The position numbers were made by a program, and so were the translations under genes. This document shows positions 1 through 64,000 of a stretch of DNA of 64,000 bases, one piece after another (positions within the stretch are counted from its first letter, which is position 1; every line of letters begins with the position of its first letter). Source of the stretch: Chondrocystis sp. NIES-4102 (GTDB lineage: Bacteria; Cyanobacteriota; Cyanobacteriia; Cyanobacteriales; Xenococcaceae); contig AP018283.1 of the NCBI GenBank assembly GCA_002368355.1, positions 59,155 to 123,154 of the forward strand, read 5' to 3'. The notes below the pieces were generated by a model, which saw nothing but the letters and a program-made list of their open reading frames with translations, was not told the origin of the DNA and searched no databases.

Positions 1-684
1 AAACAACTTTTTTATTTTGTTAAGATCTCGCATCAACAAATCCAAACCACCAATCGACTTTACATCAGGTTCTGGTGTAATTCTTAATCCTTTAGCTGCA
101 AGTTTGGCTGTTTTATAAGATAAAATATCATCAATACAAGCATTTTTCTTGGCAAGTGATTCAACTTCTCCTAAAGATAAACCTACATAATCTGTATAAT
201 TAATTGAAGAGTAATTTTCTCTTTCCAAGAATGACCGTATTATTAAAGCATTCGGCAATTTGAGCTTCACTTTAGGAACTATAGAATTTAAACTATCAGC
301 AATTTTGATCAAATGTCCCGTCAACAATATTTTGTTGTTTAATTCAAAATCAAAGTGTAAATTTTCAAGCTTGGATGCTAATGATTTACCTGAACAAACT
401 TCCTGTACACCTCCTAAAATTAAAAAACCATTCAAACTATAAATTAATTCTAAAGCTTCCTCTTGACAATTAATAATATATTCATTTAATGAATGTAATC
501 TTCCATCTATTGATAACTGCTGCAAATATGTACATCCTTGATTCCAAAAATATATATTATTACCATTGTAATATTGAGCTATTTCCTTAAAAATTATAGA
601 GCGATCACAGGTAAAAAATTCAATAGCAACAATTTTATTGGTATCTATTACTTTCCAGTCAATAATATTTAAGCTATCCATCAT
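1..684 (-). CDS. Ycf46-like AAA ATPase, N-terminal part (cut by window edge)
   Basis: The minus strand is open from an ATG at 684 (ATG-ATG pair at 684 and 681) to the window edge, giving about 228 residues without a stop. The visible part is an N-terminal domain with the segment YFWNQGCTYLQQL near residues 45-57. It ends in IGGLDLLMRDLNKIKKLF, which matches the linker before the Walker A motif in the Ycf46 family of cyanobacterial and plastid AAA ATPases. The Walker A and B motifs would lie outside the window, so ATPase activity is inferred. The start lies 4 bp after the stop of the 131-aa gene upstream, so the two are probably co-transcribed. The role of Ycf46 proteins is poorly known. Family fairly likely, function unknown. 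Confidence 0.6.
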   Translation of the reverse strand, partial: MMDSLNIIDWKVIDTNKIVAIEFFTCDRSIIFKEIAQYYNGNNIYFWNQGCTYLQQLSIDGRLHSLNEYIINCQEEALELIYSLNGFLILGGVQEVCSGKSLASKLENLHFDFELNNKILLTGHLIKIADSLNSIVPKVKLKLPNALIIRSFLERENYSSINYTDYVGLSLGEVESLAKKNACIDDILSYKTAKLAAKGLRITPEPDVKSIGGLDLLMRDLNKIKKLF

Positions 685-688
685 GATT

Positions 689-1084
689 TCAAATCTTTAT
701 TTCAGATGGGATGTGATCAACTTCTGTATTCAAAATTGAATTGCAATTAATGTTAGTATTGTAATATTTTTGACGAATTATATAGGGGGTAAGATTTTTA
801 ATTTTATATTGAGCTTGAGTTAATTTATCTGAAAATAATTTTAGAGATCTATAATAAGCAGAACTTAATGTCTCTAAATCGGGGTCGATATTATGCCAAT
901 CTATGGGTTCTACAAGTTCAGATAAGAAAATCAGGTTAAGTACAATATTATTTAATTTCCTACCTGAAGTGTGTTTAAGCCTATCTATAACTTTACCACA
1001 TAATGTATTTCGGTTATACCTAATATATAGTACCCCTATTTCCTTTTTATTTTCATTGTTAATAACTTTCGATTTTTTTTTCAT
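689..1084 (-). CDS. Hypothetical 131-aa protein upstream of the AAA ATPase
   Basis: I do not recognise this family. The protein starts MKKKSKVINNENKK, is basic at its N-terminus, and has a probable small folded core around residues 15-55 (IGVLYIRYNRNTL, then NNIVLNLIFLSELVEP) followed by a helical region to about residue 105. There is no signal peptide or membrane segment. Its stop at 689 is 4 bp before the ATG of the Ycf46-like gene, so it is the first visible gene of that operon and could be a partner or regulator of the ATPase. The divergent gap at 1085-1683 would hold its promoter. Confidence 0.6.
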   Translation of the reverse strand: MKKKSKVINNENKKEIGVLYIRYNRNTLCGKVIDRLKHTSGRKLNNIVLNLIFLSELVEPIDWHNIDPDLETLSSAYYRSLKLFSDKLTQAQYKIKNLTPYIIRQKYYNTNINCNSILNTEVDHIPSEIKI

Positions 1085-1683
1085 CTAAATTAATTCATAA
1101 ATTATTGGATGTGCTGGCAGAGCTTACTAAAGCTAACAGATTGCTTGCTTAAAAGTGACCTTTTTCAAACTTGAATATTGAAGATACTAAGATTATTTGT
1201 TTTGACGAATCATAATGCTAGCATTAACAGTTATCTTATTACGAAATTTAGATTTTAAACCAAATATCCTAATAAGATAAGTATTTTGTAAAGAATAATT
1301 ACAAAAAATCAATTTTGCTTTGCTAGCAAAAACCAGCATTAGCTAGCTAAAATAAACTATTACAATATAAAAGTAAACATAATACAAATATTTTTTATTT
1401 AAATAAACCAGTTATATACATAGATCCCAAGTATTTTTAGATAAAGTTTAAAAATAAATAAAATATAAAAATTGCTAGCAAATGAAAGGAGTTAAGCAAC
1501 TTGTATCTAAAATTTAGACAAGGTAAAAGTTAAATAGGCATAAAAATCCAAATTTCAAAACTGGATATTTTTGCAAGTTGTAAGTCATTCTTTATGCTCC
1601 CCATGCGTCAACGTAGGAGTATTTATAAATAAGAAATGATTCTAGATTTTCGCCCTCACGGGAGTACTCTGGAGGTATGTTAA
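1085..1683. other. AT-rich divergent intergenic region
   Basis: About 600 bp separate the minus-strand ATPase operon from the plus-strand 195-aa gene. The stretch holds several copies of GCTAGC-like words (1213, 1324, 1340, 1474 area) and short inverted segments such as TTAGCTAGCTAA. I see no open frame that looks like a gene. It probably contains both divergent promoters. A clear GGAGGT ribosome site lies at 1670-1675, ahead of the ATG at 1684. Confidence 0.4.
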
Positions 1684-2271
1684 ATGGAGAATGCAATTGC
1701 TAATGTTATTTTCTGCCCAGACAAAGTATTCAATATATTGGATGCCTACATTACTTTAGTCCAAACTCTCGATAATGTGCCAGTTTTAAATCCAAGAAAA
1801 ATAATGTCGAGAACACTGGGTTTAATATCTCTTTGTGAAAAACTAGGTCAAAAAGAGATTGAAATTATCAAAGATGGATTAGTTTTATATAAAGCAGAGA
1901 AAACAACTGATTGGCAAGTTTTTGAGTTTAATCTTAATGATCAACAAGTCTTAGCTATAGAAAGTCTACCTCAGACTAAAGAACAAGTTTTAATTGAATT
2001 CTATGGGCGCAAACTAACTCATAAACTAAAAAAGGTTTTCCAGTCTAAAAACTATCCTGTCAATAAACATATCAGCCTTAATCATGCTCAAGTTCCTTAC
2101 AGTTTCTGGATTGATAGTAAGTCAACGTCTAGCGAAATATTTTTCGTAGGAATTAATACTGAAGATAATGTTGTTTTTGAATCTTCTTTGAACAAGAGCA
2201 AACAAGTAAAAGTTATCAAAAATTACTTATCACTTGAACATATTAATCAACTATCTTCCTTTGATCCCTAA
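1684..2271 (+). CDS. Hypothetical 195-aa protein ahead of the T4SS operon
   Basis: I do not recognise this protein. It starts at an ATG eight bases after a good GGAGGT site, which fixes the start. It is soluble in appearance, with no signal peptide or membrane segment. It has a mixed hydrophobic pattern with a charged region LIEFYGRKLTHKLKKVF near residues 105-120. It is followed by 330 bp of non-coding DNA and then the pilin gene of the type IV secretion operon on the same strand, so it may be an accessory conjugation protein. That link rests on position only. Confidence 0.55.
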   Translation: MENAIANVIFCPDKVFNILDAYITLVQTLDNVPVLNPRKIMSRTLGLISLCEKLGQKEIEIIKDGLVLYKAEKTTDWQVFEFNLNDQQVLAIESLPQTKEQVLIEFYGRKLTHKLKKVFQSKNYPVNKHISLNHAQVPYSFWIDSKSTSSEIFFVGINTEDNVVFESSLNKSKQVKVIKNYLSLEHINQLSSFDP

Positions 2272-2603
2272 AAACAATGCTTACTACAGATTGAAAACTA
2301 GTATATTTCATAATAGTTAGAAATCATACAAATCCCTTTTGGATACTCCGTCGTTATATAGTGAAGCCTTCTTACAAAGTTTGCTCAATAGGGCTTTCCT
2401 CGCAACGCAACTTCGCGCTACTTCCAAAATTCATAAGTTTGCAATGAGCCTGTGGGGCTATGCTACGTAATCGCACCGCATTAACTATAAAGCAATTACC
2501 AATTCAATGATCAAAAGTCAAATACTCTGCCTTTGCGTTAAGCGTATAACACCCTAACGTTCTAACTTAAGGTCTTAATTCACCATTCTTTACCCATAAA
2601 ATT
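2272..2603. other. Intergenic gap with GC-richer repeat debris
   Basis: The 332-bp gap ahead of the pilin gene contains words that stand out from the AT-rich background, such as CGCAACGCAACTTCGCGC near 2400-2418 and GCTACGTAATCGCACCGC near 2463-2480. These resemble decayed small dispersed repeats common in cyanobacteria. No gene-like frame is seen. The promoter for the secretion operon is expected here, but I cannot single out a convincing hexamer pair. Confidence 0.35.
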
Positions 2604-3164
2604 ATGCTCATGATAAACTTACCATCCATATTAACTGTTGAACAAAAAAAACTTAAATTAGGTTCAATTGCTCTTACTAATATTCAATCTTTAGTTATTA
2701 CTGCAACTTTCTTAATTTATTACTACTATCAAAATAGCCAAATACAAGATATTTTACAGTTAATAACTAATATGTTATTTATTGTAGGTGGAATAATACT
2801 TTCATTTCTATTTTTTCAAAAAAAACTACCTAACTTAAAAAAGTGGCATTTACTAGTGATATTTTCAGTTTTTGCTGCTGTATTTAGCTATGAAACAACT
2901 TCCCATGCTCAAATTTTAGAGCAAATTGATAATGCCATTGGAGATGTTGGTACAGCAGCAGGAAGTAGTTTTTCTACTACTGTTCTAGAAGCAATAATTG
3001 ATTTAATTAGAATTGCCATATTTATTGTAGTTGGTGCAGCAGTTATTGCAGCGATCGCATTCGGGGTAACACAGGGTCAGTGGCAAGCACCACTATTAGT
3101 AGTAGGAACTGTTGCTGGAATTGGTTTGTTTTTAGAAATTATGGGGGAGGTAGTCTTCGGCTAG
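2604..3164 (+). CDS. VirB2/TraA-like T4SS pilin precursor
   Basis: This 186-aa membrane protein looks like the major pilin of a conjugative type IV secretion system. Residues 1-100 form an unusually long leader with hydrophobic segments near 27-42, 54-72 and 82-97, ending in SHAQ at 100-103, a signal-peptidase-like site. The predicted mature part (about 103-186) is 84 residues with two membrane helices (about 127-153 and 161-183) joined by a short polar loop GVTQGQWQAP. That is the standard VirB2/TrbC topology. It is the first gene before the VirB4 ATPase, as is usual. A strong hairpin follows at 3176-3197. M3 at 2610 is an alternative start. The family call rests on topology and position, since VirB2 sequences diverge quickly. 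Confidence 0.7.
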   Translation: MLMINLPSILTVEQKKLKLGSIALTNIQSLVITATFLIYYYYQNSQIQDILQLITNMLFIVGGIILSFLFFQKKLPNLKKWHLLVIFSVFAAVFSYETTSHAQILEQIDNAIGDVGTAAGSSFSTTVLEAIIDLIRIAIFIVVGAAVIAAIAFGVTQGQWQAPLLVVGTVAGIGLFLEIMGEVVFG

Positions 3165-3175
3165 CCTAACAATTG

Positions 3176-3197
3176 TCTGTTTACATTTGTAAACAGA
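3176..3197 (+). terminator. Hairpin between pilin and ATPase genes (partial terminator or RNA stabiliser)
   Basis: A perfect inverted repeat TCTGTTTAC / GTAAACAGA with a 4-nt ATTT loop starts 11 bp after the pilin stop. It lacks a long U tract, so it may be a 3' stabiliser or a leaky attenuator that lets the pilin be made in excess over the genes behind it. That use is inference. The structure itself is directly visible. Confidence 0.55.
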
Positions 3198-3265
3198 TAA
3201 TACTCAATATTTGTTATTCATCAAAAAACAATTGACCGTGTTGGTGCATAAGCCTGTCTGGATAA

Positions 3266-6200
3266 ATGAAACATCAAAATTTTGAGCGTGAGATTTTAGC
3301 AGAGCAAATAGTTACTATTAGTGCTTTAGGAGAAAAATCAAAAGTAGCTATAATCCCTAAAGAGTATATCTTACCCTGGCTTATAATTGTCATTGTTTGT
3401 ATTATATTGTATAAATTTTTGCAATTGTTCTTCAATTTTGGTTATTTTTGGATTGTACTTGCTATATTTTGGCTTTGCGCTTCCTGGTCTTTAATAGCGG
3501 GTCGAAAAAGCCACGATTTTACAGATGAATTTTACTCTTTGCCTTTAGATAATTGGATCGATCTACCTCACAGCTTTATCCCTGCTACAGATAAAATGTT
3601 TATTAAATCAGCTACTTTAAAATTTAAACCAGTTAAACAGGTAGACCGCTCACTTCAAGTACATAAATATATACCCTTTCAAAATGAGTCGGAACTACAC
3701 GGAAACATCGGTATTAATATAGGGAATCAATCTTTTGTTAGTTTCTTACGCTGCAACCCGAAAACTTTGAAATGGTCTGCTTCTGTTCCTTTTAATTTGA
3801 TTGGTTTACATCCTCAGTTAACAGACTCAGATATCATTAATCAATCAAATGCTATTAGTAATGCCCTGCAAGACATACCACAAGGTGAATCTATTTGCTT
3901 TATGTTCGGTTGCCGTTCTAAATTTAGTAAAAGAAATCGCCAATTGTCCGAATTAATAAATGAAAAATTTCCGATTATGGGGATAATACTTGAATCTGAA
4001 AAATTAAAAACAGAAGAAATAACCAGAAGAGGATTAAGACAAGAATGGCATCATTACGTAATGATTAACTGGAGTGAAAGAAATCAAGATCTCCGTCAAA
4101 ATTTAGATACTATTTCCATCATTATTAATTTCTGTAAAAATGTGTTTAGTGACCATTTTCGTAGTTTATTAGGTACAGAAAATAGCTATTGGAAAAACAT
4201 TTACGTAAAACTTGGAAGGGATATATACAATAATTCCTTTTTACCGTGGAAAATTCGTTTAGAATCTAAAGGTAAACTTCTTTTATCTAGTTTAGATCAT
4301 TCTTCAGCTTACGAACTTTTAGCAAGTCGATTTAATAATGAGATTGATCGCAATTTAGAGTATGATATTCCGCAAAAAATTAATGTATCTGATGTTTCTG
4401 GCAAACTTAAACATTGTGTAATTGTAGAGAATCCTGTTCATCAAAAAGATTTATTATCTAAATTAATCGAAGGAGATGAAGGAATATCCAACTGTCCTAA
4501 TCATGATAAAAGAAGAGATATTATTAGAGTTCGTAATGATTTAATTGCTATTCTAAAAATGGTTGTTCCACCTTCAAAAGTTCCATTCGGAGAGCAACTA
4601 TTTTGGGTATGGAACAGGATGAAAGAAATCGAAGTTAGAGATACTGATGTATTTGTTGAGATAACACCAGGAGATAAAGAGCAAAGTCGCACTAATTTAA
4701 CTAGATTGGTACGACAAAGTACATATGCCAATAGGTATGCAGCAAAAAAAGGTAATGTCATAGACGTTGAGGCATCAAATTTAAGCGAAGAGGCAATTGA
4801 GGCACAAAAAAGATTGAGATCGGGGACTCAACCATTAATAGTATCTTTTACAATTCATGTTTATCGACAAAATGATATTGAATTGGATATCGCTTGTGAA
4901 AGGCTAATTCAACTTTTCGCTCCAGCTAAATTAATTCGTGAAGATAAAGTATGCTGGAAAAGGTGGTTAGAGAGTCTTCCGATTAATAATCAGAAAATTC
5001 AAACATCCACAGAAATGTTTAGTGAAGCTAGGATGACAAGCCTTGATACATTAAGTGTTCGCTCCTTACTTACTTTGATTCGACCTAGAGACATTCATTC
5101 TTCTGGAGTTGAATTTATTTATACCGAAGGTGGGTACCCAATATATATCAACCTTGTTGAAAAATGTATGCGAGGGATCATTACTGGAACTACTGGATCT
5201 GGTAAAACAGTGATGGCTTTTGGTCACATTAAACAGGCTTTGTACAGGGAAGACAGAATTTGCGTTGGTTTCGATATGAGTAACGAAGGTGAAGGAACAT
5301 TGAAACCAATTGTAGAAATGTTAGGAGATGATGGAGCTTATATTAATTTAGTAGAGCAAAGTATAAATGTTCTTCAGCCTCCAGATTTAAGAAAATATAA
5401 TCTAAAAGTTCAAAAAAGACGACGTAAAATTTGGCTTGAATCGAGGAAAAAGATACTAACAGCTTTTGCTATCGGGTCTAACGTTAGAAACGATGTTAAC
5501 CCAGACATAATATCTTCAATTATAACTTTAGCGTTAGAAGCTTTTATTAGTGATATTGATATTGTTCGACGATACAATGCTGCCTTAGAAAATGGCTGGA
5601 AGTCACCCCAATGGCAAAAAATGCCAGTTTTGGAAGATTTTTTGTTTTTCTGTACAAAGGATAAATTAGATATATCTAATTTTGGTGCCCAACAAGCAGA
5701 AGCTCTAGATTTAATTGTTACTAATATTAAAGCTAAATTGGCAGATCCTAATATAGGTGAATGTATCTCCAAGCCTTCAACGGTTTCCCCTCACGCTCGA
5801 TTACAATTTTTCGGTCTTTCAGGATTAAGTGATGACAATAATGCTTACATTTTAAGTTTAGTAGCTCAAGGAGCTTGCTTAAATGCGTCACTTGAGTATG
5901 AAAAAAGTTTAGTGGTTATCGATGAATGTCCTGCACTTTTTGCTAAACCAGGTTTCACAGAGTTAGTTGGTATGCAGTTTTCACTTGGTCGTAAAGAAGG
6001 AACAAGTGTTCTTTTGATAGGGCAAAATATGGAAGCAATTACTCAATGCCATAATTCTTCTCAAATTATACGTAACACAGATTTTCACTTTATTGGCAGA
6101 ATTTCTAGTGATGGAATTAAACATTATGCCGATGTACTAGATATTGATCCAAATAACTTACGTCAGAATGCGGGGGATACATTTGGCATTGATCCCAATC

Positions 6201-6394
6201 TGGGGTGTTCTTACTGGTTGATTAAATATTTGGATAGATGTTGGATTACTTCGTATTACCCATCTAAATATGAGTTAGCAGGGCTTGCTAATTCACCTGA
6301 TGAAAAAAGAATACGTCAGAAAATTATGCAAAAGTATCCTAATACCCAAAAAGGTAAATGTCTTGCTTTAACAGAATATGCAGCTAATTATTAA
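3266..6394 (+). CDS. virB4: VirB3-VirB4 fusion, conjugative T4SS ATPase
   Basis: This 1042-aa protein is the motor ATPase of the secretion system, working at the inner membrane to drive pilus assembly and substrate transfer. The first 80 residues carry two membrane helices (about 30-50 and 54-73), then SWSLIAGRKSHDF and a VirB3/PrgI-like stretch, so VirB3 appears fused to VirB4. The C-terminal motor has Walker A GTTGSGKT near residue 640 and Walker B SLVVIDECPALF near 880. RISSDG and FGIDPNLG follow in the last 120 residues, where VirB4/TraC proteins carry conserved loops. Length is above the usual 800-850 because of the N-terminal fusion. It lies between the pilin and six further T4SS genes with 8 bp to the next start. 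ATPase call very sure, VirB3 fusion likely. Confidence 0.9.
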   Translation: MKHQNFEREILAEQIVTISALGEKSKVAIIPKEYILPWLIIVIVCIILYKFLQLFFNFGYFWIVLAIFWLCASWSLIAGRKSHDFTDEFYSLPLDNWIDLPHSFIPATDKMFIKSATLKFKPVKQVDRSLQVHKYIPFQNESELHGNIGINIGNQSFVSFLRCNPKTLKWSASVPFNLIGLHPQLTDSDIINQSNAISNALQDIPQGESICFMFGCRSKFSKRNRQLSELINEKFPIMGIILESEKLKTEEITRRGLRQEWHHYVMINWSERNQDLRQNLDTISIIINFCKNVFSDHFRSLLGTENSYWKNIYVKLGRDIYNNSFLPWKIRLESKGKLLLSSLDHSSAYELLASRFNNEIDRNLEYDIPQKINVSDVSGKLKHCVIVENPVHQKDLLSKLIEGDEGISNCPNHDKRRDIIRVRNDLIAILKMVVPPSKVPFGEQLFWVWNRMKEIEVRDTDVFVEITPGDKEQSRTNLTRLVRQSTYANRYAAKKGNVIDVEASNLSEEAIEAQKRLRSGTQPLIVSFTIHVYRQNDIELDIACERLIQLFAPAKLIREDKVCWKRWLESLPINNQKIQTSTEMFSEARMTSLDTLSVRSLLTLIRPRDIHSSGVEFIYTEGGYPIYINLVEKCMRGIITGTTGSGKTVMAFGHIKQALYREDRICVGFDMSNEGEGTLKPIVEMLGDDGAYINLVEQSINVLQPPDLRKYNLKVQKRRRKIWLESRKKILTAFAIGSNVRNDVNPDIISSIITLALEAFISDIDIVRRYNAALENGWKSPQWQKMPVLEDFLFFCTKDKLDISNFGAQQAEALDLIVTNIKAKLADPNIGECISKPSTVSPHARLQFFGLSGLSDDNNAYILSLVAQGACLNASLEYEKSLVVIDECPALFAKPGFTELVGMQFSLGRKEGTSVLLIGQNMEAITQCHNSSQIIRNTDFHFIGRISSDGIKHYADVLDIDPNNLRQNAGDTFGIDPNLGCSYWLIKYLDRCWITSYYPSKYELAGLANSPDEKRIRQKIMQKYPNTQKGKCLALTEYAANY

Positions 6395-6402
6395 AAAAAT
6401 CA

Positions 6403-7332
6403 ATGTCAATATTAAAAAGTAAAGTAAAGCCAGTAATGAAGCTATGCAAGTGCTTTGTATTAACTACAGCGACATTATTTTCTATAACTGTAAGTTCAGC
6501 AAAAAATGTATTCGCTCAAGTACCAATTGAATTGTCTACAGCTGGGTTCAGTGGAGGAACAATAACTTTTCCTAATGAAGATAATACTGATGTAGGAGAT
6601 ATAACTGGAATTGAAGAATTAACAGGGATTTCTGTAGATGATGTAACGGATATAAGTAATATTAGAGACATAGTTGATTTAATTGGAATTGGATCTATTG
6701 TTGATTTACTTCCTCCTGCCGTTGCAGAAGTTTTCAGCGATCTAAGTAGAATTGTTGGGGTAGTAGAAACATTTTTATCTGAATTAGGAATTCAAGTTGA
6801 TATAGGTGATTTGAACTTACCATATATTGAAGAGGCATTAGAATTATTTGAATCTAATAGTGAAATTGATATTGCTAGCGACGTTTTCGGCAGCCAAACA
6901 GGAAGCACTGTGATTATCGATGATACTCTTTACAAACAATATTTAAAAGATATAGCAAATAGATTTGCTCAAAATTCTACTCTTAGTAAGGATGGACAAA
7001 AAGTTACGGCAGAACAAATAAAAACAAGTCAAACTACATCTGAAATTAGCAATAGGCTGGCTCAAAATAGTAATAGACAAGATGTTTCTCAAAATATTTT
7101 GCGTAATATCTCAAATCAGCTTGCTCTGCAACAACAAATTGATAATATGAGTTTTTTCAATTTAAGTGAGGATAAAATAGCGCGATCGCTATTAGTATCT
7201 ATGCAGGGAGAAAGCTTAGTGGCCCTGGATAAAATAACTATTACTAGAGATAGAGAAACAGCGATCGCACTTAAATCAAGCACTTATTATCAAGGGCTAT
7301 TATCGATTCCAGCACAGCATTTATTACCTTAA
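6403..7332 (+). CDS. Secreted T4SS component, VirB5/TrbJ-like
   Basis: This 309-aa protein has a clear signal peptide ending VFAQ at about residue 39, so it is exported. The mature part begins with an acidic, low-complexity region rich in I, D and G (about 40-120). Its C-terminal 110 residues are helical and Gln/Asn-rich (SNRLAQNSNRQDVSQNIL, then SNQLALQQQIDNMSFF), like the helical bundle of VirB5/TrbJ minor pilins. It sits 8 bp after the VirB4 stop and one base before the VirB6-like gene, so it belongs to the operon. Position between VirB4 and VirB6 is where VirB5 normally lies. Sequence support is moderate because VirB5 is poorly conserved. HIP1 octamers occur at 7181 and 7260. Confidence 0.5.
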   Translation: MSILKSKVKPVMKLCKCFVLTTATLFSITVSSAKNVFAQVPIELSTAGFSGGTITFPNEDNTDVGDITGIEELTGISVDDVTDISNIRDIVDLIGIGSIVDLLPPAVAEVFSDLSRIVGVVETFLSELGIQVDIGDLNLPYIEEALELFESNSEIDIASDVFGSQTGSTVIIDDTLYKQYLKDIANRFAQNSTLSKDGQKVTAEQIKTSQTTSEISNRLAQNSNRQDVSQNILRNISNQLALQQQIDNMSFFNLSEDKIARSLLVSMQGESLVALDKITITRDRETAIALKSSTYYQGLLSIPAQHLLP

Positions 7333-7333
7333 T

Positions 7334-8425
7334 ATGAATAATTTGTTAGTAGCTCAAATAGCAACAGGTAACGAACTTAGTTTAAACATTTTAGAAAGAT
7401 CTCTAGAATTTTATCAACAAACAGGAGAATCCTGGGATCGTATGTGGGATTTAGTTGTTAATCCAACTCAACCTTTGTGGGTCGCAGCTATAGGAATTGG
7501 CAAATTTATTTTTGGCTTTTCATTATTTTTTTATACATATATAGTGATAGCTAAAATGGGTACAGTCAGTTCAACTAGAGAACTATTAGATCAAATGCCT
7601 CTACCATTATTTGTTTCTTTCATGTTTGCAGGAACAGGGCAATTGCTAGCTACTCTAGTCATAGGGTTGAAAGAAATTTTTCAGTATTTTATAGTTTTGA
7701 CATTGCAAATTCAAATAGCTGGGATCAGCGTTAATCAAGCGTTGCAAGATATTCAAAGTACGGCGATCGCTAATAATAGAGCAAGAATTATATTCTCCGA
7801 TTGCTTGTCGCAAACTGGATTACAATTAAATGATTGTATTAATGATCCTATTAAAATTCAGCAAGCTCAAGATTTGTTAAATGGATCAGGAAGAATATTA
7901 GGTGGTAATGTGTTAGAAGCAATATTGAGTGCTGTTACTGCCGATGGCAATACAGTGACTGATGCAGCTACTTCTTTTGCTGCTAGTGCTTTATCTACGG
8001 TATTTGGAAGTATATGGCTATCTATTGTTCAAGTAATTTTGCTAACTATCCAACACGTTTTTATTAATTCTATAGAAGCAACATCTTTATTAACCGCTAT
8101 TGCTGCACCTGTATTTTTAGGGTTTTCTTTATTTACTACTAATGCACCAATTTTTTACCTATGGATAAGTTCTTTTATAGGTTTATATTTCGTACAATTA
8201 AGTTATGTATTTTTAATTGGTTTTTATAGTGTGGTTGTCTCTCAATTAGATCAAGCAGGTGTTGAAGTGGGTACTATCATTTTAGACCTTGCTTTTTTGT
8301 TTTTTGTTTCAATATTTTCTCCGATAATTGCTATTTATATATCGTTAGGAGGTGGAGTAAAACTTTATGATCAAATAGCAAGTAATGTAGAAAAAGCTAT
8401 TACTTTAATAGTTTCGCAATTGTAA
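7334..8425 (+). CDS. Polytopic membrane protein, VirB6/TrbL-like
   Basis: This 363-aa protein has an N-terminal periplasmic-type stretch (residues 1-45, containing WDRMWDLVVNPTQPLW) followed by about six hydrophobic segments (near 50-75, 90-125, 215-245, 250-275, 283-310 and 320-345). This is the pattern of VirB6/TrbL, the polytopic inner-membrane channel component of type IV secretion. A Ser/Ala-rich region SFAASALSTVFGSIWLS lies at about 215-232. It starts one base after the preceding stop, showing tight coupling. The call rests on topology and operon position. Confidence 0.65.
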   Translation: MNNLLVAQIATGNELSLNILERSLEFYQQTGESWDRMWDLVVNPTQPLWVAAIGIGKFIFGFSLFFYTYIVIAKMGTVSSTRELLDQMPLPLFVSFMFAGTGQLLATLVIGLKEIFQYFIVLTLQIQIAGISVNQALQDIQSTAIANNRARIIFSDCLSQTGLQLNDCINDPIKIQQAQDLLNGSGRILGGNVLEAILSAVTADGNTVTDAATSFAASALSTVFGSIWLSIVQVILLTIQHVFINSIEATSLLTAIAAPVFLGFSLFTTNAPIFYLWISSFIGLYFVQLSYVFLIGFYSVVVSQLDQAGVEVGTIILDLAFLFFVSIFSPIIAIYISLGGGVKLYDQIASNVEKAITLIVSQL

Positions 8426-8440
8426 AAAAGCAACTAAATT

Positions 8441-9199
8441 ATGTTAAATAAAGGTAAAAAAACAAATATAATTGAACTCGAAGAAAAAACAGACTTAATT
8501 GAATCTAAAGATGGTAATAAAATTATCTTAATATTTTTTATATTAGGAATCTCCTTGTTTGTTTCAATTTTAGGTAATCTCGCTTTAATATATCTATCTG
8601 TTAATCTAGGTACAAGAGAGAAAATATTTGTAACTCGCAAAGGTGAAATTGAAATCGCTCAAGAAAAAGATCCTAATTTTCGTGATGAGAAGTTAATTGA
8701 AGAAACAGTTTCTAATTGGCTATATTTAACCCACGAATGGGATTCGTCTGTTCCAGGAAGTTCAGTTAAAGATTCAGGTGTTCAACTTGTTTCTAGTAAT
8801 AACAAATACTTCAAAGTTCCTACAAAAGTTTATTTGGCTTCTTACTTGTTAGAAATTGGGTTTAGAAAACAATATTTAGAAGAATTATCTAAATCAATTC
8901 CTTCTACATTTTACAGTGGCAAAGTAGAAAGTAATTTTAAACTTTATTTTATTGGAAATACGGAGCGAATAGATGATTATTTATATAAAACAGATGTAAT
9001 ATTTACTAGGACAGATGTAGAAGAGAATGTTGAAATAGCTGAAACTCAAATAAATCAAACAATATATTTGCAAGCGACAAAACCTTATCGTTTAATGCTT
9101 GGAAAAGAAGATCCTAGTATTTATAGAAAACAACTTAATCAACTTTTAAAAAACGGCTTAATTATATATAAAGTTTCTCCAAATATTTCCAAGTCATAA
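8441..9199 (+). CDS. VirB8-like T4SS inner-membrane protein
   Basis: This 252-aa protein has a cytoplasmic N-terminus of about 27 residues, one membrane helix (IILIFFILGISLFVSILGN, about 28-46) and a 200-residue periplasmic domain. That layout, the length and the position before the VirB10-like gene fit VirB8/TraJ-type assembly factors, which have an NTF2-like periplasmic fold. The domain contains SNWLYLTHEWDSSVPG and a C-terminal beta-rich stretch QTIYLQATKPYRLMLGKEDP, consistent with that fold. Gap to the previous gene is 15 bp and to the next 18 bp. Confidence is moderate because no strict VirB8 motif can be checked by eye. Confidence 0.6.
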   Translation: MLNKGKKTNIIELEEKTDLIESKDGNKIILIFFILGISLFVSILGNLALIYLSVNLGTREKIFVTRKGEIEIAQEKDPNFRDEKLIEETVSNWLYLTHEWDSSVPGSSVKDSGVQLVSSNNKYFKVPTKVYLASYLLEIGFRKQYLEELSKSIPSTFYSGKVESNFKLYFIGNTERIDDYLYKTDVIFTRTDVEENVEIAETQINQTIYLQATKPYRLMLGKEDPSIYRKQLNQLLKNGLIIYKVSPNISKS

Positions 9200-9217
9200 A
9201 TAACATATCATGAAATA

Positions 9218-10660
9218 ATGAATAATATTACCACTGATAATAATTATCTAAATTTTGATGAATCAGAAAATATTGAATCGAATCAATCTAAGTCAACATC
9301 AAAGGATACTCAAATTAGTGAAGAAAATCAATTTACTATAACAGATTTTGCAATTTTAGCCAGGAAAGCAAGTGGGCGTAATTATAATCATTCTTCTAAT
9401 TTACTCGATCCTCAAGATAATGAGGATGGGAAGGAGCAATTTAATTCAGAGAAGGAAGAAGATGAGAATTTATCGCCTTCTTTACAGAAAATAAATCTTC
9501 GCAAACCATATTTTAAGATTATCGTAGGAATCGCTATCACTAGTATTGTGGCTTTTTCTCTACTTTTCATGCGATATAGTTGGTCTAAAGTCATGAATGC
9601 AGGTAAAAATATAGAACAGACTGAAAACAAATTTTCTATTGATCCACGTAAACAAGAAATTGATAAATTAAAAGCTGAATTAGCATTAATAGAACAAAGT
9701 AAACAACCTATTAAACCCGAACCTGAACCTGAGCCTCAACCTCAACCTGAACCCGAATCTCAACCTGAGCCTCAACCTGAGCCTCAACCTGAGCCTCAAC
9801 CTCAACCTGAACCTGAACAAATCAATCCTTACGAAAGATGGCAAACTTTAGCTCTGTCTGGAACTATGGGAGACTCTAGCAATATTCAACAATTAAATAA
9901 AAATAAAAATTCTAATTTAAAGAATATTTCTCAATTGCCAGGCACTTTAATTGCTAGTAACGATTTGAATCGTTTAGCTTTAAAACAATTGTCTAATCGT
10001 AATAAAACACGTTCACATTCAAAACTAAATTATGTAAACGCACTTACGCCTGGTATTAAAATCCATGAAGACGCTCAGAATATAATTATTAATGGATTAG
10101 GAGGCTATAAACGTTCTAATTTAGAACCTGTAGTAAAATCTCAACCATTAGCAGTTACATCAATAGTTAAAGCAGAATTAGTTACTCCCATTATTTGGAC
10201 TGGAAACTCAGATCCACAAGAAATAAGAGGAAAAATTATATTATCTGAACCTCTTTTATTAGAAAACGGCAGCGTAGGCTTACCTATAAACTCTTCCTTA
10301 ATAGTCGAAGTTTCTGATTGGTATAGCGGTTTTGCTTCTTTAAATATAATTAGTATCTCTTATAAAAATAATCAGGGTAAACTTATACAACAAAAGATTC
10401 CATCTAAAAGTTTATTAGTTAAAGACAAAAATTATGAACCCATAAAATTTAAAGAAAAATCTGGTAATGATTCTAATTTTTTAGATAAAGTATTTGAACA
10501 GGCAGTAGATACATTACCTATTCCTAATGACGTTGGTCGAGTCTTAAATGGAACAATTAATGACTCCAATTCAAATAGTTCAAGAAATACTATATTGCAT
10601 ATAGAAGCAAATCAAGAAGTTTTAGTCTACGTAAATAAGTCAATCAACATTAAAGAATAA
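9218..10660 (+). CDS. virB10: VirB10/TrbI-like T4SS scaffold protein
   Basis: This 480-aa protein should span the envelope and link inner- and outer-membrane parts of the secretion channel. A cytoplasmic tail (1-99) precedes one membrane helix (IIVGIAITSIVAFSLLFM, 101-118). A coil-like segment and a Glu/Gln-Pro repeat region (about 165-200, EPEPQPQPEPESQPE) follow, typical of the VirB10/TonB periplasmic stretch. The C-terminal domain (about 310-480) contains TPIIWTGNSDPQEIRGKI and VEVSDWYSGFASLNIISI, resembling the beta-barrel domain of VirB10/TrbI. The repeat is encoded by near-identical CCTGAACCT/CCTCAACCT units at 9717-9815, which could expand or contract. It lies one base from the VirB9-like gene. 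Confidence 0.75.
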   Translation: MNNITTDNNYLNFDESENIESNQSKSTSKDTQISEENQFTITDFAILARKASGRNYNHSSNLLDPQDNEDGKEQFNSEKEEDENLSPSLQKINLRKPYFKIIVGIAITSIVAFSLLFMRYSWSKVMNAGKNIEQTENKFSIDPRKQEIDKLKAELALIEQSKQPIKPEPEPEPQPQPEPESQPEPQPEPQPEPQPQPEPEQINPYERWQTLALSGTMGDSSNIQQLNKNKNSNLKNISQLPGTLIASNDLNRLALKQLSNRNKTRSHSKLNYVNALTPGIKIHEDAQNIIINGLGGYKRSNLEPVVKSQPLAVTSIVKAELVTPIIWTGNSDPQEIRGKIILSEPLLLENGSVGLPINSSLIVEVSDWYSGFASLNIISISYKNNQGKLIQQKIPSKSLLVKDKNYEPIKFKEKSGNDSNFLDKVFEQAVDTLPIPNDVGRVLNGTINDSNSNSSRNTILHIEANQEVLVYVNKSINIKE

Positions 10661-10661
10661 C

Positions 10662-11678
10662 ATGGTAAAATTAAATTTTAATAGTGCAGTACTTGTTGGT
10701 GCAGGTACATTAATTACTACACCTGCTTATGCTGACATCAATATCGTAGATGTTCAAGCACAAAAATCACCAACTATTATCGAAATTATACCAGGAAAAA
10801 CAACAGCTATAAATTTTAAGAATCAAGAAATAATATCTTATTTAAAACTTAGTGATAAATCAAAAACAGTATATTCTACTAATGCCCCTATAGAATCAGG
10901 ACAGGCTAAATCTGTTTTTTTTACTGCAATTGAAAAGCTAACTTTTCCTGGTGAAATTACGACATCAACCCCTAATTTATTTATAGTATCGTTAGATCCC
11001 CAGGGTAGGCAGAGAGAATATGAATTTGTTATCAAGCAAAAATTGATCGGGGAAAAACTAAATAACAATAAAATTAATATTATTTCTTTACCTACTACTC
11101 CCCCAAAACCTGCTTTAAATATTAAAACAGATTTAGGGGAAGCAACTGCCGATGATATTCGAGCAGGATTAACTTATAAATTAAAGAATGGGGAATTAGG
11201 TAATAATAGTGCTACAGCTTTATTAGTTGCTGAAGCGATCGCTATATCTCTCAACGAAAATAGACCAATGTTATCTATTGCCAAAGATCTGCAAATATCA
11301 TTGGCTTTATTGTCTGAACTAGGACGCACTGGATTAATTCAAAAAGCTAAATATCAATTTAAGCAAGCTCCTACTCCCTCATCGTTAAATCAAGCCAGAC
11401 AATTAATAATGGAAGAAAGTAATAATAGCATTATTACTTCATTAGGTGTTGCAACATTACAAGATATAGAATTTGGAATGGATGTTATGAAGCAAAAAGG
11501 GTTGATCAAAGATAATGATGCTTTAACTGTAACGACTATTATTAGGCAAATTAAAAATTATGAAACCACTTTAAATCGTGCAGGGGAAAATCCTAAAATT
11601 AGAGATCTATTATCTGAAGTTGGTCGTTTAGGTTTAGCTTTTGAAGCTCGGCAGAGAATCTTAGGAAGTTTAAATTAA
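10662..11678 (+). CDS. VirB9/TrbG-like secreted T4SS component
   Basis: This 338-aa protein has a signal peptide ending AYA at about residue 24. Residues 30-130 form a beta-rich domain (TIIEIIPGKTTAINFK, then YEFVIKQK) that resembles the N-terminal domain of VirB9/TraK proteins, which bind VirB10 in the periplasm. The C-terminal half (about 150-338) is helical and does not look like the VirB9 C-terminal domain, so this may be a cyanobacterial variant with a different second half. It is the last gene of the T4SS operon, one base after virB10. I see no VirB11, VirB7 or coupling protein in the window. They may lie upstream or be absent. Confidence 0.55.
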   Translation: MVKLNFNSAVLVGAGTLITTPAYADINIVDVQAQKSPTIIEIIPGKTTAINFKNQEIISYLKLSDKSKTVYSTNAPIESGQAKSVFFTAIEKLTFPGEITTSTPNLFIVSLDPQGRQREYEFVIKQKLIGEKLNNNKINIISLPTTPPKPALNIKTDLGEATADDIRAGLTYKLKNGELGNNSATALLVAEAIAISLNENRPMLSIAKDLQISLALLSELGRTGLIQKAKYQFKQAPTPSSLNQARQLIMEESNNSIITSLGVATLQDIEFGMDVMKQKGLIKDNDALTVTTIIRQIKNYETTLNRAGENPKIRDLLSEVGRLGLAFEARQRILGSLN

Positions 11679-11795
11679 ATGATCCTATTCAAAATTAACC
11701 TTAATTTATGGTTATTAACTTACTTTTTAATTTTGGGTTATATTCATATTTTTAACAATTAATATTTTTTTATACAAAAGGGTGTGAACCGAAAA

Positions 11796-14714
11796 TTAAA
11801 ATGATGCTTCTCGTAATAACCATATCTTGAATATTTCTTGTCGATGATCATCGTATAAATTACAACCTGAGTAAATTCTCTGCTTTGACAGACGATCACC
11901 TGACCAACCTTTAAAATTTAGTTTTAGACCAAGTTTTTTTAAAATTCTCTGTGCCACCGCAATTGCTGTATCCTTTTCAGGATTAATGTTAACTCCTAAA
12001 ATGGTTTTAATATCAAATCGTAATTTTATTACAAAATCTAACCAAGTTGTTAATGATGATTGAGAAAATGTTGATTCTTCATTAAAAAACTGTTCGATAT
12101 TAATTATTTGTAAAGCTTTAATTTTCGATAATAATTGTCGTTTATTAATATCAGGTATAAAAGCTTTTCCGTTTCCCTCTTTTTTGATATAGTCCAGAGA
12201 TTTTTTATCTCTTTGAATTAAATAAATATTGCCAATAGTCAAATAATACTGTAGTTGTAATTTTGCATACCAATTATTATCATCTTTTTCTACTAATTCA
12301 GGTGTTATTTTTATCCCATAACGCTGAATTAAATCTCCTTTCCTTTCTGTTAATCGCTCTGACAAATTTTTTGCTTTTTTATTGTGTAAAATTTCTAGTT
12401 CTGATTCAGTTGGATCTTCTATTATAGAGACATCTTGACAATATTTTTGATAATTATGTTGAGACGTTTGTTTAATTTCTTGTTCTATAATTGAACTATC
12501 TTCATTTTTACTAACGTTGATTAATTTATAGCCATCATCTAATAATTTATTAATAACCTCTTGTCTATAATTATTTTTCCCCATATTAACTATGCAAGCA
12601 CGCTTTGCCCATGTAATTAATGAAATTGGTGAGAATTTAATGTTTAAATCATCAAATTCTTCAAAACCTGCTTGCTGTAATAAAAAAATATTATTTTTAG
12701 TTTGTTGATACTGAGAACATAATAAACTTTTAATTGAGGTAGAACCATTTCCAATTCTATTACTTTTGGCTGTTGTTTTAATCCATATGTGCCTATCAAC
12801 CTCATCTCTGAGTCGCTCTATTGTCTGACAAACTGCTTCAACAGTTTGAATTCCGTAGGCAATACACCAAACAGAATCAAAATGATTTTTGATATCAATA
12901 CTTACACCAGTCTCTATAATTGGAGAGCAAATAACTATATCATATGAAGGTAAGATATTATTTAAATTTTCTATACATCCCATAGCTGCGTGTCCTGGTT
13001 CTGATACAGATTCAGAATCAATTCGTAAAATTCTTCTATCTGGGAATTTCTTTTTAATTATCGATTCTAAAGTAATACTACCCCACTTAGAGCTAACCTT
13101 TTGTCCTGTAGTTTGAACTAAAACTTTTGATCCATTTTTGATATTTTTGAATAAATTAAATATTAATTCACTAGGATCATTTCCAGAATAGTTATATAAC
13201 TTACGCTTTGTCTTAGACTTGTAAGAATTATCTACTATCCAAATATTAACAGGTACATTAATCAAATTTTTAATATAATCAATAGATATACAAGATAGAT
13301 CTGCATCACTTAAATATATTTTACCACCTGTAGAAATAACAACTTGAAGTAGTTGTTGAAAATTTTCAATAATTGCTATTCTATTATTTCTACAGGTAGA
13401 ACTTTCTAGAGCGTGCCAAATTACTTGTTCGCATTCGTCTAAAATAATTATGGCTTCCTCCCAATCCGTTGGATTGAATTTAGCACCTGAATTAGGATGT
13501 AGAGAATCAATACAAAGACCATATCCTAGTAAGCCTTTAGTCTGAGAATCTTTGATAGATTCTATATGATCTATACCAAATCTGTCACACAAAGCTTTAG
13601 CTAATTGAATGCGGTGAGTTATAATTAATATTGGTTTACCCTCACGAATAAATTTTTGAGTCATTTTAACTAACCACTCGGTTTTACCTGATGCTTTTGG
13701 TGATCGTAGTCCGATTATTTGGGCAGATGAAGGGGGAATAATATCTAGACTCAAATAATGTTTATCAATAATTAATGGGTTATATTTAATTAGATCTAAT
13801 ATAAATCCAGCGTTAAATTTAGATAGAGATAAACGTGATTTATAAAGCTCATCAAAACAATTTGTTCCTCTCGTTACTATTAAATCGTCTACTCCCTTTT
13901 CTGGATATGTCCAAGTAATTACAGATACCTGACATTTTTGTTTATTAAATAATTCAGCAGTTATTCTAATCGCAGAATGAACATTATCTCTTGTTTTTGC
14001 CTTTAAGTCATGATCGAAGCAAAAAATTATCTCTCGATCTGGATGTGCAAATACTTGAAGTTGTGGGATTAATACAGGCAACCCAATTTTATTGTTATAA
14101 CTATCCTTTTTCTGCCTATAACCACTATAAATTCCAGGTAAAGCGATCACTACATATTCTGCTGTTAAAATTGAGCCTGCTTTTTTCGCTCCTTCCGTAA
14201 TAATTATAGGTATTTTAGGATTATCTATTATCCATTGCCAGAAACCTATTGCGTTTCCTTCAGTAGTTTGAGTAATATTTTTTGGTAAAGCAACATTATA
14301 TTTAAGTCCGATGGCTTTCCAAAGATACAAAGGAACAGCTAAGGCAATAACCTCTGTAGGTACATTTTTAGGTGCTTCGTACTTAATAATTTTTTTATTT
14401 GCTAATTCAAAAGAAGAATAAGATTTTTTTGTATAACTATAAGGAATATCTGGCTTATATTGACCCCATATACTATTTTCACCTGTTAAAACATCGATTC
14501 CTGATACCCACCATCCTCCATTTTCACAGTGACTATACCTATTTAATATACTATCTCTTACTCTTCCTCCATTTCTTCGATCACCTGAATTTAAATTATA
14601 TAATAGTCGTTCATGAGCCTGATATCCTCTACATGACTTAATATTAAGATTTATTAAATCTTTACTTACTCCCGATTTTTCCCATTCTTGTCGATGTTTA
14701 AGCTCAATCATCAT
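11796..14714 (-). CDS. CyRepA1-type plasmid replication protein (DUF3854 plus helicase-like)
   Basis: This 972-aa protein is probably the replication initiator. The N-terminal third resembles the DUF3854 Toprim-like domain of cyanobacterial plasmid Rep proteins, with ITEGAKKAGSI near residues 168-178 and a Toprim-like acidic motif IFCFDHDLK near 230. A superfamily 2 helicase-like region follows. It has Walker A SPKASGKTEW near 338, ITHRIQLAKAL near 365, a DEAH-like ILDECEQV near 423, ICSPIIETGVSIDIK near 600 and QTIERLRDEVDRHIW near 640. The C-terminus (KGWSGDRLSKQRIYSG) matches others of the family as I recall them. An ATG-ATG start with GGAGAAGAG six bases upstream fixes 14714. It converges with the T4SS operon, and a long AT-rich gap lies upstream. 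Confidence 0.8.
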   Translation of the reverse strand: MMIELKHRQEWEKSGVSKDLINLNIKSCRGYQAHERLLYNLNSGDRRNGGRVRDSILNRYSHCENGGWWVSGIDVLTGENSIWGQYKPDIPYSYTKKSYSSFELANKKIIKYEAPKNVPTEVIALAVPLYLWKAIGLKYNVALPKNITQTTEGNAIGFWQWIIDNPKIPIIITEGAKKAGSILTAEYVVIALPGIYSGYRQKKDSYNNKIGLPVLIPQLQVFAHPDREIIFCFDHDLKAKTRDNVHSAIRITAELFNKQKCQVSVITWTYPEKGVDDLIVTRGTNCFDELYKSRLSLSKFNAGFILDLIKYNPLIIDKHYLSLDIIPPSSAQIIGLRSPKASGKTEWLVKMTQKFIREGKPILIITHRIQLAKALCDRFGIDHIESIKDSQTKGLLGYGLCIDSLHPNSGAKFNPTDWEEAIIILDECEQVIWHALESSTCRNNRIAIIENFQQLLQVVISTGGKIYLSDADLSCISIDYIKNLINVPVNIWIVDNSYKSKTKRKLYNYSGNDPSELIFNLFKNIKNGSKVLVQTTGQKVSSKWGSITLESIIKKKFPDRRILRIDSESVSEPGHAAMGCIENLNNILPSYDIVICSPIIETGVSIDIKNHFDSVWCIAYGIQTVEAVCQTIERLRDEVDRHIWIKTTAKSNRIGNGSTSIKSLLCSQYQQTKNNIFLLQQAGFEEFDDLNIKFSPISLITWAKRACIVNMGKNNYRQEVINKLLDDGYKLINVSKNEDSSIIEQEIKQTSQHNYQKYCQDVSIIEDPTESELEILHNKKAKNLSERLTERKGDLIQRYGIKITPELVEKDDNNWYAKLQLQYYLTIGNIYLIQRDKKSLDYIKKEGNGKAFIPDINKRQLLSKIKALQIINIEQFFNEESTFSQSSLTTWLDFVIKLRFDIKTILGVNINPEKDTAIAVAQRILKKLGLKLNFKGWSGDRLSKQRIYSGCNLYDDHRQEIFKIWLLREASF

Positions 14715-15722
14715 CTCTTCTCCAGATTTTTTGATTTATAAAAACTATTTTTTCAACGATGTAGCTAATAACAACGGGTGTGAATTATTATCTAACTTGG
14801 GTGGTAGGTGTTCCACAGCCATAATATTACAAAGTACGTGTAATATAGATTGAAAATATAAATAAAAGATAATAATATTTCTTCCTACTCAAATATATTT
14901 AAAAAGTATTTTAAGAGATATATATGTAAGAAAACTACTAAAAAAATCTTTTAAGCTGTTTAATAGCTGTAAAAATACCGATGATAATGTCATCGCAGTC
15001 AAATAATATATTTATATAATGAGTAATAACTTTACTACAAAGCAGTTTACACTCGTCGAGGTTATTAATATCGAAGCATTCTACTTCGTAACAATGGAGC
15101 ATCATTAAATTAATTATGTTTCAGCTTATATTTTAATATGCTACACAGATATTTTATCTGCACGTAAAATATAGATAACTTATTTTTATATGTATCTAAT
15201 GCGATCATTATATGCTTATTTACTATAATAGTCATCTTATAACTATATAACTAAAGATATCTTCCAAATTGAAAGATAGAAAAACATTGTTAATGATTTA
15301 AATGATACTTAGATAATAGTATACAGCAAAAGTACAGAATAAGATACTTGAGATAAAATATTATTATCAATAAATAGTTATCTTGTTTGTATAAGCTAGA
15401 TACAAACCATTTTACGTCTCCAAAAAGTTTGAATTAGGGTAAGCAAAGCGATCTGAAATATTGATAATGAATACTGTATTACATAGGTCTGAGCAATATG
15501 GATTAAAGAAAATATTTGAGCAAGTTATAGCGTAGCGGTTGTGATTCGCTTTTAATTAAGCATTTTGTAACTAATTGGTAGTTACGCAAATCACAAATAA
15601 CTAGCATGGGGGTCTGTGGAACTCCCCAGGTAGAGAAAACCTTTACTTGAAACTTTTATAACGTAATATAATTGCACTACACTTATTATTTATATAATAC
15701 ACAAAATTAGATTAACCAGATT
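14715..15722. other. One-kb AT-rich non-coding region upstream of rep (candidate origin)
   Basis: No gene-like frame is seen over about 1,000 bp. The sequence is very AT-rich and holds several short inverted repeats. These include CGATGAT-aatgt-CATCG near 14979, CGAAG-cattcta-CTTCG near 15073, CAGATA-ttt-TATCTG near 15147, and GGGG-gtctgtggaact-CCCC at 15607-15626. Its position directly upstream of the rep gene makes it the best candidate for the replication origin and the rep promoter. I could not find a clean iteron array by eye. Confidence 0.4.
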
Positions 15723-17710
15723 TTATATTCTTCTAAACCTAGTTATTGGTAATCGAAAGGTAAATTCAGTTCCATTATCAGAAGATGAGATCCAAATATC
15801 ACCTTTGCGAAGATGAAGAATTCTTTTACATAAATAAAGACCGATTCCTTGTCCCCCCCTATATGAGACAAAAGGCTTAAAAACTTCGTTTTTTAAGTTT
15901 TCAGGTATACCAATTCCATTATCTTTTACTTTAAATTCGATTAAATTATTTTTACATTGAACTTTTATTTGTATAATTCCTGGTTCTGTATTCTCTTTAG
16001 GGGAAACTGCATAAAAAGCATTATCAAGCAAATTGTCAAGAACTATTTCTATGGCAATAGTATCTATAACTACGCTACCTATTGAATTATCAAATTCTTT
16101 ATATATTTGTACAAAATATTCATAATTATTTTCCTCGATAAAACGTTCAATTATACTTGTCACTAATGATTTTAAATTAACTTTTACTAATGCGTTAGTT
16201 TTATTTAAATAACCGTAATTAATAAAAAGTCCTAAGCGAACTCTATATCGCTCAATTTTTTTTGTTTGAATTATAATATTATTATTTCTTTTAAGAATAA
16301 TTGGAAGTTGTTCTTCAATCTCATTAACAGTTAAAGAGGAGTCTAATAATTTATTTTTAATTTTTATTAATTCTTTTTCAGTACGGTATTGACTTGATTT
16401 GATAGAATTTAAAGGATTTCCTAGAGAATGATGTAAATCATTAACATAACATTCTAGTCTAGAAAAATTTTCTTCTTTTATTTTCCAATAATAATAATAA
16501 TAGAATGATAGACATAATAAATATATATTAACAACTGGTATACCTATAGGAATCCAAACACCTATTCTAAAGCAAAATATGTTTATTATTAGTAAAGCTA
16601 TAAAAATAACACTACTACAAATAAAAGATTTTAAATATATCTCAATAATATTTAAAAGTGAATTTGATAAATAAATTAAATAACTAATTAATATAGTTAA
16701 TGATATAATCAAGATTATAATTTCATTATAAATATTAATAGGGTTAATCAGAGGTCTATTATCAAGAGCAGCACTAATAATTGAACTAGCTACTTGGGCA
16801 GGTATCTCTAAACCATAAATCCACGGTAAGGTACTCCAACGATTTAAAGCTATATAATGTCTATCTGCTGTCGATGCCGAAACATTTCCAATTATAACAA
16901 TGCAATTATCAAATAATTGCGAATCTACTTCATCTTTAATAACATCAATTACGGATACTCTTCTGAAAACCTGTTTCGCTTTACGCCAATTAATTAAAAA
17001 ATGATATCCATATGGATCATTTTTGGGGATGCCTACAAAATTTTTAGTAGGCTTTAAAATTATTGATTTATTATGGTTAAATATTTTAAGAATATTATTT
17101 TTTTCTTGTATTCCTTTAGCATTCCATCCTTCAACAGATAGATATTGGAATCCTAAAGCTACTCCAAAATAAGGAATGCCCGCAGGTTTACCAACTTTAT
17201 TTTGTTCAGGAAATACATATGATCTTCTAATTAAATTATCGTAATCACTTGGAATATCTGAGGCTGCTACAAAATTTTTGTCTTTAAGAATTTTTGGTGC
17301 ATTAACTAAGGGTTCAATTACTTTTTCAATACCTATTATATTATCTGTTAATTTAAACAAATTTTGTAAATCATTGTAAGCTTTTATATTTACTTCGTCC
17401 GTAAATCTTGGTGAAAAAACTGGAAGATCTCGGTATAAATCAAGTCCAATAATTCTAGGCTGCTGTTGAGATATTTTTTTTAACAAAGAAAATAAACTAT
17501 TATCAGATATAATACTTTCTTTTAAAAAATTAATACTTTCCTCATCCCATTCAACGAGAACAATTCTATCTTCAGTTAATTCTAATGGTTTTATTACAAA
17601 GTTTAAATCATATATTAAAGTATTAACATAAGGAGAAATTTTAAAAATACTAACTATAAGTACTAAGATGAAAAAGAATTTTTTTTTAAAACTTTTTTAA
17701 AATAATTCAT
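15723..17710 (-). CDS. CHASE2-domain sensor histidine kinase, frameshifted in a poly-A tract near the 5' end
   Basis: The uninterrupted frame covers 15723-17486 and beyond, and codes for a CHASE2 extracellular sensor (SQQQPRIIGLDLYRDLPVFS and IDVIKDEVDSQLFDNCIVII), three membrane helices, and a histidine kinase core. The H box is DLHHSLGNPLNSIKSS, the N box NLLDNAFYAVSP, the G1 box VKDNGIGIP and the G2 box GGQGIGLYLCKRI, so the kinase looks intact. The paralogue at 25903 shows that about 75 N-terminal residues are missing from the simple frame. They are present upstream, starting at ATG 17710 (MNYFKKVLKKK...), but one base is missing in the run of nine A (T at 17679-17687). It is the last gene of the peptide, ABC exporter, adaptor, kinase series. 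It may be phase-variable, slippage-read, or a base-calling error. Confidence 0.8.
17679..17687 (-). repeat. Homopolymer A9 (sense strand) at the frameshift of the CHASE2 kinase
   Basis: Nine T on the plus strand are nine A in the gene. With ten A the frame from ATG 17710 (membrane anchor) would join the CHASE2 frame exactly as in the paralogous protein at 25903. With nine it stops early. Such tracts are typical sites of slippage, and also of long-read base-calling errors. Confidence 0.7.
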
Positions 17711-17832
17711 AGTTTAAATATAAAATTTTGTAATCAATATTTGTAAATATTTTAATTAACATATTGAATAATATTACTATTTCACATTGTCAACACGCTC
17801 TAATATATAATATAATAGTTTGGCAAATAAAT

Positions 17833-19563
17833 TTAATTATTGATTAAAAACGAAATAATATTCTCTTTCCGAACAATAACTTCTGCTTTCCCAGTATGAC
17901 CGTAACTCAAAAGTTTTAAATATTTAAAATCATAATTGGAATTTAATCTTATTTCCACATCAAAAACCTGCTCATTATCATTATTAATTTTTGAGGAGGG
18001 GGCAATAAAGCTAATTTTACCTGTCAGCACACCAAATTCACGCCAAGGAAAAGCATTTACTTTTATCCTCGCTGGAAGTCCTACTTTTAAAAATGCAGAA
18101 TCCTTACTTTTTATCTGTCCCCGAAAAACTATATTTGATTCTTCTGGTGCAATATTCATTAGAGGCTGACCTTGTTTAACCATAACTCCAGAATGACTAA
18201 CAATATTCTCAAAAATTATACCATTTATTGGAGCATGAATAATTTGATCATTTATTTGATAGTTTATAATTTTGATTAAATTCTGTGTTAATTGAATTTC
18301 ATTAGATAAATTAACAATTTCATTATTAATTTTGTCTACTTCTTGTTGAACTTCAATTATTTTAATTTTAAACTCTTGCTCTAGCACGGTGAGTTGAGAC
18401 AATTTTTCTACATAAACATATTTTGAAGATTCAAACTCCTTTTTAGCTTGAAATATATTTTGTTTTTCTTGCTCTAATATTTGTCTTGCTTCTAAAACCA
18501 TTATTTGTGGAAAAATCTCTTTATTCTTAGAATTTGAATATAGTTTATATTTATTTTCTGCAATTTTCAAATTAGTTTCTACCTCTAACAATTCAGATTT
18601 TTTAGTTTTAATTAAATTTTGAGATTGTGTTAATTGAGCTTGTTTTTCAGTTAATTTCGATTTAAACTGAATATTAAAATTTAATAGGGATTGTTCTAAT
18701 CTATCTTTAGATTTTTTTAATTGTACTAATTTTTTATTTTGATTAATTAATTGTGTTTGCTTTTGTGATTTTTCTACAAAATTTAATTTTGAATCTAAAA
18801 TTAGCAATGGTTGATTTTTTTTAACTTTTTGCCCAGATTTAATTTTAATTGACTTAACTTTTCCTGTAACTGGAGAATCTATAACTCTAATGTTTGCTTC
18901 TGGCTCTAATTTACCTTCAATACTACTTACTTTCTCAAATTTAGAAGAAAATAGCCATAATACAAAAGTCAAAATTATAGTCAACATCACATATAGCAAC
19001 AATCGTAGGTATATTTTGGGCATTCCCTCAAGTTTTTCTTGAGTTACTGTTGTCCAATTTTCAATACATTCGTTTTCTTTCTCCATTTGTAAAGATAGCA
19101 GAGAAGAATTAATGTAACCTTTAGATGTTGCAATTATCGCTAATTCTAATTCTTGTAATGAACTTTTCATAATATATCCATCTGCACCTGCATTAATAGC
19201 TTTATAAATAAAATTATTATCTTCATTTATACTAGAACTATAAATTAATATTTTTGGTGCTTTATCAATATATTCTTTAATGTCAGCAATTATCTTTATA
19301 ACATTATATATAGATGCTACGGAATTATTTAAATCGTTTTGATACTTTAAAACCCCTATTTCAGGATTGATTAACACTACATCTGGTAAAACATTATTTA
19401 ATTTGTAAAGTATTAATTTTCCATTATTTGCTGTACTAATAATATGAATTAATTGGTTATTTAAAAAATATTTATCAATAATAGAACAATTGATTTTACT
19501 ATCTATTATAAAAACTCTAATTGGTTTTATAGTATTAGACTGATGATTATTATCGAAAACCAT
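17833..19563 (-). CDS. Receiver-like domain fused to an HlyD-type membrane fusion protein
   Basis: This 576-aa protein joins a response-regulator-like domain (residues 15-155), one membrane helix (about 184-206) and an HlyD/periplasmic-adaptor body. The adaptor has the first lipoyl half (SPVTGKVKSIKIKSGQKVKK, about 230-249), a long coiled coil (about 262-420), the second lipoyl half (HAPINGIIFENIVSHSGVMV) and a C-terminal barrel. It lies 5 bp after the ABC exporter and should be its adaptor towards the outer membrane. The receiver is degenerate. The phosphoacceptor position is Asn66 (DVVLINPEIG), only one of the acidic pair is kept (FIIDSK, Asp21), while Ser109 and Lys133 (GYIMKSS) remain. 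It is therefore probably a docking or pseudo-receiver rather than a phosphorylated switch. The fusion is visible; its role is inference. Confidence 0.8.
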   Translation of the reverse strand: MVFDNNHQSNTIKPIRVFIIDSKINCSIIDKYFLNNQLIHIISTANNGKLILYKLNNVLPDVVLINPEIGVLKYQNDLNNSVASIYNVIKIIADIKEYIDKAPKILIYSSSINEDNNFIYKAINAGADGYIMKSSLQELELAIIATSKGYINSSLLSLQMEKENECIENWTTVTQEKLEGMPKIYLRLLLYVMLTIILTFVLWLFSSKFEKVSSIEGKLEPEANIRVIDSPVTGKVKSIKIKSGQKVKKNQPLLILDSKLNFVEKSQKQTQLINQNKKLVQLKKSKDRLEQSLLNFNIQFKSKLTEKQAQLTQSQNLIKTKKSELLEVETNLKIAENKYKLYSNSKNKEIFPQIMVLEARQILEQEKQNIFQAKKEFESSKYVYVEKLSQLTVLEQEFKIKIIEVQQEVDKINNEIVNLSNEIQLTQNLIKIINYQINDQIIHAPINGIIFENIVSHSGVMVKQGQPLMNIAPEESNIVFRGQIKSKDSAFLKVGLPARIKVNAFPWREFGVLTGKISFIAPSSKINNDNEQVFDVEIRLNSNYDFKYLKLLSYGHTGKAEVIVRKENIISFLINN

Positions 19564-19568
19564 ATTGA

Positions 19569-22331
19569 TTACGTATGTAAATTCGATTGCTGACTGACTA
19601 AATGGTGATAAATTTTTCCATTATTAATTAATTGAGCATGAGTACCACTCTCTACTAACTTTCCATTATCTAAAACTAAAATTAAATCTGCATTTTTAAT
19701 AGTAGAAAGGCGATGAGCAATAATTAAAGTTGTTTGATTTGCTAAAATGCTACGTAAATTTTTCTGAATTAAGTTTTCTGATTCAGTATCAAGACTACTA
19801 GTGGCTTCATCTAAAATTAACAAACTTGGGCTTCTTAATATAGCTCTTGCAATCGCTAATCTTTGCTTTTGTCCTCCAGATAATAATCCTCCTCCTTCTC
19901 CAATTTTAGTATTATATTTTAAAGGAAAATTATCAATAAAGCTGGCTGCACAAGCTAATTGACAAGCTGATTCTATTTCTTTCATTGTTGCATTAGGATT
20001 AGCAATTAAAAGATTTTCTTGAATTGTTCCTCCAAAAAAAAAGGTATTTTGATCTACAATTCCAACTTGATTTCTTAAAGAACGCAACGAAATGTTTTTG
20101 ATATTTTGATTATCAATTAATATTTCACCTTGTTGAGGTTGATAAAGCCCCAAAATTAACTTAGATAAAGTAGTTTTTCCTGAACCACTACGACCTACTA
20201 AAGCTACAGTTTGTCCTGGTTTGATTTCAAAACTAATATTATCTATAATATTATTTATACTCTTATTACTATATTTAAAATATACCTGATTAAAAATGAT
20301 GTGACCTTTAAAAGATTTAATATCTATTAAATTTGAGCCACTAATTCCAGTTTCAGGAGTAGATTCTATAACATCACTACAACGTTCAATAGATATTCTG
20401 ATTTCTTGGAAATTATGCCAAAGTAGATTAAGCCTTTTAACTGGATCTATTACTTGACCAACCAACATATTAAAAGCAATTAGTTGTCCAATTGTAAGTT
20501 GATTATGAATTACTTGCCATATACTTAATAATAGTACTGATATAGATATAATTGTTTCACTTAAACTACTAATCAAAGATAATTTTTCTACTGTTATTTG
20601 ATTTGAAAAATATAACTTGATATATTTATTTAATAAATTTTCCCAATTCCAACGGATAGATTGCTCTATTCCCATTGATTTGATTGTAGAAATTCCTGAG
20701 AAAATTTCAATTAAATAAGATTGTTCTTTTGTTCCTTCGTTAAATACTTCCCTTGATAAAGACATTAACTTGAAAGTAGATAATAAAGTTATTAGTAATA
20801 AAATAGGAACGATAGATAAAGCTAAAAAAGATAATGTCCAGGAATACCAAAACATTAAACTAGTATAAACGAAAATACTAATCAAATCAAGAATAGTGGT
20901 AATTGCATCTGTTGTAATAAATTGTCTAATTTTCCGATTTTCAGAAATTCTTGAAATAATATCACCAACATAACGAGATTCAAAATAAGATATTGGAAGT
21001 TTTAGAGCATGATTAATAAAATTTGTTATTAAATTAAGATCCAAACGATTTGCAGTGTGAAATAATAAATATTTCCTAATACTTATTAATATTATTTGTG
21101 AAGTACGAATAATATATAATCCAGATCCAATTGCCCAAAATGTTAAAATTGCATTTGAGGAAATTACTTCATCTAATAATATTTGCGTAAAAACTGGTGT
21201 AATTAAACCTATTATATTAATTACTATAGATGCTATAAAAATTTCTAAAAAAATTATTCTATACGGACGTAAAAATGTAAGAAATTTTAGAAGAGATTGT
21301 TTTGATCGTTGATTGTAAAATTTTGTTGTTGGATTTAACCATAAACCATATCCTGTCCAATTAGCCAAAAAATTATCTCTTGATATAGTGCGTTGTCCGA
21401 TTTTAGGATCACTAATAATTATTTTATTTTTACTAATTTTGTAAACCACTACATAATGATTTGCTTGCCAATGAGCTATCGCGGGTAATATATTTGTCTC
21501 CAATCCCAATAAATCAGATTTTCCAGCTATAATATTAAATCCGATCGCCTCTCCTGCATCCATTAAATTTTGTAGAGAAGCTCCTGAACGATCAATATTT
21601 GCTTGATCAACTATTGTTTTATAATCTATATCTTTACCCCAATAACGAGATATCATTTTTAAACAAGCTGCACCACAATCAGAATTACTATGTTGCTTAT
21701 AAAAAGGATAATTAAATACCTTTTTCTGAAAAAAGTAATATATTTTTATAAAATTTGGTAACTTTGAGTTTGTAGTTATTATTTGCCATGCGCTTTCTCC
21801 AATATTTAAAAAGTTCCATTTATTTCTTGAATATGATTGCGAAATTCGATTATCAGCGACATTCATTACTTTCCTAAAGGGTGACGGCAGCCCCTGGGTT
21901 GACAACCCAGGGGTCGCGTCACGCTTAAATTGCACTGATTCATCGCAATTTTGATATTTTGAGTTGCCCTTAAATGTATTATTACAATTGTATTTAACAC
22001 TAGTTTCAATATGTTGCGACTTATTAACAATTTCTCTTTGCGATATAATATTATGATGTTGTTCTAAAGAGTTCGAGTTCGCTTGAACAATGTTTTGATT
22101 ATTTTCTATAATAAAATCCGAGTTTTTTCCACATATAATGCAGCAGTCAGATAAAATTAGCCATTCACCGTGCGTAGGTAAATTTTCAAATTGGTATTTT
22201 TTACCTTCGGTTATTTCAAATTGGGATGAATGTATTATAATCCCCTGCACTAATTTCAACCAATCATTATTTTTTAAATGTTTCAAGAAGTCTGAACCAC
22301 TAATTAAACTAGGTTGAAAATATAATTTCAT
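19569..22331 (-). CDS. C39-peptidase ABC exporter (bacteriocin/GG-peptide type)
   Basis: This 920-aa protein processes and exports peptides with double-glycine leaders. A C39 protease domain (about 206-335) has Cys219 in SDCGAAC, His292 in NHYVVVY and Asp308 in SDPKIG, the full catalytic set. Six membrane helices follow (about 355-640). The ATPase has Walker A GRSGSGKTT, signature LSGGQKQRLA, Walker B LLILDEATSSLD and H-loop IIAHRLS. The first 200 residues are an extra region absent from short PCAT exporters. It includes a 42-bp palindromic repeat read in frame (residues about 137-150, containing DATPGLSTQG). It sits between the double-glycine peptide gene upstream and the HlyD adaptor downstream. 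All catalytic parts look intact. Confidence 0.93.
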   Translation of the reverse strand: MKLYFQPSLISGSDFLKHLKNNDWLKLVQGIIIHSSQFEITEGKKYQFENLPTHGEWLILSDCCIICGKNSDFIIENNQNIVQANSNSLEQHHNIISQREIVNKSQHIETSVKYNCNNTFKGNSKYQNCDESVQFKRDATPGLSTQGLPSPFRKVMNVADNRISQSYSRNKWNFLNIGESAWQIITTNSKLPNFIKIYYFFQKKVFNYPFYKQHSNSDCGAACLKMISRYWGKDIDYKTIVDQANIDRSGASLQNLMDAGEAIGFNIIAGKSDLLGLETNILPAIAHWQANHYVVVYKISKNKIIISDPKIGQRTISRDNFLANWTGYGLWLNPTTKFYNQRSKQSLLKFLTFLRPYRIIFLEIFIASIVINIIGLITPVFTQILLDEVISSNAILTFWAIGSGLYIIRTSQIILISIRKYLLFHTANRLDLNLITNFINHALKLPISYFESRYVGDIISRISENRKIRQFITTDAITTILDLISIFVYTSLMFWYSWTLSFLALSIVPILLLITLLSTFKLMSLSREVFNEGTKEQSYLIEIFSGISTIKSMGIEQSIRWNWENLLNKYIKLYFSNQITVEKLSLISSLSETIISISVLLLSIWQVIHNQLTIGQLIAFNMLVGQVIDPVKRLNLLWHNFQEIRISIERCSDVIESTPETGISGSNLIDIKSFKGHIIFNQVYFKYSNKSINNIIDNISFEIKPGQTVALVGRSGSGKTTLSKLILGLYQPQQGEILIDNQNIKNISLRSLRNQVGIVDQNTFFFGGTIQENLLIANPNATMKEIESACQLACAASFIDNFPLKYNTKIGEGGGLLSGGQKQRLAIARAILRSPSLLILDEATSSLDTESENLIQKNLRSILANQTTLIIAHRLSTIKNADLILVLDNGKLVESGTHAQLINNGKIYHHLVSQQSNLHT
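21881..21922. repeat. Palindromic mini-element read in frame inside the ABC exporter
   Basis: A 42-bp near-perfect inverted repeat has the arms GTGACGGCAGCCCCTGGGTT and AACCCAGGGGTCGCGTCAC. It is far more GC-rich than its surroundings and a multiple of three, so it adds 14 residues without breaking the frame. The encoded DATPGLSTQG resembles DATPSLTSQG from the repeat at 42943-42987, showing that they belong to one family. Confidence 0.75.
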
Positions 22332-22366
22332 AAATATATTTAAATATTATTAAAAACAAAATACAT

Positions 22367-22402
22367 AATTTTAAAGGCAGGTTTTGTCCTGCCTTTAAAA
22401 TT
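22367..22402. terminator. 15-bp stem terminator-like hairpin between peptide gene and exporter
   Basis: AATTTTAAAGGCAGG pairs perfectly with CCTGCCTTTAAAATT around a 6-nt loop. It stands 77 bp after the peptide stop (reading minus) and 36 bp before the exporter start. It is GC at the loop end with A/U at the base and could terminate in either direction. The likely effect is a strong short peptide transcript with partial read-through into the exporter genes. Confidence 0.7.
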
Positions 22403-22478
22403 ATACGTTTTAACGTACTTAATTATTTTGATGTATTCAAATAAAATATTTATAAATTATCTAAATACATTAAATACA

Positions 22479-22739
22479 TTATGTTTGAGAATTCATTTGA
22501 ACGACTGAGGCTGAATTATTTCCTGTAGAGCTAATATAACTTGTTATACTGCTATAGCTATAACCCGAATTATTATAACTTTTAGAAGTGATGGATACCC
22601 CTCCATTTTTTAGTTGCTGAATATCTACATCATCTCCAACAACAGTAGCACTAAAATCAGGTATAGAATAAGTATATGACTCACCCCCGCAAACTGATTT
22701 TAACTCATCTTCACTAATTTTTTTTATTCCTTCAAACAT
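22479..22739 (-). CDS. Double-glycine leader peptide, probable substrate of the C39 exporter
   Basis: The 86-aa product starts at ATG 22739, set by AAGGAGAT seven bases upstream. A longer frame from 22769 would swallow that ribosome site. The leader MFEGIKKISEDELKSVCGG has the classic hydrophobic/acidic spacing and the Gly-Gly cut site recognised by C39 proteases. The predicted mature part of 67 residues begins ESYTY and is rich in Ser, Tyr, Asn and Thr. It has no Cys and little positive charge, so it does not look like a membrane-active cationic bacteriocin. It could be a secreted signal, adhesin or matrix peptide. The C39 exporter follows on the same strand after a terminator-like hairpin. 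Substrate role very likely, function unknown. Confidence 0.85.
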   Translation of the reverse strand: MFEGIKKISEDELKSVCGGESYTYSIPDFSATVVGDDVDIQQLKNGGVSITSKSYNNSGYSYSSITSYISSTGNNSASVVQMNSQT

Positions 22740-23180
22740 GATGAATCTCCTTAGATTTGTAATTGTCAATTATTAACAACTAGTTAATAACTTAAATATT
22801 TTTAAAAGAGAAATTTGTAAATATCTCTTTTAATGTTAAATATCAAACGAATTTAATTTAAGCAAATTAAACAAATGTTGCACAAATTAAGCGCGTATAG
22901 TGAGCTTGATTCATAATAAGTAAAATACAATAAAACGTTATTATTGTCAATACTTTCGTTGTGATTGCCTTACAGGACTTATGTAAAAATAAACTGCCCT
23001 TTAAAGAGAAACAAGACTAAGATTCCATTTTGGTAAGTTTTATGAGAATTGTTAAAATTACAATTTAAACAATCAAATCGTAATTCTATTATTATAAGTA
23101 TTTTCGATTAAATAAGTATTAAAATGTTTACCCTTTTAAATTATTTAGGATGACATAGAAAAGGCAGCAGAAATACAGGG
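22740..23180. other. Promoter region of the peptide gene, AT-rich
   Basis: About 440 bp lie between the double-glycine peptide gene and the IS debris. Apart from the ribosome site of the peptide gene at 22746-22752 and a likely promoter further upstream, I see no gene, second leader peptide or strong repeat. Confidence 0.35.
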
Positions 23181-23690
23181 CTATTTCATTTTAAAAAGAG
23201 ATAAAACATGGTCGAGGTTAAATTGACATTTGCGCTTTGCTTGAGCCATGTTATAAAATCCTGCGTCGCGATATAAGTTAATAGCTAAGTTACGAGCGAT
23301 GGCTAAAATATGAGGCAAAATGCAGTACGAACTCGTGATTTGTCTTCACCGAAGGTGACATCTCGAACATAATGAACTTTGTTTTCAATCCCCCAATAGC
23401 CACGTATTCTTTGATAGAAATCAAAAGCTGAGTCAGATAAGTCTGAAATATAATATTTAGTCTCAGATTCTAGTTTATGCCTTGTTTGACGTTAGGATTC
23501 AACTTTGACAATAGTTTTAACATTTAACCAGCCAGGAAAATTAAAGTTAGATTGAGTAATGCTGACAATTCGCTTTTTAATCCTTTCATGTCCTTTCTCA
23601 ATCTTGGCAAAAGTTTGTTAATTAACGAATTGCTCTCGAACAGATTGATAGAGTTTGGGTTGATTTCCTTTCACTGCTGCAATTATGTTC
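23181..23690 (-). pseudogene. ISAs1-family transposase, C-terminal remnant
   Basis: Reading minus from about 23690, the fragments AAVKGNQPKLYQSVREQF, then RIRGYWGIENKVHYVRDVTF and GEDKSRVRT, then ARNLAINLYRD, match the C-terminal half of ISAs1-type DDE transposases (VKGNQ and the HWGIEN region). Several frameshifts and stops (for example after REQFVN and after TAFCLIF) make it inactive. Its 5' part is missing: at about 23690 it is joined directly to an IS982-type fragment. Confidence 0.75.
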
Positions 23691-23941
23691 GAGTAGATAC
23701 TGACAGGCATTTGATTGATTTCCCTTAAAAAATTTGGCTGCGACTAACCCTGTCGTAATCACCTCAGGATCACTCATTTGAATACGACAATCCTCTAGAT
23801 GTCCAGTAGCTTTGAGTAAATCTTCGACTATGGCATAAATCGTTATAATTTCATCAAGCATTTTATTCTCTCCATACTTTTTGCTTCTGGAGAGATTTTC
23901 TTATTTTTAGCTTCTCTGTCTCAATAACTAGCAACTTGGGT
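23691..23941 (-). pseudogene. IS982-family transposase, N-terminal remnant with IS end
   Basis: The minus strand from ATG 23861 encodes MLDEIITIYAIVEDLLKAT and KMSDPEVITT-like residues (QMSDPEVITTGLVAAKFFKG), the typical start of IS982 transposases. The similarity stops at about residue 57, where the sequence changes into the ISAs1 remnant. The outer boundary is probably at 23941, where the minus strand begins ACCCAAGTTGC. A CTCTCC/GGAGAG hairpin lies just inside it. Confidence 0.65.
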
Positions 23942-23948
23942 TAAATCG

Positions 23949-24881
23949 TTACTTATTTAAATATAAATTTTCAACTAAATCTCTAATATTATTAAAAAGT
24001 TGTGATTCTACTTGTTGAGCAGTTAATGAATTATTTCCCCAAAAAGCAAGCGAACACCCTAATTGTTTTTCTAATAAACGCAATTGATAATTTATATCAA
24101 TTTTCGAGCTATAGTAAAGTAAATGGTTTTCACATAAAATATTAAAATCATTGCATTTAGTCGCAAGACAATTTTTTATAGACTTTAAGAAATTTATAGA
24201 AGATAGTGTACAATTACAATAAGATTGACAAAATTGTATTAAATATAATGAATTTTCTATAATAATTTTATATATATCTATATCTAATTTATTTTTTAAA
24301 TGTAATATAAAAGCATTTAAAATAATTGGTTGTTTGGGTTTAATAGATTGTATACATTGAATACGCTCTAGAGCATTTAAAATAGAATTTTCTTTTTTAA
24401 TTAGTTTATCCATTTTGTTTTCAAAGAATTTTTTTTGTTTAAAAATCACTTTAGCTAAGTTTTTTATTAACATAAGAAAACCTTTAAAATTAGCTTGCTG
24501 AAAGTCAATAGATAAACTATCTTGAAATATTTTTTTACTCTCTAATTTCAATTTTATACTTGTTTCATCAATTTTTTCATTAACAACTTTATTATAATTT
24601 TTTTTTATTTCCTCTAAATTACATAAAACTCCTATGCGAATAAATTTATTTTTAATAGTTTCAATAATATTAATAATATTATCTCTAAATTGGCGAATGA
24701 TTTTATATTTAATTATAGTTAACTTTTTTACGATTTCATTTACATTTGTCCTTTTAGTAAAATTTTTATTTTCTATTTCAGTAATCATTTTCATTGATAT
24801 ATATAGAGCATACTGATTAATTAAACGTTGAGTTCCGTCGAATTTATTAAATTTTTCTTTAATAGACGATTGTTTATTCAT
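23949..24881 (-). CDS. Helical protein of unknown function (paralogue of the 27891 gene)
   Basis: I do not recognise this 310-aa family. It is Lys/Ile/Asn-rich and almost entirely helical, with no membrane segment. Its end (LRLLEKQLGCSLAFWGNNSL...) aligns with the end of the protein at 27891-28796 (LVLLEKHIGYPINLLSSCLD...). Both also share a Cys/Gln stretch about 80 residues earlier (QFCQSYCNCTLSS against LQQCQKSYHAIEQS). So two diverged copies flank the DUF928-CHASE2 pair. It is transcribed away from that pair across a 350-bp gap. A coiled-coil scaffold or effector partnering the CHASE2 proteins is a guess from position. Confidence 0.6.
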   Translation of the reverse strand: MNKQSSIKEKFNKFDGTQRLINQYALYISMKMITEIENKNFTKRTNVNEIVKKLTIIKYKIIRQFRDNIINIIETIKNKFIRIGVLCNLEEIKKNYNKVVNEKIDETSIKLKLESKKIFQDSLSIDFQQANFKGFLMLIKNLAKVIFKQKKFFENKMDKLIKKENSILNALERIQCIQSIKPKQPIILNAFILHLKNKLDIDIYKIIIENSLYLIQFCQSYCNCTLSSINFLKSIKNCLATKCNDFNILCENHLLYYSSKIDINYQLRLLEKQLGCSLAFWGNNSLTAQQVESQLFNNIRDLVENLYLNK

Positions 24882-25234
24882 AATAATCTGGAAACTTTAT
24901 ATTTTATATTACAATAATATTTTATATATTTTTCAAGATATTTAAAATATCAATAACAATTAACATAATTTATATTAATTACTAAACGCTATTCAATTGT
25001 ATAAATTAAATTATAAAGTTAATTTTTTGAAAATATATTTAAAATTTTAATTTGTTTTTTATCTGTACTACTCATATTAACAATTTAATATAGTATGTTT
25101 TATTCATAGGAAAATTTATAGTACAACTAAATATCAATTATATTAATTTAATACTAAAACTAGTCTTTCATACATTATAAAATAAAAGTATTCTGGTAAA
25201 ATACAAATTTATAAACTATAAAAATTAAGATGCA
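24882..25234. other. Divergent promoter region, extremely AT-rich
   Basis: The 353-bp gap between the minus-strand helical gene and the plus-strand DUF928 gene has hardly any G or C. No frame, repeat or hairpin stands out. It must contain the two divergent promoters. Confidence 0.35.
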
Positions 25235-25903
25235 ATGAATATTAATACAATAAAAAGGATTATGATAATTGCCACCATATTAAATACATTATTTATTACT
25301 TCAAATATTCATGCGAATCTTTTAGGAGATTATATTGCCTCAGATAATCCATATAAAGTTGATCAAAGAAGAACTTTGGGTACTGGCTCTCGCTCAAATT
25401 GTAACAATCAGTTAAAAAATGGATCAATAGAATTAATTGTACCCTCAATGAAAGTAGTACATTTTACTACGCAAGCTCGACCTAATCTATATTTATCTTC
25501 TAAAAATAATTATCAAAATCCATTTAAGTTTTTTCTTATAGATGCTCAATCTGCGAAAACGATAGCGCAAAAAGACATATTAATTCGTACTGGTGTTAAT
25601 CAAATTTCATTACCTTCATCCGTAAATCTTAAAACGAATAGAATTTATTTATGGTATATTGGAATACCATGTGGCAATAATGACAATCAGTATGAGGTAT
25701 TAAATTCTTCTTTAAAAAGAATTTTGCCAAATTCTAATTTAGCGAATAATCTTAATTTTAATAAGACTAATGAACAGCTTGCTAAAATATATGCAATAAA
25801 TGGAATTTGGTACGATGCTATAGATTATGCATTTAAAAGTAATTCTACATCTTACATTAATCAATTATTATTAAGCGCAGGAGTTAATCAAATTAAATAT
25901 TGA
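25235..25903 (+). CDS. DUF928-family exported protein
   Basis: This 222-aa protein has a signal peptide ending about NIHA at residue 28. The DUF928 features are visible: GTGSRSNC near residues 50-57 (the usual GTRG.C motif), LIVPSMKVVHFTTQARPNLY with the TT..RP pattern, and RIYLWYIGIPCGNN (the WY..I.C motif) near 137-150. DUF928 proteins are secreted cyanobacterial proteins often encoded next to CHASE2 or CHAT proteins; their role is unknown. The stop overlaps the ATG of the CHASE2 gene by one base (TGATG), so the two are translationally coupled and probably act together outside the cytoplasmic membrane. Confidence 0.85.
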   Translation: MNINTIKRIMIIATILNTLFITSNIHANLLGDYIASDNPYKVDQRRTLGTGSRSNCNNQLKNGSIELIVPSMKVVHFTTQARPNLYLSSKNNYQNPFKFFLIDAQSAKTIAQKDILIRTGVNQISLPSSVNLKTNRIYLWYIGIPCGNNDNQYEVLNSSLKRILPNSNLANNLNFNKTNEQLAKIYAINGIWYDAIDYAFKSNSTSYINQLLLSAGVNQIKY

Positions 25904-27894
25904 TGAAGTTCATTAGAAATAACAAACCATTAAAAAATTTAATAATATTTTTAATATTAATTTTGCTTATTACTAATGTATTTTTTAAAGGCATAGTAAA
26001 ATATATTAATTTGAAAATTTATGATTTTAATTTTTTAATACGTGGTTTTGAGACAATAGATGAAAGAATTGTGACTGTTGGTTGGGATGAAAGAAGTATA
26101 AAGTTTTTTCAAGAGACAATTATATCCGATAATACATTATCTGTAGTTTTAGATAAAATTAGTCAACAACAGCCTAGAGTAATAGCATTAGATTTATATC
26201 GTGACTTACCTGTATTCTCACCAAGACTTACAGATGAACTAAACATCAAAGCTTATAACGATTTGCAGAAATTGTTTAATTCAATACCCAATATAATAGG
26301 CATTGAAAAAGTAGTAAATCCTATAATTAATTCACCTACTATACTTAAAAATAGAAAATTAGTAGCATCTTCAGACATACCTATTGATATTGACAATATA
26401 ATTAGAAGATCCTTTGTGTTTCCTGAAGAAAATAAAAAAGGTGAACCTGCTGGTATTCCATATTTAGGTGTAGCAGTAGGTTTTCAATATTTGTCTGCTG
26501 AAGGATGGAACGCTGTAGCTTCAAAAGATGGGAATCATCATCTTTCCATTCTTAATGGTAGAAAATCTATATTAATTAATCCTGTAAATAATTTTGCTGG
26601 TATCTCTGAGCATAATCAATACGGCTACAATTTTTTAGTTAATTGGCGCAAAGCAAAACCTGCTTTCAACAAAGTTTCAATAATTGATGTTATTAACAAT
26701 GAAGTAGATTTACAATTGTTTAATGATCGCGTTGTGATAATTGGAAACGTTTCAGCCTCGACAGCAGATAGACATTTTATACCTTTAAATCATTGGAGTT
26801 CTTTACAGTGGAGTTACGGCTTAGAAATACCTGCACAAGTAGCCAGTTCTATTATTAGTGCTGCTCTTGACGATAGACCCTTACTTTCAACTACCAGCAA
26901 ATTAAATAATTTCATCTTTTTAATTATTATTATATTTTTAATTATTAAATATCAAAATAAATTAATCATATATAATAATACTAAAGATTATGCTGTCAAG
27001 CTTCTATATTTTATAATGGGAACTTCTATTATAATATTTATAATTAATATTATTTCATTTAATATAGGTTTGTGGTTGCCAATATGTATACCAATTATTG
27101 TTATATGGATGCTTTACGCTTTGTTGGTTTTTACTTTTTATTTAAATTACGAAAATAAAAATAAAAATGAGCTTAATTTATATATGCAAAATATAAATTA
27201 CCTTTATATTGATTCTTTAGAAAGGATTTATTTTAATATTAATAAAATCAAAGATGTTTCTAAAAAGCTCGAATTATTGTTAATTAAAAAAGACCAAAGT
27301 GATATTAAAGCAAATATAATATCAAAGCGAATAGTTAATATAGAAATATATATAGATAAAGTAAAAAGACAAAGAAAAAGTTTAGAAGAACTTATATATT
27401 TTAATTATATAAATAATAATAATAAATTTGATAAGATAATAGTTAATCAATTAGTTAATAATTTAATTGAGCGATTAATACAAGAAAATAGTTATTTTAA
27501 ATATATAAAAATAAATACTATATTTGATCCATATTTAAGCGTTAAAAAAGTAGTTATAAATGTTAAAGCTATAGAGATTGTATTAGAAAACTTATTAGAT
27601 AATGCTTTTTATTGTGTAAATTTACAAGTATTTAATAAAAAACCTATTATTACTATAAAGACCTTATATAGTAATAATTTTTTATATATTAGTGTAAAAA
27701 ATAATGGATTTGGTGTTCCCAAACATTTACATAAAGAAATATTTGAACCTTTTTCATACCAAGGGGAACAAGGAGTTGAATTATATTTATCCAAAAAAAT
27801 TGTTAACTTTTATCGGGGTAATATAGAAGTTAAAAGTGACTTAGATAACGATGGGATTGAATTTACTTGCGTACTACCAGTATATTCTTCTTAA
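25903..27894 (+). CDS. CHASE2-domain protein with a degenerate histidine kinase core
   Basis: This 663-aa protein starts at ATG 25903 (a TTG at 25900 precedes it). It has an N-terminal membrane helix (about 14-30), a CHASE2 sensor (about 35-310, ISQQQPRVIALDLYRDLPVF), three membrane helices (about 325-410) and a kinase-like C-terminus. It is a paralogue of the CHASE2 kinase at 15723 but has lost key residues. The H box region reads MQNINYLYIDSLERIYF with no His, the G1 box reads VKNNGFGVP (Asn for the ATP-binding Asp), and G2 reads EQGVELYLSKKI (Glu for a Gly). The N box ENLLDNAFYC is kept. It is most likely a pseudokinase that senses and signals allosterically. It is coupled to DUF928 and converges, overlapping by 4 bp, with the helical gene. 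Confidence 0.85.
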   Translation: MKFIRNNKPLKNLIIFLILILLITNVFFKGIVKYINLKIYDFNFLIRGFETIDERIVTVGWDERSIKFFQETIISDNTLSVVLDKISQQQPRVIALDLYRDLPVFSPRLTDELNIKAYNDLQKLFNSIPNIIGIEKVVNPIINSPTILKNRKLVASSDIPIDIDNIIRRSFVFPEENKKGEPAGIPYLGVAVGFQYLSAEGWNAVASKDGNHHLSILNGRKSILINPVNNFAGISEHNQYGYNFLVNWRKAKPAFNKVSIIDVINNEVDLQLFNDRVVIIGNVSASTADRHFIPLNHWSSLQWSYGLEIPAQVASSIISAALDDRPLLSTTSKLNNFIFLIIIIFLIIKYQNKLIIYNNTKDYAVKLLYFIMGTSIIIFIINIISFNIGLWLPICIPIIVIWMLYALLVFTFYLNYENKNKNELNLYMQNINYLYIDSLERIYFNINKIKDVSKKLELLLIKKDQSDIKANIISKRIVNIEIYIDKVKRQRKSLEELIYFNYINNNNKFDKIIVNQLVNNLIERLIQENSYFKYIKINTIFDPYLSVKKVVINVKAIEIVLENLLDNAFYCVNLQVFNKKPIITIKTLYSNNFLYISVKNNGFGVPKHLHKEIFEPFSYQGEQGVELYLSKKIVNFYRGNIEVKSDLDNDGIEFTCVLPVYSS

Positions 27895-28796
27895 AAATTT
27901 AAAACAATGTCATCAATTAAAAAATCTAAATTTCTTAACAAAATCGATTCGATATTTTCTATAGATTTTAAATCTAAGCATGAACTTAATAAATTGATAG
28001 GATACCCTATATGCTTTTCTAATAGAACTAGTTGCTTGTCTACAATTTCATTTGTAATATTTGTTAAGCTTGGTAATATAATCGATTGATTATCTATTTT
28101 ATTAGTTAACTTTGATTCAATAGCGTTTAATATTATTAATGATTGTTCAATAGCATGATATGATTTTTGGCATTGTTGAAGCATAAGCAAAATTGTTTTA
28201 ACTTTAGTTGAGTAAAGGTTTTCATCTAATTTAAAACTAAAAAATAGTTCCAAACTTTTGATTATTGCATTATTATAGTCAACAACATTGATTAGACTTT
28301 TAGTATCCAACAGTTTCACAAAAGATTTTTCTGCTGCTTTCTTTTTCTGTCCACTGTTCACCTTTAATTTTTGATAATATTTATAATATTCCAAGAATAA
28401 ACGGTTTAATTTATTTAGCGATTTTAAAGTATTTTCTGGACTTGTTGTTAACATATTATAAGCTAAAAGTTTTTGAATAATATCTAAAGAATTAATATGT
28501 ATCATTTCTATTTTTTCTCTTTGAATATTAGTAAATTCTTCTTCATATATTGCATTTAAATCATCTTTCAGCTTTATAAAGTTTGTATTAACATTTTCAG
28601 TTTTTCGTTTAAATATTTTTTGCCAATTTGACTGTAATTGACTTATATAATTTATATCATTTAGTTTTAGCTGTACTTCAACTGTTTGTACATTTATTTT
28701 CGAGGGTCGATTAGTCTTAAATTTTAAAATTAAATATCTAGCTAGATAAATTTTCCAACTATGTATTATATTTTCTGACAATTGTATTTTATTCAT
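27891..28796 (-). CDS. Helical protein of unknown function (paralogue of the 23949 gene)
   Basis: The 301-aa product starts at ATG 28796; an upstream TTG at 28808 is less likely. It is all-helical, Lys/Asn/Ile-rich and without membrane segments. The C-terminal 45 residues align with those of the protein at 23949-24881, so this is a second copy of the same unknown family. Its 3' end overlaps the CHASE2 pseudokinase gene tail to tail by 4 bp. Upstream, its ATG overlaps the TGA of the frame-restored form of the neighbouring membrane gene (ATGA), which suggests an operon with the PstS-like gene at 30856. Confidence 0.6.
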   Translation of the reverse strand: MNKIQLSENIIHSWKIYLARYLILKFKTNRPSKINVQTVEVQLKLNDINYISQLQSNWQKIFKRKTENVNTNFIKLKDDLNAIYEEEFTNIQREKIEMIHINSLDIIQKLLAYNMLTTSPENTLKSLNKLNRLFLEYYKYYQKLKVNSGQKKKAAEKSFVKLLDTKSLINVVDYNNAIIKSLELFFSFKLDENLYSTKVKTILLMLQQCQKSYHAIEQSLIILNAIESKLTNKIDNQSIILPSLTNITNEIVDKQLVLLEKHIGYPINLLSSCLDLKSIENIESILLRNLDFLIDDIVLNF

Positions 28797-28959
28797 CTTA
28801 TAAGCCAATTATAAATTCCATATAAATCTACTGAAAAAAATAATGATCCTGAATAGAAAATCATAAGTTTATTATTATCAATGATTGATGAAATTAGCAT
28901 TTGTAGAGAACTGCAAGCTAAAAAAATAAAACCATATCCACTTACTTTAGATGCTGATG

Positions 28960-29622
28960 CTAAAAAAAACCCCCTGTTATTGCTAATATACTACTAGATA
29001 TTTTTAATATTCGCGAATCTATTATATATTTATCACCATATTTTCTATTTCTATGCTCAGTAAAAATATTTTGATATAATCTGATCGTTTTTAATTCTAA
29101 TCCTAAATACTCTCTTACTATATCAAGAGAACAATTATCAAATAATGATAATTTAATATAATCTATAATAAAGTATTCTTCTTCTAGTATTTTTTTTCCA
29201 TACGCAAAACCTGCTTTAAAAAATTTATAATCATAATTATGACCAACGGGCAGACAGAGCACATTCTGAGATTGCTTAATGGGCAATCTCAGAATTGCGT
29301 TTTGACTTAGCAAATAAAAACTTTTACTAAATAAGCAATATAGTATTAAATGAAATCTATTTGCTTTAATATTAATGCCCATAAAAACACCAAGAGTAAA
29401 TGCTCGTTCATTATAAAAATTATTTATATTTAGATTATATTGTTGTTCTACCTTATTACATTTTTCATGTAATAATATATGAAGTCTTTCATGATCTGCA
29501 ATTGATATATTTTTAAGAAAAGAAAATGGACTAATGGGATTATTTAACAGTTTAGTAACATTACTAATATCTCGCTGAAGATAATTATTATTTATATATT
29601 CTCCCAAGGTTTTATAATTCAT
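28960..29622 (-). CDS. Hypothetical protein, C-terminus cut by a poly-T frameshift
   Basis: The start is ATG 29622, one base after the stop of the PstS-like gene. The literal frame ends at 28960 after ISSSILAITGGFF. Just there lies a run of eight T (A at 28962-28969). One more T would continue the frame for about 56 residues (LASASKVSGYGFIFLACSS...) with two hydrophobic stretches. It would end in a TGA at 28793 that overlaps the next gene's ATG. So the real protein is likely about 276 aa with a C-terminal membrane hairpin. Residues about 110-120 come from a 33-bp palindrome inserted in frame. I recognise no domain; YLGLELKTIRLYQNIF near residue 180 might be a helix-turn-helix. Confidence 0.6.
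   Translation of the reverse strand: MNYKTLGEYINNNYLQRDISNVTKLLNNPISPFSFLKNISIADHERLHILLHEKCNKVEQQYNLNINNFYNERAFTLGVFMGINIKANRFHLILYCLFSKSFYLLSQNAILRLPIKQSQNVLCLPVGHNYDYKFFKAGFAYGKKILEEEYFIIDYIKLSLFDNCSLDIVREYLGLELKTIRLYQNIFTEHRNRKYGDKYIIDSRILKISSSILAITGGFF
29263..29295. repeat. 33-bp palindrome read in frame inside a gene
   Basis: ATTCTGAGATTGC and GCAATCTCAGAAT form a perfect 13-bp stem around a 7-nt loop. The total of 33 bp keeps the reading frame. It behaves like the other in-gene palindromic mini-elements of this window, but the sequence differs. Confidence 0.65.
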
Positions 29623-29623
29623 T

Positions 29624-30856
29624 TTAATATATAGATACAAATCCTGCCTTTTCAATCATTTTTTGTCCTTCACTAGATTTTAAATACGCTAATAAAAGCT
29701 CTGCTGCTTTTTCATCATTGCTATCATCCTGTCGATATATTAAATAAATTCTTCTTGTCAAGCAATACAAACCATTAGCAAAAGCATTTAAATTTAATTC
29801 ACCATTCAACCAAGGCTGAATATAATTATGTGAGTTTCCGTCTGCTAAAGATAACATTTTCACTGCTTGCTGATTTTTTACTAATGAAGCTGAAGCGAAA
29901 GAGATTGCACCTGGAGTACTAATTACTTTTCTTAAAGCTAATGTATAATTATCAGAAATGTAATATTTACTTATAGATAATGGAATTCCTGGAATACTGT
30001 CTTTGTATACAATTACTGGTTTTATTGGTAAATTTTCTATTCGATTATCTATTTGATTCCAATTTACAATTTCTCCTGAAAAAATTTTAGCTAATTGTCC
30101 TTGATTGATTTTAGATAAAGGAACGTTTTTATTAGAATAAATTACAATTCCATCGATTGCGATGGGAACACGCTGTAACTTGATTGATCTAAGATTAGCC
30201 TTTTGATATTCCTTATCCGTTAAAGGACGATCACTATAGGCAAAACTTAACTCACCATTTATAAGATCTGTTATGGCGTTTTCAGTACTAAAATCTTTAT
30301 TTATTGGCTTATTATATCGAAGATTTAAACCTTCATATTTTTCGATCTCCTTATTAATTCCCGAAGCTACTAAAGGAGCAAAAATTGGAGAACCCCCATA
30401 GTTAAATAATCCTTGTGGACTATTCACATTTATCCCTTGTTTATTATCAATTGTCTTTTGAACAGTTAAAAAATTAACTAATAATGATATGATTAATCCT
30501 ATACTTAATAAGCCAGTAAAATTAATAGGTTTTTTTAACTCTTTTATTTTAGTTCTATATAAAGGGTTTTTAATAATTGATAATATGTCATCACGTTTAC
30601 TTGATAAATATAATTGAATATCTGTACTTTTTGATTGAGATTTAACTTTTGATTTCTTACGTTGAAATAGATTACCAATTTTACCTTTTATAGATCTATT
30701 AGATTCAACATTATTTTTTTTAATAAAATCTGATTTGCTTATTAATGTAGTTTTGCAGATTTCACAGATCTTTGCACCTATAGGATTGCAATCATATTCG
30801 CAATAGGGACATATACTACCTGAATCAACTTGTAAATCTTGATTTCTTTTTTCCAT
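29624..30856 (-). CDS. Zinc-ribbon, membrane-anchored PstS-like substrate-binding protein
   Basis: This 410-aa protein starts with a likely zinc ribbon (Cys16, Cys19, Cys31, Cys34 in CPYCEYDC and CEICKTT). A charged linker, one membrane helix (about 113-131) and a PstS-like periplasmic binding domain (about 150-410) follow. The binding domain shows YGGSPIFAPLVASGIN, LINGELSFAYSDRPLT, IAIDGIVIYSNKNVPLS, LAKIFSGEIVNWNQID and the end AYLKSSEGQKMIEKAGF, all standard for the phosphate-binding superfamily. Unlike true PstS it is not a free lipoprotein, and no PstABC genes are near. It is likely a membrane-tethered receptor with a cytosolic zinc ribbon. It heads an operon with the next two minus-strand genes. 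Confidence 0.8.
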   Translation of the reverse strand: MEKRNQDLQVDSGSICPYCEYDCNPIGAKICEICKTTLISKSDFIKKNNVESNRSIKGKIGNLFQRKKSKVKSQSKSTDIQLYLSSKRDDILSIIKNPLYRTKIKELKKPINFTGLLSIGLIISLLVNFLTVQKTIDNKQGINVNSPQGLFNYGGSPIFAPLVASGINKEIEKYEGLNLRYNKPINKDFSTENAITDLINGELSFAYSDRPLTDKEYQKANLRSIKLQRVPIAIDGIVIYSNKNVPLSKINQGQLAKIFSGEIVNWNQIDNRIENLPIKPVIVYKDSIPGIPLSISKYYISDNYTLALRKVISTPGAISFASASLVKNQQAVKMLSLADGNSHNYIQPWLNGELNLNAFANGLYCLTRRIYLIYRQDDSNDEKAAELLLAYLKSSEGQKMIEKAGFVSIY

Positions 30857-31426
30857 TTCGCTAACAGCAAAATAATTGCTTGGCTTACATTTGCGGAAAT
30901 TTAAATAACAAATTGTTTTATATTAATATACTTGCTAATTGGTATAAAAGCAAATCTAGTCACGTATATATTATATTTCATCGTAGATAAAATATAAGTG
31001 CAGGATAAATCGTGAAAAAGTAGCTAAAAGAGTGTTTTCGTAAAAAATAACTCAAGTCTCGCAAATAATATTAAAGTACTTCGCAAAATTTTACAAACAT
31101 ATCTGAAATTGAATATATCAGGATGCAAGGCAAGCAAATACTAAAAAATACTGAATACTACAGATATATAAGGACAAACGGGTTTTTAAAGACTAATAGT
31201 CAAGTTCATATATGTTTAAATTGGCTTGGTCTAATATTGATTATGGTCAAAACCTTTTTAGCAGATATGATTTTTATTTAATAGATGGAGAAACCGCTAT
31301 TATCTACAATCGCATAAAAGCATCAGTTCTTAACTATACTATTTTACCTCTGAAGATAAAAATAAACTTCGTCGCACAATTATAAGTAATTTATGATTTA
31401 ATGATCAGCACTTTTGAATCGTTCTA
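30857..31426. other. Non-coding region with decayed sequence
   Basis: About 570 bp upstream of the zinc-ribbon binding protein contain its promoter and decayed coding debris. Around 31200-31420 short stretches read as protein but are broken by stops, and lead into the PIN-domain tail at 31427. No intact gene is seen. Confidence 0.35.
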
Positions 31427-31522
31427 ATAGCTATTCAACACGGAATAACTTTAATTTCCGCCGATAATGATTTTAAACGAATCAGTCAAGTTCAAGCTTG
31501 TGGTTTGGAATCTTGGAAATAA
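31427..31522 (+). pseudogene. PIN-domain (VapC-like) toxin, C-terminal remnant
   Basis: The frame IQHGITLISADNDFKRISQV followed by a Leu-Glu-Ser-Trp end is the typical C-terminus of PIN/VapC ribonucleases, with the acidic SADNDF motif. Only about 31 residues remain and no start or antitoxin is seen, so it is dead. Confidence 0.6.
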
Positions 31523-32055
31523 TTATATAATTTCTTATAGATATTAAAAAATTTTGTTCTCAAAAACACAGCTTAATTATCGTCGTTGCAAAACTATAAA
31601 CAGGTTTTTATGAGAAAAAACTTCACACCCTCTTTTTATATAAAGAAATTGAAGATATTGCTGCTATTCAAGCAATTTTCAAAGTTAATCGCATTACAAA
31701 ATTTTAAAATGACTGTGAAATTATTTATTTTTCCTATAACAGTGTCAGACCGCATTGACGATTTAAGATTATTAATACAGCTTGTGATGATATAAATTTG
31801 TCACATTTGCTACTATGTTAATCAATGTCTATAATATCAAAAATGTTTTTGAACATATAATCAACCTTGATACCAAAAAATAGCGACCGCTATTTTTTGG
31901 ATTGGGGGTATTTACTATTCTATACAATAGAATACAATGAATTTTAACATAACTTTTTAAACAGTGTTGACAACCCTTGGTTGCGCCGTCTTATCCAACG
32001 CACGGTAGGCGCAAATTATAAACGAGTTCGCAATAAATTTCAAATATACTGAATA
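31523..32055. other. Non-coding region with two inverted repeats
   Basis: There is no supported gene here. At 31873-31900 CCAAAAAATAGCG and CGCTATTTTTTGG form a perfect 13-bp palindrome with a 2-nt centre, possibly a bidirectional terminator for the minus-strand gene ending at 32056. At 31981-32014 TTGCGCC...GGCGCAA forms a second inverted repeat. It is preceded by GTTGACAACCC, a word also found in the repeat at 21881-21922. Confidence 0.4.
31873..31900. terminator. 13-bp palindrome, possible bidirectional terminator
   Basis: Perfect arms CCAAAAAATAGCG / CGCTATTTTTTGG surround AC. The A/T-rich outer ends would give U tracts in either direction. It lies 156 bp beyond the stop of the REC-DUF3102 gene. 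Confidence 0.45.
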
Positions 32056-33555
32056 CTAACAATATTTCTCAATCATATTTAAACATTTTTGATAATTGGG
32101 TTCAAATATGTAACCCTGACATCCTAAATCCTCTATTAAAGATAAAATGTCTAATGTAGGCAAATAACAAATTAATATATTATCATTTTCATTGGTAGTT
32201 ATTTCTATAATCTTATGTATTGATTCTAATAATAATGCTAAATCCAAGTTCTCATATTGAGAATAAAAATTAAATATAGATTTATATTTTAAATTTGTAT
32301 TTAAATTCCAGTATTTATCTTTAGGGAAACAGAGACATAATTCAATATTAATAGACGAAATTTTATTAAAAGCTAGATTATCTGGTTCAGCGCATATTAA
32401 TAAATGCCGTCCGATTTGCCATTTATTTTGTCTAGGTAATACTTTAATTATTTTTTGCTTAGATACTTTCTCTAAGTTATTTGCCAAAGAAAATGTATCA
32501 GTATTTGAAGGCTGAGAAAAATTTTTATTTACGATATTCTCAGTTTTTTCAATATCTATTAATGATAATTGTGTTTCATCCTTTTTAGAATATTTATTTT
32601 TAAGATATTTCCCAACTTCCAAATTGATTGTAACTCCAGCTTCAATCAATTGCTTCATTTCTATTAAAGCATTTTTATCAACTTTTTTTGATGCAATCAT
32701 ATATAGAGCAGATGGCAGTATATTTGCTTGACTCAAATCTGTCAAATTGATAGATTTTAATAATTGATACGTTGTCATAAATCTAAAAATAGATGTATAT
32801 GGAACAACATTCGTATTGGGATCTTTAAACTCAAGATCTAACCAAGGATAGAATTGTCCATGCTGTAGTTTTTCTTTTATCTCAGTAAAATATTTTCCAA
32901 TATTAATGATGTCCTGCACAGATCTTCTAATTAAAAATTTTATTTGTATAGCTTTATCGGTAATAAAAATTCTATCGTCTTCATTTAAATCTTCATACTT
33001 AAAAATCTTATTTTTTTTACTAGAACTATTTGATATTAAATTAGAAAGTTTATCATTAGTTGTTTTTGAGGATTTATTGTTCTCGATGTTCGATGATAAA
33101 AAATCATTGTATTTCTCTAATGCTTGTAAATATATTAGTCTTCTATACTGCAAACCTTCTGGCTTATCGTAGCAACCTGACACGTTATTAAATTTTTTTA
33201 TATAATTTCTTAAATTATCCTGAGCAACATAGGCAGAGTAAACAGCTATTTGAGCTTTACTCAATGTTTTATTAATATATTCTACTAAATCGATTCCCCA
33301 TCCATAATCATTATTATTACTAAGGCTTTTAAAATCATATAATTTTTTACTAGTTTTAGGAATTTTACAATCCACAAAACATAAAATTATGTCAGAATTA
33401 CACTCAATAATATTCTTTGCTTCCTCATAGCTAGAAGCAAAAAAAGCTTGTTCTTCTGCAATTCCTACGTCATCAATAAAATCTTCTTTATCACACTCTG
33501 TATATTCATCATCTACCACTAATATTTTCTTATTGTATTTATTATTGTTATTCAT
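32056..33555 (-). CDS. Receiver - DUF3102 - DNA-methylase-like fusion protein
   Basis: This 499-aa cytosolic protein has three parts. Residues 10-135 form a receiver with the acidic pair Asp15/Asp16 (LVVDDEY), phosphoacceptor Asp62 (LCFVDCKIP), Ser107 and Lys131 (YDKPEG), so it may be active. Residues about 200-330 resemble DUF3102 (INIGKYFTEIKEKLQHGQF, then YPWLDLEF), a domain of plasmid and phage DNA-binding proteins. Residues about 370-499 resemble a beta-class DNA methylase. WQIGRHLLICAEPDN stands where such enzymes have W.LG.HRL.CGD, and the end GYIFEPNYQKCLNMIEKY stands where they have GIE..P.Y.......R. The catalytic DPPY motif is missing (ELCLCFPKDKYW), so it should not methylate. It may be a phospho-regulated DNA binder. 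Confidence 0.75.
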   Translation of the reverse strand: MNNNNKYNKKILVVDDEYTECDKEDFIDDVGIAEEQAFFASSYEEAKNIIECNSDIILCFVDCKIPKTSKKLYDFKSLSNNNDYGWGIDLVEYINKTLSKAQIAVYSAYVAQDNLRNYIKKFNNVSGCYDKPEGLQYRRLIYLQALEKYNDFLSSNIENNKSSKTTNDKLSNLISNSSSKKNKIFKYEDLNEDDRIFITDKAIQIKFLIRRSVQDIINIGKYFTEIKEKLQHGQFYPWLDLEFKDPNTNVVPYTSIFRFMTTYQLLKSINLTDLSQANILPSALYMIASKKVDKNALIEMKQLIEAGVTINLEVGKYLKNKYSKKDETQLSLIDIEKTENIVNKNFSQPSNTDTFSLANNLEKVSKQKIIKVLPRQNKWQIGRHLLICAEPDNLAFNKISSINIELCLCFPKDKYWNLNTNLKYKSIFNFYSQYENLDLALLLESIHKIIEITTNENDNILICYLPTLDILSLIEDLGCQGYIFEPNYQKCLNMIEKYC

Positions 33556-33715
33556 TACGTTATATATTAGTTTTAAAGTTTAAAACTTTTGAATTCAATG
33601 CTACATTACCTAATTATAATCATATAGCAATCCTAAATCATTTGTGAACAAAAGAAGGAATGAAAAAATGGTTGTGGATAATAAAATAGAAGTTTGAGTT
33701 TGAACAGCAACAGAA

Positions 33716-34759
33716 ATGGAATTATTAAGCGAATTTATCCGAAGCAGTAGAGAACCTAGAGAACTCAAACGAGCATTAGCAGTACAAATGATTCAGCAGA
33801 ATTATCCCTATAGTCAAATTAAAGAGGTCTTAAAAGTTTCGGTTGGTTTTATTAGCACTTATCATACCAAGTTCAAGAACGAGGGAATTGAGGGACTAAA
33901 GCTAAAATACAAAGGCTCTCAAGGTTATTTAACTAGGAAGCAAAAACAAGAAATCATCGGTTGGCTTGAGCAGAAAAATTATTGGCAGCTATCAGAACTT
34001 CAGACCCAAATAGAAGTAAAATACGACGTGGTGTTTGCTAGCCTTGAGAGTTATTACAGTTTATTTCACGAGGCGGGAATTAGTTGGAAAAAAACTCAAA
34101 AGTCTAATCCCCGTAAAAATCCTCAGTTAGTCGAGCAAAAAAAACAGAAATTCAACTTTGGTTGGAAGCGCATCGAAAGGAAATTGAATCAGGTCAGTTA
34201 AAAGTTTTTTTTCAAGATGAATGTCATTTGTTATGGGGTGATATCTGTGGATATGTTTGGGGTCAAACGAGCCAAAGAATTAAAGTACCGATAGTCAATG
34301 AAAAACAAAAACAGACCTACTATGGTGCAATCGACTTACAGACGAAAAAGTTGCTAGTTCAAGCTTTTGAGAAAGGAGAATCGAATTGTACTCTGACTTT
34401 TCTCCAATATCTACAGTCACAATATCCCCAAAGCCGTATTGCCTTAATTTGGGATGGTGCAAGTTATCATCGCTCCAAGGAAGTAAAAAGTTACCTCCAT
34501 TCAGTTAATCAAGGGCTAGAACCTCAAGAGTGGAAAATTACTTGTATCCGTTTTGCTCCTAATGCTCCAGAACAGAATCCCATTGAAGATGTTTGGTTGT
34601 CTGCAAAACGTTTTGTACGAGAATTTTATTCTATTTGTTCTTCATTCGCGATTGCGCTCCGCGCACGCCGAAGGCATCGCTAAAAGACTATTTGAATTAG
34701 CTACTGAACACCAAATTTTCGATTTTCCCAAACTTTCACTCTACGGTTCTTTTTCATGA
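33716..34759 (+). CDS. IS630-family transposase in two frames, C-terminus disrupted
   Basis: The first frame (33716-34201) carries the helix-turn-helix part (RELKRALAVQMIQQNYPYSQ, then VSVGFISTYHTKFKNEG). The second (from about 34144) carries the DDE domain (FQDECHLLWGDICGYVWG, IALIWDGASYHRSKEV, FAPNAPEQNPIEDVW). Both join through a -1 shift at a run of eight A at 34137-34144 (VEQKK to TEIQLWLEAHRKEI), the usual IS630 arrangement. In the C-terminus a repeat (34648-34680) is followed at once by TAA. The normal ending KRLFELATEHQIFDF lies in the next frame, ending at 34759. The catalytic D-D-E is present, but activity is doubtful. Confidence 0.8.
34648..34680. repeat. 33-bp GC-rich dispersed repeat inside the IS630 transposase
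   Basis: GCGATTGCGCTCCGCGCACG followed by CCGAAGGCATCGC is a well-known type of small dispersed repeat in cyanobacteria, starting and ending in HIP1-like half sites. It interrupts the transposase and leads into a stop codon. Confidence 0.7.
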
Positions 34760-34913
34760 ATCATTTAGTATTGCTATATAAGCAGCTAAATAAGTATATA
34801 GTTTATTAGTATTATCTTAAAGTACACATAATATTTCATATTTCAATGATTATTCTTATTTAAAGTGTATATAGGCATAATTTAAAATTGTACCCTCGTT
34901 AAATGATTATATT

Positions 34914-35873
34914 TCAATTTTTGTTTTCATTTAAATAGCTCAAACCAGACTTTTCTAAAATAAATTTACCTTCTTGAGATAAAATAAAATTAATATACGC
35001 TTCTGCTGCTTTTTGATCATCACTATTATCTTCGCGATAATTTATATATATTTTTTTACCAATTAATAATTCATTGCAATTATCTACTTGTAAGCAAATA
35101 TAATCTCTTAAAGAAATAATGTTTATATTTTCATTATTCTTAAAATTCTGAGCTTTTAACGAAGATTCATAAGTAAATAGTACAGTATTAGGGTTTTTAA
35201 TAACTTTTGCAAAAGCTTGAATGTAATTTTCAGCGTATATTATTTCTTTTTTTATGTTTGTTCCAAATATATCTAATATAAAGTTATCAGCTTTAACTAA
35301 AATTATATTAATTGGAATATTTTTTAGCTGATTATTAACATTTTCCCTATTTTTTATTTCACTATTAAGTGTTTTACTTGATTGATCAAAACTTATATTA
35401 TTTATTATTTGCTGTTTATTTTTAATAATAAATATTTTATCTATTGCGATTGCCACCTGTTTCAGACGTATAGAACGTTGTTTAGCCAATTCATAATCTT
35501 TCTTAATTAAAGAACGCTCACCATAGCTAAAAGATAATTCTCCATCCACAAGTGATTTAATGTAATTTTCATCTATAGATTTCGTGTACCTTAAACGAAA
35601 ATTCGCATATTTAGATTCTATTGCTTTATTCATACCATTATTAATTAATGGTATAAATACTGGTGAGCCACCATAACTATACAAACCTGGTGGTGGGTCT
35701 TGATTATTATTTGATAAAGATAATATATTTAATAATTTTGCTCTTGATGATAAATTATTTCTATTGTAATTAGCCAAATAATTTATTAATAATATAATTC
35801 CCAAGCTAATTGCAAAGTAACCTATGACATTAAAACTTTTTTTTATGTTTGTTAATAAATATTTTATCAACAT
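34914..35873 (-). CDS. Membrane-anchored PstS-like substrate-binding protein
   Basis: The 319-aa product starts at ATG 35873 (a TTG precedes it). One membrane anchor (about 14-33) is followed by a binding domain with YGGSPVFIPLINNGMN, LVDGELSFSYGERSLI and a C-terminal AYINFILSQEGKFILEKSGL. It is a paralogue of the zinc-ribbon protein at 29624, sharing YGGSP, GELSF-Y and R.DNSDDQKAAE, but it lacks the zinc ribbon. Its middle is more diverged, so the ligand may differ. It starts 5 bp after the CHAT gene ends, making it the third gene of the TpsB-CHAT-binding protein operon. No transporter permease is nearby, which favours a receptor role. Confidence 0.75.
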   Translation of the reverse strand: MLIKYLLTNIKKSFNVIGYFAISLGIILLINYLANYNRNNLSSRAKLLNILSLSNNNQDPPPGLYSYGGSPVFIPLINNGMNKAIESKYANFRLRYTKSIDENYIKSLVDGELSFSYGERSLIKKDYELAKQRSIRLKQVAIAIDKIFIIKNKQQIINNISFDQSSKTLNSEIKNRENVNNQLKNIPINIILVKADNFILDIFGTNIKKEIIYAENYIQAFAKVIKNPNTVLFTYESSLKAQNFKNNENINIISLRDYICLQVDNCNELLIGKKIYINYREDNSDDQKAAEAYINFILSQEGKFILEKSGLSYLNENKN

Positions 35874-35878
35874 CAAGT

Positions 35879-38149
35879 TTAAATAATTAAATTAAGGGCT
35901 GCCCATACTTTTGGATGAGAAAACTGTGATATATAATCTAACTGGGCTTTTCGTAGCGCATTAGCTTTGTCCATTTTTTTTACCCTCCAATAATAATAAA
36001 ATTTTTCAATTATCTCCTTTTGCTTTTCATCTTCAACTAACCAAAAACTACCTAAAGTAGATGAGATACCATGTTTAGCAGCTATACCTGCAAGACCGAG
36101 TAAAGCTCTTTCGTTACCTTTAGATGTTTCGCAAGCACTTAAAACTAAAAGGTCAATGCCATTATTTATATTATTACTTAATATATCACTAAACTGTAAT
36201 ATATTTATTTTTCGATCATAAAAAAGAATAAAAGATTTTTTGGGATCGTTGGAGAAACTTCCATGTGTAGCTAAATGCACCACTGAATAATTATTATCTG
36301 ATAATAGTTCTTGTTTAAATTTATTAACAGTAAATTCCTCGTTTAAATATTTTTTACCTTCATTTTTCAATAAACTATAAATAGCTTCAATTTCACTATT
36401 AACCCCAGGTAAATCAGACCATCCCTCTATTTTTGGTTGGCTTAAACCAAAAATCAGTATTTTACTTGTTTCCAGTTTTTTAGATACATTAAAATTAAAT
36501 CCTAAAGAAGAGGCGATAGCCCATCTCTCAACTAAATATTTTTCTCCATCAAAAAGAGTTGCCATTGGAAGATTACGTAAAATTCCGTCATGTACAAAAA
36601 CTAAAGTCTTAATATTAGCATCTATATCTGTTTCAAAAGGTAAAATTAATAAATTATAAATTTCAAAACTCTGTGCTTGAAATTCCCAGTTAAATCCTGT
36701 ATTTAAATTTGCTTGCCAATTTAATAATAAATTATCTAAAGCGGTTTTATCAATTGGTAATTTATGAACTTTAAATTTAGTTAATGTTTTAAGTATCAAA
36801 TATATTTCATTATCTAAAATTATTGAATAAAATACTGCTTGATCTTTTTGAATATAGCTTCCTTTTGACTTTAATAATTCAAAGCATTCATCGCCAAAAA
36901 AGTTTTGTAACTCGCTATATTTAAGATTATTATATATACTTATAATTTTATTAACGTCTTCATCCGTTACTTTCTTTTTTTTTATGATTAGTTTAATCAC
37001 TTCTTCATAAATTGGTCTAACTTTTAACTTAAAATCTACTGATAATTGATAGTCACCTGAATATTTTATTTTATTTATTTGATTTAATGTAGAAATAGCA
37101 TTTTCATAAGCTATTAAACTAAATTCAAAATTATTTTGTTTATGATATATTTGCGCTGATAGCCAATAAGCTTTATATAAACTATCATATATAAAACTAT
37201 TTTGAGATACTAATTGAGTTTGATGGGCATATTTTAAAGCTGTATCCAAATCTCCTATATTATTATAATAACTAGCCAATTCTAGTTTAGAATATGCTAA
37301 TATTGAATAGTCCTTCATTGATTCAGCTATCTTTTCTGCTTTTATTAATAATAATAAACTATTATCTGTATCTACTTTACTCCAGTTAATAAGTATATAT
37401 ACTAACTGTTTAGAATGATTTAACTTATTTAAAATATTTGTTATATCTTTAATTTGATTATGTGGCAAATTATTAGTATGCTTGATCAAATTAATATCTG
37501 ATAATTTGTACCAATTTATATAAGCATAAGATATTGATAATAAATCATTCTGTGTATTTTGGATTTCATTATCATTATTACGTAGATTTTTAGCTATATC
37601 TAATGCATTTTTTGAACTATGTTTAGCTTGCTTCTCTAATTTTTTTATTTGCTGTAGTTTTCTTCTTTTTTCTTCTTCATTAATATTTGTATAATTATTA
37701 GCATACATATTTTGAAAATTGACTTTTTCTATCTCTATTAATTTAAGTAAAGTATGTGTTAAATTATTAAAACATGATAAGGATAAATTATACGAATCAA
37801 TACTTTTCTGATAATAAGATAATGCTACATAATATTTTTGCAAACCGTGATAACTTTTACCTAAGTTTTCAAAAATTTTAGATTTTATATATTCATCCTT
37901 TAAATAAGAAAAATTATTTTTTCTTAATTGGTTTATTGCTAAATCATATTTTGAACTAGCAATTAATTTGTCAGAAACATTAAGAGTATTTTGTGCTAAT
38001 TTTAAATATTGGTCACTGATATCATCTACATGATTTGTATGATCATATGATGATTTTGGTTTTTGTTCACTTTGACACAATGCTTTCTGTTGCAAAATGA
38101 ACAATCTTAATATAATATTAACTATGATTATTAAGGACTTAATTTTCAT
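35879..38149 (-). CDS. TPR-CHAT domain protein (caspase-like peptidase fold)
   Basis: This 756-aa protein has a signal peptide or anchor (1-26, ending ALCQ), TPR-like helical repeats (about 45-430, for example KSYHGLQKYYVALSYYQKSI) and a C-terminal CHAT domain (about 470-756). The caspase-like dyad is visible: His in VVHLATHGSF near residue 626 and Cys in LVLSACETSKG near 673. LFGLSQP and LPGVNSEIEAIYSLL are standard CHAT landmarks. Many cyanobacterial CHAT proteins sit beside two-partner-secretion genes. Here the start overlaps the TpsB gene by 11 bp. It could process or regulate secreted proteins, but the substrate is unknown. Confidence 0.88.
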   Translation of the reverse strand: MKIKSLIIIVNIILRLFILQQKALCQSEQKPKSSYDHTNHVDDISDQYLKLAQNTLNVSDKLIASSKYDLAINQLRKNNFSYLKDEYIKSKIFENLGKSYHGLQKYYVALSYYQKSIDSYNLSLSCFNNLTHTLLKLIEIEKVNFQNMYANNYTNINEEEKRRKLQQIKKLEKQAKHSSKNALDIAKNLRNNDNEIQNTQNDLLSISYAYINWYKLSDINLIKHTNNLPHNQIKDITNILNKLNHSKQLVYILINWSKVDTDNSLLLLIKAEKIAESMKDYSILAYSKLELASYYNNIGDLDTALKYAHQTQLVSQNSFIYDSLYKAYWLSAQIYHKQNNFEFSLIAYENAISTLNQINKIKYSGDYQLSVDFKLKVRPIYEEVIKLIIKKKKVTDEDVNKIISIYNNLKYSELQNFFGDECFELLKSKGSYIQKDQAVFYSIILDNEIYLILKTLTKFKVHKLPIDKTALDNLLLNWQANLNTGFNWEFQAQSFEIYNLLILPFETDIDANIKTLVFVHDGILRNLPMATLFDGEKYLVERWAIASSLGFNFNVSKKLETSKILIFGLSQPKIEGWSDLPGVNSEIEAIYSLLKNEGKKYLNEEFTVNKFKQELLSDNNYSVVHLATHGSFSNDPKKSFILFYDRKINILQFSDILSNNINNGIDLLVLSACETSKGNERALLGLAGIAAKHGISSTLGSFWLVEDEKQKEIIEKFYYYWRVKKMDKANALRKAQLDYISQFSHPKVWAALNLII

Positions 38150-39758
38150 TTTTACTGGATACTAAAAGTAGTATATTTATATTTTGATTATTGTTGTCTG
38201 GTGCTTCACTCTTATTATTTATTAAAGGTATTCCATAATCTGCTCTTAAGTATAAAAAGTTTTTTAAAGTATATTCTATCCCTATACCAGTAGATAAAAT
38301 ATCACTATATTGCTTTTCATTTAAATTATTGTTCCATACAGTACCACCTTCAAGAAAACCAATTAGTTCTAAATGGTGATTATCTTGACTAAAAATAGAA
38401 AATTTTATTTCATTAGAAACAGTAATTCCATTGTCTCCAGCAAATAAATTTTTATTATATCCTCTAACACTATCTTGACCACCTATCGTAAATTGTTTAC
38501 TTGGAAGTAATTGGTCTGGAGTTAATTGCAATTTAATACTATTAACTAACAAAAATTGATTATTAAACTTATGAATATTTTCTGCTGTCAATTCCCAAGT
38601 TAAATATATTCCGTCTCTTTTTTCTTTTGTAATAGTAGGATTAAAAATATTTAAACCTCCACTAATTACCGAATTTAAATTTAAAAGATTATTACCACTT
38701 TTGCTAATTAACTGTTGTTGCAAAAATATTTCTGATATTTTATTTTTACCGTCTTCAACTCCTTCCACAAAAGAAAATGACAAATCTTTTAATACAAAAC
38801 TTTCACTATCTAATAAATTTAACCCAATTTTGAAATTTAGTTGATTATTGCCATCTAATATAGGTTGTTCTATAGAAAAGCTATAAGAATTAAAATTACT
38901 TTGAATATTTAAATCTTTTAATTCTTCATTTACTAATTTACTATTAGCATGAGTATAACCAAATTGGAAATTAGTATTTTCATTATTTATAGGAAAAGAA
39001 TATAAAGCAGTATATTGAGCTAATCCAGCAGTTTTTGTAATGTTGAAGGAAAGTAAGTCACTATAACCCAAAAGATGATAGTTTAGATGTAAATTAACTC
39101 CTTCTGAACCAATATTTTTAGCATAGGAATTAGATAGTGCTAAATTACTTGTAAATCTAGGATTTTCAATAATATTTAAATACAAATTAACGCTAGCTAT
39201 CCGTGGTTGAGCAATGTCCACATTTATTTTATTTATTACACTATTGCGACTAAGCTTTAACAAAGTAGTTTTTAATTCATTAATATTAAAAATGTCCCCA
39301 GAGATAGGTAGATGATTTCTTAAATATTTTTCACTAATAAATAATTTCTTGTTAAATTGTATTTTATTTATTTTTCCTTCCACCACTCTAATTACTAATT
39401 TACCATCATTTTTAAAGTGCTGAGGTGGTATAAAAGCTCCAGAGGAAATATATCCTTGATTTATATAAAAATTGCTAATTTCTGTTCTTATTTTTAACAG
39501 TGTTTCTAAAGATATTTGTTTATTTAAATACTTTTTACCTATTAATTGTTTTAGTTGTGTATCGCTGTATACAGTATTACCAATAATTTCTACGTCTCTA
39601 ATTTTAAATAGTAACTCTTCTTTTTTAGATTTTTCAAAACTCATTAATGACTTGCTATTGTGAGTTTGCGATTGAGCATAAGCCATATTTGTAGTAGTAA
39701 TTAAATTAAATAATATATTAGTTATTAAAACTACAAATATTTTTAAAGTTTTTGACAT
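38139..39758 (-). CDS. ShlB/FhaC/HecB-type two-partner-secretion transporter (TpsB)
   Basis: The 539-aa product starts at ATG 39758 (MSKTLKIFVV), giving a signal peptide that ends MAYAQ; the frame is open further to 39785. A POTRA region (about 50-190) contains IRDVEIIGNTVYSDTQLKQL and LVIRVVEGKINKIQF. A beta-barrel follows, with ESFVL, GGQDSVRGYNKNLFAGDNG (the conserved VRGY motif) and a C-terminal strand ending LLLVSSKNEN. Such outer-membrane proteins export large TpsA exoproteins. The window's only TpsA is at 52715, 13 kb away and on the other strand. It leads an operon with the CHAT protein and the PstS-like protein. Confidence 0.9.
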   Translation of the reverse strand: MSKTLKIFVVLITNILFNLITTTNMAYAQSQTHNSKSLMSFEKSKKEELLFKIRDVEIIGNTVYSDTQLKQLIGKKYLNKQISLETLLKIRTEISNFYINQGYISSGAFIPPQHFKNDGKLVIRVVEGKINKIQFNKKLFISEKYLRNHLPISGDIFNINELKTTLLKLSRNSVINKINVDIAQPRIASVNLYLNIIENPRFTSNLALSNSYAKNIGSEGVNLHLNYHLLGYSDLLSFNITKTAGLAQYTALYSFPINNENTNFQFGYTHANSKLVNEELKDLNIQSNFNSYSFSIEQPILDGNNQLNFKIGLNLLDSESFVLKDLSFSFVEGVEDGKNKISEIFLQQQLISKSGNNLLNLNSVISGGLNIFNPTITKEKRDGIYLTWELTAENIHKFNNQFLLVNSIKLQLTPDQLLPSKQFTIGGQDSVRGYNKNLFAGDNGITVSNEIKFSIFSQDNHHLELIGFLEGGTVWNNNLNEKQYSDILSTGIGIEYTLKNFLYLRADYGIPLINNKSEAPDNNNQNINILLLVSSKNEN

Positions 39759-39785
39759 ATAATAAATTAAACTACATAAACTCAA

Positions 39786-40139
39786 AATAAATATTTAATA
39801 TTGTAGAACAAATGCACTATGCAAATATTTTTTGAAAATTTTGTACAAATGTTTTCATTTTGAAATTTAGCAATTACATTATGCGTATATATTGTAATCG
39901 CTAAACTAAGAGTTAATTATTTGAGAATATCATAATGTTTTGCATATGTTAATAGCAATTATTAAATACTTATTTTGATTTGGTATTTGATATTTGCCAA
40001 AAAATCTATTATCGGCATTTAATAGATATTTACTATTTAATTTGCATAGTTAAATAAGTAGCATAATTTATGTATATTATTAAACTATTTAAATAGATAA
40101 AATATCAATATAATTTTTTTAATACAAATATAATTTATA
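39786..40139. other. Divergent promoter region between tpsB and the receiver gene
   Basis: The 350-bp AT-rich gap lies between the divergently read TpsB and receiver/heme-domain genes. No frame or strong repeat is seen. Shared regulation of the two operons is possible from this layout. Confidence 0.35.
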
Positions 40140-41327
40140 ATGACAAAAACAAGTGAGAGTATTAAAGTTTTAATCGTCGATGACTTATTGATGATTTGTG
40201 AAAATTTAAAAGATCTTTTTTCTAAATCTAATAGACAAAATATAAAAGTGGTAGGCTTTGCTCATAATGGTAGAAGCGCAATATTAGAAACTATTAAAAA
40301 TGAGCCAGATATAGTTATAATAGACATATTAATGCCTATTATGGGTGGAATAGAAGCAATTCAAGAAATAACTGAAAGATTTCCTAATATAAAAACAATA
40401 GCTTTTAGTACATTTAATGATGAATCTTTAATAAAAAGTGCTATTCTGGCTGGGGCAAAAGGATATATCTTAAAAGATAGTAAAATAAATGAATTAGAAG
40501 TTGCAATCGAAGCGGTTTACAATAATTCCTTTTATTTAAATGCAAATGTCTCACCCTCTATACTAGCTGAAAGCCCTATAATTTATAAAAATCAGAAAGA
40601 TACAACACAAGTATCTAAATCTTATCAAACAGATAATAATCATAAACAATTTTCTGTAATAGAGAAAGGAAAAATTACTTCAGCTTCTAATTCTAAATCT
40701 ATGCAGAAAAATAATAAAGATAAACCATTATTTGCATATGGTGATTGGCTTTTCTTGATATTATTTATTGGAATTTTGTCTCAAACTGATGGTATGGGTC
40801 ATGATCTTGGTCATGCAGGGTTGTTTTTATTGATAGCTGCCTTAATTGCACGTCCTATTCGCTTTTTTTGGGATTTTCCTTTGAAAAATAGAAGAACTAT
40901 AGGTATTTTCGCTTTTGCTGCTACTTCAGGTCATGTAATTTATGCGACAAATAATGTTTTAACCAAACATTTAACACCCAATGATATGACTACAATGAGT
41001 TTATTGGGATTAATAGCTGGAATTATATCCATATTAATGATGACTCCTGCTGCTATTACCAGTTTTAGATATTGGCAAGAAAAATTAGGTGGAAAAAAAT
41101 GGAAACAAATTCATTTATTAAGTGTTCCTGCCTTAATATTTGCAGTCATACATACTATTTTACTTGGGCCTCACTATATGCAAGATTTGCAGTTAGAATT
41201 ATTGAATCATTTACGTATTGTACTTATTACATTAGCAGGTTCAATAACGTTGTTAATGAGGAAAAAGATGTTTTGGTCTGTAATAGGTTTAAATAAACTG
41301 CGTAAGAATAAAAATGAAAATACATAA
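40140..41327 (+). CDS. Response-regulator receiver fused to a ferric-reductase-like heme membrane domain
   Basis: This 395-aa protein is an unusual fusion. Residues 8-130 are a complete NarL-type receiver: Asp14/Asp15 (LIVDDL), phosphoacceptor Asp62 (IIDILMPIMGG), Ser90/Thr91 and Lys112 (GYILKDS). A linker (about 140-195) leads to six hydrophobic segments (about 202-375) that resemble the ferric-reductase-like/MsrQ family. Candidate heme-ligand His265 (TSGHVIYA), His325 (WKQIHLL) and His338 (AVIHTILL) stand in the usual helices. There is no flavin or NAD domain and no DNA-binding output. The receiver may therefore control electron flow across the membrane, or the heme domain may act as a redox sensor. 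The next gene overlaps by 14 bp and codes for a NitT/TauA-like binding protein. Confidence 0.8.
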   Translation: MTKTSESIKVLIVDDLLMICENLKDLFSKSNRQNIKVVGFAHNGRSAILETIKNEPDIVIIDILMPIMGGIEAIQEITERFPNIKTIAFSTFNDESLIKSAILAGAKGYILKDSKINELEVAIEAVYNNSFYLNANVSPSILAESPIIYKNQKDTTQVSKSYQTDNNHKQFSVIEKGKITSASNSKSMQKNNKDKPLFAYGDWLFLILFIGILSQTDGMGHDLGHAGLFLLIAALIARPIRFFWDFPLKNRRTIGIFAFAATSGHVIYATNNVLTKHLTPNDMTTMSLLGLIAGIISILMMTPAAITSFRYWQEKLGGKKWKQIHLLSVPALIFAVIHTILLGPHYMQDLQLELLNHLRIVLITLAGSITLLMRKKMFWSVIGLNKLRKNKNENT

Positions 41328-42363
41328 ATTATCACTATCCAAAAAAATTTGGTTAATATTTGTAGTATTAAGTCTAGCGTTAATATTACTTATAAATTGG
41401 CAAAGAATTACTTTCTGGCAGCAAAACTCTTTACAAAAAAATATTAGTATAGAAAAACAACAACCTATTATTTTGGGATATAGTAATTGGGCTGGATGGT
41501 GGCTATGGGCTATAGCAGAAGAAGAAAACTTATTTGAAAAGCATGGTATAGATGTAGAGTTAAGGTGGTACGATAACTATACTGAATCACTCAATGATTT
41601 AGCAGCAGGGATAATTGATGCTAATTCTCAAGCGTTAAACGATACCATATATTATCTTAATAAATCTGTAAAAGGAGAAGTAGTGGTTTTAGTTAATGAT
41701 AATTCAGCAGGCAATGATAAGATTATCGCTGTGAACATAGAAAATGTTAAACAATTGAAAAATCAGAAGGTAGCAGTAGAGGCTGGTGTAGTGGGAGATT
41801 TTTTATTGAGTTTGGCATTGGAAAAGGTAGGATTATCTCGTAAAACTGATATCAAAATTTTAGATATTGAGACTGGTGCTGCTGTAGAAGCTTTTAAATC
41901 TAAACAAGTAAATGTAGTTAGCACTTTTGCTCCCTTTTGGCTGAAAGCTTTAGAAAGACCTGGAGCGAATGAAATTATTTCTTCTGCTGATTTCCCTGGT
42001 GCGATCGCTGATGTACTTGTAGTTACAGAAGAGTTTAATAACATACATCCAGATAAGGTACAAGCTTTGGTAAATACTTGGTTTGATATTTTAGAATTTA
42101 TTAAAGCACATCCGCAAAAAGCAGACGAGATTATGTCTAAGGTTGCACAAGTTAGTCTTGAGCAAATGACTTTATTTAAATCTGGAACTAAAATCTTTAC
42201 TTTAAAAGATAACATAATAGCTTTTAGTGAAGGAAAGGATATAAAACATTTATCATATGCAGCTAAAAAAATTATCAATCTTTTAAAAGAAAATTTTGAT
42301 TACAATAAGATTATTAACTCAAATTTTACAGAGTTATTTGATTCTAAGTATATTTTAAAATAG
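41314..42363 (+). CDS. NitT/TauA-type ABC substrate-binding protein, membrane-anchored
   Basis: This 349-aa protein has one N-terminal hydrophobic anchor (about 10-26) and a periplasmic binding domain of the NitT/TauA/SsuA group. Visible landmarks are GYSNWAGWWLWAIAEEENLF with KHGIDVEL, DLAAGIIDANSQALNDT, VAVEAGVVGDFLLSLAL and STFAPFWLKALERPG. These proteins bind nitrate, sulfonates, thiamine precursors or similar small molecules. No ATPase or permease is near, and the gene overlaps the receiver-heme-domain gene by 14 bp. It may therefore act as a ligand sensor for that protein rather than in uptake. Ligand unknown. Confidence 0.82.
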   Translation: MKIHKLSLSKKIWLIFVVLSLALILLINWQRITFWQQNSLQKNISIEKQQPIILGYSNWAGWWLWAIAEEENLFEKHGIDVELRWYDNYTESLNDLAAGIIDANSQALNDTIYYLNKSVKGEVVVLVNDNSAGNDKIIAVNIENVKQLKNQKVAVEAGVVGDFLLSLALEKVGLSRKTDIKILDIETGAAVEAFKSKQVNVVSTFAPFWLKALERPGANEIISSADFPGAIADVLVVTEEFNNIHPDKVQALVNTWFDILEFIKAHPQKADEIMSKVAQVSLEQMTLFKSGTKIFTLKDNIIAFSEGKDIKHLSYAAKKIINLLKENFDYNKIINSNFTELFDSKYILK

Positions 42364-42830
42364 CAATGTGCAGATTAAGTGCATGGAGCAACATAATCAA
42401 TACAATATATACCCTTAGCTAAATGTATGTAAAATTCTTTACACTTGATATATATAGGCTTTAACAATTCAAAATCTGCGCTTATCACTAAACTTCGCCA
42501 CACTGTAAGCCCAGATTATATGTACTAACTGAGTTTTATAAGATGTAAAAGTTAAGTTTTTTTCGTATATTCATCGGAATTATTACATTTAATAGTGATT
42601 TAGACATATTTTCACTATCGAAAAATAGTGGTTTATATAATAAGATATAATATCTATACTTTATAATTCTTAACAATATTTATCGTGACATTACGTATAT
42701 TTAAAATGGCGAAATTTCAAATAGCTGCAATAAAATTCAGTAATTGTTTTATTGTTAGCTACATTAGAATTAAATCGATAACTGTAATCAAGATAAAATA
42801 GTTGTGTAAAAAAGCAAAGTAAATAAAAAC
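42364..42830. other. Non-coding AT-rich gap
   Basis: About 470 bp with no gene-like frame. A short inverted repeat CACTAT-cgaaaa-ATAGTG stands near 42612-42629. Nothing else stands out. Confidence 0.3.
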
Positions 42831-43436
42831 ATGGGCAAAGCAGCAAAACTCAGAAAGTTAAGAAAAAACATGAAACAAATATGCGCTCCATTAATTGACT
42901 GCTTCCCAGTCACTAATACTTTGCACCTTCATGAACAAATCTGTGACGCGACCCCCTCCTTAACCAGCCAGGGGTGGAACGGCGCACAGCGTGTAGGTTT
43001 AACTGCGATGTCACATTGTAATAAGGGCTGCGTGAAATCAAGTATACAACCTGATTTACGCCCACTTGAATTGAATTCAAGCTACGGAACGCTTTCTACG
43101 GGTGAAGATTATCGGAAATTAAAAACTGCTTTAAGTTCTATTAACTTAAAAAATTGGTTAATCCATCAATGGAAATATATGCTTAACATTTATTTGTTTG
43201 AAAGTGAAACCGAATTGATAAAATTAGCTCATACTTTGACACAAACACTTTATCAAATGTTACTTAAGTCTTCATCTGAAGATGCCTTAGTTAAATATAA
43301 AAACTCTTCAGCTTTATTAATAGTTGTAGGAGTGAATACCCATAATTGGACTGTTTGGACTTCTGTTTATGATTCCAGTTTAAAGTTTGAAATTCATACT
43401 AAAGATGAAGATGATTATTTTTTATTTTGTGATTAA
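42831..43436 (+). CDS. Hypothetical protein with palindromic repeats inserted near its N-terminus
   Basis: I do not recognise this 201-aa protein. It starts with a basic MGKAAKLRKLRKNMK. Residues about 38-85 are coded by GC-rich palindromic repeats: one at 42943-42987 (DATPSLTSQG), a second inverted repeat GGGCTGCGTGAAATCA...TGATTTACGCCC at 43025-43063, and a third small palindrome at 43064-43083. The C-terminal 110 residues look like an ordinary small domain (NLKNWLIHQWKYMLNIYLF, then LLIVVGVNTHNWTVW). So a roughly 150-aa protein seems to have absorbed about 50 extra residues. Function unknown. Confidence 0.5.
   Translation: MGKAAKLRKLRKNMKQICAPLIDCFPVTNTLHLHEQICDATPSLTSQGWNGAQRVGLTAMSHCNKGCVKSSIQPDLRPLELNSSYGTLSTGEDYRKLKTALSSINLKNWLIHQWKYMLNIYLFESETELIKLAHTLTQTLYQMLLKSSSEDALVKYKNSSALLIVVGVNTHNWTVWTSVYDSSLKFEIHTKDEDDYFLFCD
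42943..42987. repeat. Palindromic mini-element read in frame
   Basis: This 45-bp inverted repeat begins GTGACGCGACCCC and ends AGGGGTGGAACGGCGCAC. It matches the outer arms of the element at 21881-21922 and encodes a similar peptide (DATPSLTSQG against DATPGLSTQG). Its length is a multiple of three. Confidence 0.65.
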
Positions 43437-43661
43437 AAATACTAGAAAAACAATAGTATATTCGTTCCAGTTAATTTCCATAGGATTAAATAATTAAATC
43501 TAATGTAGTTCCTGGAGGAGCATAGATTCTTCTTTTCTAGATAGTGGCAAAATATTGCTCAATAGTAAACAAAGGACGAAAGTAGCTGAAAAATCCATCG
43601 TTCAACCTCTTATTATCTACCAGGCTGATATCTGGCAAAACATTCTTTCCTCTGTTGATAT

Positions 43662-43868
43662 ATGAGTAATTTCATTTGCGATAAGTTATTTACCCTCTTC
43701 GATCCCATTTTTCAGGAAGCAATTGATGAAGCCATTGAACAACATCGTTTAAATGGAATTGCGATCGCTCAAATAGATGAACATGGTAATGTCATTGAAA
43801 TTAGACCCGAAGATATTATACCCCTTGATTTAAAGCTTTGGCAACGACAAAACCAACAAGATTTATAG
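43662..43868 (+). CDS. Small conserved cyanobacterial-type hypothetical protein (68 aa)
   Basis: The protein MSNFICDKLFTLFDPIFQEA... is acidic and soluble. Its pattern (IFQEAIDEAIEQHRLNG, then IAIAQIDEHGNVIEIRPED) resembles small cyanobacterial proteins often found beside toxin or HEPN-like genes, but I cannot name a family. A HIP1 octamer at about 43761 sits inside it. No partner gene is seen next to it; the preceding 220 bp look like decayed coding sequence. Confidence 0.5.
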   Translation: MSNFICDKLFTLFDPIFQEAIDEAIEQHRLNGIAIAQIDEHGNVIEIRPEDIIPLDLKLWQRQNQQDL

Positions 43869-43955
43869 AAGTAATTGATAGTTTAGGTAATAATGATTCC
43901 CATTTTTAAAGCGAAAAGTTATACATTTTATTCCATCATAAGAATAATCAATATT

Positions 43956-44432
43956 TTATATTAAAGTTATTTCTCCTGTATCAATATTAATATATATGCT
44001 ACGGTTTAATAGCATCATTTTTGCTTTATTGCTTTTAACAGCATTCACGCTTGGAAGTGATTGAGTTTGATAGCCTTTTTTAATTAAATTAAAATAAATA
44101 TTACGATTTAATTTAGCTTTATCTAATAAATCTAATATGGTATAATTAAAAACATTTCCAGACTTATCAATACGGGTGACAACTAAATTTTGACCATTAT
44201 TCTTAAGTTTTATTATAATTAGATTACCACTATCACTCACAAAATATTTATTATTATCAAGAAAGTTCTTTTTTAGATGTTCTTTCTTTTCAAACATTTC
44301 ATCATATGTTGACTTTCTTGGGTAAATAAAGGGAATTTGTTGTATTTCATGAAGTTTTAGATTTTGTCCATTTTCGGTATTTTCCATTTGCATGGTTACA
44401 AACATTGTATTTTTCACAAAATCTCCAGACAT
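43956..44432 (-). CDS. Hypothetical protein downstream of the kinase, 5' part shifted at a TA repeat
   Basis: The literal frame from ATG 44432 gives 158 residues with no recognised domain. The frame is open upstream to about 44546 with sensible codons (EIDEEKTYRSAYNQVFEISQ). Before it, in another frame, lies a membrane helix (KFISEFFIWYIIAIIFSIII) starting just after the kinase stop. The two frames meet at a (TA)6 run, 44532-44543. One TA unit fewer would fuse them into a membrane-anchored protein of about 230 aa. Its start is unclear because no ATG lies in that frame. It follows the Ser/Thr kinase on the same strand and may be its substrate or partner. Confidence 0.5.
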   Translation of the reverse strand: MSGDFVKNTMFVTMQMENTENGQNLKLHEIQQIPFIYPRKSTYDEMFEKKEHLKKNFLDNNKYFVSDSGNLIIIKLKNNGQNLVVTRIDKSGNVFNYTILDLLDKAKLNRNIYFNLIKKGYQTQSLPSVNAVKSNKAKMMLLNRSIYINIDTGEITLI

Positions 44433-44531
44433 ATTAATTAATAAACAATATTTTAAATTAGGCGAACATTGTTGAGATATTTCAAAAACTTGATTATAAG
44501 CACTTCTATAGGTTTTTTCTTCATCAATTTC

Positions 44532-44543
44532 TATATATATATA
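44532..44543. repeat. (TA)6 dinucleotide repeat at a frame junction
   Basis: Six TA units lie exactly where the membrane-helix frame and the body frame of the neighbouring gene part company. Loss of one unit, or gain of two, restores a single frame. Confidence 0.6.
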
Positions 44544-44648
44544 ATAATGCTAAATATTATTGCTATAATATACCAGATGAAAAATTCAGATATAAACTTT
44601 TTGTTAAAAACATTATTATTTCTCTCTACCTGTTGATATTTAATAATA

Positions 44649-45461
44649 TTATTTCATAGATTTTTTAACTGGTGCATCCTTAACTTTTATTGATTTTAAA
44701 TATTTTAAAGCTTGTTTTGCAGACGAAAATCTTTTACTTGGATTATGATTAAGACAAGTTTTTAGCCAATTGAGAAATTGCTTATCAATCTTTTTTTCTA
44801 TATCTTTAGTATTAATAGTAAAATCACTACTTAATGATTTAGATATTCGATCGCCTGATTTTCCCGAAAGCAAACTATAAATTGCCATCCCTAAACTATA
44901 CAAATCTGCACTTTTACCTAATTTTAATCCTCGTAATACTTCAGGAGGCATAAATCCAATTGTTCCAGACAGTGTACTTGATAGCGATAAACTTTTGTCC
45001 GATTCAATCGCTAAACCAAAATCTATCAAATAGTACTCACCATTTTTACCTCGAATAATATTTTGTGGTTTTATATCACGATGTATAATAATTGGATCTT
45101 TGCTTTGCAAATAAACTAAAATTTCTAAAATGCTTGTAAGTAATTTCTCAATCTCATCTAGTTTGAGAGTTTGCTTACTAAGATCTTCACCTTCAATATA
45201 TTCAGATACTAAACAACTTCCAAGTTCACTCTCAAAACTTTCTATATAGCGAGGAATATAAGGATGTTCTAAAGATTTGAGTGCTTTAATCTCTTTCTCT
45301 AAAGCCTTGTATCCTGACCAATTAGAATTATTTATAGCGAAACAAAGTTGCTTAATCACTACTTTTTTGCCATTTTTATCTTTAGCAATACAAGTTCTTT
45401 TTCCTCCTTCAAAGAAATTTTGTATATAGTTAACTATTTGGTAATTACCTAATGTTTCCAT
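44649..45461 (-). CDS. Small Ser/Thr protein kinase
   Basis: This 270-aa protein is a bare eukaryotic-type kinase domain. It has Lys37 (VVIKQL), the helix-C Glu57 region (LEKEIKAL), catalytic HRD at 127-129 (IIHRDIKPQNI), DFG at 147-149 (IDFGLA), and PPEVLRG for the APE motif. The glycine loop (FFEGGKRTCIA) is loose. There is no sensor, membrane helix or extra domain, so it is shorter than most cyanobacterial kinases. It lies directly upstream of the possibly membrane-anchored unknown gene on the same strand. Catalytic activity is likely; targets are unknown. Confidence 0.9.
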   Translation of the reverse strand: METLGNYQIVNYIQNFFEGGKRTCIAKDKNGKKVVIKQLCFAINNSNWSGYKALEKEIKALKSLEHPYIPRYIESFESELGSCLVSEYIEGEDLSKQTLKLDEIEKLLTSILEILVYLQSKDPIIIHRDIKPQNIIRGKNGEYYLIDFGLAIESDKSLSLSSTLSGTIGFMPPEVLRGLKLGKSADLYSLGMAIYSLLSGKSGDRISKSLSSDFTINTKDIEKKIDKQFLNWLKTCLNHNPSKRFSSAKQALKYLKSIKVKDAPVKKSMK

Positions 45462-45728
45462 AGAATTCGCACATTATAGGCTAATTAAAAAGTTTTCTGA
45501 AGGGAATTGAATTATAATTAATCTGAAATTTATAGTTATTGAAATGTCCTAAATGCAACTTTATTGACGATAAAGTAATGCCATATTTTTCAAAAAGCAA
45601 ACTTCTAAAATTGAAATGGTCAATATAATTTCCACTGCACAAAAAGTGCATTGTACGATTGACCATAAGGCTATGAAAAGCAAGTGCTAGGCATATTCCT
45701 TTATGCTAATCGCAATTTAAAAATATTA

Positions 45729-45995
45729 TCAACTACTCACCTTAACATCCTCATAAGATACTGTAACTACTTCAGTTTTACTCCACCTAATAAAAATTTC
45801 TCCTCCCATAGCCTGAACAACTTCCTCTAAAGTTCTTATCTGACATTTATTAGGATTAGCCAGAACTTTGTTTACAGTGCTTGTGTAATTCCCAGCACCT
45901 TTATTACTGCCTCTAAGCCGATCTACTTCCTGAGCTAATCTATATGATGTCCATTCTAACGAATCCAGTCTTTTTTGAAGTACATCTTGCTGCAT
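45729..45995 (-). CDS. Small helix-turn-helix-like regulator
   Basis: This 88-aa protein has a helical pattern typical of small plasmid Xre-like regulators (RLDSLEWTSYRLAQEVDRL, then NYTSTVNKVLANPNKCQIRT and LEEVVQAMGGEIFIRW). The stretch SYRLAQEV...YTSTVNKVLANP fits a helix-turn-helix. The IRTLEEVVQAMGGEI portion is seen in antitoxin-type regulators. It reads away from the DUF932 gene across a 206-bp divergent gap with a strong promoter, so it could control that region. Confidence 0.55.
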   Translation of the reverse strand: MQQDVLQKRLDSLEWTSYRLAQEVDRLRGSNKGAGNYTSTVNKVLANPNKCQIRTLEEVVQAMGGEIFIRWSKTEVVTVSYEDVKVSS

Positions 45996-46087
45996 ATTTT
46001 TCTATCACAAAATCATATCTATAATTTCTATCACAAATACGCTATTAATTACTAGTTACTATCAAAGTACGTATTTCATAAAAAATA

Positions 46088-46166
46088 TTGTATTTATATC
46101 ATTGGTATGCTATAATAGTAAAAACAAGAAAGAGAGCCAGCTTACCAGGGCATTAGCTCTCTTTCT
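46088..46166 (+). promoter_or_regulatory. Strong promoter with 5'-terminal hairpin ahead of the DUF932 gene
   Basis: TTGTAT (46088-46093) and TATAAT (46111-46116) are spaced by 17 bp. About ten bases after the -10 box begins a perfect 11-bp stem, AGAAAGAGAGC (46127-46137) with GCTCTCTTTCT (46156-46166) around an 18-nt loop, so the hairpin lies at the very 5' end of the mRNA. The layout recurs at other genes in this window. Confidence 0.65.
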
Positions 46167-46201
46167 CAATCCATTACACAGGTAACAGAATACAAAATAT
46201 T

Positions 46202-47137
46202 ATGACACATGAATTTGAATCGGGCTTTTTCGTGCAAGAACCTGCATGGCACAAACTAGGTGAAACTTTAGATAATCCACCTACTACTGCCCAAGCTATT
46301 ATTAATGCTGGACTTAATTGGCAAGTGAAAGAGCAACCTATCTATACTCAATCTGAATTTGGTTTAAATCCAGTCAAAACTCATAAGTCTTTAGTTCGCG
46401 CCACCGATTATCAGTTATTGGGAATTGTTTCTCAAAAATATCAACCTCTTCAAAACAGCGATGCTTTTAATTGGTTCGACTTTCTTTTGCATGATGGCGA
46501 CGTATCCTTAGAGAGCGCAGGAAGTCTCAAACAGGGTAAACGGATTTGGATTCTAGCAAAAATCAAGCAAGATCCCACAGATATTATCAAAGATGATCCC
46601 GTAGAACCCTATCTACTTTTATCCAATTCTCATGATGGATCTACTGCTATTTGGATTCAATTCACTCCTATTAGGGTAGTTTGCCAAAATACTTTATCCT
46701 ACGCTCTTAATAGAAGACATTCAGATCTTAATACTAATAGGGCTTTTCGCATTCGACACCAGAAAAATCTTGAAGGTAAACTTAACCAAGCTAAAACTGC
46801 TCTTGATTTTGCCCGTCAACGATTTGCGATCGCTACTGAAGAATATCAAGCGATGGCAAAAGTATCATTAAATCAACAAGATTTAGATCTTTATTTATCT
46901 TTAGTTTTAAATACTGATACCCCCCAGGCTACTCGTGCTTATCCTCAAATTATTGGTAATTTTGAATCTGGCAGGGGCAATAAAGGTAAAACTCTTTGGG
47001 ATGCCTACAATGGTGTCACCGAGTGGCTTGATTATCAAAGGGGCAATTCTAAATCCCAACGCCTTGAATCTTCGTGGTTTGGTAATTCTGCTAAAATTCG
47101 TGCTTTAGCTCATCAATCCGCTCTCGAACTTGTTTAG
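46202..47137 (+). CDS. DUF932 (phage/plasmid-like) protein
   Basis: This 311-aa protein shows the DUF932 landmarks: FFVQEPAWHKLGETLDNPPT at the start, LNPVKTHKSLVRATDY, LGIVSQKYQPLQNSDAFNWF and TPIRVVCQNTLSYAL near residue 158. The family is common on plasmids and phages and its biochemical role is not settled. It has its own strong promoter and a 5' hairpin leader, and a clean 10-bp hairpin at 47163-47188 follows the stop as terminator. It is probably a single-gene unit. One HIP1 octamer lies near 46827. Confidence 0.85.
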   Translation: MTHEFESGFFVQEPAWHKLGETLDNPPTTAQAIINAGLNWQVKEQPIYTQSEFGLNPVKTHKSLVRATDYQLLGIVSQKYQPLQNSDAFNWFDFLLHDGDVSLESAGSLKQGKRIWILAKIKQDPTDIIKDDPVEPYLLLSNSHDGSTAIWIQFTPIRVVCQNTLSYALNRRHSDLNTNRAFRIRHQKNLEGKLNQAKTALDFARQRFAIATEEYQAMAKVSLNQQDLDLYLSLVLNTDTPQATRAYPQIIGNFESGRGNKGKTLWDAYNGVTEWLDYQRGNSKSQRLESSWFGNSAKIRALAHQSALELV

Positions 47138-47162
47138 ATTTTATTCTACGGAGATGTAAATA

Positions 47163-47188
47163 AGCGATCAATATAAGAATTGATCGCT
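47163..47188 (+). terminator. Terminator-like hairpin after the DUF932 gene
   Basis: AGCGATCAAT and ATTGATCGCT pair perfectly around a 6-nt loop 25 bp after the stop. AAAATT rather than a U run follows, so termination strength is uncertain. Confidence 0.5.
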
Positions 47189-47228
47189 AAAATTCATAAC
47201 ATTTATACTCTAATCTTTTTATATTGCA

Positions 47229-47260
47229 TACTTGACTTTTAAGTGAAGAAAAGATACAAT
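47229..47260 (+). promoter_or_regulatory. Promoter with shared TACTTGACTTTTAAGTGAAG box
   Basis: The -35 TTGACT (47232-47237) and -10 TACAAT (47255-47260) are 17 bp apart. The 20-bp word around the -35 box occurs again, exactly, on the minus strand at 61831-61850, in front of another small gene. This suggests a common regulator or a shared promoter module. Confidence 0.65.
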
Positions 47261-47330
47261 ATAGAAAAGTAGAGAATAATAGCAAAGAATCGAATCTCCA
47301 CAGACAAATATTTTACATAGTGAAATCAAT

Positions 47331-47717
47331 ATGTTTTCAAACCAGCAAGACTTTACCGCAATTTTTACCTATTCACGTAAACAAGCTATTGAAGATGGTT
47401 TTCAAGTTTGCGTATCTGATTTGTACCCTAATGATACAGCGATGTATAAATATCCCGTTTATTTTACTTCTAAAGTATGGCATCTCGCACAAGAGCAATC
47501 TGCAATTGTTTGGGATATCTGCTATATGGCTTATATAATTGCTAGAAATTCAGATAGTTCTCTCATATCTTTTTCGGTCATGGTTTTAGATTCTGAGATT
47601 GCACCTGACTTTTTAGAAGATGAATATCCCTGCTACACTCTTTTTGCAGAATGTGGAGCAGACGATTTGGATAATCCTAGCCCTGCCGTTACCATAATGT
47701 TCCCTGAAGAAAGATAA
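47331..47717 (+). CDS. DUF6573-like small plasmid protein
   Basis: This 128-aa protein begins MFSNQQDFTAIFTYSRKQAI and continues EDGFQVCVSDLYPN and MYKYPVYFTSKVWHLA. That is the pattern of a DUF6573-type family (IF.Y.R.QAI.DG.L.D, then FK.PV..T..VW) found near DUF932 genes on plasmids and phages. The role is unknown. It follows the promoter at 47229-47260 with about a 65-nt leader and is followed closely by the conserved-loop hairpin at 47734. Confidence 0.75.
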   Translation: MFSNQQDFTAIFTYSRKQAIEDGFQVCVSDLYPNDTAMYKYPVYFTSKVWHLAQEQSAIVWDICYMAYIIARNSDSSLISFSVMVLDSEIAPDFLEDEYPCYTLFAECGADDLDNPSPAVTIMFPEER

Positions 47718-47733
47718 ACAAATGTATAAAAAA

Positions 47734-47764
47734 GACGAGATCAAACTTAGCCAGTAATCTCGTC
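47734..47764 (+). promoter_or_regulatory. Leader hairpin with conserved loop CAAACTTAGCCAGTA
   Basis: GACGAGAT (47734-47741) pairs with ATCTCGTC (47757-47764). The 15-nt loop CAAACTTAGCCAGTA is identical to the loop of the hairpin ahead of the ArdA gene (62531-62558, minus), although the stems differ in sequence. TTTCAAACGTC follows here, and TTCAAACGTC follows there. A TATAAA just upstream (47725-47730) could be a -10 box for the 77-aa gene at 47866. Confidence 0.6.
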
Positions 47765-47865
47765 CTCTTTCAAACGTCAACCTAAAAACAGTTGATGCTT
47801 GAACATTATAGCATTAACACAACGATAGGCTACAACCAACTATACAGTTCAATTCGGTAATTAAA

Positions 47866-48099
47866 ATGAATTCTGAATATTTAGAAAGACAATTTCTCTT
47901 AGAGAACTTTAGACGTTATTTAATCGAGAACCCAGAAGAAGCTGTTAATAAAGCGTTACTTTACTTGGAGTATTTCCTAATTTTATCAAAAAGATATGAA
48001 GAATTAGAAGATGAATTGATAATTACTCAAAACAGCTTGATGGATATGCAAATTAAAATTAGTAATCGTGCTAAAGTCTCCTTACCCAACTTTTTGTAA
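47866..48099 (+). CDS. Small acidic helical protein (77 aa)
   Basis: I do not recognise this family. The product MNSEYLERQFLLENFRRYLI... is helical with a coiled-coil-like middle (YEELEDELIITQNSLMDMQI). It resembles the many small acidic proteins of plasmid leading regions. It lies 100 nt after the conserved-loop hairpin, which is probably its mRNA leader. Confidence 0.55.
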   Translation: MNSEYLERQFLLENFRRYLIENPEEAVNKALLYLEYFLILSKRYEELEDELIITQNSLMDMQIKISNRAKVSLPNFL

Positions 48100-48503
48100 T
48101 TGAATCAACAGTAAATTAAAAAAATAATATTAGCTTTTATTAATAATCAGTGTTTTGAAAGCTAATATTATCTCTCACCAAATTAAACTCTTACAATAAC
48201 GGCATTATATAACATCTTTTAACCATTTTAAGTAGTTTTAATAATATGTTGTTTTCCAAATTTATAAATAAGACTTAGGATCAATAATTGTTGCTTTTAC
48301 TGTGGTCGCAGTGACGTTCGCGAACAGCGCAGTTTTGGGGAGGGATTGAGAATTTTTGTTCGTTCTGATAGGGGGTATCTCTTTTTCATTTTTCTGCCAA
48401 GATGCGGACACACGTAATACGGCAACGATAACGGTAAAATTATATAGACTTAGATGCTACAATGTATATATAGCAATTAAGAAACAATCTTTACATAACG
48501 GCA
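48100..48503. other. Intergenic region with repeat debris and the fic promoter
   Basis: About 400 bp without a gene. It includes CGCAGTGACGTTCGCGAACA near 48307, a GC-rich palindromic fragment of the dispersed repeat type. TACAATGTATATATAGC near 48457 may hold the promoter of the Fic gene. Confidence 0.35.
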
Positions 48504-49670
48504 ATGACTGAATCTATTTCTTTGTTAGAGCCATTGTTACCTACCAAAAGAACTCGCCAATTAGAAAATCTAGTCTCTGAGTTAATTGCTAGTTCATCGG
48601 CATTAAATCAAAGTCTTAATAAAGAAATATCTCAAGAAATAGGCAAGTTAGTACGTTCGATGAATTGCTATTATACCAATTTAATCGAAGGTCATAAAAC
48701 GCTACCAACTGACATTGAGAGAGCTTTAAATAATGATTTTGTCGATGATGAGAGAACTAAAAATTTACAGTTAGAAGCGATCGCTCATATTAAAGTACAG
48801 AAAAAAATTGATTTAGGTTTAGCACCAGGAACGGTTGTATCTCAAGAAAGGATTCGCTGGTTACATCAAGAATTTACCAGTCAATTACCTATATCAATGC
48901 TCCGCGTAGAAAATCGAGAACAAACAAAGGTTATTAAGATTGTACCTGGGCAGTATCGAGATGGCAATGTCATTGTGGGTAAACACGTACCTATCTCGGC
49001 AACAGCTATCCCATCTTTTTTATCCAGATTCAAGCAGGTTTATGACCCAGCAAGATTATCTACTATTGATGTTATTGTTGCAGCAGCAGCATCACATCAC
49101 AGATTGTTATGGATACATCCTTTTTATGATGGCAATGGTAGAGTTAGTCGTTTATTTTCTCATGGTTATTTGAAGGAAATTGGAATTGGTAATAGTTTAT
49201 GGTCTATAGCTAGGGGATTATCTAGAAACATTGACGATTATAAAAAATATTTGGCTTTGGCGGATTCTCCCCGTTGGAATGATTATGATGGACGAGGTAA
49301 TTTAACTAACAAAGGTTTAACGGAGTTTTGTGAATTTTGGCTAAGTGTTTGTTTAGACCAGATTAAATTTATGTGTTCAATTATTGAGCCAAACAAAGTT
49401 CTTAATCGTATGGAATTATACGTGGCAGAGGAAGTGAAATTAGGCAATTTATTACCTAATTCATTTTTGCTACTCAAGCAAATTTGGTTAGAAGGAGAAA
49501 TATCAAAAAGTCAAGTACCACGTATTGTCGGTTACAAGGAAAGACACGCACGTACATTGCAAAAAAAATTACTAGAATCTCAATTAATAATAACAGATTC
49601 GGTTCGTTCTCCTTTGCGTCTTAACTTTCCAATTAAGGTGGTAGATCGTTATTTTCCTAGCTTGTTTTGA
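48504..49670 (+). CDS. Fic-domain protein (probable AMP-transferase) with built-in inhibitory helix
   Basis: This 388-aa protein has the Fic motif HPFYDGNGRVSR near residues 206-217 with catalytic His206. An N-terminal inhibitory motif YTNLIEG (Thr58 to Gly63, the T...EG pattern) makes it a class II Fic protein. A winged-helix-like C-terminus (ISKSQVPRIVGYKERHART, then LQKKLLESQLI) probably binds DNA or a partner. Such proteins transfer AMP or related groups to target hydroxyls and are held inactive by the Glu of the inhibitory helix. No separate antitoxin is nearby, in keeping with self-inhibition. Known relatives are widespread on plasmids. Confidence 0.88.
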   Translation: MTESISLLEPLLPTKRTRQLENLVSELIASSSALNQSLNKEISQEIGKLVRSMNCYYTNLIEGHKTLPTDIERALNNDFVDDERTKNLQLEAIAHIKVQKKIDLGLAPGTVVSQERIRWLHQEFTSQLPISMLRVENREQTKVIKIVPGQYRDGNVIVGKHVPISATAIPSFLSRFKQVYDPARLSTIDVIVAAAASHHRLLWIHPFYDGNGRVSRLFSHGYLKEIGIGNSLWSIARGLSRNIDDYKKYLALADSPRWNDYDGRGNLTNKGLTEFCEFWLSVCLDQIKFMCSIIEPNKVLNRMELYVAEEVKLGNLLPNSFLLLKQIWLEGEISKSQVPRIVGYKERHARTLQKKLLESQLIITDSVRSPLRLNFPIKVVDRYFPSLF

Positions 49671-49826
49671 AGCGTACCGTTGCTTTGAAGGGAGACAGGT
49701 GTGAATTGTTGAAACAACTATATAATTATATAATGTTTAACTGCGATCGCAGCCCGCGATTTTACATCTGCTTCGTGGCGGTGTCACATCGCCACATAAA
49801 TGCGTGCGCCTGTGGTCGCGTCACTC

Positions 49827-50069
49827 GTGAAAATTAAAGGTCAAATTAAGAAATGGAGGAATAGCTTGGGATTAATCGTTCCAAATCCGATAGTTAACGA
49901 TCTTCGACTATAAGCTAATGCTAATATTTTTATAAGTTTAGAGGGCGATCGCCTTATCATAGATGCAGATAAAACATTGCCGACTCTAGATAAAATATCA
50001 GATAGCATTTTAGAAGAATATAGATATACTGAAGACTTACAAGGTTTTCTTCAGTCGGAATCACACTGA
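49827..50069 (+). pseudogene. MazE/AbrB-like antitoxin, frameshifted
   Basis: From GTG 49827 the frame reads VKIKGQIKKWRNSLGLIVPN then NDLRL and a stop. The match to the MazE/AbrB swapped-hairpin domain (W.NSLGL.IP) is clear. The rest continues in the next frame (NIFISLEGDRLIIDADKTLP...) to TGA at 50069. A single-base change near 49910 separates them. No MazF toxin follows. Confidence 0.65.
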
Positions 50070-50402
50070 AGGGAATTGATTTGAATATTTGACGAGGAGA
50101 AATTATTGAAATAAATCTTAATAAATTACTATTTATTTAAAATGATATAAACGTTACTAATTTATTTATTTAAAACGATTATTCATTATAAAATTTATGC
50201 AATGAAATTTACTATTTTAGAGGAGACACAAATTAAAGTAAATATTAATTATTCATAATTTATCTGTATTAACAATATTAGTCTAATCTACAGTATATTA
50301 ATTTTATTATTAATAAATATCTATTAATTTTCTTGCTTTTATTAACTACTTTTTGTTACTATTTAAAATGAAATTTTAATATAGAAATTATATTAATTAG
50401 GT

Positions 50403-50579
50403 ATGATCTTATTGAAAAATAAATTAAGTAAAAGAATAAGCATAAGCTATTTGATAGCTTTCTTATCAATTATTTCATTAAGTGAAAAACCTGTATTTGC
50501 ACAAGTAGATGCAAATGAGGTAACGCAAACAAAAGTAGAAAATATTAACTTATCCAACTTTTTGATGTTCGTCAATTAA
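50403..50579 (+). pseudogene. Truncated secreted protein
   Basis: An ATG frame of 58 codons begins with a good signal peptide (LIAFLSIISLSEKPVFAQVD, cut after FAQ) and stops soon after. Further fragments of coding-like sequence follow to about 50700 (WSVWKSIKVDGYSEA, then stops). It looks like the start of a lost exported protein, possibly linked to the neighbouring two-partner-secretion gene. The family is not recognised. Confidence 0.4.
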
Positions 50580-50932
50580 ATATACTTATTTAACCAATTG
50601 GTCAGTTTGGAAATCTATCAAAGTTGACGGATATTCCGAAGCTAAATAGCCCTATAGAGTATCTAAAGTTTTGATAGTATCGACTGTAATAGACGATTTT
50701 TTTTTCATTAAACGATTTACTTGTACAATCTATCTATCTTGTATTTTATAAAAAGATGTCTTTTTTCCGTTTTTTTCATACTGGAAATACTAACATTGAT
50801 TTTTTAAACAATAAATTAACTTTGTTCATGTAACTGTTCAAAAAGTATATTTTGTCTGTGATTTATTTTCATCATTAGTTGGTTACTAATCAAATTAAGA
50901 ATCATAAGATTTTTAATATTATCTACCTTAAC

Positions 50933-51300
50933 TTACAAGTCAGAAGTTACCGTTATGTTTCCTATATCTTTGTCCCCATTGTAAGTACCTAAATCTCTTG
51001 CTTTATAACCAGAAAATTCCTTACTTCATGTATAACTATTATCATAAGCTGCTTTGATTATATTTTTTGCTGCTTCTTGACTTTTATCAGAGTTAAATAA
51101 TTGTGGATAAATATTTATTGCTGTCAAGAAGTTGTGATCGTCCTTCAACGTGATCAAAGATTTAAAGTTATCTGTATCTGAGCCATAGGGTAATTGTAAA
51201 GTTAGTTGCGAGATAAAAACACGGCTTCAATTTTATGAATTCTAAGAAGTTACTGTAGTTCCGACCACAATTGATGAGTTATCAGTAGTGTCCGAGTTTC
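50933..51300 (-). pseudogene. Decayed gene of unknown family
   Basis: On the minus strand, stretches such as LQLPYGSDTDNFKSLITLKD and LTAINIYPQLFNSDKSQEAA, then SGYKARDLGTYNGDKDIG, read like a protein but are broken by stops (for example after YDNSYT), ending TAA at 50933-50935. I cannot name the family. Confidence 0.4.
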
Positions 51301-51377
51301 ATCATCCTTACCAAAAGTAGTAATAATATGTTGTGCAGATGAGGCGATAATATTAAAAACGAGCTTTAAAATTGATA

Positions 51378-52730
51378 ATGAAAATTTATGGTATGTTGAG
51401 AGAAAAAAATAATGACAATGAAGATAAAGTCAGTTTTTTACCACCAGGGGCAAGAAAACTAGAGACAATTAAAGAGACAATCGAATTAATTAAAGACTCA
51501 CAGCAATTTACTGAATTGAGATCCCGCAAGTATGGTTCAGTATTTAAAACTTGTATTTTTGGACAACCAATGATTTACGTTACAGGACAGGCAGGATGCA
51601 GATTCGTTTTAGAAAATGAGGACATTTATTTTCAAAATAAAATGCTTCCAAATATGGAAAGCTTAATCGGTAAATTTGCGGTTACTACTCAAATTGATAG
51701 AATTCATCACAATAGACGCAAGATTTTAGCTAAAGCGTTTACGCCGAAATATTTAGAAGAGAAAATACCAATTATTACTCAAATAACAGCAAAATATATA
51801 GAACGATGGGATCAGCATAGGTACATCAACTGGTATGATGAACTACAAAATTATAGTTTAGATATTGCTTGTAAGCTCTTTGTTGGAATAGACAATGGAT
51901 CTCAAAGTGAATTAGGAAGTTTATATAAAATTTGGAGTGAAGGATTATTTTCTTTCGCACTGCCTTTGCCTTGGACTAAATTAGGTCGTGCCTTAGATAG
52001 TAGAGATAGAATTCTCGCTATTATAAATAATCTTATTGAAGATAGAAAAAATAAATATTGGCAAAATGATCTTTTAGGAATTTTACTCAACGCTCGTGAT
52101 GAAGAAGGAAACTGTTTAACAGAACATGAGGTTAAAGATCAAATCTTAAATATGCTTTCTGCTGGACATGGTACGCTAGCTTCAGCATTATGCTCTATTT
52201 GCTTATTACTTACACAAAATCCTGGAGTTCTCGAACGTTGTCGTCAAGAACAAAAAGTTTTTATTAACTGTGAGCCAATGACAATAAATGCTTTAGAAAA
52301 AATGGTATATTTGGAAGCCGTAATAAAAGAAGTATTACGTATATTTCCCCCAGTAGGAGGCGGGTTTAGAGAAATAATTAAAGATTGTGAGTTTGAAAAC
52401 TATTATTTTCCAAAAGGTTGGAGAGTTATTTATAATTCATTTATGTCTCATAAAGACGCAACTTGTTTTATTTCTCCAGAGAAATTCAACCCTGATCGCT
52501 TTCTTGAGCTTGGTGAAAATAATTATAGAGGATATTTTCCTTTTGGTGGTGGTAAACGACGTTGTTTAGGTGAAAATCTTGCTCGTTTAGAAATGAAAAT
52601 TTTTGCAGCTATGATTATCAGCAGATGTGAATGGCAAATATTACATGGTCAAGATTTAACAATGCAGCAATTACCGTTTCCTCATCCAAAAGACAATTTG
52701 AAAGTTAGCTTCTCATGTCAAAAATATTAA
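51378..52730 (+). CDS. Cytochrome P450 (CYP120-like)
   Basis: This 450-aa enzyme (start ATG 51378; a TTG two codons earlier is less likely) shows the heme-binding loop FPFGGGKRRCLGENLARLE with Cys near 395. It also has the ExxR helix KEVLR near 318, the PERF-like FNPDRF, and an I-helix segment LSAGHGTLAS near 262. The N-terminus (LPPGARKLETIKETIELI) and general look resemble CYP120, the cyanobacterial retinoid-hydroxylase group; there is no membrane anchor. The I helix has Gly where most P450s have an acidic residue (AG.D/E-T), which may change oxygen activation. It overlaps the TpsA gene by 16 bp, so the two are co-expressed. Substrate unknown. Confidence 0.92.
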   Translation: MKIYGMLREKNNDNEDKVSFLPPGARKLETIKETIELIKDSQQFTELRSRKYGSVFKTCIFGQPMIYVTGQAGCRFVLENEDIYFQNKMLPNMESLIGKFAVTTQIDRIHHNRRKILAKAFTPKYLEEKIPIITQITAKYIERWDQHRYINWYDELQNYSLDIACKLFVGIDNGSQSELGSLYKIWSEGLFSFALPLPWTKLGRALDSRDRILAIINNLIEDRKNKYWQNDLLGILLNARDEEGNCLTEHEVKDQILNMLSAGHGTLASALCSICLLLTQNPGVLERCRQEQKVFINCEPMTINALEKMVYLEAVIKEVLRIFPPVGGGFREIIKDCEFENYYFPKGWRVIYNSFMSHKDATCFISPEKFNPDRFLELGENNYRGYFPFGGGKRRCLGENLARLEMKIFAAMIISRCEWQILHGQDLTMQQLPFPHPKDNLKVSFSCQKY

Positions 52731-55270
52731 GAAAAATTTTATCTATTATTCCAATAGCTATAGTTTCACTATCTACTAATTACTCTGTAGCAAAATCTCA
52801 AATCGTTCCAGATCAGACATTAGGTATGGAAAGCTCTCAAATTAACTCAGTTGATGAATTACGTAATCACATTGAAGGAGGAGTAATTAGAGGAAATAAT
52901 TTGTTTCACAGTTTCCAAGAATTTAATGTAGAACAAGGAACAAGCGTAAATTTTAGCAACCCTGAAAATATAGTGAATATATTTTCTCGTGTCACAGGGA
53001 AAGATATCTCAGATATTTCAGGAACTTTAGGGGTGGACGGTGCTGCTAATCTATTTTTCATTAATCCTAATGGGATTATTTTTGGAGAAAATGCCAGCGT
53101 AGATATTAATGGTTCTTTTTTAGCAACTACAGCAGAAAGTATTGAATTTAATAATGGTGAAAGTTTTAGTGCAATTACACCTGAACAACCAAGTATTTCA
53201 ATTAACTTTCCTGTAGGTTTGAACATAAGTACTAATTCTTCTCGAATTACAATTAGAGGTAACGGTCATTCTCTGTTTTTGGCAGACACTTCAGACTTAG
53301 CGAGTGCAGTTACCTCGCCAATCATAGGTTCTCAGCAAAATTTAGGAGGAATTACAGGTTCTGGTCGAACATTAGCTTTCATAAGTTCTGGAATTAATTT
53401 AACTGGAGCAACTATATCAAATTTTTCTGGAAAAATTGAATTAGGGAGTATTAAACTTGGAGAAATAAAAATAAATTTATCATCTGACAGAATAGATTTT
53501 GATTATTTACAAGCGTTAGATTTTGAAAATATTGTTTTAAACGAGCGATCCCTCATCGATGTAAGTGGTGACCCAGCAGGAATTATTAACGTCATTGGGA
53601 AAGACATAATCTTATCGGAAAATTCTTTAGTTTTTAGTTCTAATTCTGGACAAGAGCCAGCAGGAAATATAAATATTAGTGCTAGCAGAGATCTTCTTTT
53701 AAACGGAATTACGAAGTCAGATAGTTTTTTAAATTTTTCTATTATAAAACCAGGAGTAATTTCTCAATCTCTTAGTTCAGGTAAAGGATCTGACATTAAC
53801 ATCAATGCTAGAAATTTAAGCCTTAAGAATTTTGGTTTAATTAGTAGCAGTAATTATGGTTCTGCTTCTGGAGGAAATATTAATATCAGCGTTGAGGATT
53901 CGTTAACAGTAATAGGTATTCCTGTAATAAATACAAATGCTTTTGCTATTAGCAGTATTTCTTCAGTTACTCTATCATCTGGATTTGGAGGAGATATTAG
54001 TATTCGTGGTGGTAATTTTAGTTTGGAAGATGGTGGACTACTCATATCTCAATCTTTATCATTTGGGTCTGGAGGAAATATTAACATTAATTTTGATAAT
54101 GTTGAGATAGTTGGTTCTTTTCCACTTGCAGCTTCTATAGAAACTTATTTAAAAAGTACTATTGCAACAACAACTATATTTAGCAAAGGAGGAGAAATAA
54201 ATATAAACAGTTCTACTTTAAACCTAAAAGATGGAGGCAGAATAAGCTCAACAACTAGTGGAATAGGAGAGGCAGGGAACACTTTAATTAATGTTAATGA
54301 ATCAATTGAAATAAAGGGGATAGCAATAGGATCTTTACAAAAAAATGAGCGAAATGTTAGTCAAATTGTTGCTTCGTCTGAAATTACCGATCCTTCTTTA
54401 ATAGAATTATTTGGTTTACCTCCAATTCCAGAAGGTCGCTCTGGAAATCTAAGCATATACGCTAAAAATATTTTTTTGTCAGATGGAGGAAAAATTAGCG
54501 TTGAAAATCAAGGAATAGGGGATGCTGGAAATTTAGAAATCAATATTGACTCTTTATTTTTAGATAGGGGAGGAAAAATATCAGCATCAACTATTTCAGG
54601 AGAAGGTGGCAATATTAATATTAATGCCGAAGATATTCAACTTTTAAATGAATCTGAAATTACCTCTTCTGCTGATGGAGATGGAGATGGAGGTAATATA
54701 ACTATTAATTCAGATGTTATTTTAGGTGTAAAAAATAGTGATATTACTGCTAATGCGGTAGATGGTCGTGGAGGAAATATTAATGTTGATACCATTTATC
54801 TTTTGGGTCTTCAAGAGCGATCGCAGCCTACGCCTTTCAATGATATTACAGCGAGTTCTCAATTTGGAATAACTGGCAATATTGAAATTCGCTCTCCTGA
54901 GAATTTAACTGAGGAAGTTGCATTTAATCGACCTTTAGATTTTAACAATCAGCAAAACCTAATCGAACAAATATGTGCGGGTAGAAAAGGCAAATTTGGT
55001 AAAATTACAAATGTGGGATCGAGCGCAAATCAAATCTCACCCGACGACTTTTTTGATTCTCCCGCTACTACCAATGAAAATGAGAGTTTGCCAAATAGCG
55101 CACCAGCTATTCCAGTTAAATTAGAAGATGATGGATTCCAAGATTTCATTACCCCTGATAATCAAATTCTTGAAGCAAATGTTTTAAAGGTTAATCCTAA
55201 TAATACTATTTCTCTGCTATCAGAGCCTCGTTTAAGTTCACCTGTATCCTGTCCTACGGCAAAATTTTAA
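52715..55270 (+). CDS. TpsA-type exoprotein (filamentous hemagglutinin N-terminal domain)
   Basis: This 851-aa secreted protein has a signal peptide (1-28) and a two-partner-secretion domain (about 30-170) with IVPDQTLG, IEGGVIRGNNLFHSFQEF, VNIFSRVTGKDIS, NLFFINPNGIIFGENA and LDVNGSF-like DINGSFLATTA. A beta-helix of repeating GGNININ/GGEININ turns follows (about 280-760). The end contains NLIEQICAGRKGKFGK, typical of cyanobacterial members. A TpsB transporter should export it; the only one here is at 38139. It overlaps the P450 gene upstream and is followed by a 10-bp-stem terminator. A HIP1 site lies near 54816. Confidence 0.93.
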   Translation: MSKILRKILSIIPIAIVSLSTNYSVAKSQIVPDQTLGMESSQINSVDELRNHIEGGVIRGNNLFHSFQEFNVEQGTSVNFSNPENIVNIFSRVTGKDISDISGTLGVDGAANLFFINPNGIIFGENASVDINGSFLATTAESIEFNNGESFSAITPEQPSISINFPVGLNISTNSSRITIRGNGHSLFLADTSDLASAVTSPIIGSQQNLGGITGSGRTLAFISSGINLTGATISNFSGKIELGSIKLGEIKINLSSDRIDFDYLQALDFENIVLNERSLIDVSGDPAGIINVIGKDIILSENSLVFSSNSGQEPAGNINISASRDLLLNGITKSDSFLNFSIIKPGVISQSLSSGKGSDININARNLSLKNFGLISSSNYGSASGGNINISVEDSLTVIGIPVINTNAFAISSISSVTLSSGFGGDISIRGGNFSLEDGGLLISQSLSFGSGGNININFDNVEIVGSFPLAASIETYLKSTIATTTIFSKGGEININSSTLNLKDGGRISSTTSGIGEAGNTLINVNESIEIKGIAIGSLQKNERNVSQIVASSEITDPSLIELFGLPPIPEGRSGNLSIYAKNIFLSDGGKISVENQGIGDAGNLEINIDSLFLDRGGKISASTISGEGGNININAEDIQLLNESEITSSADGDGDGGNITINSDVILGVKNSDITANAVDGRGGNINVDTIYLLGLQERSQPTPFNDITASSQFGITGNIEIRSPENLTEEVAFNRPLDFNNQQNLIEQICAGRKGKFGKITNVGSSANQISPDDFFDSPATTNENESLPNSAPAIPVKLEDDGFQDFITPDNQILEANVLKVNPNNTISLLSEPRLSSPVSCPTAKF

Positions 55271-55283
55271 AGACTATTGATAT

Positions 55284-55307
55284 AAAGTAGTTATATTTAA
55301 CTACTTT
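55284..55307. terminator. Terminator-like hairpin after tpsA
   Basis: AAAGTAGTTA and TAACTACTTT pair perfectly around TATT, 14 bp after the tpsA stop. The A-T ends make it usable in both directions. Confidence 0.65.
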
Positions 55308-55391
55308 ATACTCATAAAATTACATGAATTCTGGTGGCGACTACGCACATTATCTTCACCTTCAACGCTGATTAACTACAGCATAGCAATA

Positions 55392-55660
55392 GCGATCGCG
55401 TAGCGTACCCTTTGGGTAATCGCCAATTCAAACAAGTCAAGCAAGAATCTGATACTGCTGCTGCTCTTAAAAAATTAAATTTAAATCAAGAGGAAGACCA
55501 ACAAGATATAGAAACCAAAACAAGATTCAACTGCCTCTGTTGCCCAAAATAACAACGAATCAGAACCAAGTAAACAAAATCTTGATGAGGACAAAACAGT
55601 TCCCCAAATTGATTATACAGTCAACAAGCAATGCAGAGAGTTAATATCTTGTTTAACTGA
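55392..55660 (+). pseudogene. Broken copy of the replication-protein gene at 57578
   Basis: From 55392 the sequence matches 58075-58340. It starts with the same HIP1-derived repeat (GATCGCGTAGCGTACCCTTT), continues AATTCAAACAAGTCAAGCAA and AAATTTAAATCAAGAGG, and ends around GATTATACAGTCAACAA. Point changes and indels break the frame. Only the middle of the gene is present. A duplication followed by decay is the simplest reading. Confidence 0.75.
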
Positions 55661-55845
55661 GGGATTACGCAGTTGCGTCTACTTAGGCAATCGCTTTAGT
55701 TTACCCAAAAAGTGATTAAGCGGAGCATTGCATGAGCGATCGCACTAATTTAGGATAAGATGAAATTAAGGGAGATTAAGCCAAAGGGTAAGTTTTACAG
55801 CCAAAATTGCTTGATTTTCTGAAAACTGTGATTCTAGTTAAATTG

Positions 55846-56370
55846 ATGCTTAATGATGTTGAAAAAGAAATTTTCCTCAAATATAAAAATGCTTTAGTAA
55901 CAATCGGTGTTGATTTTGAAGATTACTCGGTTGTTGATTTGATTGAAAGTTGTAGTCATAATCTTGAAAGCAAATTTCAAGCGATTATTTCTTATTGGTA
56001 TTGGTTACAAAATCAGAATCGAGAAATTGGTAATGCCAATCAGTTATTAATTGAAGCTTTTACTCATAACTGGACTCCCATCGAATGGCAAGACAGTTTT
56101 CTAGAAAATCCCAACTTTAAAAGTCCTGCCCAAAAATGGTGGTCAATGGCAAGTCGAGTGGACATACTGAAAAATCTTGTTGTTGATGTTCAAGATAATT
56201 TTTGGTCTGGGGGCAAAATTATCTTCGTCGATCCTGTGGGGGATACTTGGAGTATGGATCTAGAACAGGCTAGTGATTTAACTTGGGAACAGCTTCTTGC
56301 TTACTATCAAAGAGTAACAAAGACTGTAATTGAATCTTCTCCTAGTGGATACACCATTTACAAACAGTAG
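55846..56370 (+). CDS. Hypothetical 174-aa protein
   Basis: I do not recognise this protein. ATG 55846 (MLNDVEKEIFLKYKN) is preferred over an upstream TTG. It is acidic and soluble, helical in the first 90 residues (LESKFQAIISYWYWLQNQNR), then WTPIEWQDSFLENPNFKSPA and a more beta-like end (GGKIIFVDPVGDTWSMDLEQ). The Trp-rich middle resembles small proteins encoded on other cyanobacterial plasmids. It stands apart from its neighbours and faces the small gene at 56587. Confidence 0.5.
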   Translation: MLNDVEKEIFLKYKNALVTIGVDFEDYSVVDLIESCSHNLESKFQAIISYWYWLQNQNREIGNANQLLIEAFTHNWTPIEWQDSFLENPNFKSPAQKWWSMASRVDILKNLVVDVQDNFWSGGKIIFVDPVGDTWSMDLEQASDLTWEQLLAYYQRVTKTVIESSPSGYTIYKQ

Positions 56371-56383
56371 ATAATAATTTAAT

Positions 56384-56587
56384 TTAAGCAGATTTTTGAA
56401 GCTTTTCAGCGATCGCATTTCTAACAAATTCTTGCCAATTTTCTTGTTGTTGAAGCTGTTGTTTCATAGAAAGGGGGACTCGAATCTGTAACCGTTCGCG
56501 CAAAGGTTCATCACGGTCACTTTGAAAACCATATTTTTTAAGGTCAGGATTACCGCCTGGTCTACCGCTAGTCTTAGTTCCTGGCAT
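56384..56587 (-). CDS. Small ribbon-helix-helix-like plasmid protein
   Basis: The 67-aa product from ATG 56587 begins MPGTKTSGRPGGNPDLKKYG, then has LRERLQIRVPLSMKQQLQQQ and WQEFVRNAIAEKL. The second half fits a ribbon-helix-helix DNA-binding fold (short strand LQIRVPL, then two helices). The GR.GGNP start is common in small cyanobacterial plasmid proteins. It is divergent from the gene at 56761 and could repress it. A HIP1 site overlaps its end. Confidence 0.6.
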   Translation of the reverse strand: MPGTKTSGRPGGNPDLKKYGFQSDRDEPLRERLQIRVPLSMKQQLQQQENWQEFVRNAIAEKLQKSA

Positions 56588-56661
56588 AAACAAAAGTTAG
56601 ATATTGAGTATTGAGTAAATTTATTATAGCAAGTATACAATTAAAAATTGTTCATAAAAAG

Positions 56662-56734
56662 TTGATTTTTATCTGTATACTAATTATAATAATAAGAGGG
56701 GTGGTTGAAGTTTCAGATGCTAACAACCACCCTC
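56662..56734 (+). promoter_or_regulatory. Promoter with 5'-terminal hairpin ahead of the 77-aa gene
   Basis: TTGATT (56662-56667) and TATAAT (56685-56690) are 17 bp apart. The stem GGGTGGTTG (56699-56707) with CAACCACCC (56724-56732) begins about eight bases after the -10 box and has a 16-nt loop. The ribosome site GAAGGAA and ATG 56761 follow. This is the same layout as at 46088-46166. Confidence 0.65.
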
Positions 56735-56760
56735 ATAGAAACCATATTGAAGGAATCAAC

Positions 56761-56994
56761 ATGATTAATTTATATCTAAGTGTAGAACAAGAGAATCGGG
56801 AAAAACAAGAAGTTGACAGAATTCATAACGAAGCCAGCCTGGAGACAGATATGTATTCGGCGGGATTTTTCGATGGACTGATAGGGTTAGAACCATCTGC
56901 ACCAGAGAAACACAGTTATTGGTCAGGGTATCAAACAGGAAGCAGAGAATATTGGGCGAAAAAGTTAGGGGTAGAAATACCGACTGAGTTCTAA
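56761..56994 (+). CDS. Small conserved plasmid protein (77 aa)
   Basis: ATG 56761 is set by AAGGAA six bases upstream. A longer frame from 56611 would run through the promoter and hairpin and is rejected. The product MINLYLSVEQENREKQEVDR carries YSAGFFDGLIGLEPSAPEKH then YWSGYQTGSREYWAKKLG. This repeated aromatic-Gly pattern (Y..G..DG, Y..GY..G) is seen in small cyanobacterial plasmid proteins of unknown role. It is followed after 32 bp by the gene at 57027 and probably starts that operon. Confidence 0.6.
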   Translation: MINLYLSVEQENREKQEVDRIHNEASLETDMYSAGFFDGLIGLEPSAPEKHSYWSGYQTGSREYWAKKLGVEIPTEF

Positions 56995-57026
56995 ATCCAT
57001 CAACCATCATTACTTGTCTTGGAGTA

Positions 57027-57578
57027 ATGGTGGTTTCTTTCCGTGGTCAAAAATATCAGTTAAAAAGAATGAATAAAATCCCAAAACAAGGGTTGATAGT
57101 AGCTACAGAAACTATTGACCCTATATACCAGAATGCCCTGTCTCATACTGCTCAACATTACAGATTGATGGTGAGGTTTGTAAAAACCCAGATGGTAGAG
57201 AACATAGACTATGGAGTGATACCAAGCACATCGAAGCCCACCTTATTGAAACCAGGAGCAGAGAAACTGTGTAGGTTGTTCAGCCTACGCCCAAGCTACG
57301 AATTAATCCATTTCGTGACCGATTTTGATAAACCTCTATTTCACTATCACTACAGATGTACGTTAGTTAGACAAGGAGAAATGGTCGGACAAGGGGATGG
57401 TAGTTGTAACTCCAAAGAGAAAAAATACGATTGCCAGAAATATAAAATCTTTGACCTAACAAACACGATATGTAAGATGGCGCAAAAACGGGCATTGGTA
57501 GCTGCCGTTTTATCCAGTTGTGGTGCATCGCAGTTCTTTACCCAAGACTTAGAAGCATTGGCAGGAGGTGAGTGGTAA
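57027..57578 (+). CDS. Plasmid/phage protein, possibly a recombination or annealing factor
   Basis: This 183-aa protein has the motifs VENIDYGVIPSTSKPTLLKP with GAEKLCRLFSLRPSYELIHF, then a GDGSCNSKEKKY segment and the end FDLTNTICKMAQKRALVAAV with GASQFFTQDLE. This pattern is common in phage and plasmid proteins encoded next to replication genes. A recombinase or single-strand annealing role has sometimes been suggested by context; I cannot confirm it. The start is uncertain: ATG 57027 is only two bases from GGAG, and ATG 57069 is possible. Its TAA overlaps the next ATG by one base (TAATG). Confidence 0.65.
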   Translation: MVVSFRGQKYQLKRMNKIPKQGLIVATETIDPIYQNALSHTAQHYRLMVRFVKTQMVENIDYGVIPSTSKPTLLKPGAEKLCRLFSLRPSYELIHFVTDFDKPLFHYHYRCTLVRQGEMVGQGDGSCNSKEKKYDCQKYKIFDLTNTICKMAQKRALVAAVLSSCGASQFFTQDLEALAGGEW

Positions 57579-58741
57579 TGAGTAGTATCTTGGCGACCTC
57601 CCCAAGCAGCACTAGACACTTTGATGCTTCCATAGCCACTGCGTTAGGAGACGTAAACGCAGCAATAATAGTCCAACAACTACATTACTGGATGAAGAAG
57701 AAGGATGTTGGGGTAATAGTAAACGGGATTAAATACGTATACAACACATTTTACCAGTGGGTAAAAGAGCAATTTAGCTGGTTGAGCGTATGGCAATTTA
57801 GGAAGGCAATGTCTTTGCTGCGATCGCTCGGTATCGTCAAAGTAATCAGGTACAAATCGAAACAGTGGAATCAGACAAACTATTACACTTTAGATAGCGA
57901 TCGATTAAATGAATATCTCAAGTCCCAAAGTTCCCAAAGTATTGAAATCTCCGAGATGTGGAAGTACACAGATCAAGATGAGAATAACCAACACCTTGAG
58001 ATGAGGGATAGTAACATCTCATATAATGAAACAAAGAATACATCATTAGATATAACAACAAAACAAAACCAAATCGATCGCGTAGCGTACCCTTTGGGTA
58101 ATCGCCAATTCAAACAAGTCAAGCAAGAATTTGATATTGCTGCTGCCTCTGAAAAATTAAATTTAAATCAAGAGGGAAACCAACAGAGAGTAGAATCACC
58201 AAGACAAGATTTAACTGCCTCTGTTGCCCAAAATAACGAAGAATCAGAACTAAATAAACAAAATCTTGATGAAAACAAAACAGTCCCCCAGGTTGATTAT
58301 ATAGTCAACGAAAGATGGAGAGAGTTGATACCTTTGTTAGATAGTACAGGGATACCAGTAAATAAAACTGTGGTCAACTTGCTAAAAATGTACACAGCAG
58401 AACAAGTTAAAGGAGCGATCGCCATAATGAAATCCAGAAGGCGGGATCAATATATACCGAATCCTTCTGGATATTTCGTGGCAGCACTCAAACAAGGATG
58501 GGCAACGGGGCAAGTTGTAGAAAATTCAGAATCATTAACAGAGGTGGACACGGCTGCTATATTTCGTCATTGGTATGATTTAGCTCGTGAACTTGGTTAT
58601 TGTAGTGGTCAAGAAATCAAAGAAGGGGAGCAATGGGTATTATTATCTGGATCATGGGAAAAGTGGGAGGATGCGGTAGGGCGTGGTTATTCTTTGGATT
58701 ATTTAAAGAAAATAATGAAGCGTAATAAAAATGGGCAATAA
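57578..58741 (+). CDS. DnaD/phage-O-like replication protein with a repeat-derived insert
   Basis: The 387-aa protein starts at ATG 57578, one base into the upstream stop. The N-terminal 110 residues resemble winged-helix replication or helicase-loader proteins (NAAIIVQQLHYWMKKKDVG, then YVYNTFYQWVKEQFSWLSVW and LLRSLGIVKVIR). A low-complexity linker follows. A C-terminal domain has NKTVVNLLKMYTAEQVKGAI and NPSGYFVAALKQGW, the usual NP.G....L..GW motif of plasmid and phage replication proteins. At 58075-58106 a HIP1-derived repeat is read in frame inside the linker (DRVAYPLGNRQ). A broken partial copy lies at 55392-55660. It may serve a second replicon beside CyRepA1. Confidence 0.7.
   Translation: MSSILATSPSSTRHFDASIATALGDVNAAIIVQQLHYWMKKKDVGVIVNGIKYVYNTFYQWVKEQFSWLSVWQFRKAMSLLRSLGIVKVIRYKSKQWNQTNYYTLDSDRLNEYLKSQSSQSIEISEMWKYTDQDENNQHLEMRDSNISYNETKNTSLDITTKQNQIDRVAYPLGNRQFKQVKQEFDIAAASEKLNLNQEGNQQRVESPRQDLTASVAQNNEESELNKQNLDENKTVPQVDYIVNERWRELIPLLDSTGIPVNKTVVNLLKMYTAEQVKGAIAIMKSRRRDQYIPNPSGYFVAALKQGWATGQVVENSESLTEVDTAAIFRHWYDLARELGYCSGQEIKEGEQWVLLSGSWEKWEDAVGRGYSLDYLKKIMKRNKNGQ
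58075..58106. repeat. HIP1-derived dispersed repeat, in frame
   Basis: CGATCGCGTAGCGTACCCTT then TGGGTAATCGCC is repeated at 55392-55424. Such elements, starting and ending in HIP1-like half sites, are common in cyanobacteria. Here it lies in the variable linker of the replication protein. Confidence 0.7.
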
Positions 58742-58781
58742 ATTTAAATCGCTTAATTAACTAATGTGTTATCTATGACAA

Positions 58782-59228
58782 TTATTCTGATTTATTTCCT
58801 TGATATAAATACTCTAAAGTAGCAATCGCTTGCCACTGATTAGAATAATTTTCCTTAAATATCAATGCTAAATCTTCTACTGAAAGATGTTTGAATCTTC
58901 CTTCTAGATCAAATAAAGAAAATCGAGGTGGTTCGATATCACCGTAATGATTGGCTTGATAATGCTCAATAAGAATTGCGTTCGGTTGAAGATCTATTTC
59001 ATATTTTCGACAAAAAAAGTTTCTTAATTGAGGGTATAAAAATTCAGCAGCATTAGTAATTGATGCCCCTGGATTATCTAATAGTTCTGTTAAAATAATA
59101 ATCTGTTTTGAAGTTGAATTATCAGCAAAATAATATTTTAATTTACATAGACTATTTACTGAATGACCAGGAAATTTATATTTAAATTGTGATTCTATAT
59201 TAGGCTTAAGATATTCAATTATTTTCAT
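58782..59228 (-). CDS. Hypothetical 148-aa plasmid protein
   Basis: I do not recognise this family. The protein starts MKIIEYLKPNIESQFKYKFP and is soluble. Its body (IIILTELLDNPGASITNAAE, FLYPQLRNFFCRKYEIDLQP, AILIEHYQANHYGDIEPPRF) is well formed, with a C-terminal helix. The segment HY....PPRFSLFDLEG suggests a nucleic-acid or partner-binding surface. It is convergent with the replication gene and stands alone. Confidence 0.55.
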   Translation of the reverse strand: MKIIEYLKPNIESQFKYKFPGHSVNSLCKLKYYFADNSTSKQIIILTELLDNPGASITNAAEFLYPQLRNFFCRKYEIDLQPNAILIEHYQANHYGDIEPPRFSLFDLEGRFKHLSVEDLALIFKENYSNQWQAIATLEYLYQGNKSE

Positions 59229-59990
59229 AGTTATTTAATATTGTTAACAAAAAAATAGTTATCGTTTATAAAAGATTGCTCAACGATCAGACCTGATCGC
59301 ACTATGGGTTCAGGTTTGCGTCCTGACCGATTTATTTTATTTAGCACTAATTATTAACCATTTTCAATTAGATATAAATAAAAATAGTATTAATGTAATT
59401 ATTCGATTAACAAATTACTGCTGCGACTGGATAAAGCGTCGGCTAGGTGACTTATTTGTGCTGAATAATCTTGATTAAAATAGTTACTAGGATGATTAGT
59501 AGATATAAAAGTTAATCTTCCCTCTTCAAATTGCTTGAGCATCAACAGTTAATCTATTATTTACCATTGTTGTTACTGCAAATATATGAGTAGTTGTATA
59601 AGTTATGATCGGGCCTGAGCGGTTAGCCCGTTAAAAATTTTACATTGCGCTCCAAGCTTCGATGCTAACAGTCTGTACAAGTTCGCCGTCGTTTCACAGC
59701 TCAAAATTTTAGTGTACATAATGACTGTTTAAGGCTTTAATTTAGCAGTGTTAATTAATAAGGCTAAATACCCAAAATTTTAGTCTAAAGTTCCTCATCA
59801 TTTTTGTAATTGCATAATGTGTGAGGGTAAATTAAAGGTGATTAACAGATCGAATAAATAATGTCTTTACTCGGAAGATCAGTTAAAGTCATCGCAGTTA
59901 TAAGAAGAGATAGTAATAGTTCGCAAAATGAACTTACCTATTTTTGCAACATTATTGTATGATGACACGGACTTGTTAAGCTAGCCTGTG
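59229..59990. other. Non-coding region with decayed fragments and GC-rich repeats
   Basis: No intact gene is seen over 760 bp. A minus-strand fragment at about 59409-59540 reads FEEGRLTFISTNHPSNYFNQ, then SHLADALSSRSSNLLIE and a stop, so it is probably the tail of a lost gene. GC-richer words near 59290-59335 and 59610-59700 resemble repeat debris. Confidence 0.4.
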
Positions 59991-60605
59991 TTAAATTGAG
60001 TAGTCGTAAATATCCTTGATATATTGATTAAAGAATTTTCCTTTAGAATCTGCTGCACAGAAGTCGGCAAAAATATTAGGACTAACATTAAAATACTTAT
60101 ATTCATAACCACTATTAAAACGAATCTTAAGTATTGATGTTTGCTGATTGTAAGCAGTAGCATTAATACAGGAAGAATCAATTTCAATCCATGCCTCAGT
60201 TAAATCATTAGGGTAAATTTGCTGTTGTTCTAATTGCTGTAGCACAGGTTGACTATAAGAATGATTAGCGATCGCTTGCCAATCAGAAATAGTTAAAGAT
60301 AAAGTATATTCAATTTTTAAGTTTTGTAGAAAGTTTAAGATATTAGATGTGCAAGAGGAATCACGGGCTAATTGTTGCCACTGTTGAAAAGTTAGAGAAA
60401 AAGTAATGGTTTTCTCTACTAATTGAGGATCAAGCTGGAAATCGTTACAGTCATCTAAGGGAAGACAATTAATACTATAGGAGTCTAAATCTTTAAGTTT
60501 ACTGTACATGGTGGCGTAAGCAGGTTGTACGCTGCAACAAATATCATCTTGATGATGAGGAAAAGAATTATAATATTGGCAATTGGAACAATTTGTTAAA
60601 CCCAT
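59991..60605 (-). CDS. KTSC-domain protein
   Basis: The C-terminal 65 residues of this 204-aa protein fit the KTSC domain: IEIDSSCINATAYNQQTSIL, KIRFNSGYEYKYFNVSPNIF and CAADSKGKFFNQYIKDIYDY. KTSC is named after its Lys-Thr-Ser-Cys-like residues and is common in plasmid and phage proteins, sometimes fused to RNA or DNA enzymes; its role is unknown. The N-terminal half has a Cys-rich start (CSNCQYYNSFPHHQDDICCS) that may bind metal, then two helical repeats with QQWQQLARDS and SDWQAIANHS. It lies downstream of the gene at 61041 on the same strand. Confidence 0.75.
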   Translation of the reverse strand: MGLTNCSNCQYYNSFPHHQDDICCSVQPAYATMYSKLKDLDSYSINCLPLDDCNDFQLDPQLVEKTITFSLTFQQWQQLARDSSCTSNILNFLQNLKIEYTLSLTISDWQAIANHSYSQPVLQQLEQQQIYPNDLTEAWIEIDSSCINATAYNQQTSILKIRFNSGYEYKYFNVSPNIFADFCAADSKGKFFNQYIKDIYDYSI

Positions 60606-60661
60606 AATTAATCAAAAATTAATGTAAGTAGTATGTAAAGTGAGGTTTAGTTAGTTGATTA

Positions 60662-60700
60662 CTCTGCTGGAAATAAATTACTTATTAGATCACAGCAGAG
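60662..60700 (-). promoter_or_regulatory. Hairpin ahead of the KTSC gene
   Basis: CTCTGCTG (60662-60669) and CAGCAGAG (60693-60700) form a perfect 8-bp stem with a 23-nt loop in the gap between two minus-strand genes. It may be a terminator of the first gene or a leader of the second. Confidence 0.45.
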
Positions 60701-60714
60701 AATGAAAATTATGG

Positions 60715-61041
60715 TTAAGAGTGTGGAACAGTTAAACCAAAATGAAGGGTAGCTTGTCGCCAGTGGTTAGGATACCAAGTTTTAAGGTGAGCAATAGTAA
60801 AGCCTGAAAAATCAGAAGCAGAATAGATAGGTAGTAAAGGCTTATTTTCTATTACTGGTTGTTTAGGTAGTTGGTAGAGAAAAACAGCTTTAGGAGAGCG
60901 GATAAATTCCCTGTTACGTTCGACGTGATCTAAGGCAGCCGAAACTTGAGAGGTATGATATTGATTAATTAAACTAGCAATCGCATGATCAAAAGGAATA
61001 CCAAGGCTATTAAAGCGTTGAACCAGATAAGAAGAGAGCAT
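60715..61041 (-). CDS. Hypothetical 108-aa protein, replication-protein-like C-terminus
   Basis: ATG 61041 (MLSSYLVQRFNSLGIPFDHA) is preferred; an upstream frame to 61143 adds only hydrophobic non-coding-like sequence. The motif SQVSAALDHVERNREFIRSP followed by KAVFLYQL resembles the region of plasmid replication proteins where NP.G....L occurs. The remainder of such a protein is absent. It is soluble and has no membrane helix. Function unknown. Confidence 0.5.
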   Translation of the reverse strand: MLSSYLVQRFNSLGIPFDHAIASLINQYHTSQVSAALDHVERNREFIRSPKAVFLYQLPKQPVIENKPLLPIYSASDFSGFTIAHLKTWYPNHWRQATLHFGLTVPHS

Positions 61042-61102
61042 AAATTTAAGATAAGATAAGATAAGATGATTTACTAGGCAATGAGAAAATGTAAAATGGT
61101 AA

Positions 61103-61411
61103 TTAATCACCAGGAAAATATTGCTTAAGTTCAGATTTATCAAAGTCTTGATCTAAATAGTCGTAAGCAATCTGTTCTATTTTTTCTTGATGCTTGGGTA
61201 GTAGATAATCTTTAGGATCACTAGAAAATCTTTCAATAAGTTCCTCTAAAATTTCAAAGACTAATTGCTCAAAGATATCAGGTGGAAAGTTATTGAACTC
61301 GGACTGATAAATTAAGTTAGCAGCGATATCAGGAATTGCATCACAAAGGTCGATCTGATAGTTAGTCATGAAAAAAATAGAATGAAGAGATGTTTTATGT
61401 ATTGTGTTCAT
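61103..61411 (-). CDS. Small acidic protein with repeated leader (102 or 88 aa)
   Basis: Two starts are possible: ATG 61411 (MNTIHK, lying inside a leader repeat shared with the next gene upstream) or ATG 61369 (MTNYQIDLCDAIPDIAANLI). The protein is helical and acidic (IFEQLVFEILEELIERFSSD, then HQEKIEQIAYDYLDQDFDKS). I do not recognise a family. The shared MNTIHK start with the neighbour suggests a common translation-initiation module. Confidence 0.5.
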   Translation of the reverse strand: MNTIHKTSLHSIFFMTNYQIDLCDAIPDIAANLIYQSEFNNFPPDIFEQLVFEILEELIERFSSDPKDYLLPKHQEKIEQIAYDYLDQDFDKSELKQYFPGD

Positions 61412-61443
61412 TTCCCCCGAAACTATTGCTTTTCGTCTGGGGG
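61398..61443 (-). promoter_or_regulatory. Leader repeat copy A (C5/G5 hairpin plus ATGAACACAATACA)
   Basis: In gene direction: CCCCC (61443-61439), 20 nt, GGGGG (61418-61414), AA, ATGAACACAATACA. The first 27 plus-strand bases (61398-61424) are identical to copy B at 61727-61753, while the sequence between the C5 and G5 arms differs. Confidence 0.6.
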
Positions 61444-61461
61444 ATCATTATTTGTAAAGAG

Positions 61462-61740
61462 TTAGCTCATCTTATTTTTATTAGGATAAGCTATATCATA
61501 ATACTCAATTAAAACAGGTCGATTCTGAAGTTTGTAGCCGAGAAACTCCCATCCATTACTCCAGCATTCCCAATCGATAGAAGTAGGTAGATGATCGAAT
61601 ACTGCGATAGTTTCTACTACATCCCCATGATCATCAGCAAAGACAAGGGAATATTTATACATATAGACAATCGGTACTTCGGAGCTAGAATGAGTTATAT
61701 TATCAAAGAACATATTCATTACCTTGTGTATTGTGTTCAT
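61462..61740 (-). CDS. Small hypothetical protein (92 aa) with repeated leader
   Basis: ATG 61740 (MNTIHKVMNMFFDNITHSSS) sits in the leader repeat, as in the gene at 61411. Internal ATGs at residues 7 and 9 are alternatives. The body, VYMYKYSLVFADDHGDVVET, then WECWSNGWEFLGYKLQNRPV, looks like a compact beta-rich domain. The family is not recognised. A promoter with the box shared with 47229 lies upstream at 61819-61850. Confidence 0.5.
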   Translation of the reverse strand: MNTIHKVMNMFFDNITHSSSEVPIVYMYKYSLVFADDHGDVVETIAVFDHLPTSIDWECWSNGWEFLGYKLQNRPVLIEYYDIAYPNKNKMS

Positions 61741-61850
61741 TTCCCCCGAAACTGTTACGAGCAGTCTTTGGGGGCTTATCATTTGTAGAGGATTGACTTG
61801 TCTTATCTCTACTCTTCTATAATCTCACATCTTCACTTAAAAGTCAAGTA
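61727..61850 (-). promoter_or_regulatory. Promoter, 5' hairpin and leader repeat copy B
   Basis: Minus-strand -35 TTGACT (61847-61842) lies in the 20-bp box TACTTGACTTTTAAGTGAAG that also occurs at 47229. GATTAT (61824-61819) stands 17 bp on. At the predicted 5' end TAGAG...CTCTA (61811-61786) forms a hairpin with a 16-nt loop. The C5/G5 hairpin (61774-61743) and the start ATGAACACAATACA follow. Confidence 0.6.
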
Positions 61851-61894
61851 TAAAAGTAAAGATTATTTATAAGAGCAGAGATAAATATCAATAA

Positions 61895-62482
61895 TTAATA
61901 ATTAGTAAAAACATGGATTTGATCATAGGATTCTTTCAAAAACAGATAATTCCCCGAACATTCCCAGTCACGAGCAATAGCAACCCAATCAATATAGTAA
62001 CGGGGTAAGCCAGCAGCTTTAATACTATTGAGTAATCCTGTCTCTTGATAATAATAGTCTACATAATCCTCAATGGAATCGAAGCAGCCCTGATAATGCT
62101 CCTCAAAATTAGTGATTAGTTCATCGACACTATGTAAACTATCAATTTCTACACCTTCAGAGTTAAGATAGAGAGTAAAGGCTTTACCATGCTCTTTAAT
62201 GGAAGTAGAAAGAGCATTAATACAATCAAGGTTTTTAAATTTAGAAATATCAAAGCCGTGAAAATTCGCAGTATCCTTGATCAGGAATTGATCAAGAGAT
62301 GGTTCACAATTGGGGAAAATACGATTAATTTGAGCTTTAATGTGTCGAGGTAATGAGATAGTATTAATCCAGATTCCAACTCTAGAATTAACACCGACAA
62401 CTGAGTATAGCGTAGGGGTAATATAAATGTGAGGTGTATCAATTTCAACTGCATTAGTACAAATTACTGTTGTTGCGGTCAT
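61895..62482 (-). CDS. ardA: ArdA-type antirestriction protein
   Basis: This 195-aa acidic protein fits ArdA, a DNA mimic that blocks type I restriction enzymes when a plasmid enters a new host. The C-terminal half has ITNFEEHYQGCFDSIEDYVD followed by YYQETG, then LPRYYIDWVAIARDWECSGN and QIHVF. These match the ArdA pattern of F...Y.G.F.S.EDY, YID....ARD and a final .VF. The N-terminal half, HIYITPTLYSVVGVNSRVGI with further acidic residues, is less typical. It has its own promoter and a leader hairpin with the loop CAAACTTAGCCAGTA. Such genes are often among the first expressed after conjugation. Confidence 0.85.
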   Translation of the reverse strand: MTATTVICTNAVEIDTPHIYITPTLYSVVGVNSRVGIWINTISLPRHIKAQINRIFPNCEPSLDQFLIKDTANFHGFDISKFKNLDCINALSTSIKEHGKAFTLYLNSEGVEIDSLHSVDELITNFEEHYQGCFDSIEDYVDYYYQETGLLNSIKAAGLPRYYIDWVAIARDWECSGNYLFLKESYDQIHVFTNY

Positions 62483-62530
62483 AGTAATTATTTTCCTGAT
62501 TAAGTAGGGACGTTTGAAGAATGAGCAGAT

Positions 62531-62600
62531 TAAGAATTACTGGCTAAGTTTGTTCTTATCTTTACTCTTAAATAATTGGAGGTCTTTAATTAAAAGTTAA
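62531..62600 (-). promoter_or_regulatory. ardA promoter and conserved-loop leader hairpin
   Basis: Reading minus, TAAGAA (62558-62553), loop CAAACTTAGCCAGTAA, TTCTTA (62536-62531). The loop equals that of the hairpin at 47734-47764 but the stem differs. Upstream, TTAACTTTTAATTAAAGA with AATTAT 17 bp after TTAACT resembles the promoters at 47229 and 61847. The hairpin would then start near the 5' end of the mRNA. Confidence 0.55.
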
Positions 62601-62636
62601 GCTTAGAGTAAAACTAATAAGTTAAAGAGAAAAGGG

Positions 62637-62656
62637 ATTAGCCCAAGAGGGCTAAT
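62637..62656 (-). terminator. Intrinsic terminator of the 74-aa gene
   Basis: Reading minus, ATTAGCCC-TCTT-GGGCTAAT is a perfect 8-bp stem followed by CCCTTTTCTCTTT, 17 bp beyond the gene's stop. Confidence 0.7.
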
Positions 62657-62672
62657 TCTTATCTACAGACTA

Positions 62673-62897
62673 TTAGCAGAACTTAAGATAGAATCTTTCA
62701 TAAGAATATTTTAGTTCTGCAATACCTGGGAATGTACGACTAATAAACCAAATTTCTTGCCGACGATGATCAGAGCATATTACTAGGGGATAACCTTGAT
62801 AAGTCCCACGAAGTTTAAAGCATTGATCGTCTTTAATTTCAGTTTCAAAACCTTCTGTAACTAGATTTTCGAGAAGTGCTATGATATGTTTAGTCAT
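62673..62897 (-). CDS. Small hypothetical protein (74 aa)
   Basis: The product MTKHIIALLENLVTEGFETE continues IKDDQCFKLRGTYQGYPLVI then SDHRRQEIWFISRTFPGIAE. It looks like a compact alpha-beta domain, but I do not recognise it. It has a full small-gene layout: promoter TTGACT/AATATA with 17-bp spacing (63025-62997), a 5'-end hairpin AGAGG-A7-CCTCT (62989-62973), further hairpins, ATG 62897 and a terminator at 62637-62656. Confidence 0.6.
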   Translation of the reverse strand: MTKHIIALLENLVTEGFETEIKDDQCFKLRGTYQGYPLVICSDHRRQEIWFISRTFPGIAELKYSYERFYLKFC

Positions 62898-63273
62898 TGT
62901 CTTAATACCGATAAGAGAATGTTTAATACTCTTGTGGCTGTTGTCAGCAGCTTCAGAGGTTTTTGATTTTTTAGAGGTTTTTTTCCTCTATATTTATATA
63001 TTATTTTTTTTCTGTAAAAAGTCAAGTATAAAAAAGATAATTATGAATAAGAAAAGTAAAATAAAGATTGGTAGGAGTGATTAAAGTTATAGACATCAAG
63101 TAACTAGCGAAATGCCAGATTTCAAATTTAATAACTAAGCTGGGGGAAACATTAAGGATTCTAGAAGCTGCGGACTTGGTGAATATCATATTCATAGTAA
63201 TTTGGTATTTAAGAGTGAAGTTAATGAGAGTAAAGATTAAAAAGAAAATATCTAGTTAACTAATAGGTGAGCA
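62898..63273. other. Intergenic region with leader and repeats
   Basis: Besides the promoter and hairpins of the 74-aa gene, this 376-bp stretch has no supported gene. Short frames at 62881-63084 overlap the promoter and are not believed. Confidence 0.35.
62973..63025 (-). promoter_or_regulatory. Promoter with 5' hairpin for the 74-aa gene
   Basis: Minus-strand TTGACT (63025-63020) and AATATA (63002-62997) are 17 bp apart. AGAGG (62989-62985) and CCTCT (62977-62973) pair around seven A, beginning at about the predicted start of transcription. Confidence 0.55.
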
Positions 63274-63549
63274 TTAAATGGTGAGCATTAAATCTTTAAC
63301 TTGATTATAAAAATCGTTATTTCTGGATTTAGATGATTGATATCTAACAAAGTAAAAAGATTGAAGCCCACGGAAGCATGATTTTAAATCATGCTGTCCG
63401 CCGTGGCTTCGTTGAAGCAGAATAAAAGAAAGGACTACAAAAGTTGAAATGATGATAACTGCAAATATTAAAATACTAGCGATCGCTATAAAACAGATGT
63501 AGACTGAGAACAATAGTAAAGGTGCAGAGGAAACTTTAGAATTAGCCAT
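63274..63549 (-). CDS. Small membrane protein with a palindromic repeat in its C-terminal half
   Basis: The 91-aa product has a long hydrophobic stretch (about 10-46, probably two membrane helices). It then has residues about 47-62 coded by a 48-bp palindrome (63363-63410), and a polar tail (SFYFVRYQSSKSRNNDFYNQ). The family is not recognised. Because the palindrome is a multiple of three it leaves the frame intact. A HIP1 octamer at about 63479 lies in the gene. Confidence 0.45.
   Translation of the reverse strand: MANSKVSSAPLLLFSVYICFIAIASILIFAVIIISTFVVLSFILLQRSHGGQHDLKSCFRGLQSFYFVRYQSSKSRNNDFYNQVKDLMLTI
63363..63410. repeat. 48-bp palindromic mini-element read in frame
   Basis: GAAGCCCACGGAAGCATGAT...ATCATGCTGTCCGCCGTGGC with final TTC is an imperfect inverted repeat, far more GC-rich than the surroundings. 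Its length of 48 bp is a multiple of three. Confidence 0.65.
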
Positions 63550-63811
63550 GATGCGAAAAATAATAATTGTTAGGTGAAAAAAGCTTACTTAACTTTCTTA
63601 TCTTTATTTTACTTCACTTAAGAAAAAAAGTAAAGCAAATAAGATAAGTATTTTAAATATTAGGAGTTAAGTAATGACCTATATGATATAAATATTTAAA
63701 TAAAATGATATATAAGATAAGTAATTTATATCTATAATCTGGGGATCACGCAAATGCAAGTATGCAACAAACTTATGCAACGTCTGAAAGCCTTATACAG
63801 TAAGGGCTTCG
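63550..63811. other. Intergenic region with ATGCAA iteron-like repeats
   Basis: No gene is seen. ATGCAA occurs at 63754, 63762 and 63775 (with three more copies in the palindrome that follows, at 63817, 63822 and 63835). CTTTACTT/AAGTGAAG words near 63600-63635 recall the promoter box of the small genes. An inverted repeat GAAAGCCTTA...TAAGGGCTTC lies at 63786-63810. Confidence 0.5.
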
Positions 63812-64000
63812 GATATATGCAATGCAACGCATCCATGCAATTTTTACTTCACTCAAAAGATAAGTAAAGCTAATAGGTAGACAAGAGTAGAGTTAGCATA
63901 TTATCTGATAATATGCTAACTCTACTCTTGTCTACCTATTAGCTTTACTTATCTTTTGAGTGAAGTAAAAATTGCATGGATGCGTTGCATTGCATATATC
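63812..64000. repeat. Perfect 94-bp-arm palindrome reaching the window end
   Basis: The sequence from 63812 to 63905 is the exact reverse complement of 63907-64000, with a single T at 63906 in the centre. The right arm is cut by the window edge, so the palindrome may be longer. It contains three ATGCAA copies per arm. It could be a hairpin telomere or origin structure, a dimer junction, or an assembly fold-back. Confidence 0.85.

Follow-up and report, generated by a model that had tools for sequence, protein, structure and literature searches.

A C39-type peptide export locus of Chondrocystis sp. NIES-4102 with a degenerate receiver-like domain on its HlyD adaptor, and a proposed family of cyanobacterial receiver-HlyD adaptors

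Bacteriocin gene clusters of cyanobacteria have been described by Wang, Fewer and Sivonen (2011), whose main text lists a C39-ABC exporter, HlyD, SurA and double-glycine (GG) precursors for groups I and II. The same main text presents HlyD as a single-domain protein, and a term count found in it none of the words 'response regulator', 'receiver', 'histidine kinase' or 'CHASE2'. In Escherichia coli, as PMC10386944 reports from Zhao et al. (2022), HlyD residues 35-50 touch the C39-like domain of the exporter, an interaction needed for secretion. Other systems that invite comparison are the NHLP export system (TIGR03794/03796/03797), the response regulators with non-DNA-binding outputs, in which an N-terminal receiver is fused to an output part, and the DUF928-CHASE2 gene pairs of cyanobacteria. 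Where two-component systems control secretion, they are usually understood to act on transcription. To our knowledge, no response-regulator class with a membrane fusion adaptor as its output has been described, and among the matches listed in searches of the open-licence literature none described receiver-HlyD adaptors.

The window analysed here, a stretch of 64,000 nucleotides from Chondrocystis sp. NIES-4102, carries on its minus strand, in this order, a double-glycine peptide, a C39-peptidase ABC exporter, a receiver-TM-HlyD adaptor and a CHASE2 histidine kinase, in agreement with the order and strand given in the initial annotation. The peptide gene (22479-22739, minus strand) encodes 86 amino acids with the leader MFEGIKKISEDELKSVCGG followed by ESYTY..., and by eye this leader fits the C39-leader pattern, with E-L at -8/-7, V at -4 and GG at -2/-1. 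The peptide had no Pfam match, and in NCBIfam leader_Chryseo matched at an E-value of only 0.065. It is the candidate cargo of the exporter, with the leader putatively cut by the exporter's C39 domain. Between the peptide and exporter genes lies a terminator-like hairpin with a 19-pair stem (22363-22406, minus strand), the longest stem among the seven terminator-like sites detected in the region 15200-23400, where shuffled sequences contained a mean of 1.8. Transposase-like remnants, judged by eye, are present upstream in the window.

The exporter (19569-22331, minus strand, 920 amino acids) matches Peptidase_C39 (1.6e-37), ABC_membrane (3.6e-38) and ABC_tran (2.5e-37), and is of the PCAT type by architecture, combining an N-terminal C39 peptidase (residues 208-336), a TM domain and an ATPase in a single chain. 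The C39 peptidase motifs (Cys, His and Asp) are visible by eye in its translation. Its five best matches display 55-59% identity and are the exporters of loci L038, L039, L043 and L040, which are partnered by receiver-HlyD adaptors, as well as that of L044, where receiver and HlyD are encoded in separate frames. Assignment of the system to NHLP export was considered and rejected, as the window proteins score under the NCBIfam cut-offs (HlyD 55.9 versus 156.2 bits, ABC1 548 versus 853 bits). With the clusters in the main text of Wang et al. (2011) the window shares a C39-ABC gene beside HlyD and GG-leader peptides, and relatives of the window locus, L037 for one, resemble them further in having a PPIase gene. 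Unlike the groups I and II of that text, the window combines C39-ABC and HlyD with a kinase and without a PPIase: the window ORFs at 11-30 kb include nothing from the PPIase cluster cl3, which has 20 members across the loci, and Rotamase had no match in the ten proteins scanned.

The adaptor gene (17833-19563, minus strand, 576 amino acids) begins 5 bases past the exporter gene. Its product matches HlyD_3 (6.1e-17) and, under the curated cut-off, type_I_hlyD (2.6e-42; 145 versus 209 bits), and displays the TM helix, lipoyl/barrel-sandwich and coiled-coil hairpin of an HlyD-type adaptor. It resembles the adaptor of the HlyB-HlyD type I secretion system of E. coli in having a presumably cytosolic N-terminus, one TM helix, and a periplasmic barrel with coiled coil; for E. 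coli HlyD, PMC10386944 puts the cytosolic part at about 60 residues, as opposed to about 180 residues, including a receiver fold, here. By alignment, residues about 168-206 (18946-19062, minus strand) comprise a juxtamembrane segment on the cytosolic side followed by the one TM helix, with a helix at 183-206 in the structure model, and a similar segment also occurs in HlyD proteins that have no receiver (L062, L064, L065).

The receiver-like domain that the initial annotation placed on the adaptor is recovered as a fold, in degenerate form. The predicted structure contains a receiver fold at residues 13-150 (19114-19527, minus strand) in a model that used the alignment of relatives and leans towards the canonical ones, while Response_reg is matched at an E-value of 0.0024 and 18.5 bits, below the Pfam cut-off of 30.2. 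The top 50 Foldseek hits by E-value were adaptors only, and the receiver matches came from a second look. At the same place in adaptors of this family a receiver was found in 20 other loci with a profile made for this analysis, and Pfam confirmed it in all six that were scanned. In the alignment, the almost invariant Asp of the phosphoacceptor column is replaced in the window protein by Asn66 (codon 19366-19368, minus strand); Asn at the acceptor place can at times be deamidated to Asp. The Lys is kept, and of the acidic pair D21 alone remains. On account of Asn66 and the single acidic residue, the domain is classified here as receiver-like and not as a working receiver. Moreover, its end branch in the receiver tree measures 4.78 changes per site against a median of 0.21, in contrast to the exporter, which is still 55-59% identical to canonical exporters. 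A protein database search with adaptor residues 1-225 found the adaptor itself alone (1 protein of 1311 candidates), since the receiver is too diverged for word-based searching, whereas a profile built from its relatives did retrieve receiver-HlyD proteins.

We propose a family of receiver-HlyD adaptors, defined by a receiver upstream of the HlyD juxtamembrane-TM segment, to which the window adaptor belongs. Such fusions are not confined to the window: they recur in cyanobacteria, where the relatives' profile matched 334 clusters and a receiver was present in 120 of the 120 clusters among the matches listed. Among the 153 receiver-HlyD proteins in the alignment, 148 have the phosphoacceptor Asp and all 153 the Lys, these rows comprising 33 proteins from loci (window included) and 120 database proteins, with near-copies among them and some proteins entered both from a locus and from the database. 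The canonical family receivers match NarL/UvrY-type models. The C39 exporter that the initial annotation expected beside these adaptors was found adjoining, on the same strand and within a gap of less than 1 kb, in 34 of the 51 loci examined (window included), which are best matches and not a random sample, and have flanks of varying length; the CHASE2 kinase expected along with it was found in 1 of the 50 others. Outside this count stand L044 (separate frames), L204 (the L049 region again), L201 (weak HlyD match), L076 (a copy of L048) and L001-L035. Among the best 80 of 550 loci in a profile search of genome contigs, receiver and HlyD shared one frame, by the profiles of this analysis, in L076 alone, which lies on the same contig as L048; in the others the frame of the receiver contains no HlyD.

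The settings of receiver-HlyD proteins comprise C39 exporters, NHLP exporters, exporters whose C39-like domain is weak (L191, L194, L195) and a glycosyltransferase (L221), and some stand alone: of 25 lone family matches of about 750 amino acids, 8 were fetched. The class search scored six candidates per genome and is not a measure of frequency. The NHLP case is exemplified by L211, whose adaptor carries a receiver and scores 415 bits with TIGR03794 against a cut-off of 156, in contrast to the window proteins; by the profiles and the tree of this analysis, L212-L215 resemble it. In these cases one and the same addition, the receiver, is found on adaptors of several types. Mapped on a quick HlyD tree, the presence of a receiver takes nine changes, five of which are forced by well-supported branches, and a quick receiver tree gives six changes with few resolved forks; both trees flag long branches, that of the window foremost, and the receiver fusion may have arisen once or more than once.

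The kinase open frame (15723-17696, minus strand, 657 codons from stop to stop) matches CHASE2 (1.6e-34) and HATPase_c (1.2e-21) and has no Pfam HisKA match, while His423 aligns with the conserved H-box His and the N and G boxes are present. The frame contains no ATG, GTG or TTG before residue 71, and at an A9 run (17679-17687, minus strand) it diverges by one base from the frame of an upstream ATG (17710), which may represent an assembly error, slippage or a real break. About 8 kb from this gene, behind a DUF928 gene (25235-25903, plus strand, E-value 3.8e-23), lies a second CHASE2 kinase (25900-27894, plus strand) with 51% identity to the first and a Tyr in place of the H-box His. Kinases of this family usually have a DUF928 gene upstream, and one stood directly upstream of the kinase in all 11 fetched relatives of the window kinase, none of which had a C39 or HlyD gene beside it in its flanking stretch. 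The operon kinase belongs by sequence to the same family as the DUF928-CHASE2 pairs, but differs from them in having no adjoining DUF928 gene. It is a paralogue from the DUF928-linked family that probably moved in beside the operon recently, and is probably not a dedicated partner.

Within 10 kb of the family adaptors the one CHASE2 kinase outside the window is that of L037 (50 best-match loci with unequal flanks), where it is the last gene of a run on one strand that also holds the exporter, the receiver-HlyD gene, a PPIase gene and ten GG peptides, so that linkage to a kinase also occurs outside the window; the L037 kinase does not reach an E-value of 1e-30 against the window kinase. Another histidine kinase was found within 5 kb in one of the 50 other loci (L050). 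When every type of CHASE2 gene is counted, 3 of the 50 have one nearby (L037, L214 and, through L204, L049), where about 0.6 to 0.7 were expected, a count that relies on one longer flank, fetched for the L049 region. That flank, L204, holds a CHAT-CHASE2 protein about 7 kb from the L049 adaptor, with DUF928 on the other strand and no histidine kinase by Pfam; the CHASE2 gene of L214 is on the other strand and cut by the contig end. Kinase linkage as a conserved feature of the adaptor family was rejected on the CHASE2 kinase count of 1 in 50 and the DUF928 linkage of 11 out of 11 kinase relatives.

The explanation that we favour, by a modest degree, is that the locus specifies a C39-type exporter, presumably of the GG peptide, with an adaptor from a family in which phosphorylation likely gates export, the window copy having no phosphoacceptor and probably no longer being switched in this manner. 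The initial annotation had made export, rather than transcription, the regulated output. Since most family receivers keep the phosphorylation residues, mostly beside a C39 exporter, it is reasonable to expect control at the export step for the family, though probably not for the window copy.

With respect to the kinase, a possible though less probable account is that it regulates the operon or other genes transcriptionally through an unlinked response regulator, its location reflecting chance or plasmid reshuffling. The DUF928 linkage and exporter-free surroundings of its fetched relatives fit this account, as do the upstream transposase-like remnants (by eye) and the similar copy nearby, but the kinase gene lies directly downstream of the adaptor gene on the same strand, with 122 bases from the adaptor stop codon to the nearest kinase-side ATG. 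The kinase may in any case control transcription elsewhere. Rather improbable, in our estimation, is that the degenerate receiver, independently of phosphate, binds the kinase, a different regulator or the peptidase domain of the exporter as a docking module: its predicted fold is kept despite sequence drift, and the Lys and one acidic residue are retained, but the very long branch fits relaxed constraint equally well as a new role, and no close relative was found for a selection test. Slightly less probable again is that throughout the family the receiver serves only for structure or placement, with no phospho-gating of export. Adaptors that are otherwise alike, and that lie beside similar exporters, differ by gain or loss of the receiver, indicating that export works without it, but a mere scaffold would have no need of the near-universal Asp and Lys. 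Against the favoured explanation stands that the receiver could nevertheless be a scaffold, and that any working receiver is expected to have a conserved Asp and Lys. Finally, the proposal, following the docking idea of the initial annotation, that the neighbouring kinase phosphorylates or docks on the adaptor receiver and thereby gates peptide export is very improbable, since, despite the adjacency of the genes on one strand, the intact H-box His and N/G boxes, the second kinase-containing run at L037 and the CHASE2 genes near three loci, phosphotransfer is contradicted by Asn66, the kinase frame has no usual start, and among the other loci only L037 has a CHASE2 kinase, which itself falls short of an E-value of 1e-30 against that of the window.

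In the favoured explanation of a phospho-gated adaptor family, the receiver would reside in the cytosol, as HlyD topology suggests, with a linker between it and the short segment next to the membrane; the corresponding part of E. coli HlyD touches the peptidase-like domain of the exporter. An unlinked kinase would phosphorylate the receiver and so alter the contact of the adaptor with the exporter's peptidase domain, and the altered contact would open or close export. The window exporter and adaptor are then predicted to run without phosphate control, or with the receiver-like domain as a fixed docking piece. More broadly, and tentatively, the receiver could be a portable switch added to several exporter types of cyanobacteria, through which phosphorylation by two-component systems would act directly on export (peptide, NHLP, type I and polysaccharide-linked) without transcription. 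The switch of the window would then have become locked when the acceptor Asp was lost.

If true, an adaptor with a phosphorylatable receiver of its own would constitute a direct and fast gate on export, with a membrane fusion adaptor in place of the output parts of the other response regulators that do not bind DNA, and outputs would be assigned to proteins that are now named response regulator or hemolysin D. Beside similar exporters, nature supplies in this family adaptors that have the receiver or lack it, and receivers that keep the acceptor Asp or have lost it, which makes export as a two-component output testable in cultured strains.

All four genes that the initial annotation had placed on one strand were found on the minus strand of the window, in the order peptide, exporter, adaptor, kinase: a peptide of 86 amino acids whose leader is of the double-glycine type (22479-22739), a C39-peptidase ABC exporter (19569-22331), a receiver-TM-HlyD adaptor (17833-19563), which starts 5 bases past the exporter gene, and the frame of a CHASE2 histidine kinase (15723-17696). 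The peptide gene and the exporter gene are separated by a terminator-like hairpin (22363-22406; stem of 19 pairs). The window makes up the end of a 123-kb contig (G000:C3); the genome totals 5.0 Mb in seven contigs. The kinase frame has no usual start before residue 71; an ATG at 17710 is one base out of frame with it, the two frames parting at an A9 run, where the offset may stem from misassembly, slippage or a genuine break in the gene. Directly upstream of the peptide gene, minus-strand transposase-like remnants were recognized by eye (23160-23861), and the part at 23622-23861 gave no Pfam match.

The exporter unit is of the cyanobacterial C39/HlyD/SurA bacteriocin type known from PMC3140520, and a term count in the main text of that paper returned no response regulator, receiver, histidine kinase or CHASE2. 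The HetC paper (PMC10986499) makes no mention of 'response regulator', 'HlyD' or 'CHASE2' and uses 'receiver' in another sense only. Searches of open-licence papers listed no description of fusions of receiver or response-regulator domains to HlyD or periplasmic adaptors.

The window's family comprises 27 genomes in the genome set, including Stanieria cyanosphaera PCC 7437, a Xenococcus and Hyella patelloides. Profile search of these genomes yielded 22 window-type receiver-HlyD loci with a long C39 exporter in 14 genomes, a count that takes in the window as well as locus L044, whose gene is split (7616-9606; two separate frames, neighbours otherwise normal). The profile also matched 25 open frames of 728-789 amino acids, one each in 25 of the 27 genomes. 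The eight fetched proteins of the latter kind all combined a receiver with HlyD, and no exporter-type ABC gene stood beside them in the flanking stretch examined; the lone receiver-HlyD protein of L186 (8155-10425) is of this kind. Gene lengths were identical in loci L076 and L048. In the protein database, 334 clusters matched the receiver-HlyD profile at E<=1e-30, in a ranking that favours receiver carriers through the receiver part of the profile itself, and among the matches listed 120 of 120 clusters had a receiver domain in their precomputed annotation; that of the window adaptor's own entry (P0001) had none. Source names for some receiver-HlyD proteins are response regulator, HlyD or hemolysin D.

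Receivers were found on several types of adaptor, and a quick tree built for HlyD required 9 changes of the receiver label, with well-supported branches forcing 5. At locus L211 the receiver is fused to an NHLP bacteriocin export adaptor (TIGR03794, 415 bits vs a cut-off of 156), with partner proteins exceeding the TIGR03796 and TIGR03797 cut-offs. Receiver-bearing adaptors adjoin exporters with a weak, C39-like domain at L191 (which exceeds the type_I_sec_HlyB cut-off), L193, L194 and L195, short C39 exporters with GG peptides at L205 and L207, and at L221 a glycosyltransferase with DUF3492 and Glycos_transf_1, a make-up reminiscent of PelF. The product of window positions 40140-41327 (plus strand) is another case of a receiver built into a membrane protein, here joining a receiver (Pfam E 4.8e-21) and a membrane domain of ferric-reductase-like type (2.9e-10); the next gene encodes an NMT1-like protein (41314-42363). 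Proteins made up of a receiver plus about 540-610 residues at L197 (7558-9744), L198 (7717-9702), L199 (6520-8640) and L200 (3843-5942) gave no HlyD profile match in the post-receiver part, nor, for L197, any Pfam match other than the receiver, and may represent receiver fusions of yet another type. The window also contains two-partner secretion genes (35879-39785 and 52715-55270), for a ShlB/FhaC-type transporter, which a CHAT protein adjoins, and for a TPS-domain protein.

Pairing with a C39 exporter was seen in 34 of the 51 receiver-HlyD loci (window included), where a C39-ABC gene lies less than 1 kb away on the same strand; at L193, counted among these, an ABC with a C39-like domain stands nearer. 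Three more loci have another ABC exporter within 1 kb on the same strand. HopA1-domain and APH-like genes adjoin receiver-HlyD/C39 loci at L038 (719-3185; assigned by Pfam) and at L039, L040, L043, L044, L046, L048 and L054, which share the same two protein clusters. The pair is reminiscent of class V lanthipeptide synthetases; if it represents these, some exporter cargo would be modified peptides.

By profile, the window and L050 are the only ones of the 51 loci with a histidine kinase less than 5 kb away, and a limit of 10 kb adds L037. CHASE2 genes were present within 10 kb of examined flank at the window, L037 and L214, the last cut by the contig end and, together with DUF928, on the other strand; a longer flank of L049 (= L204), examined because the CHASE2 search had pointed to that place, contains an additional CHAT-CHASE2 gene. 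Since the background density (79 matches in about 79 Mb, about one per Mb) predicts about 0.6 CHASE2 genes in about 640 kb of flank, their occurrence near 2 or 3 of the 50 other loci is a slight excess over chance. As far as visible, only one of these genes, at L037, encodes a histidine kinase, and a CHASE2 kinase as fixed partner of the receiver-HlyD/C39 unit was not supported across the other loci. On one strand, L037 carries the exporter, a receiver-HlyD with intact Asp, a PPIase, ten GG-leader peptides and the CHASE2 kinase, the small peptide genes lying in tandem (2587-7328, minus strand) with the PPIase on one side and the kinase on the other. Its kinase did not reach E 1e-30 against that of the window, which suggests that each linkage arose by a separate recruitment.

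In 60 genomes searched, the closest matches of the operon kinase were full-length CHASE2 kinases. A DUF928 gene lay directly upstream on the same strand in all 11 fetched neighbourhoods of its relatives, and a C39 or HlyD gene in none within the stretch examined; this set leaves out two high matches, G025:C48 and the window's second kinase (25900-27894, plus strand), also behind DUF928. The second kinase, about 8 kb away, is 51% identical to the operon kinase. The H-box His is kept in 13 of 14 aligned kinases and lost in the second kinase; the operon kinase retains it (His423).

According to PMC10386944, HlyD has a cytosolic N-terminus and one TM; the paper also reports from Zhao et al. 2022 that secretion requires a contact between HlyD residues 35-50 and the C39-like domain of the exporter. 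By analogy with this topology, the receiver of receiver-HlyD adaptors is probably cytosolic. In the alignment it sits upstream of a juxtamembrane segment that is common to receiver-less HlyD relatives, which, together with the HlyD contact, suggests that the phosphorylated receiver would alter the adaptor-exporter contact and thereby gate export. Across 153 aligned receiver-HlyD rows Lys is retained throughout, and the acceptor position holds Asp in 148 rows, Asn in three (the window, L042 and database entry P0009) and Gly in two. Export itself as the regulated output, as initially proposed, would thus plausibly apply to the family, but probably not in that form to the window copy, in which phosphate control of export is predicted to be lost or, alternatively, replaced by phosphate-independent docking. 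The interest of these findings lies with the receiver-HlyD family, not with the degenerate member in the window.
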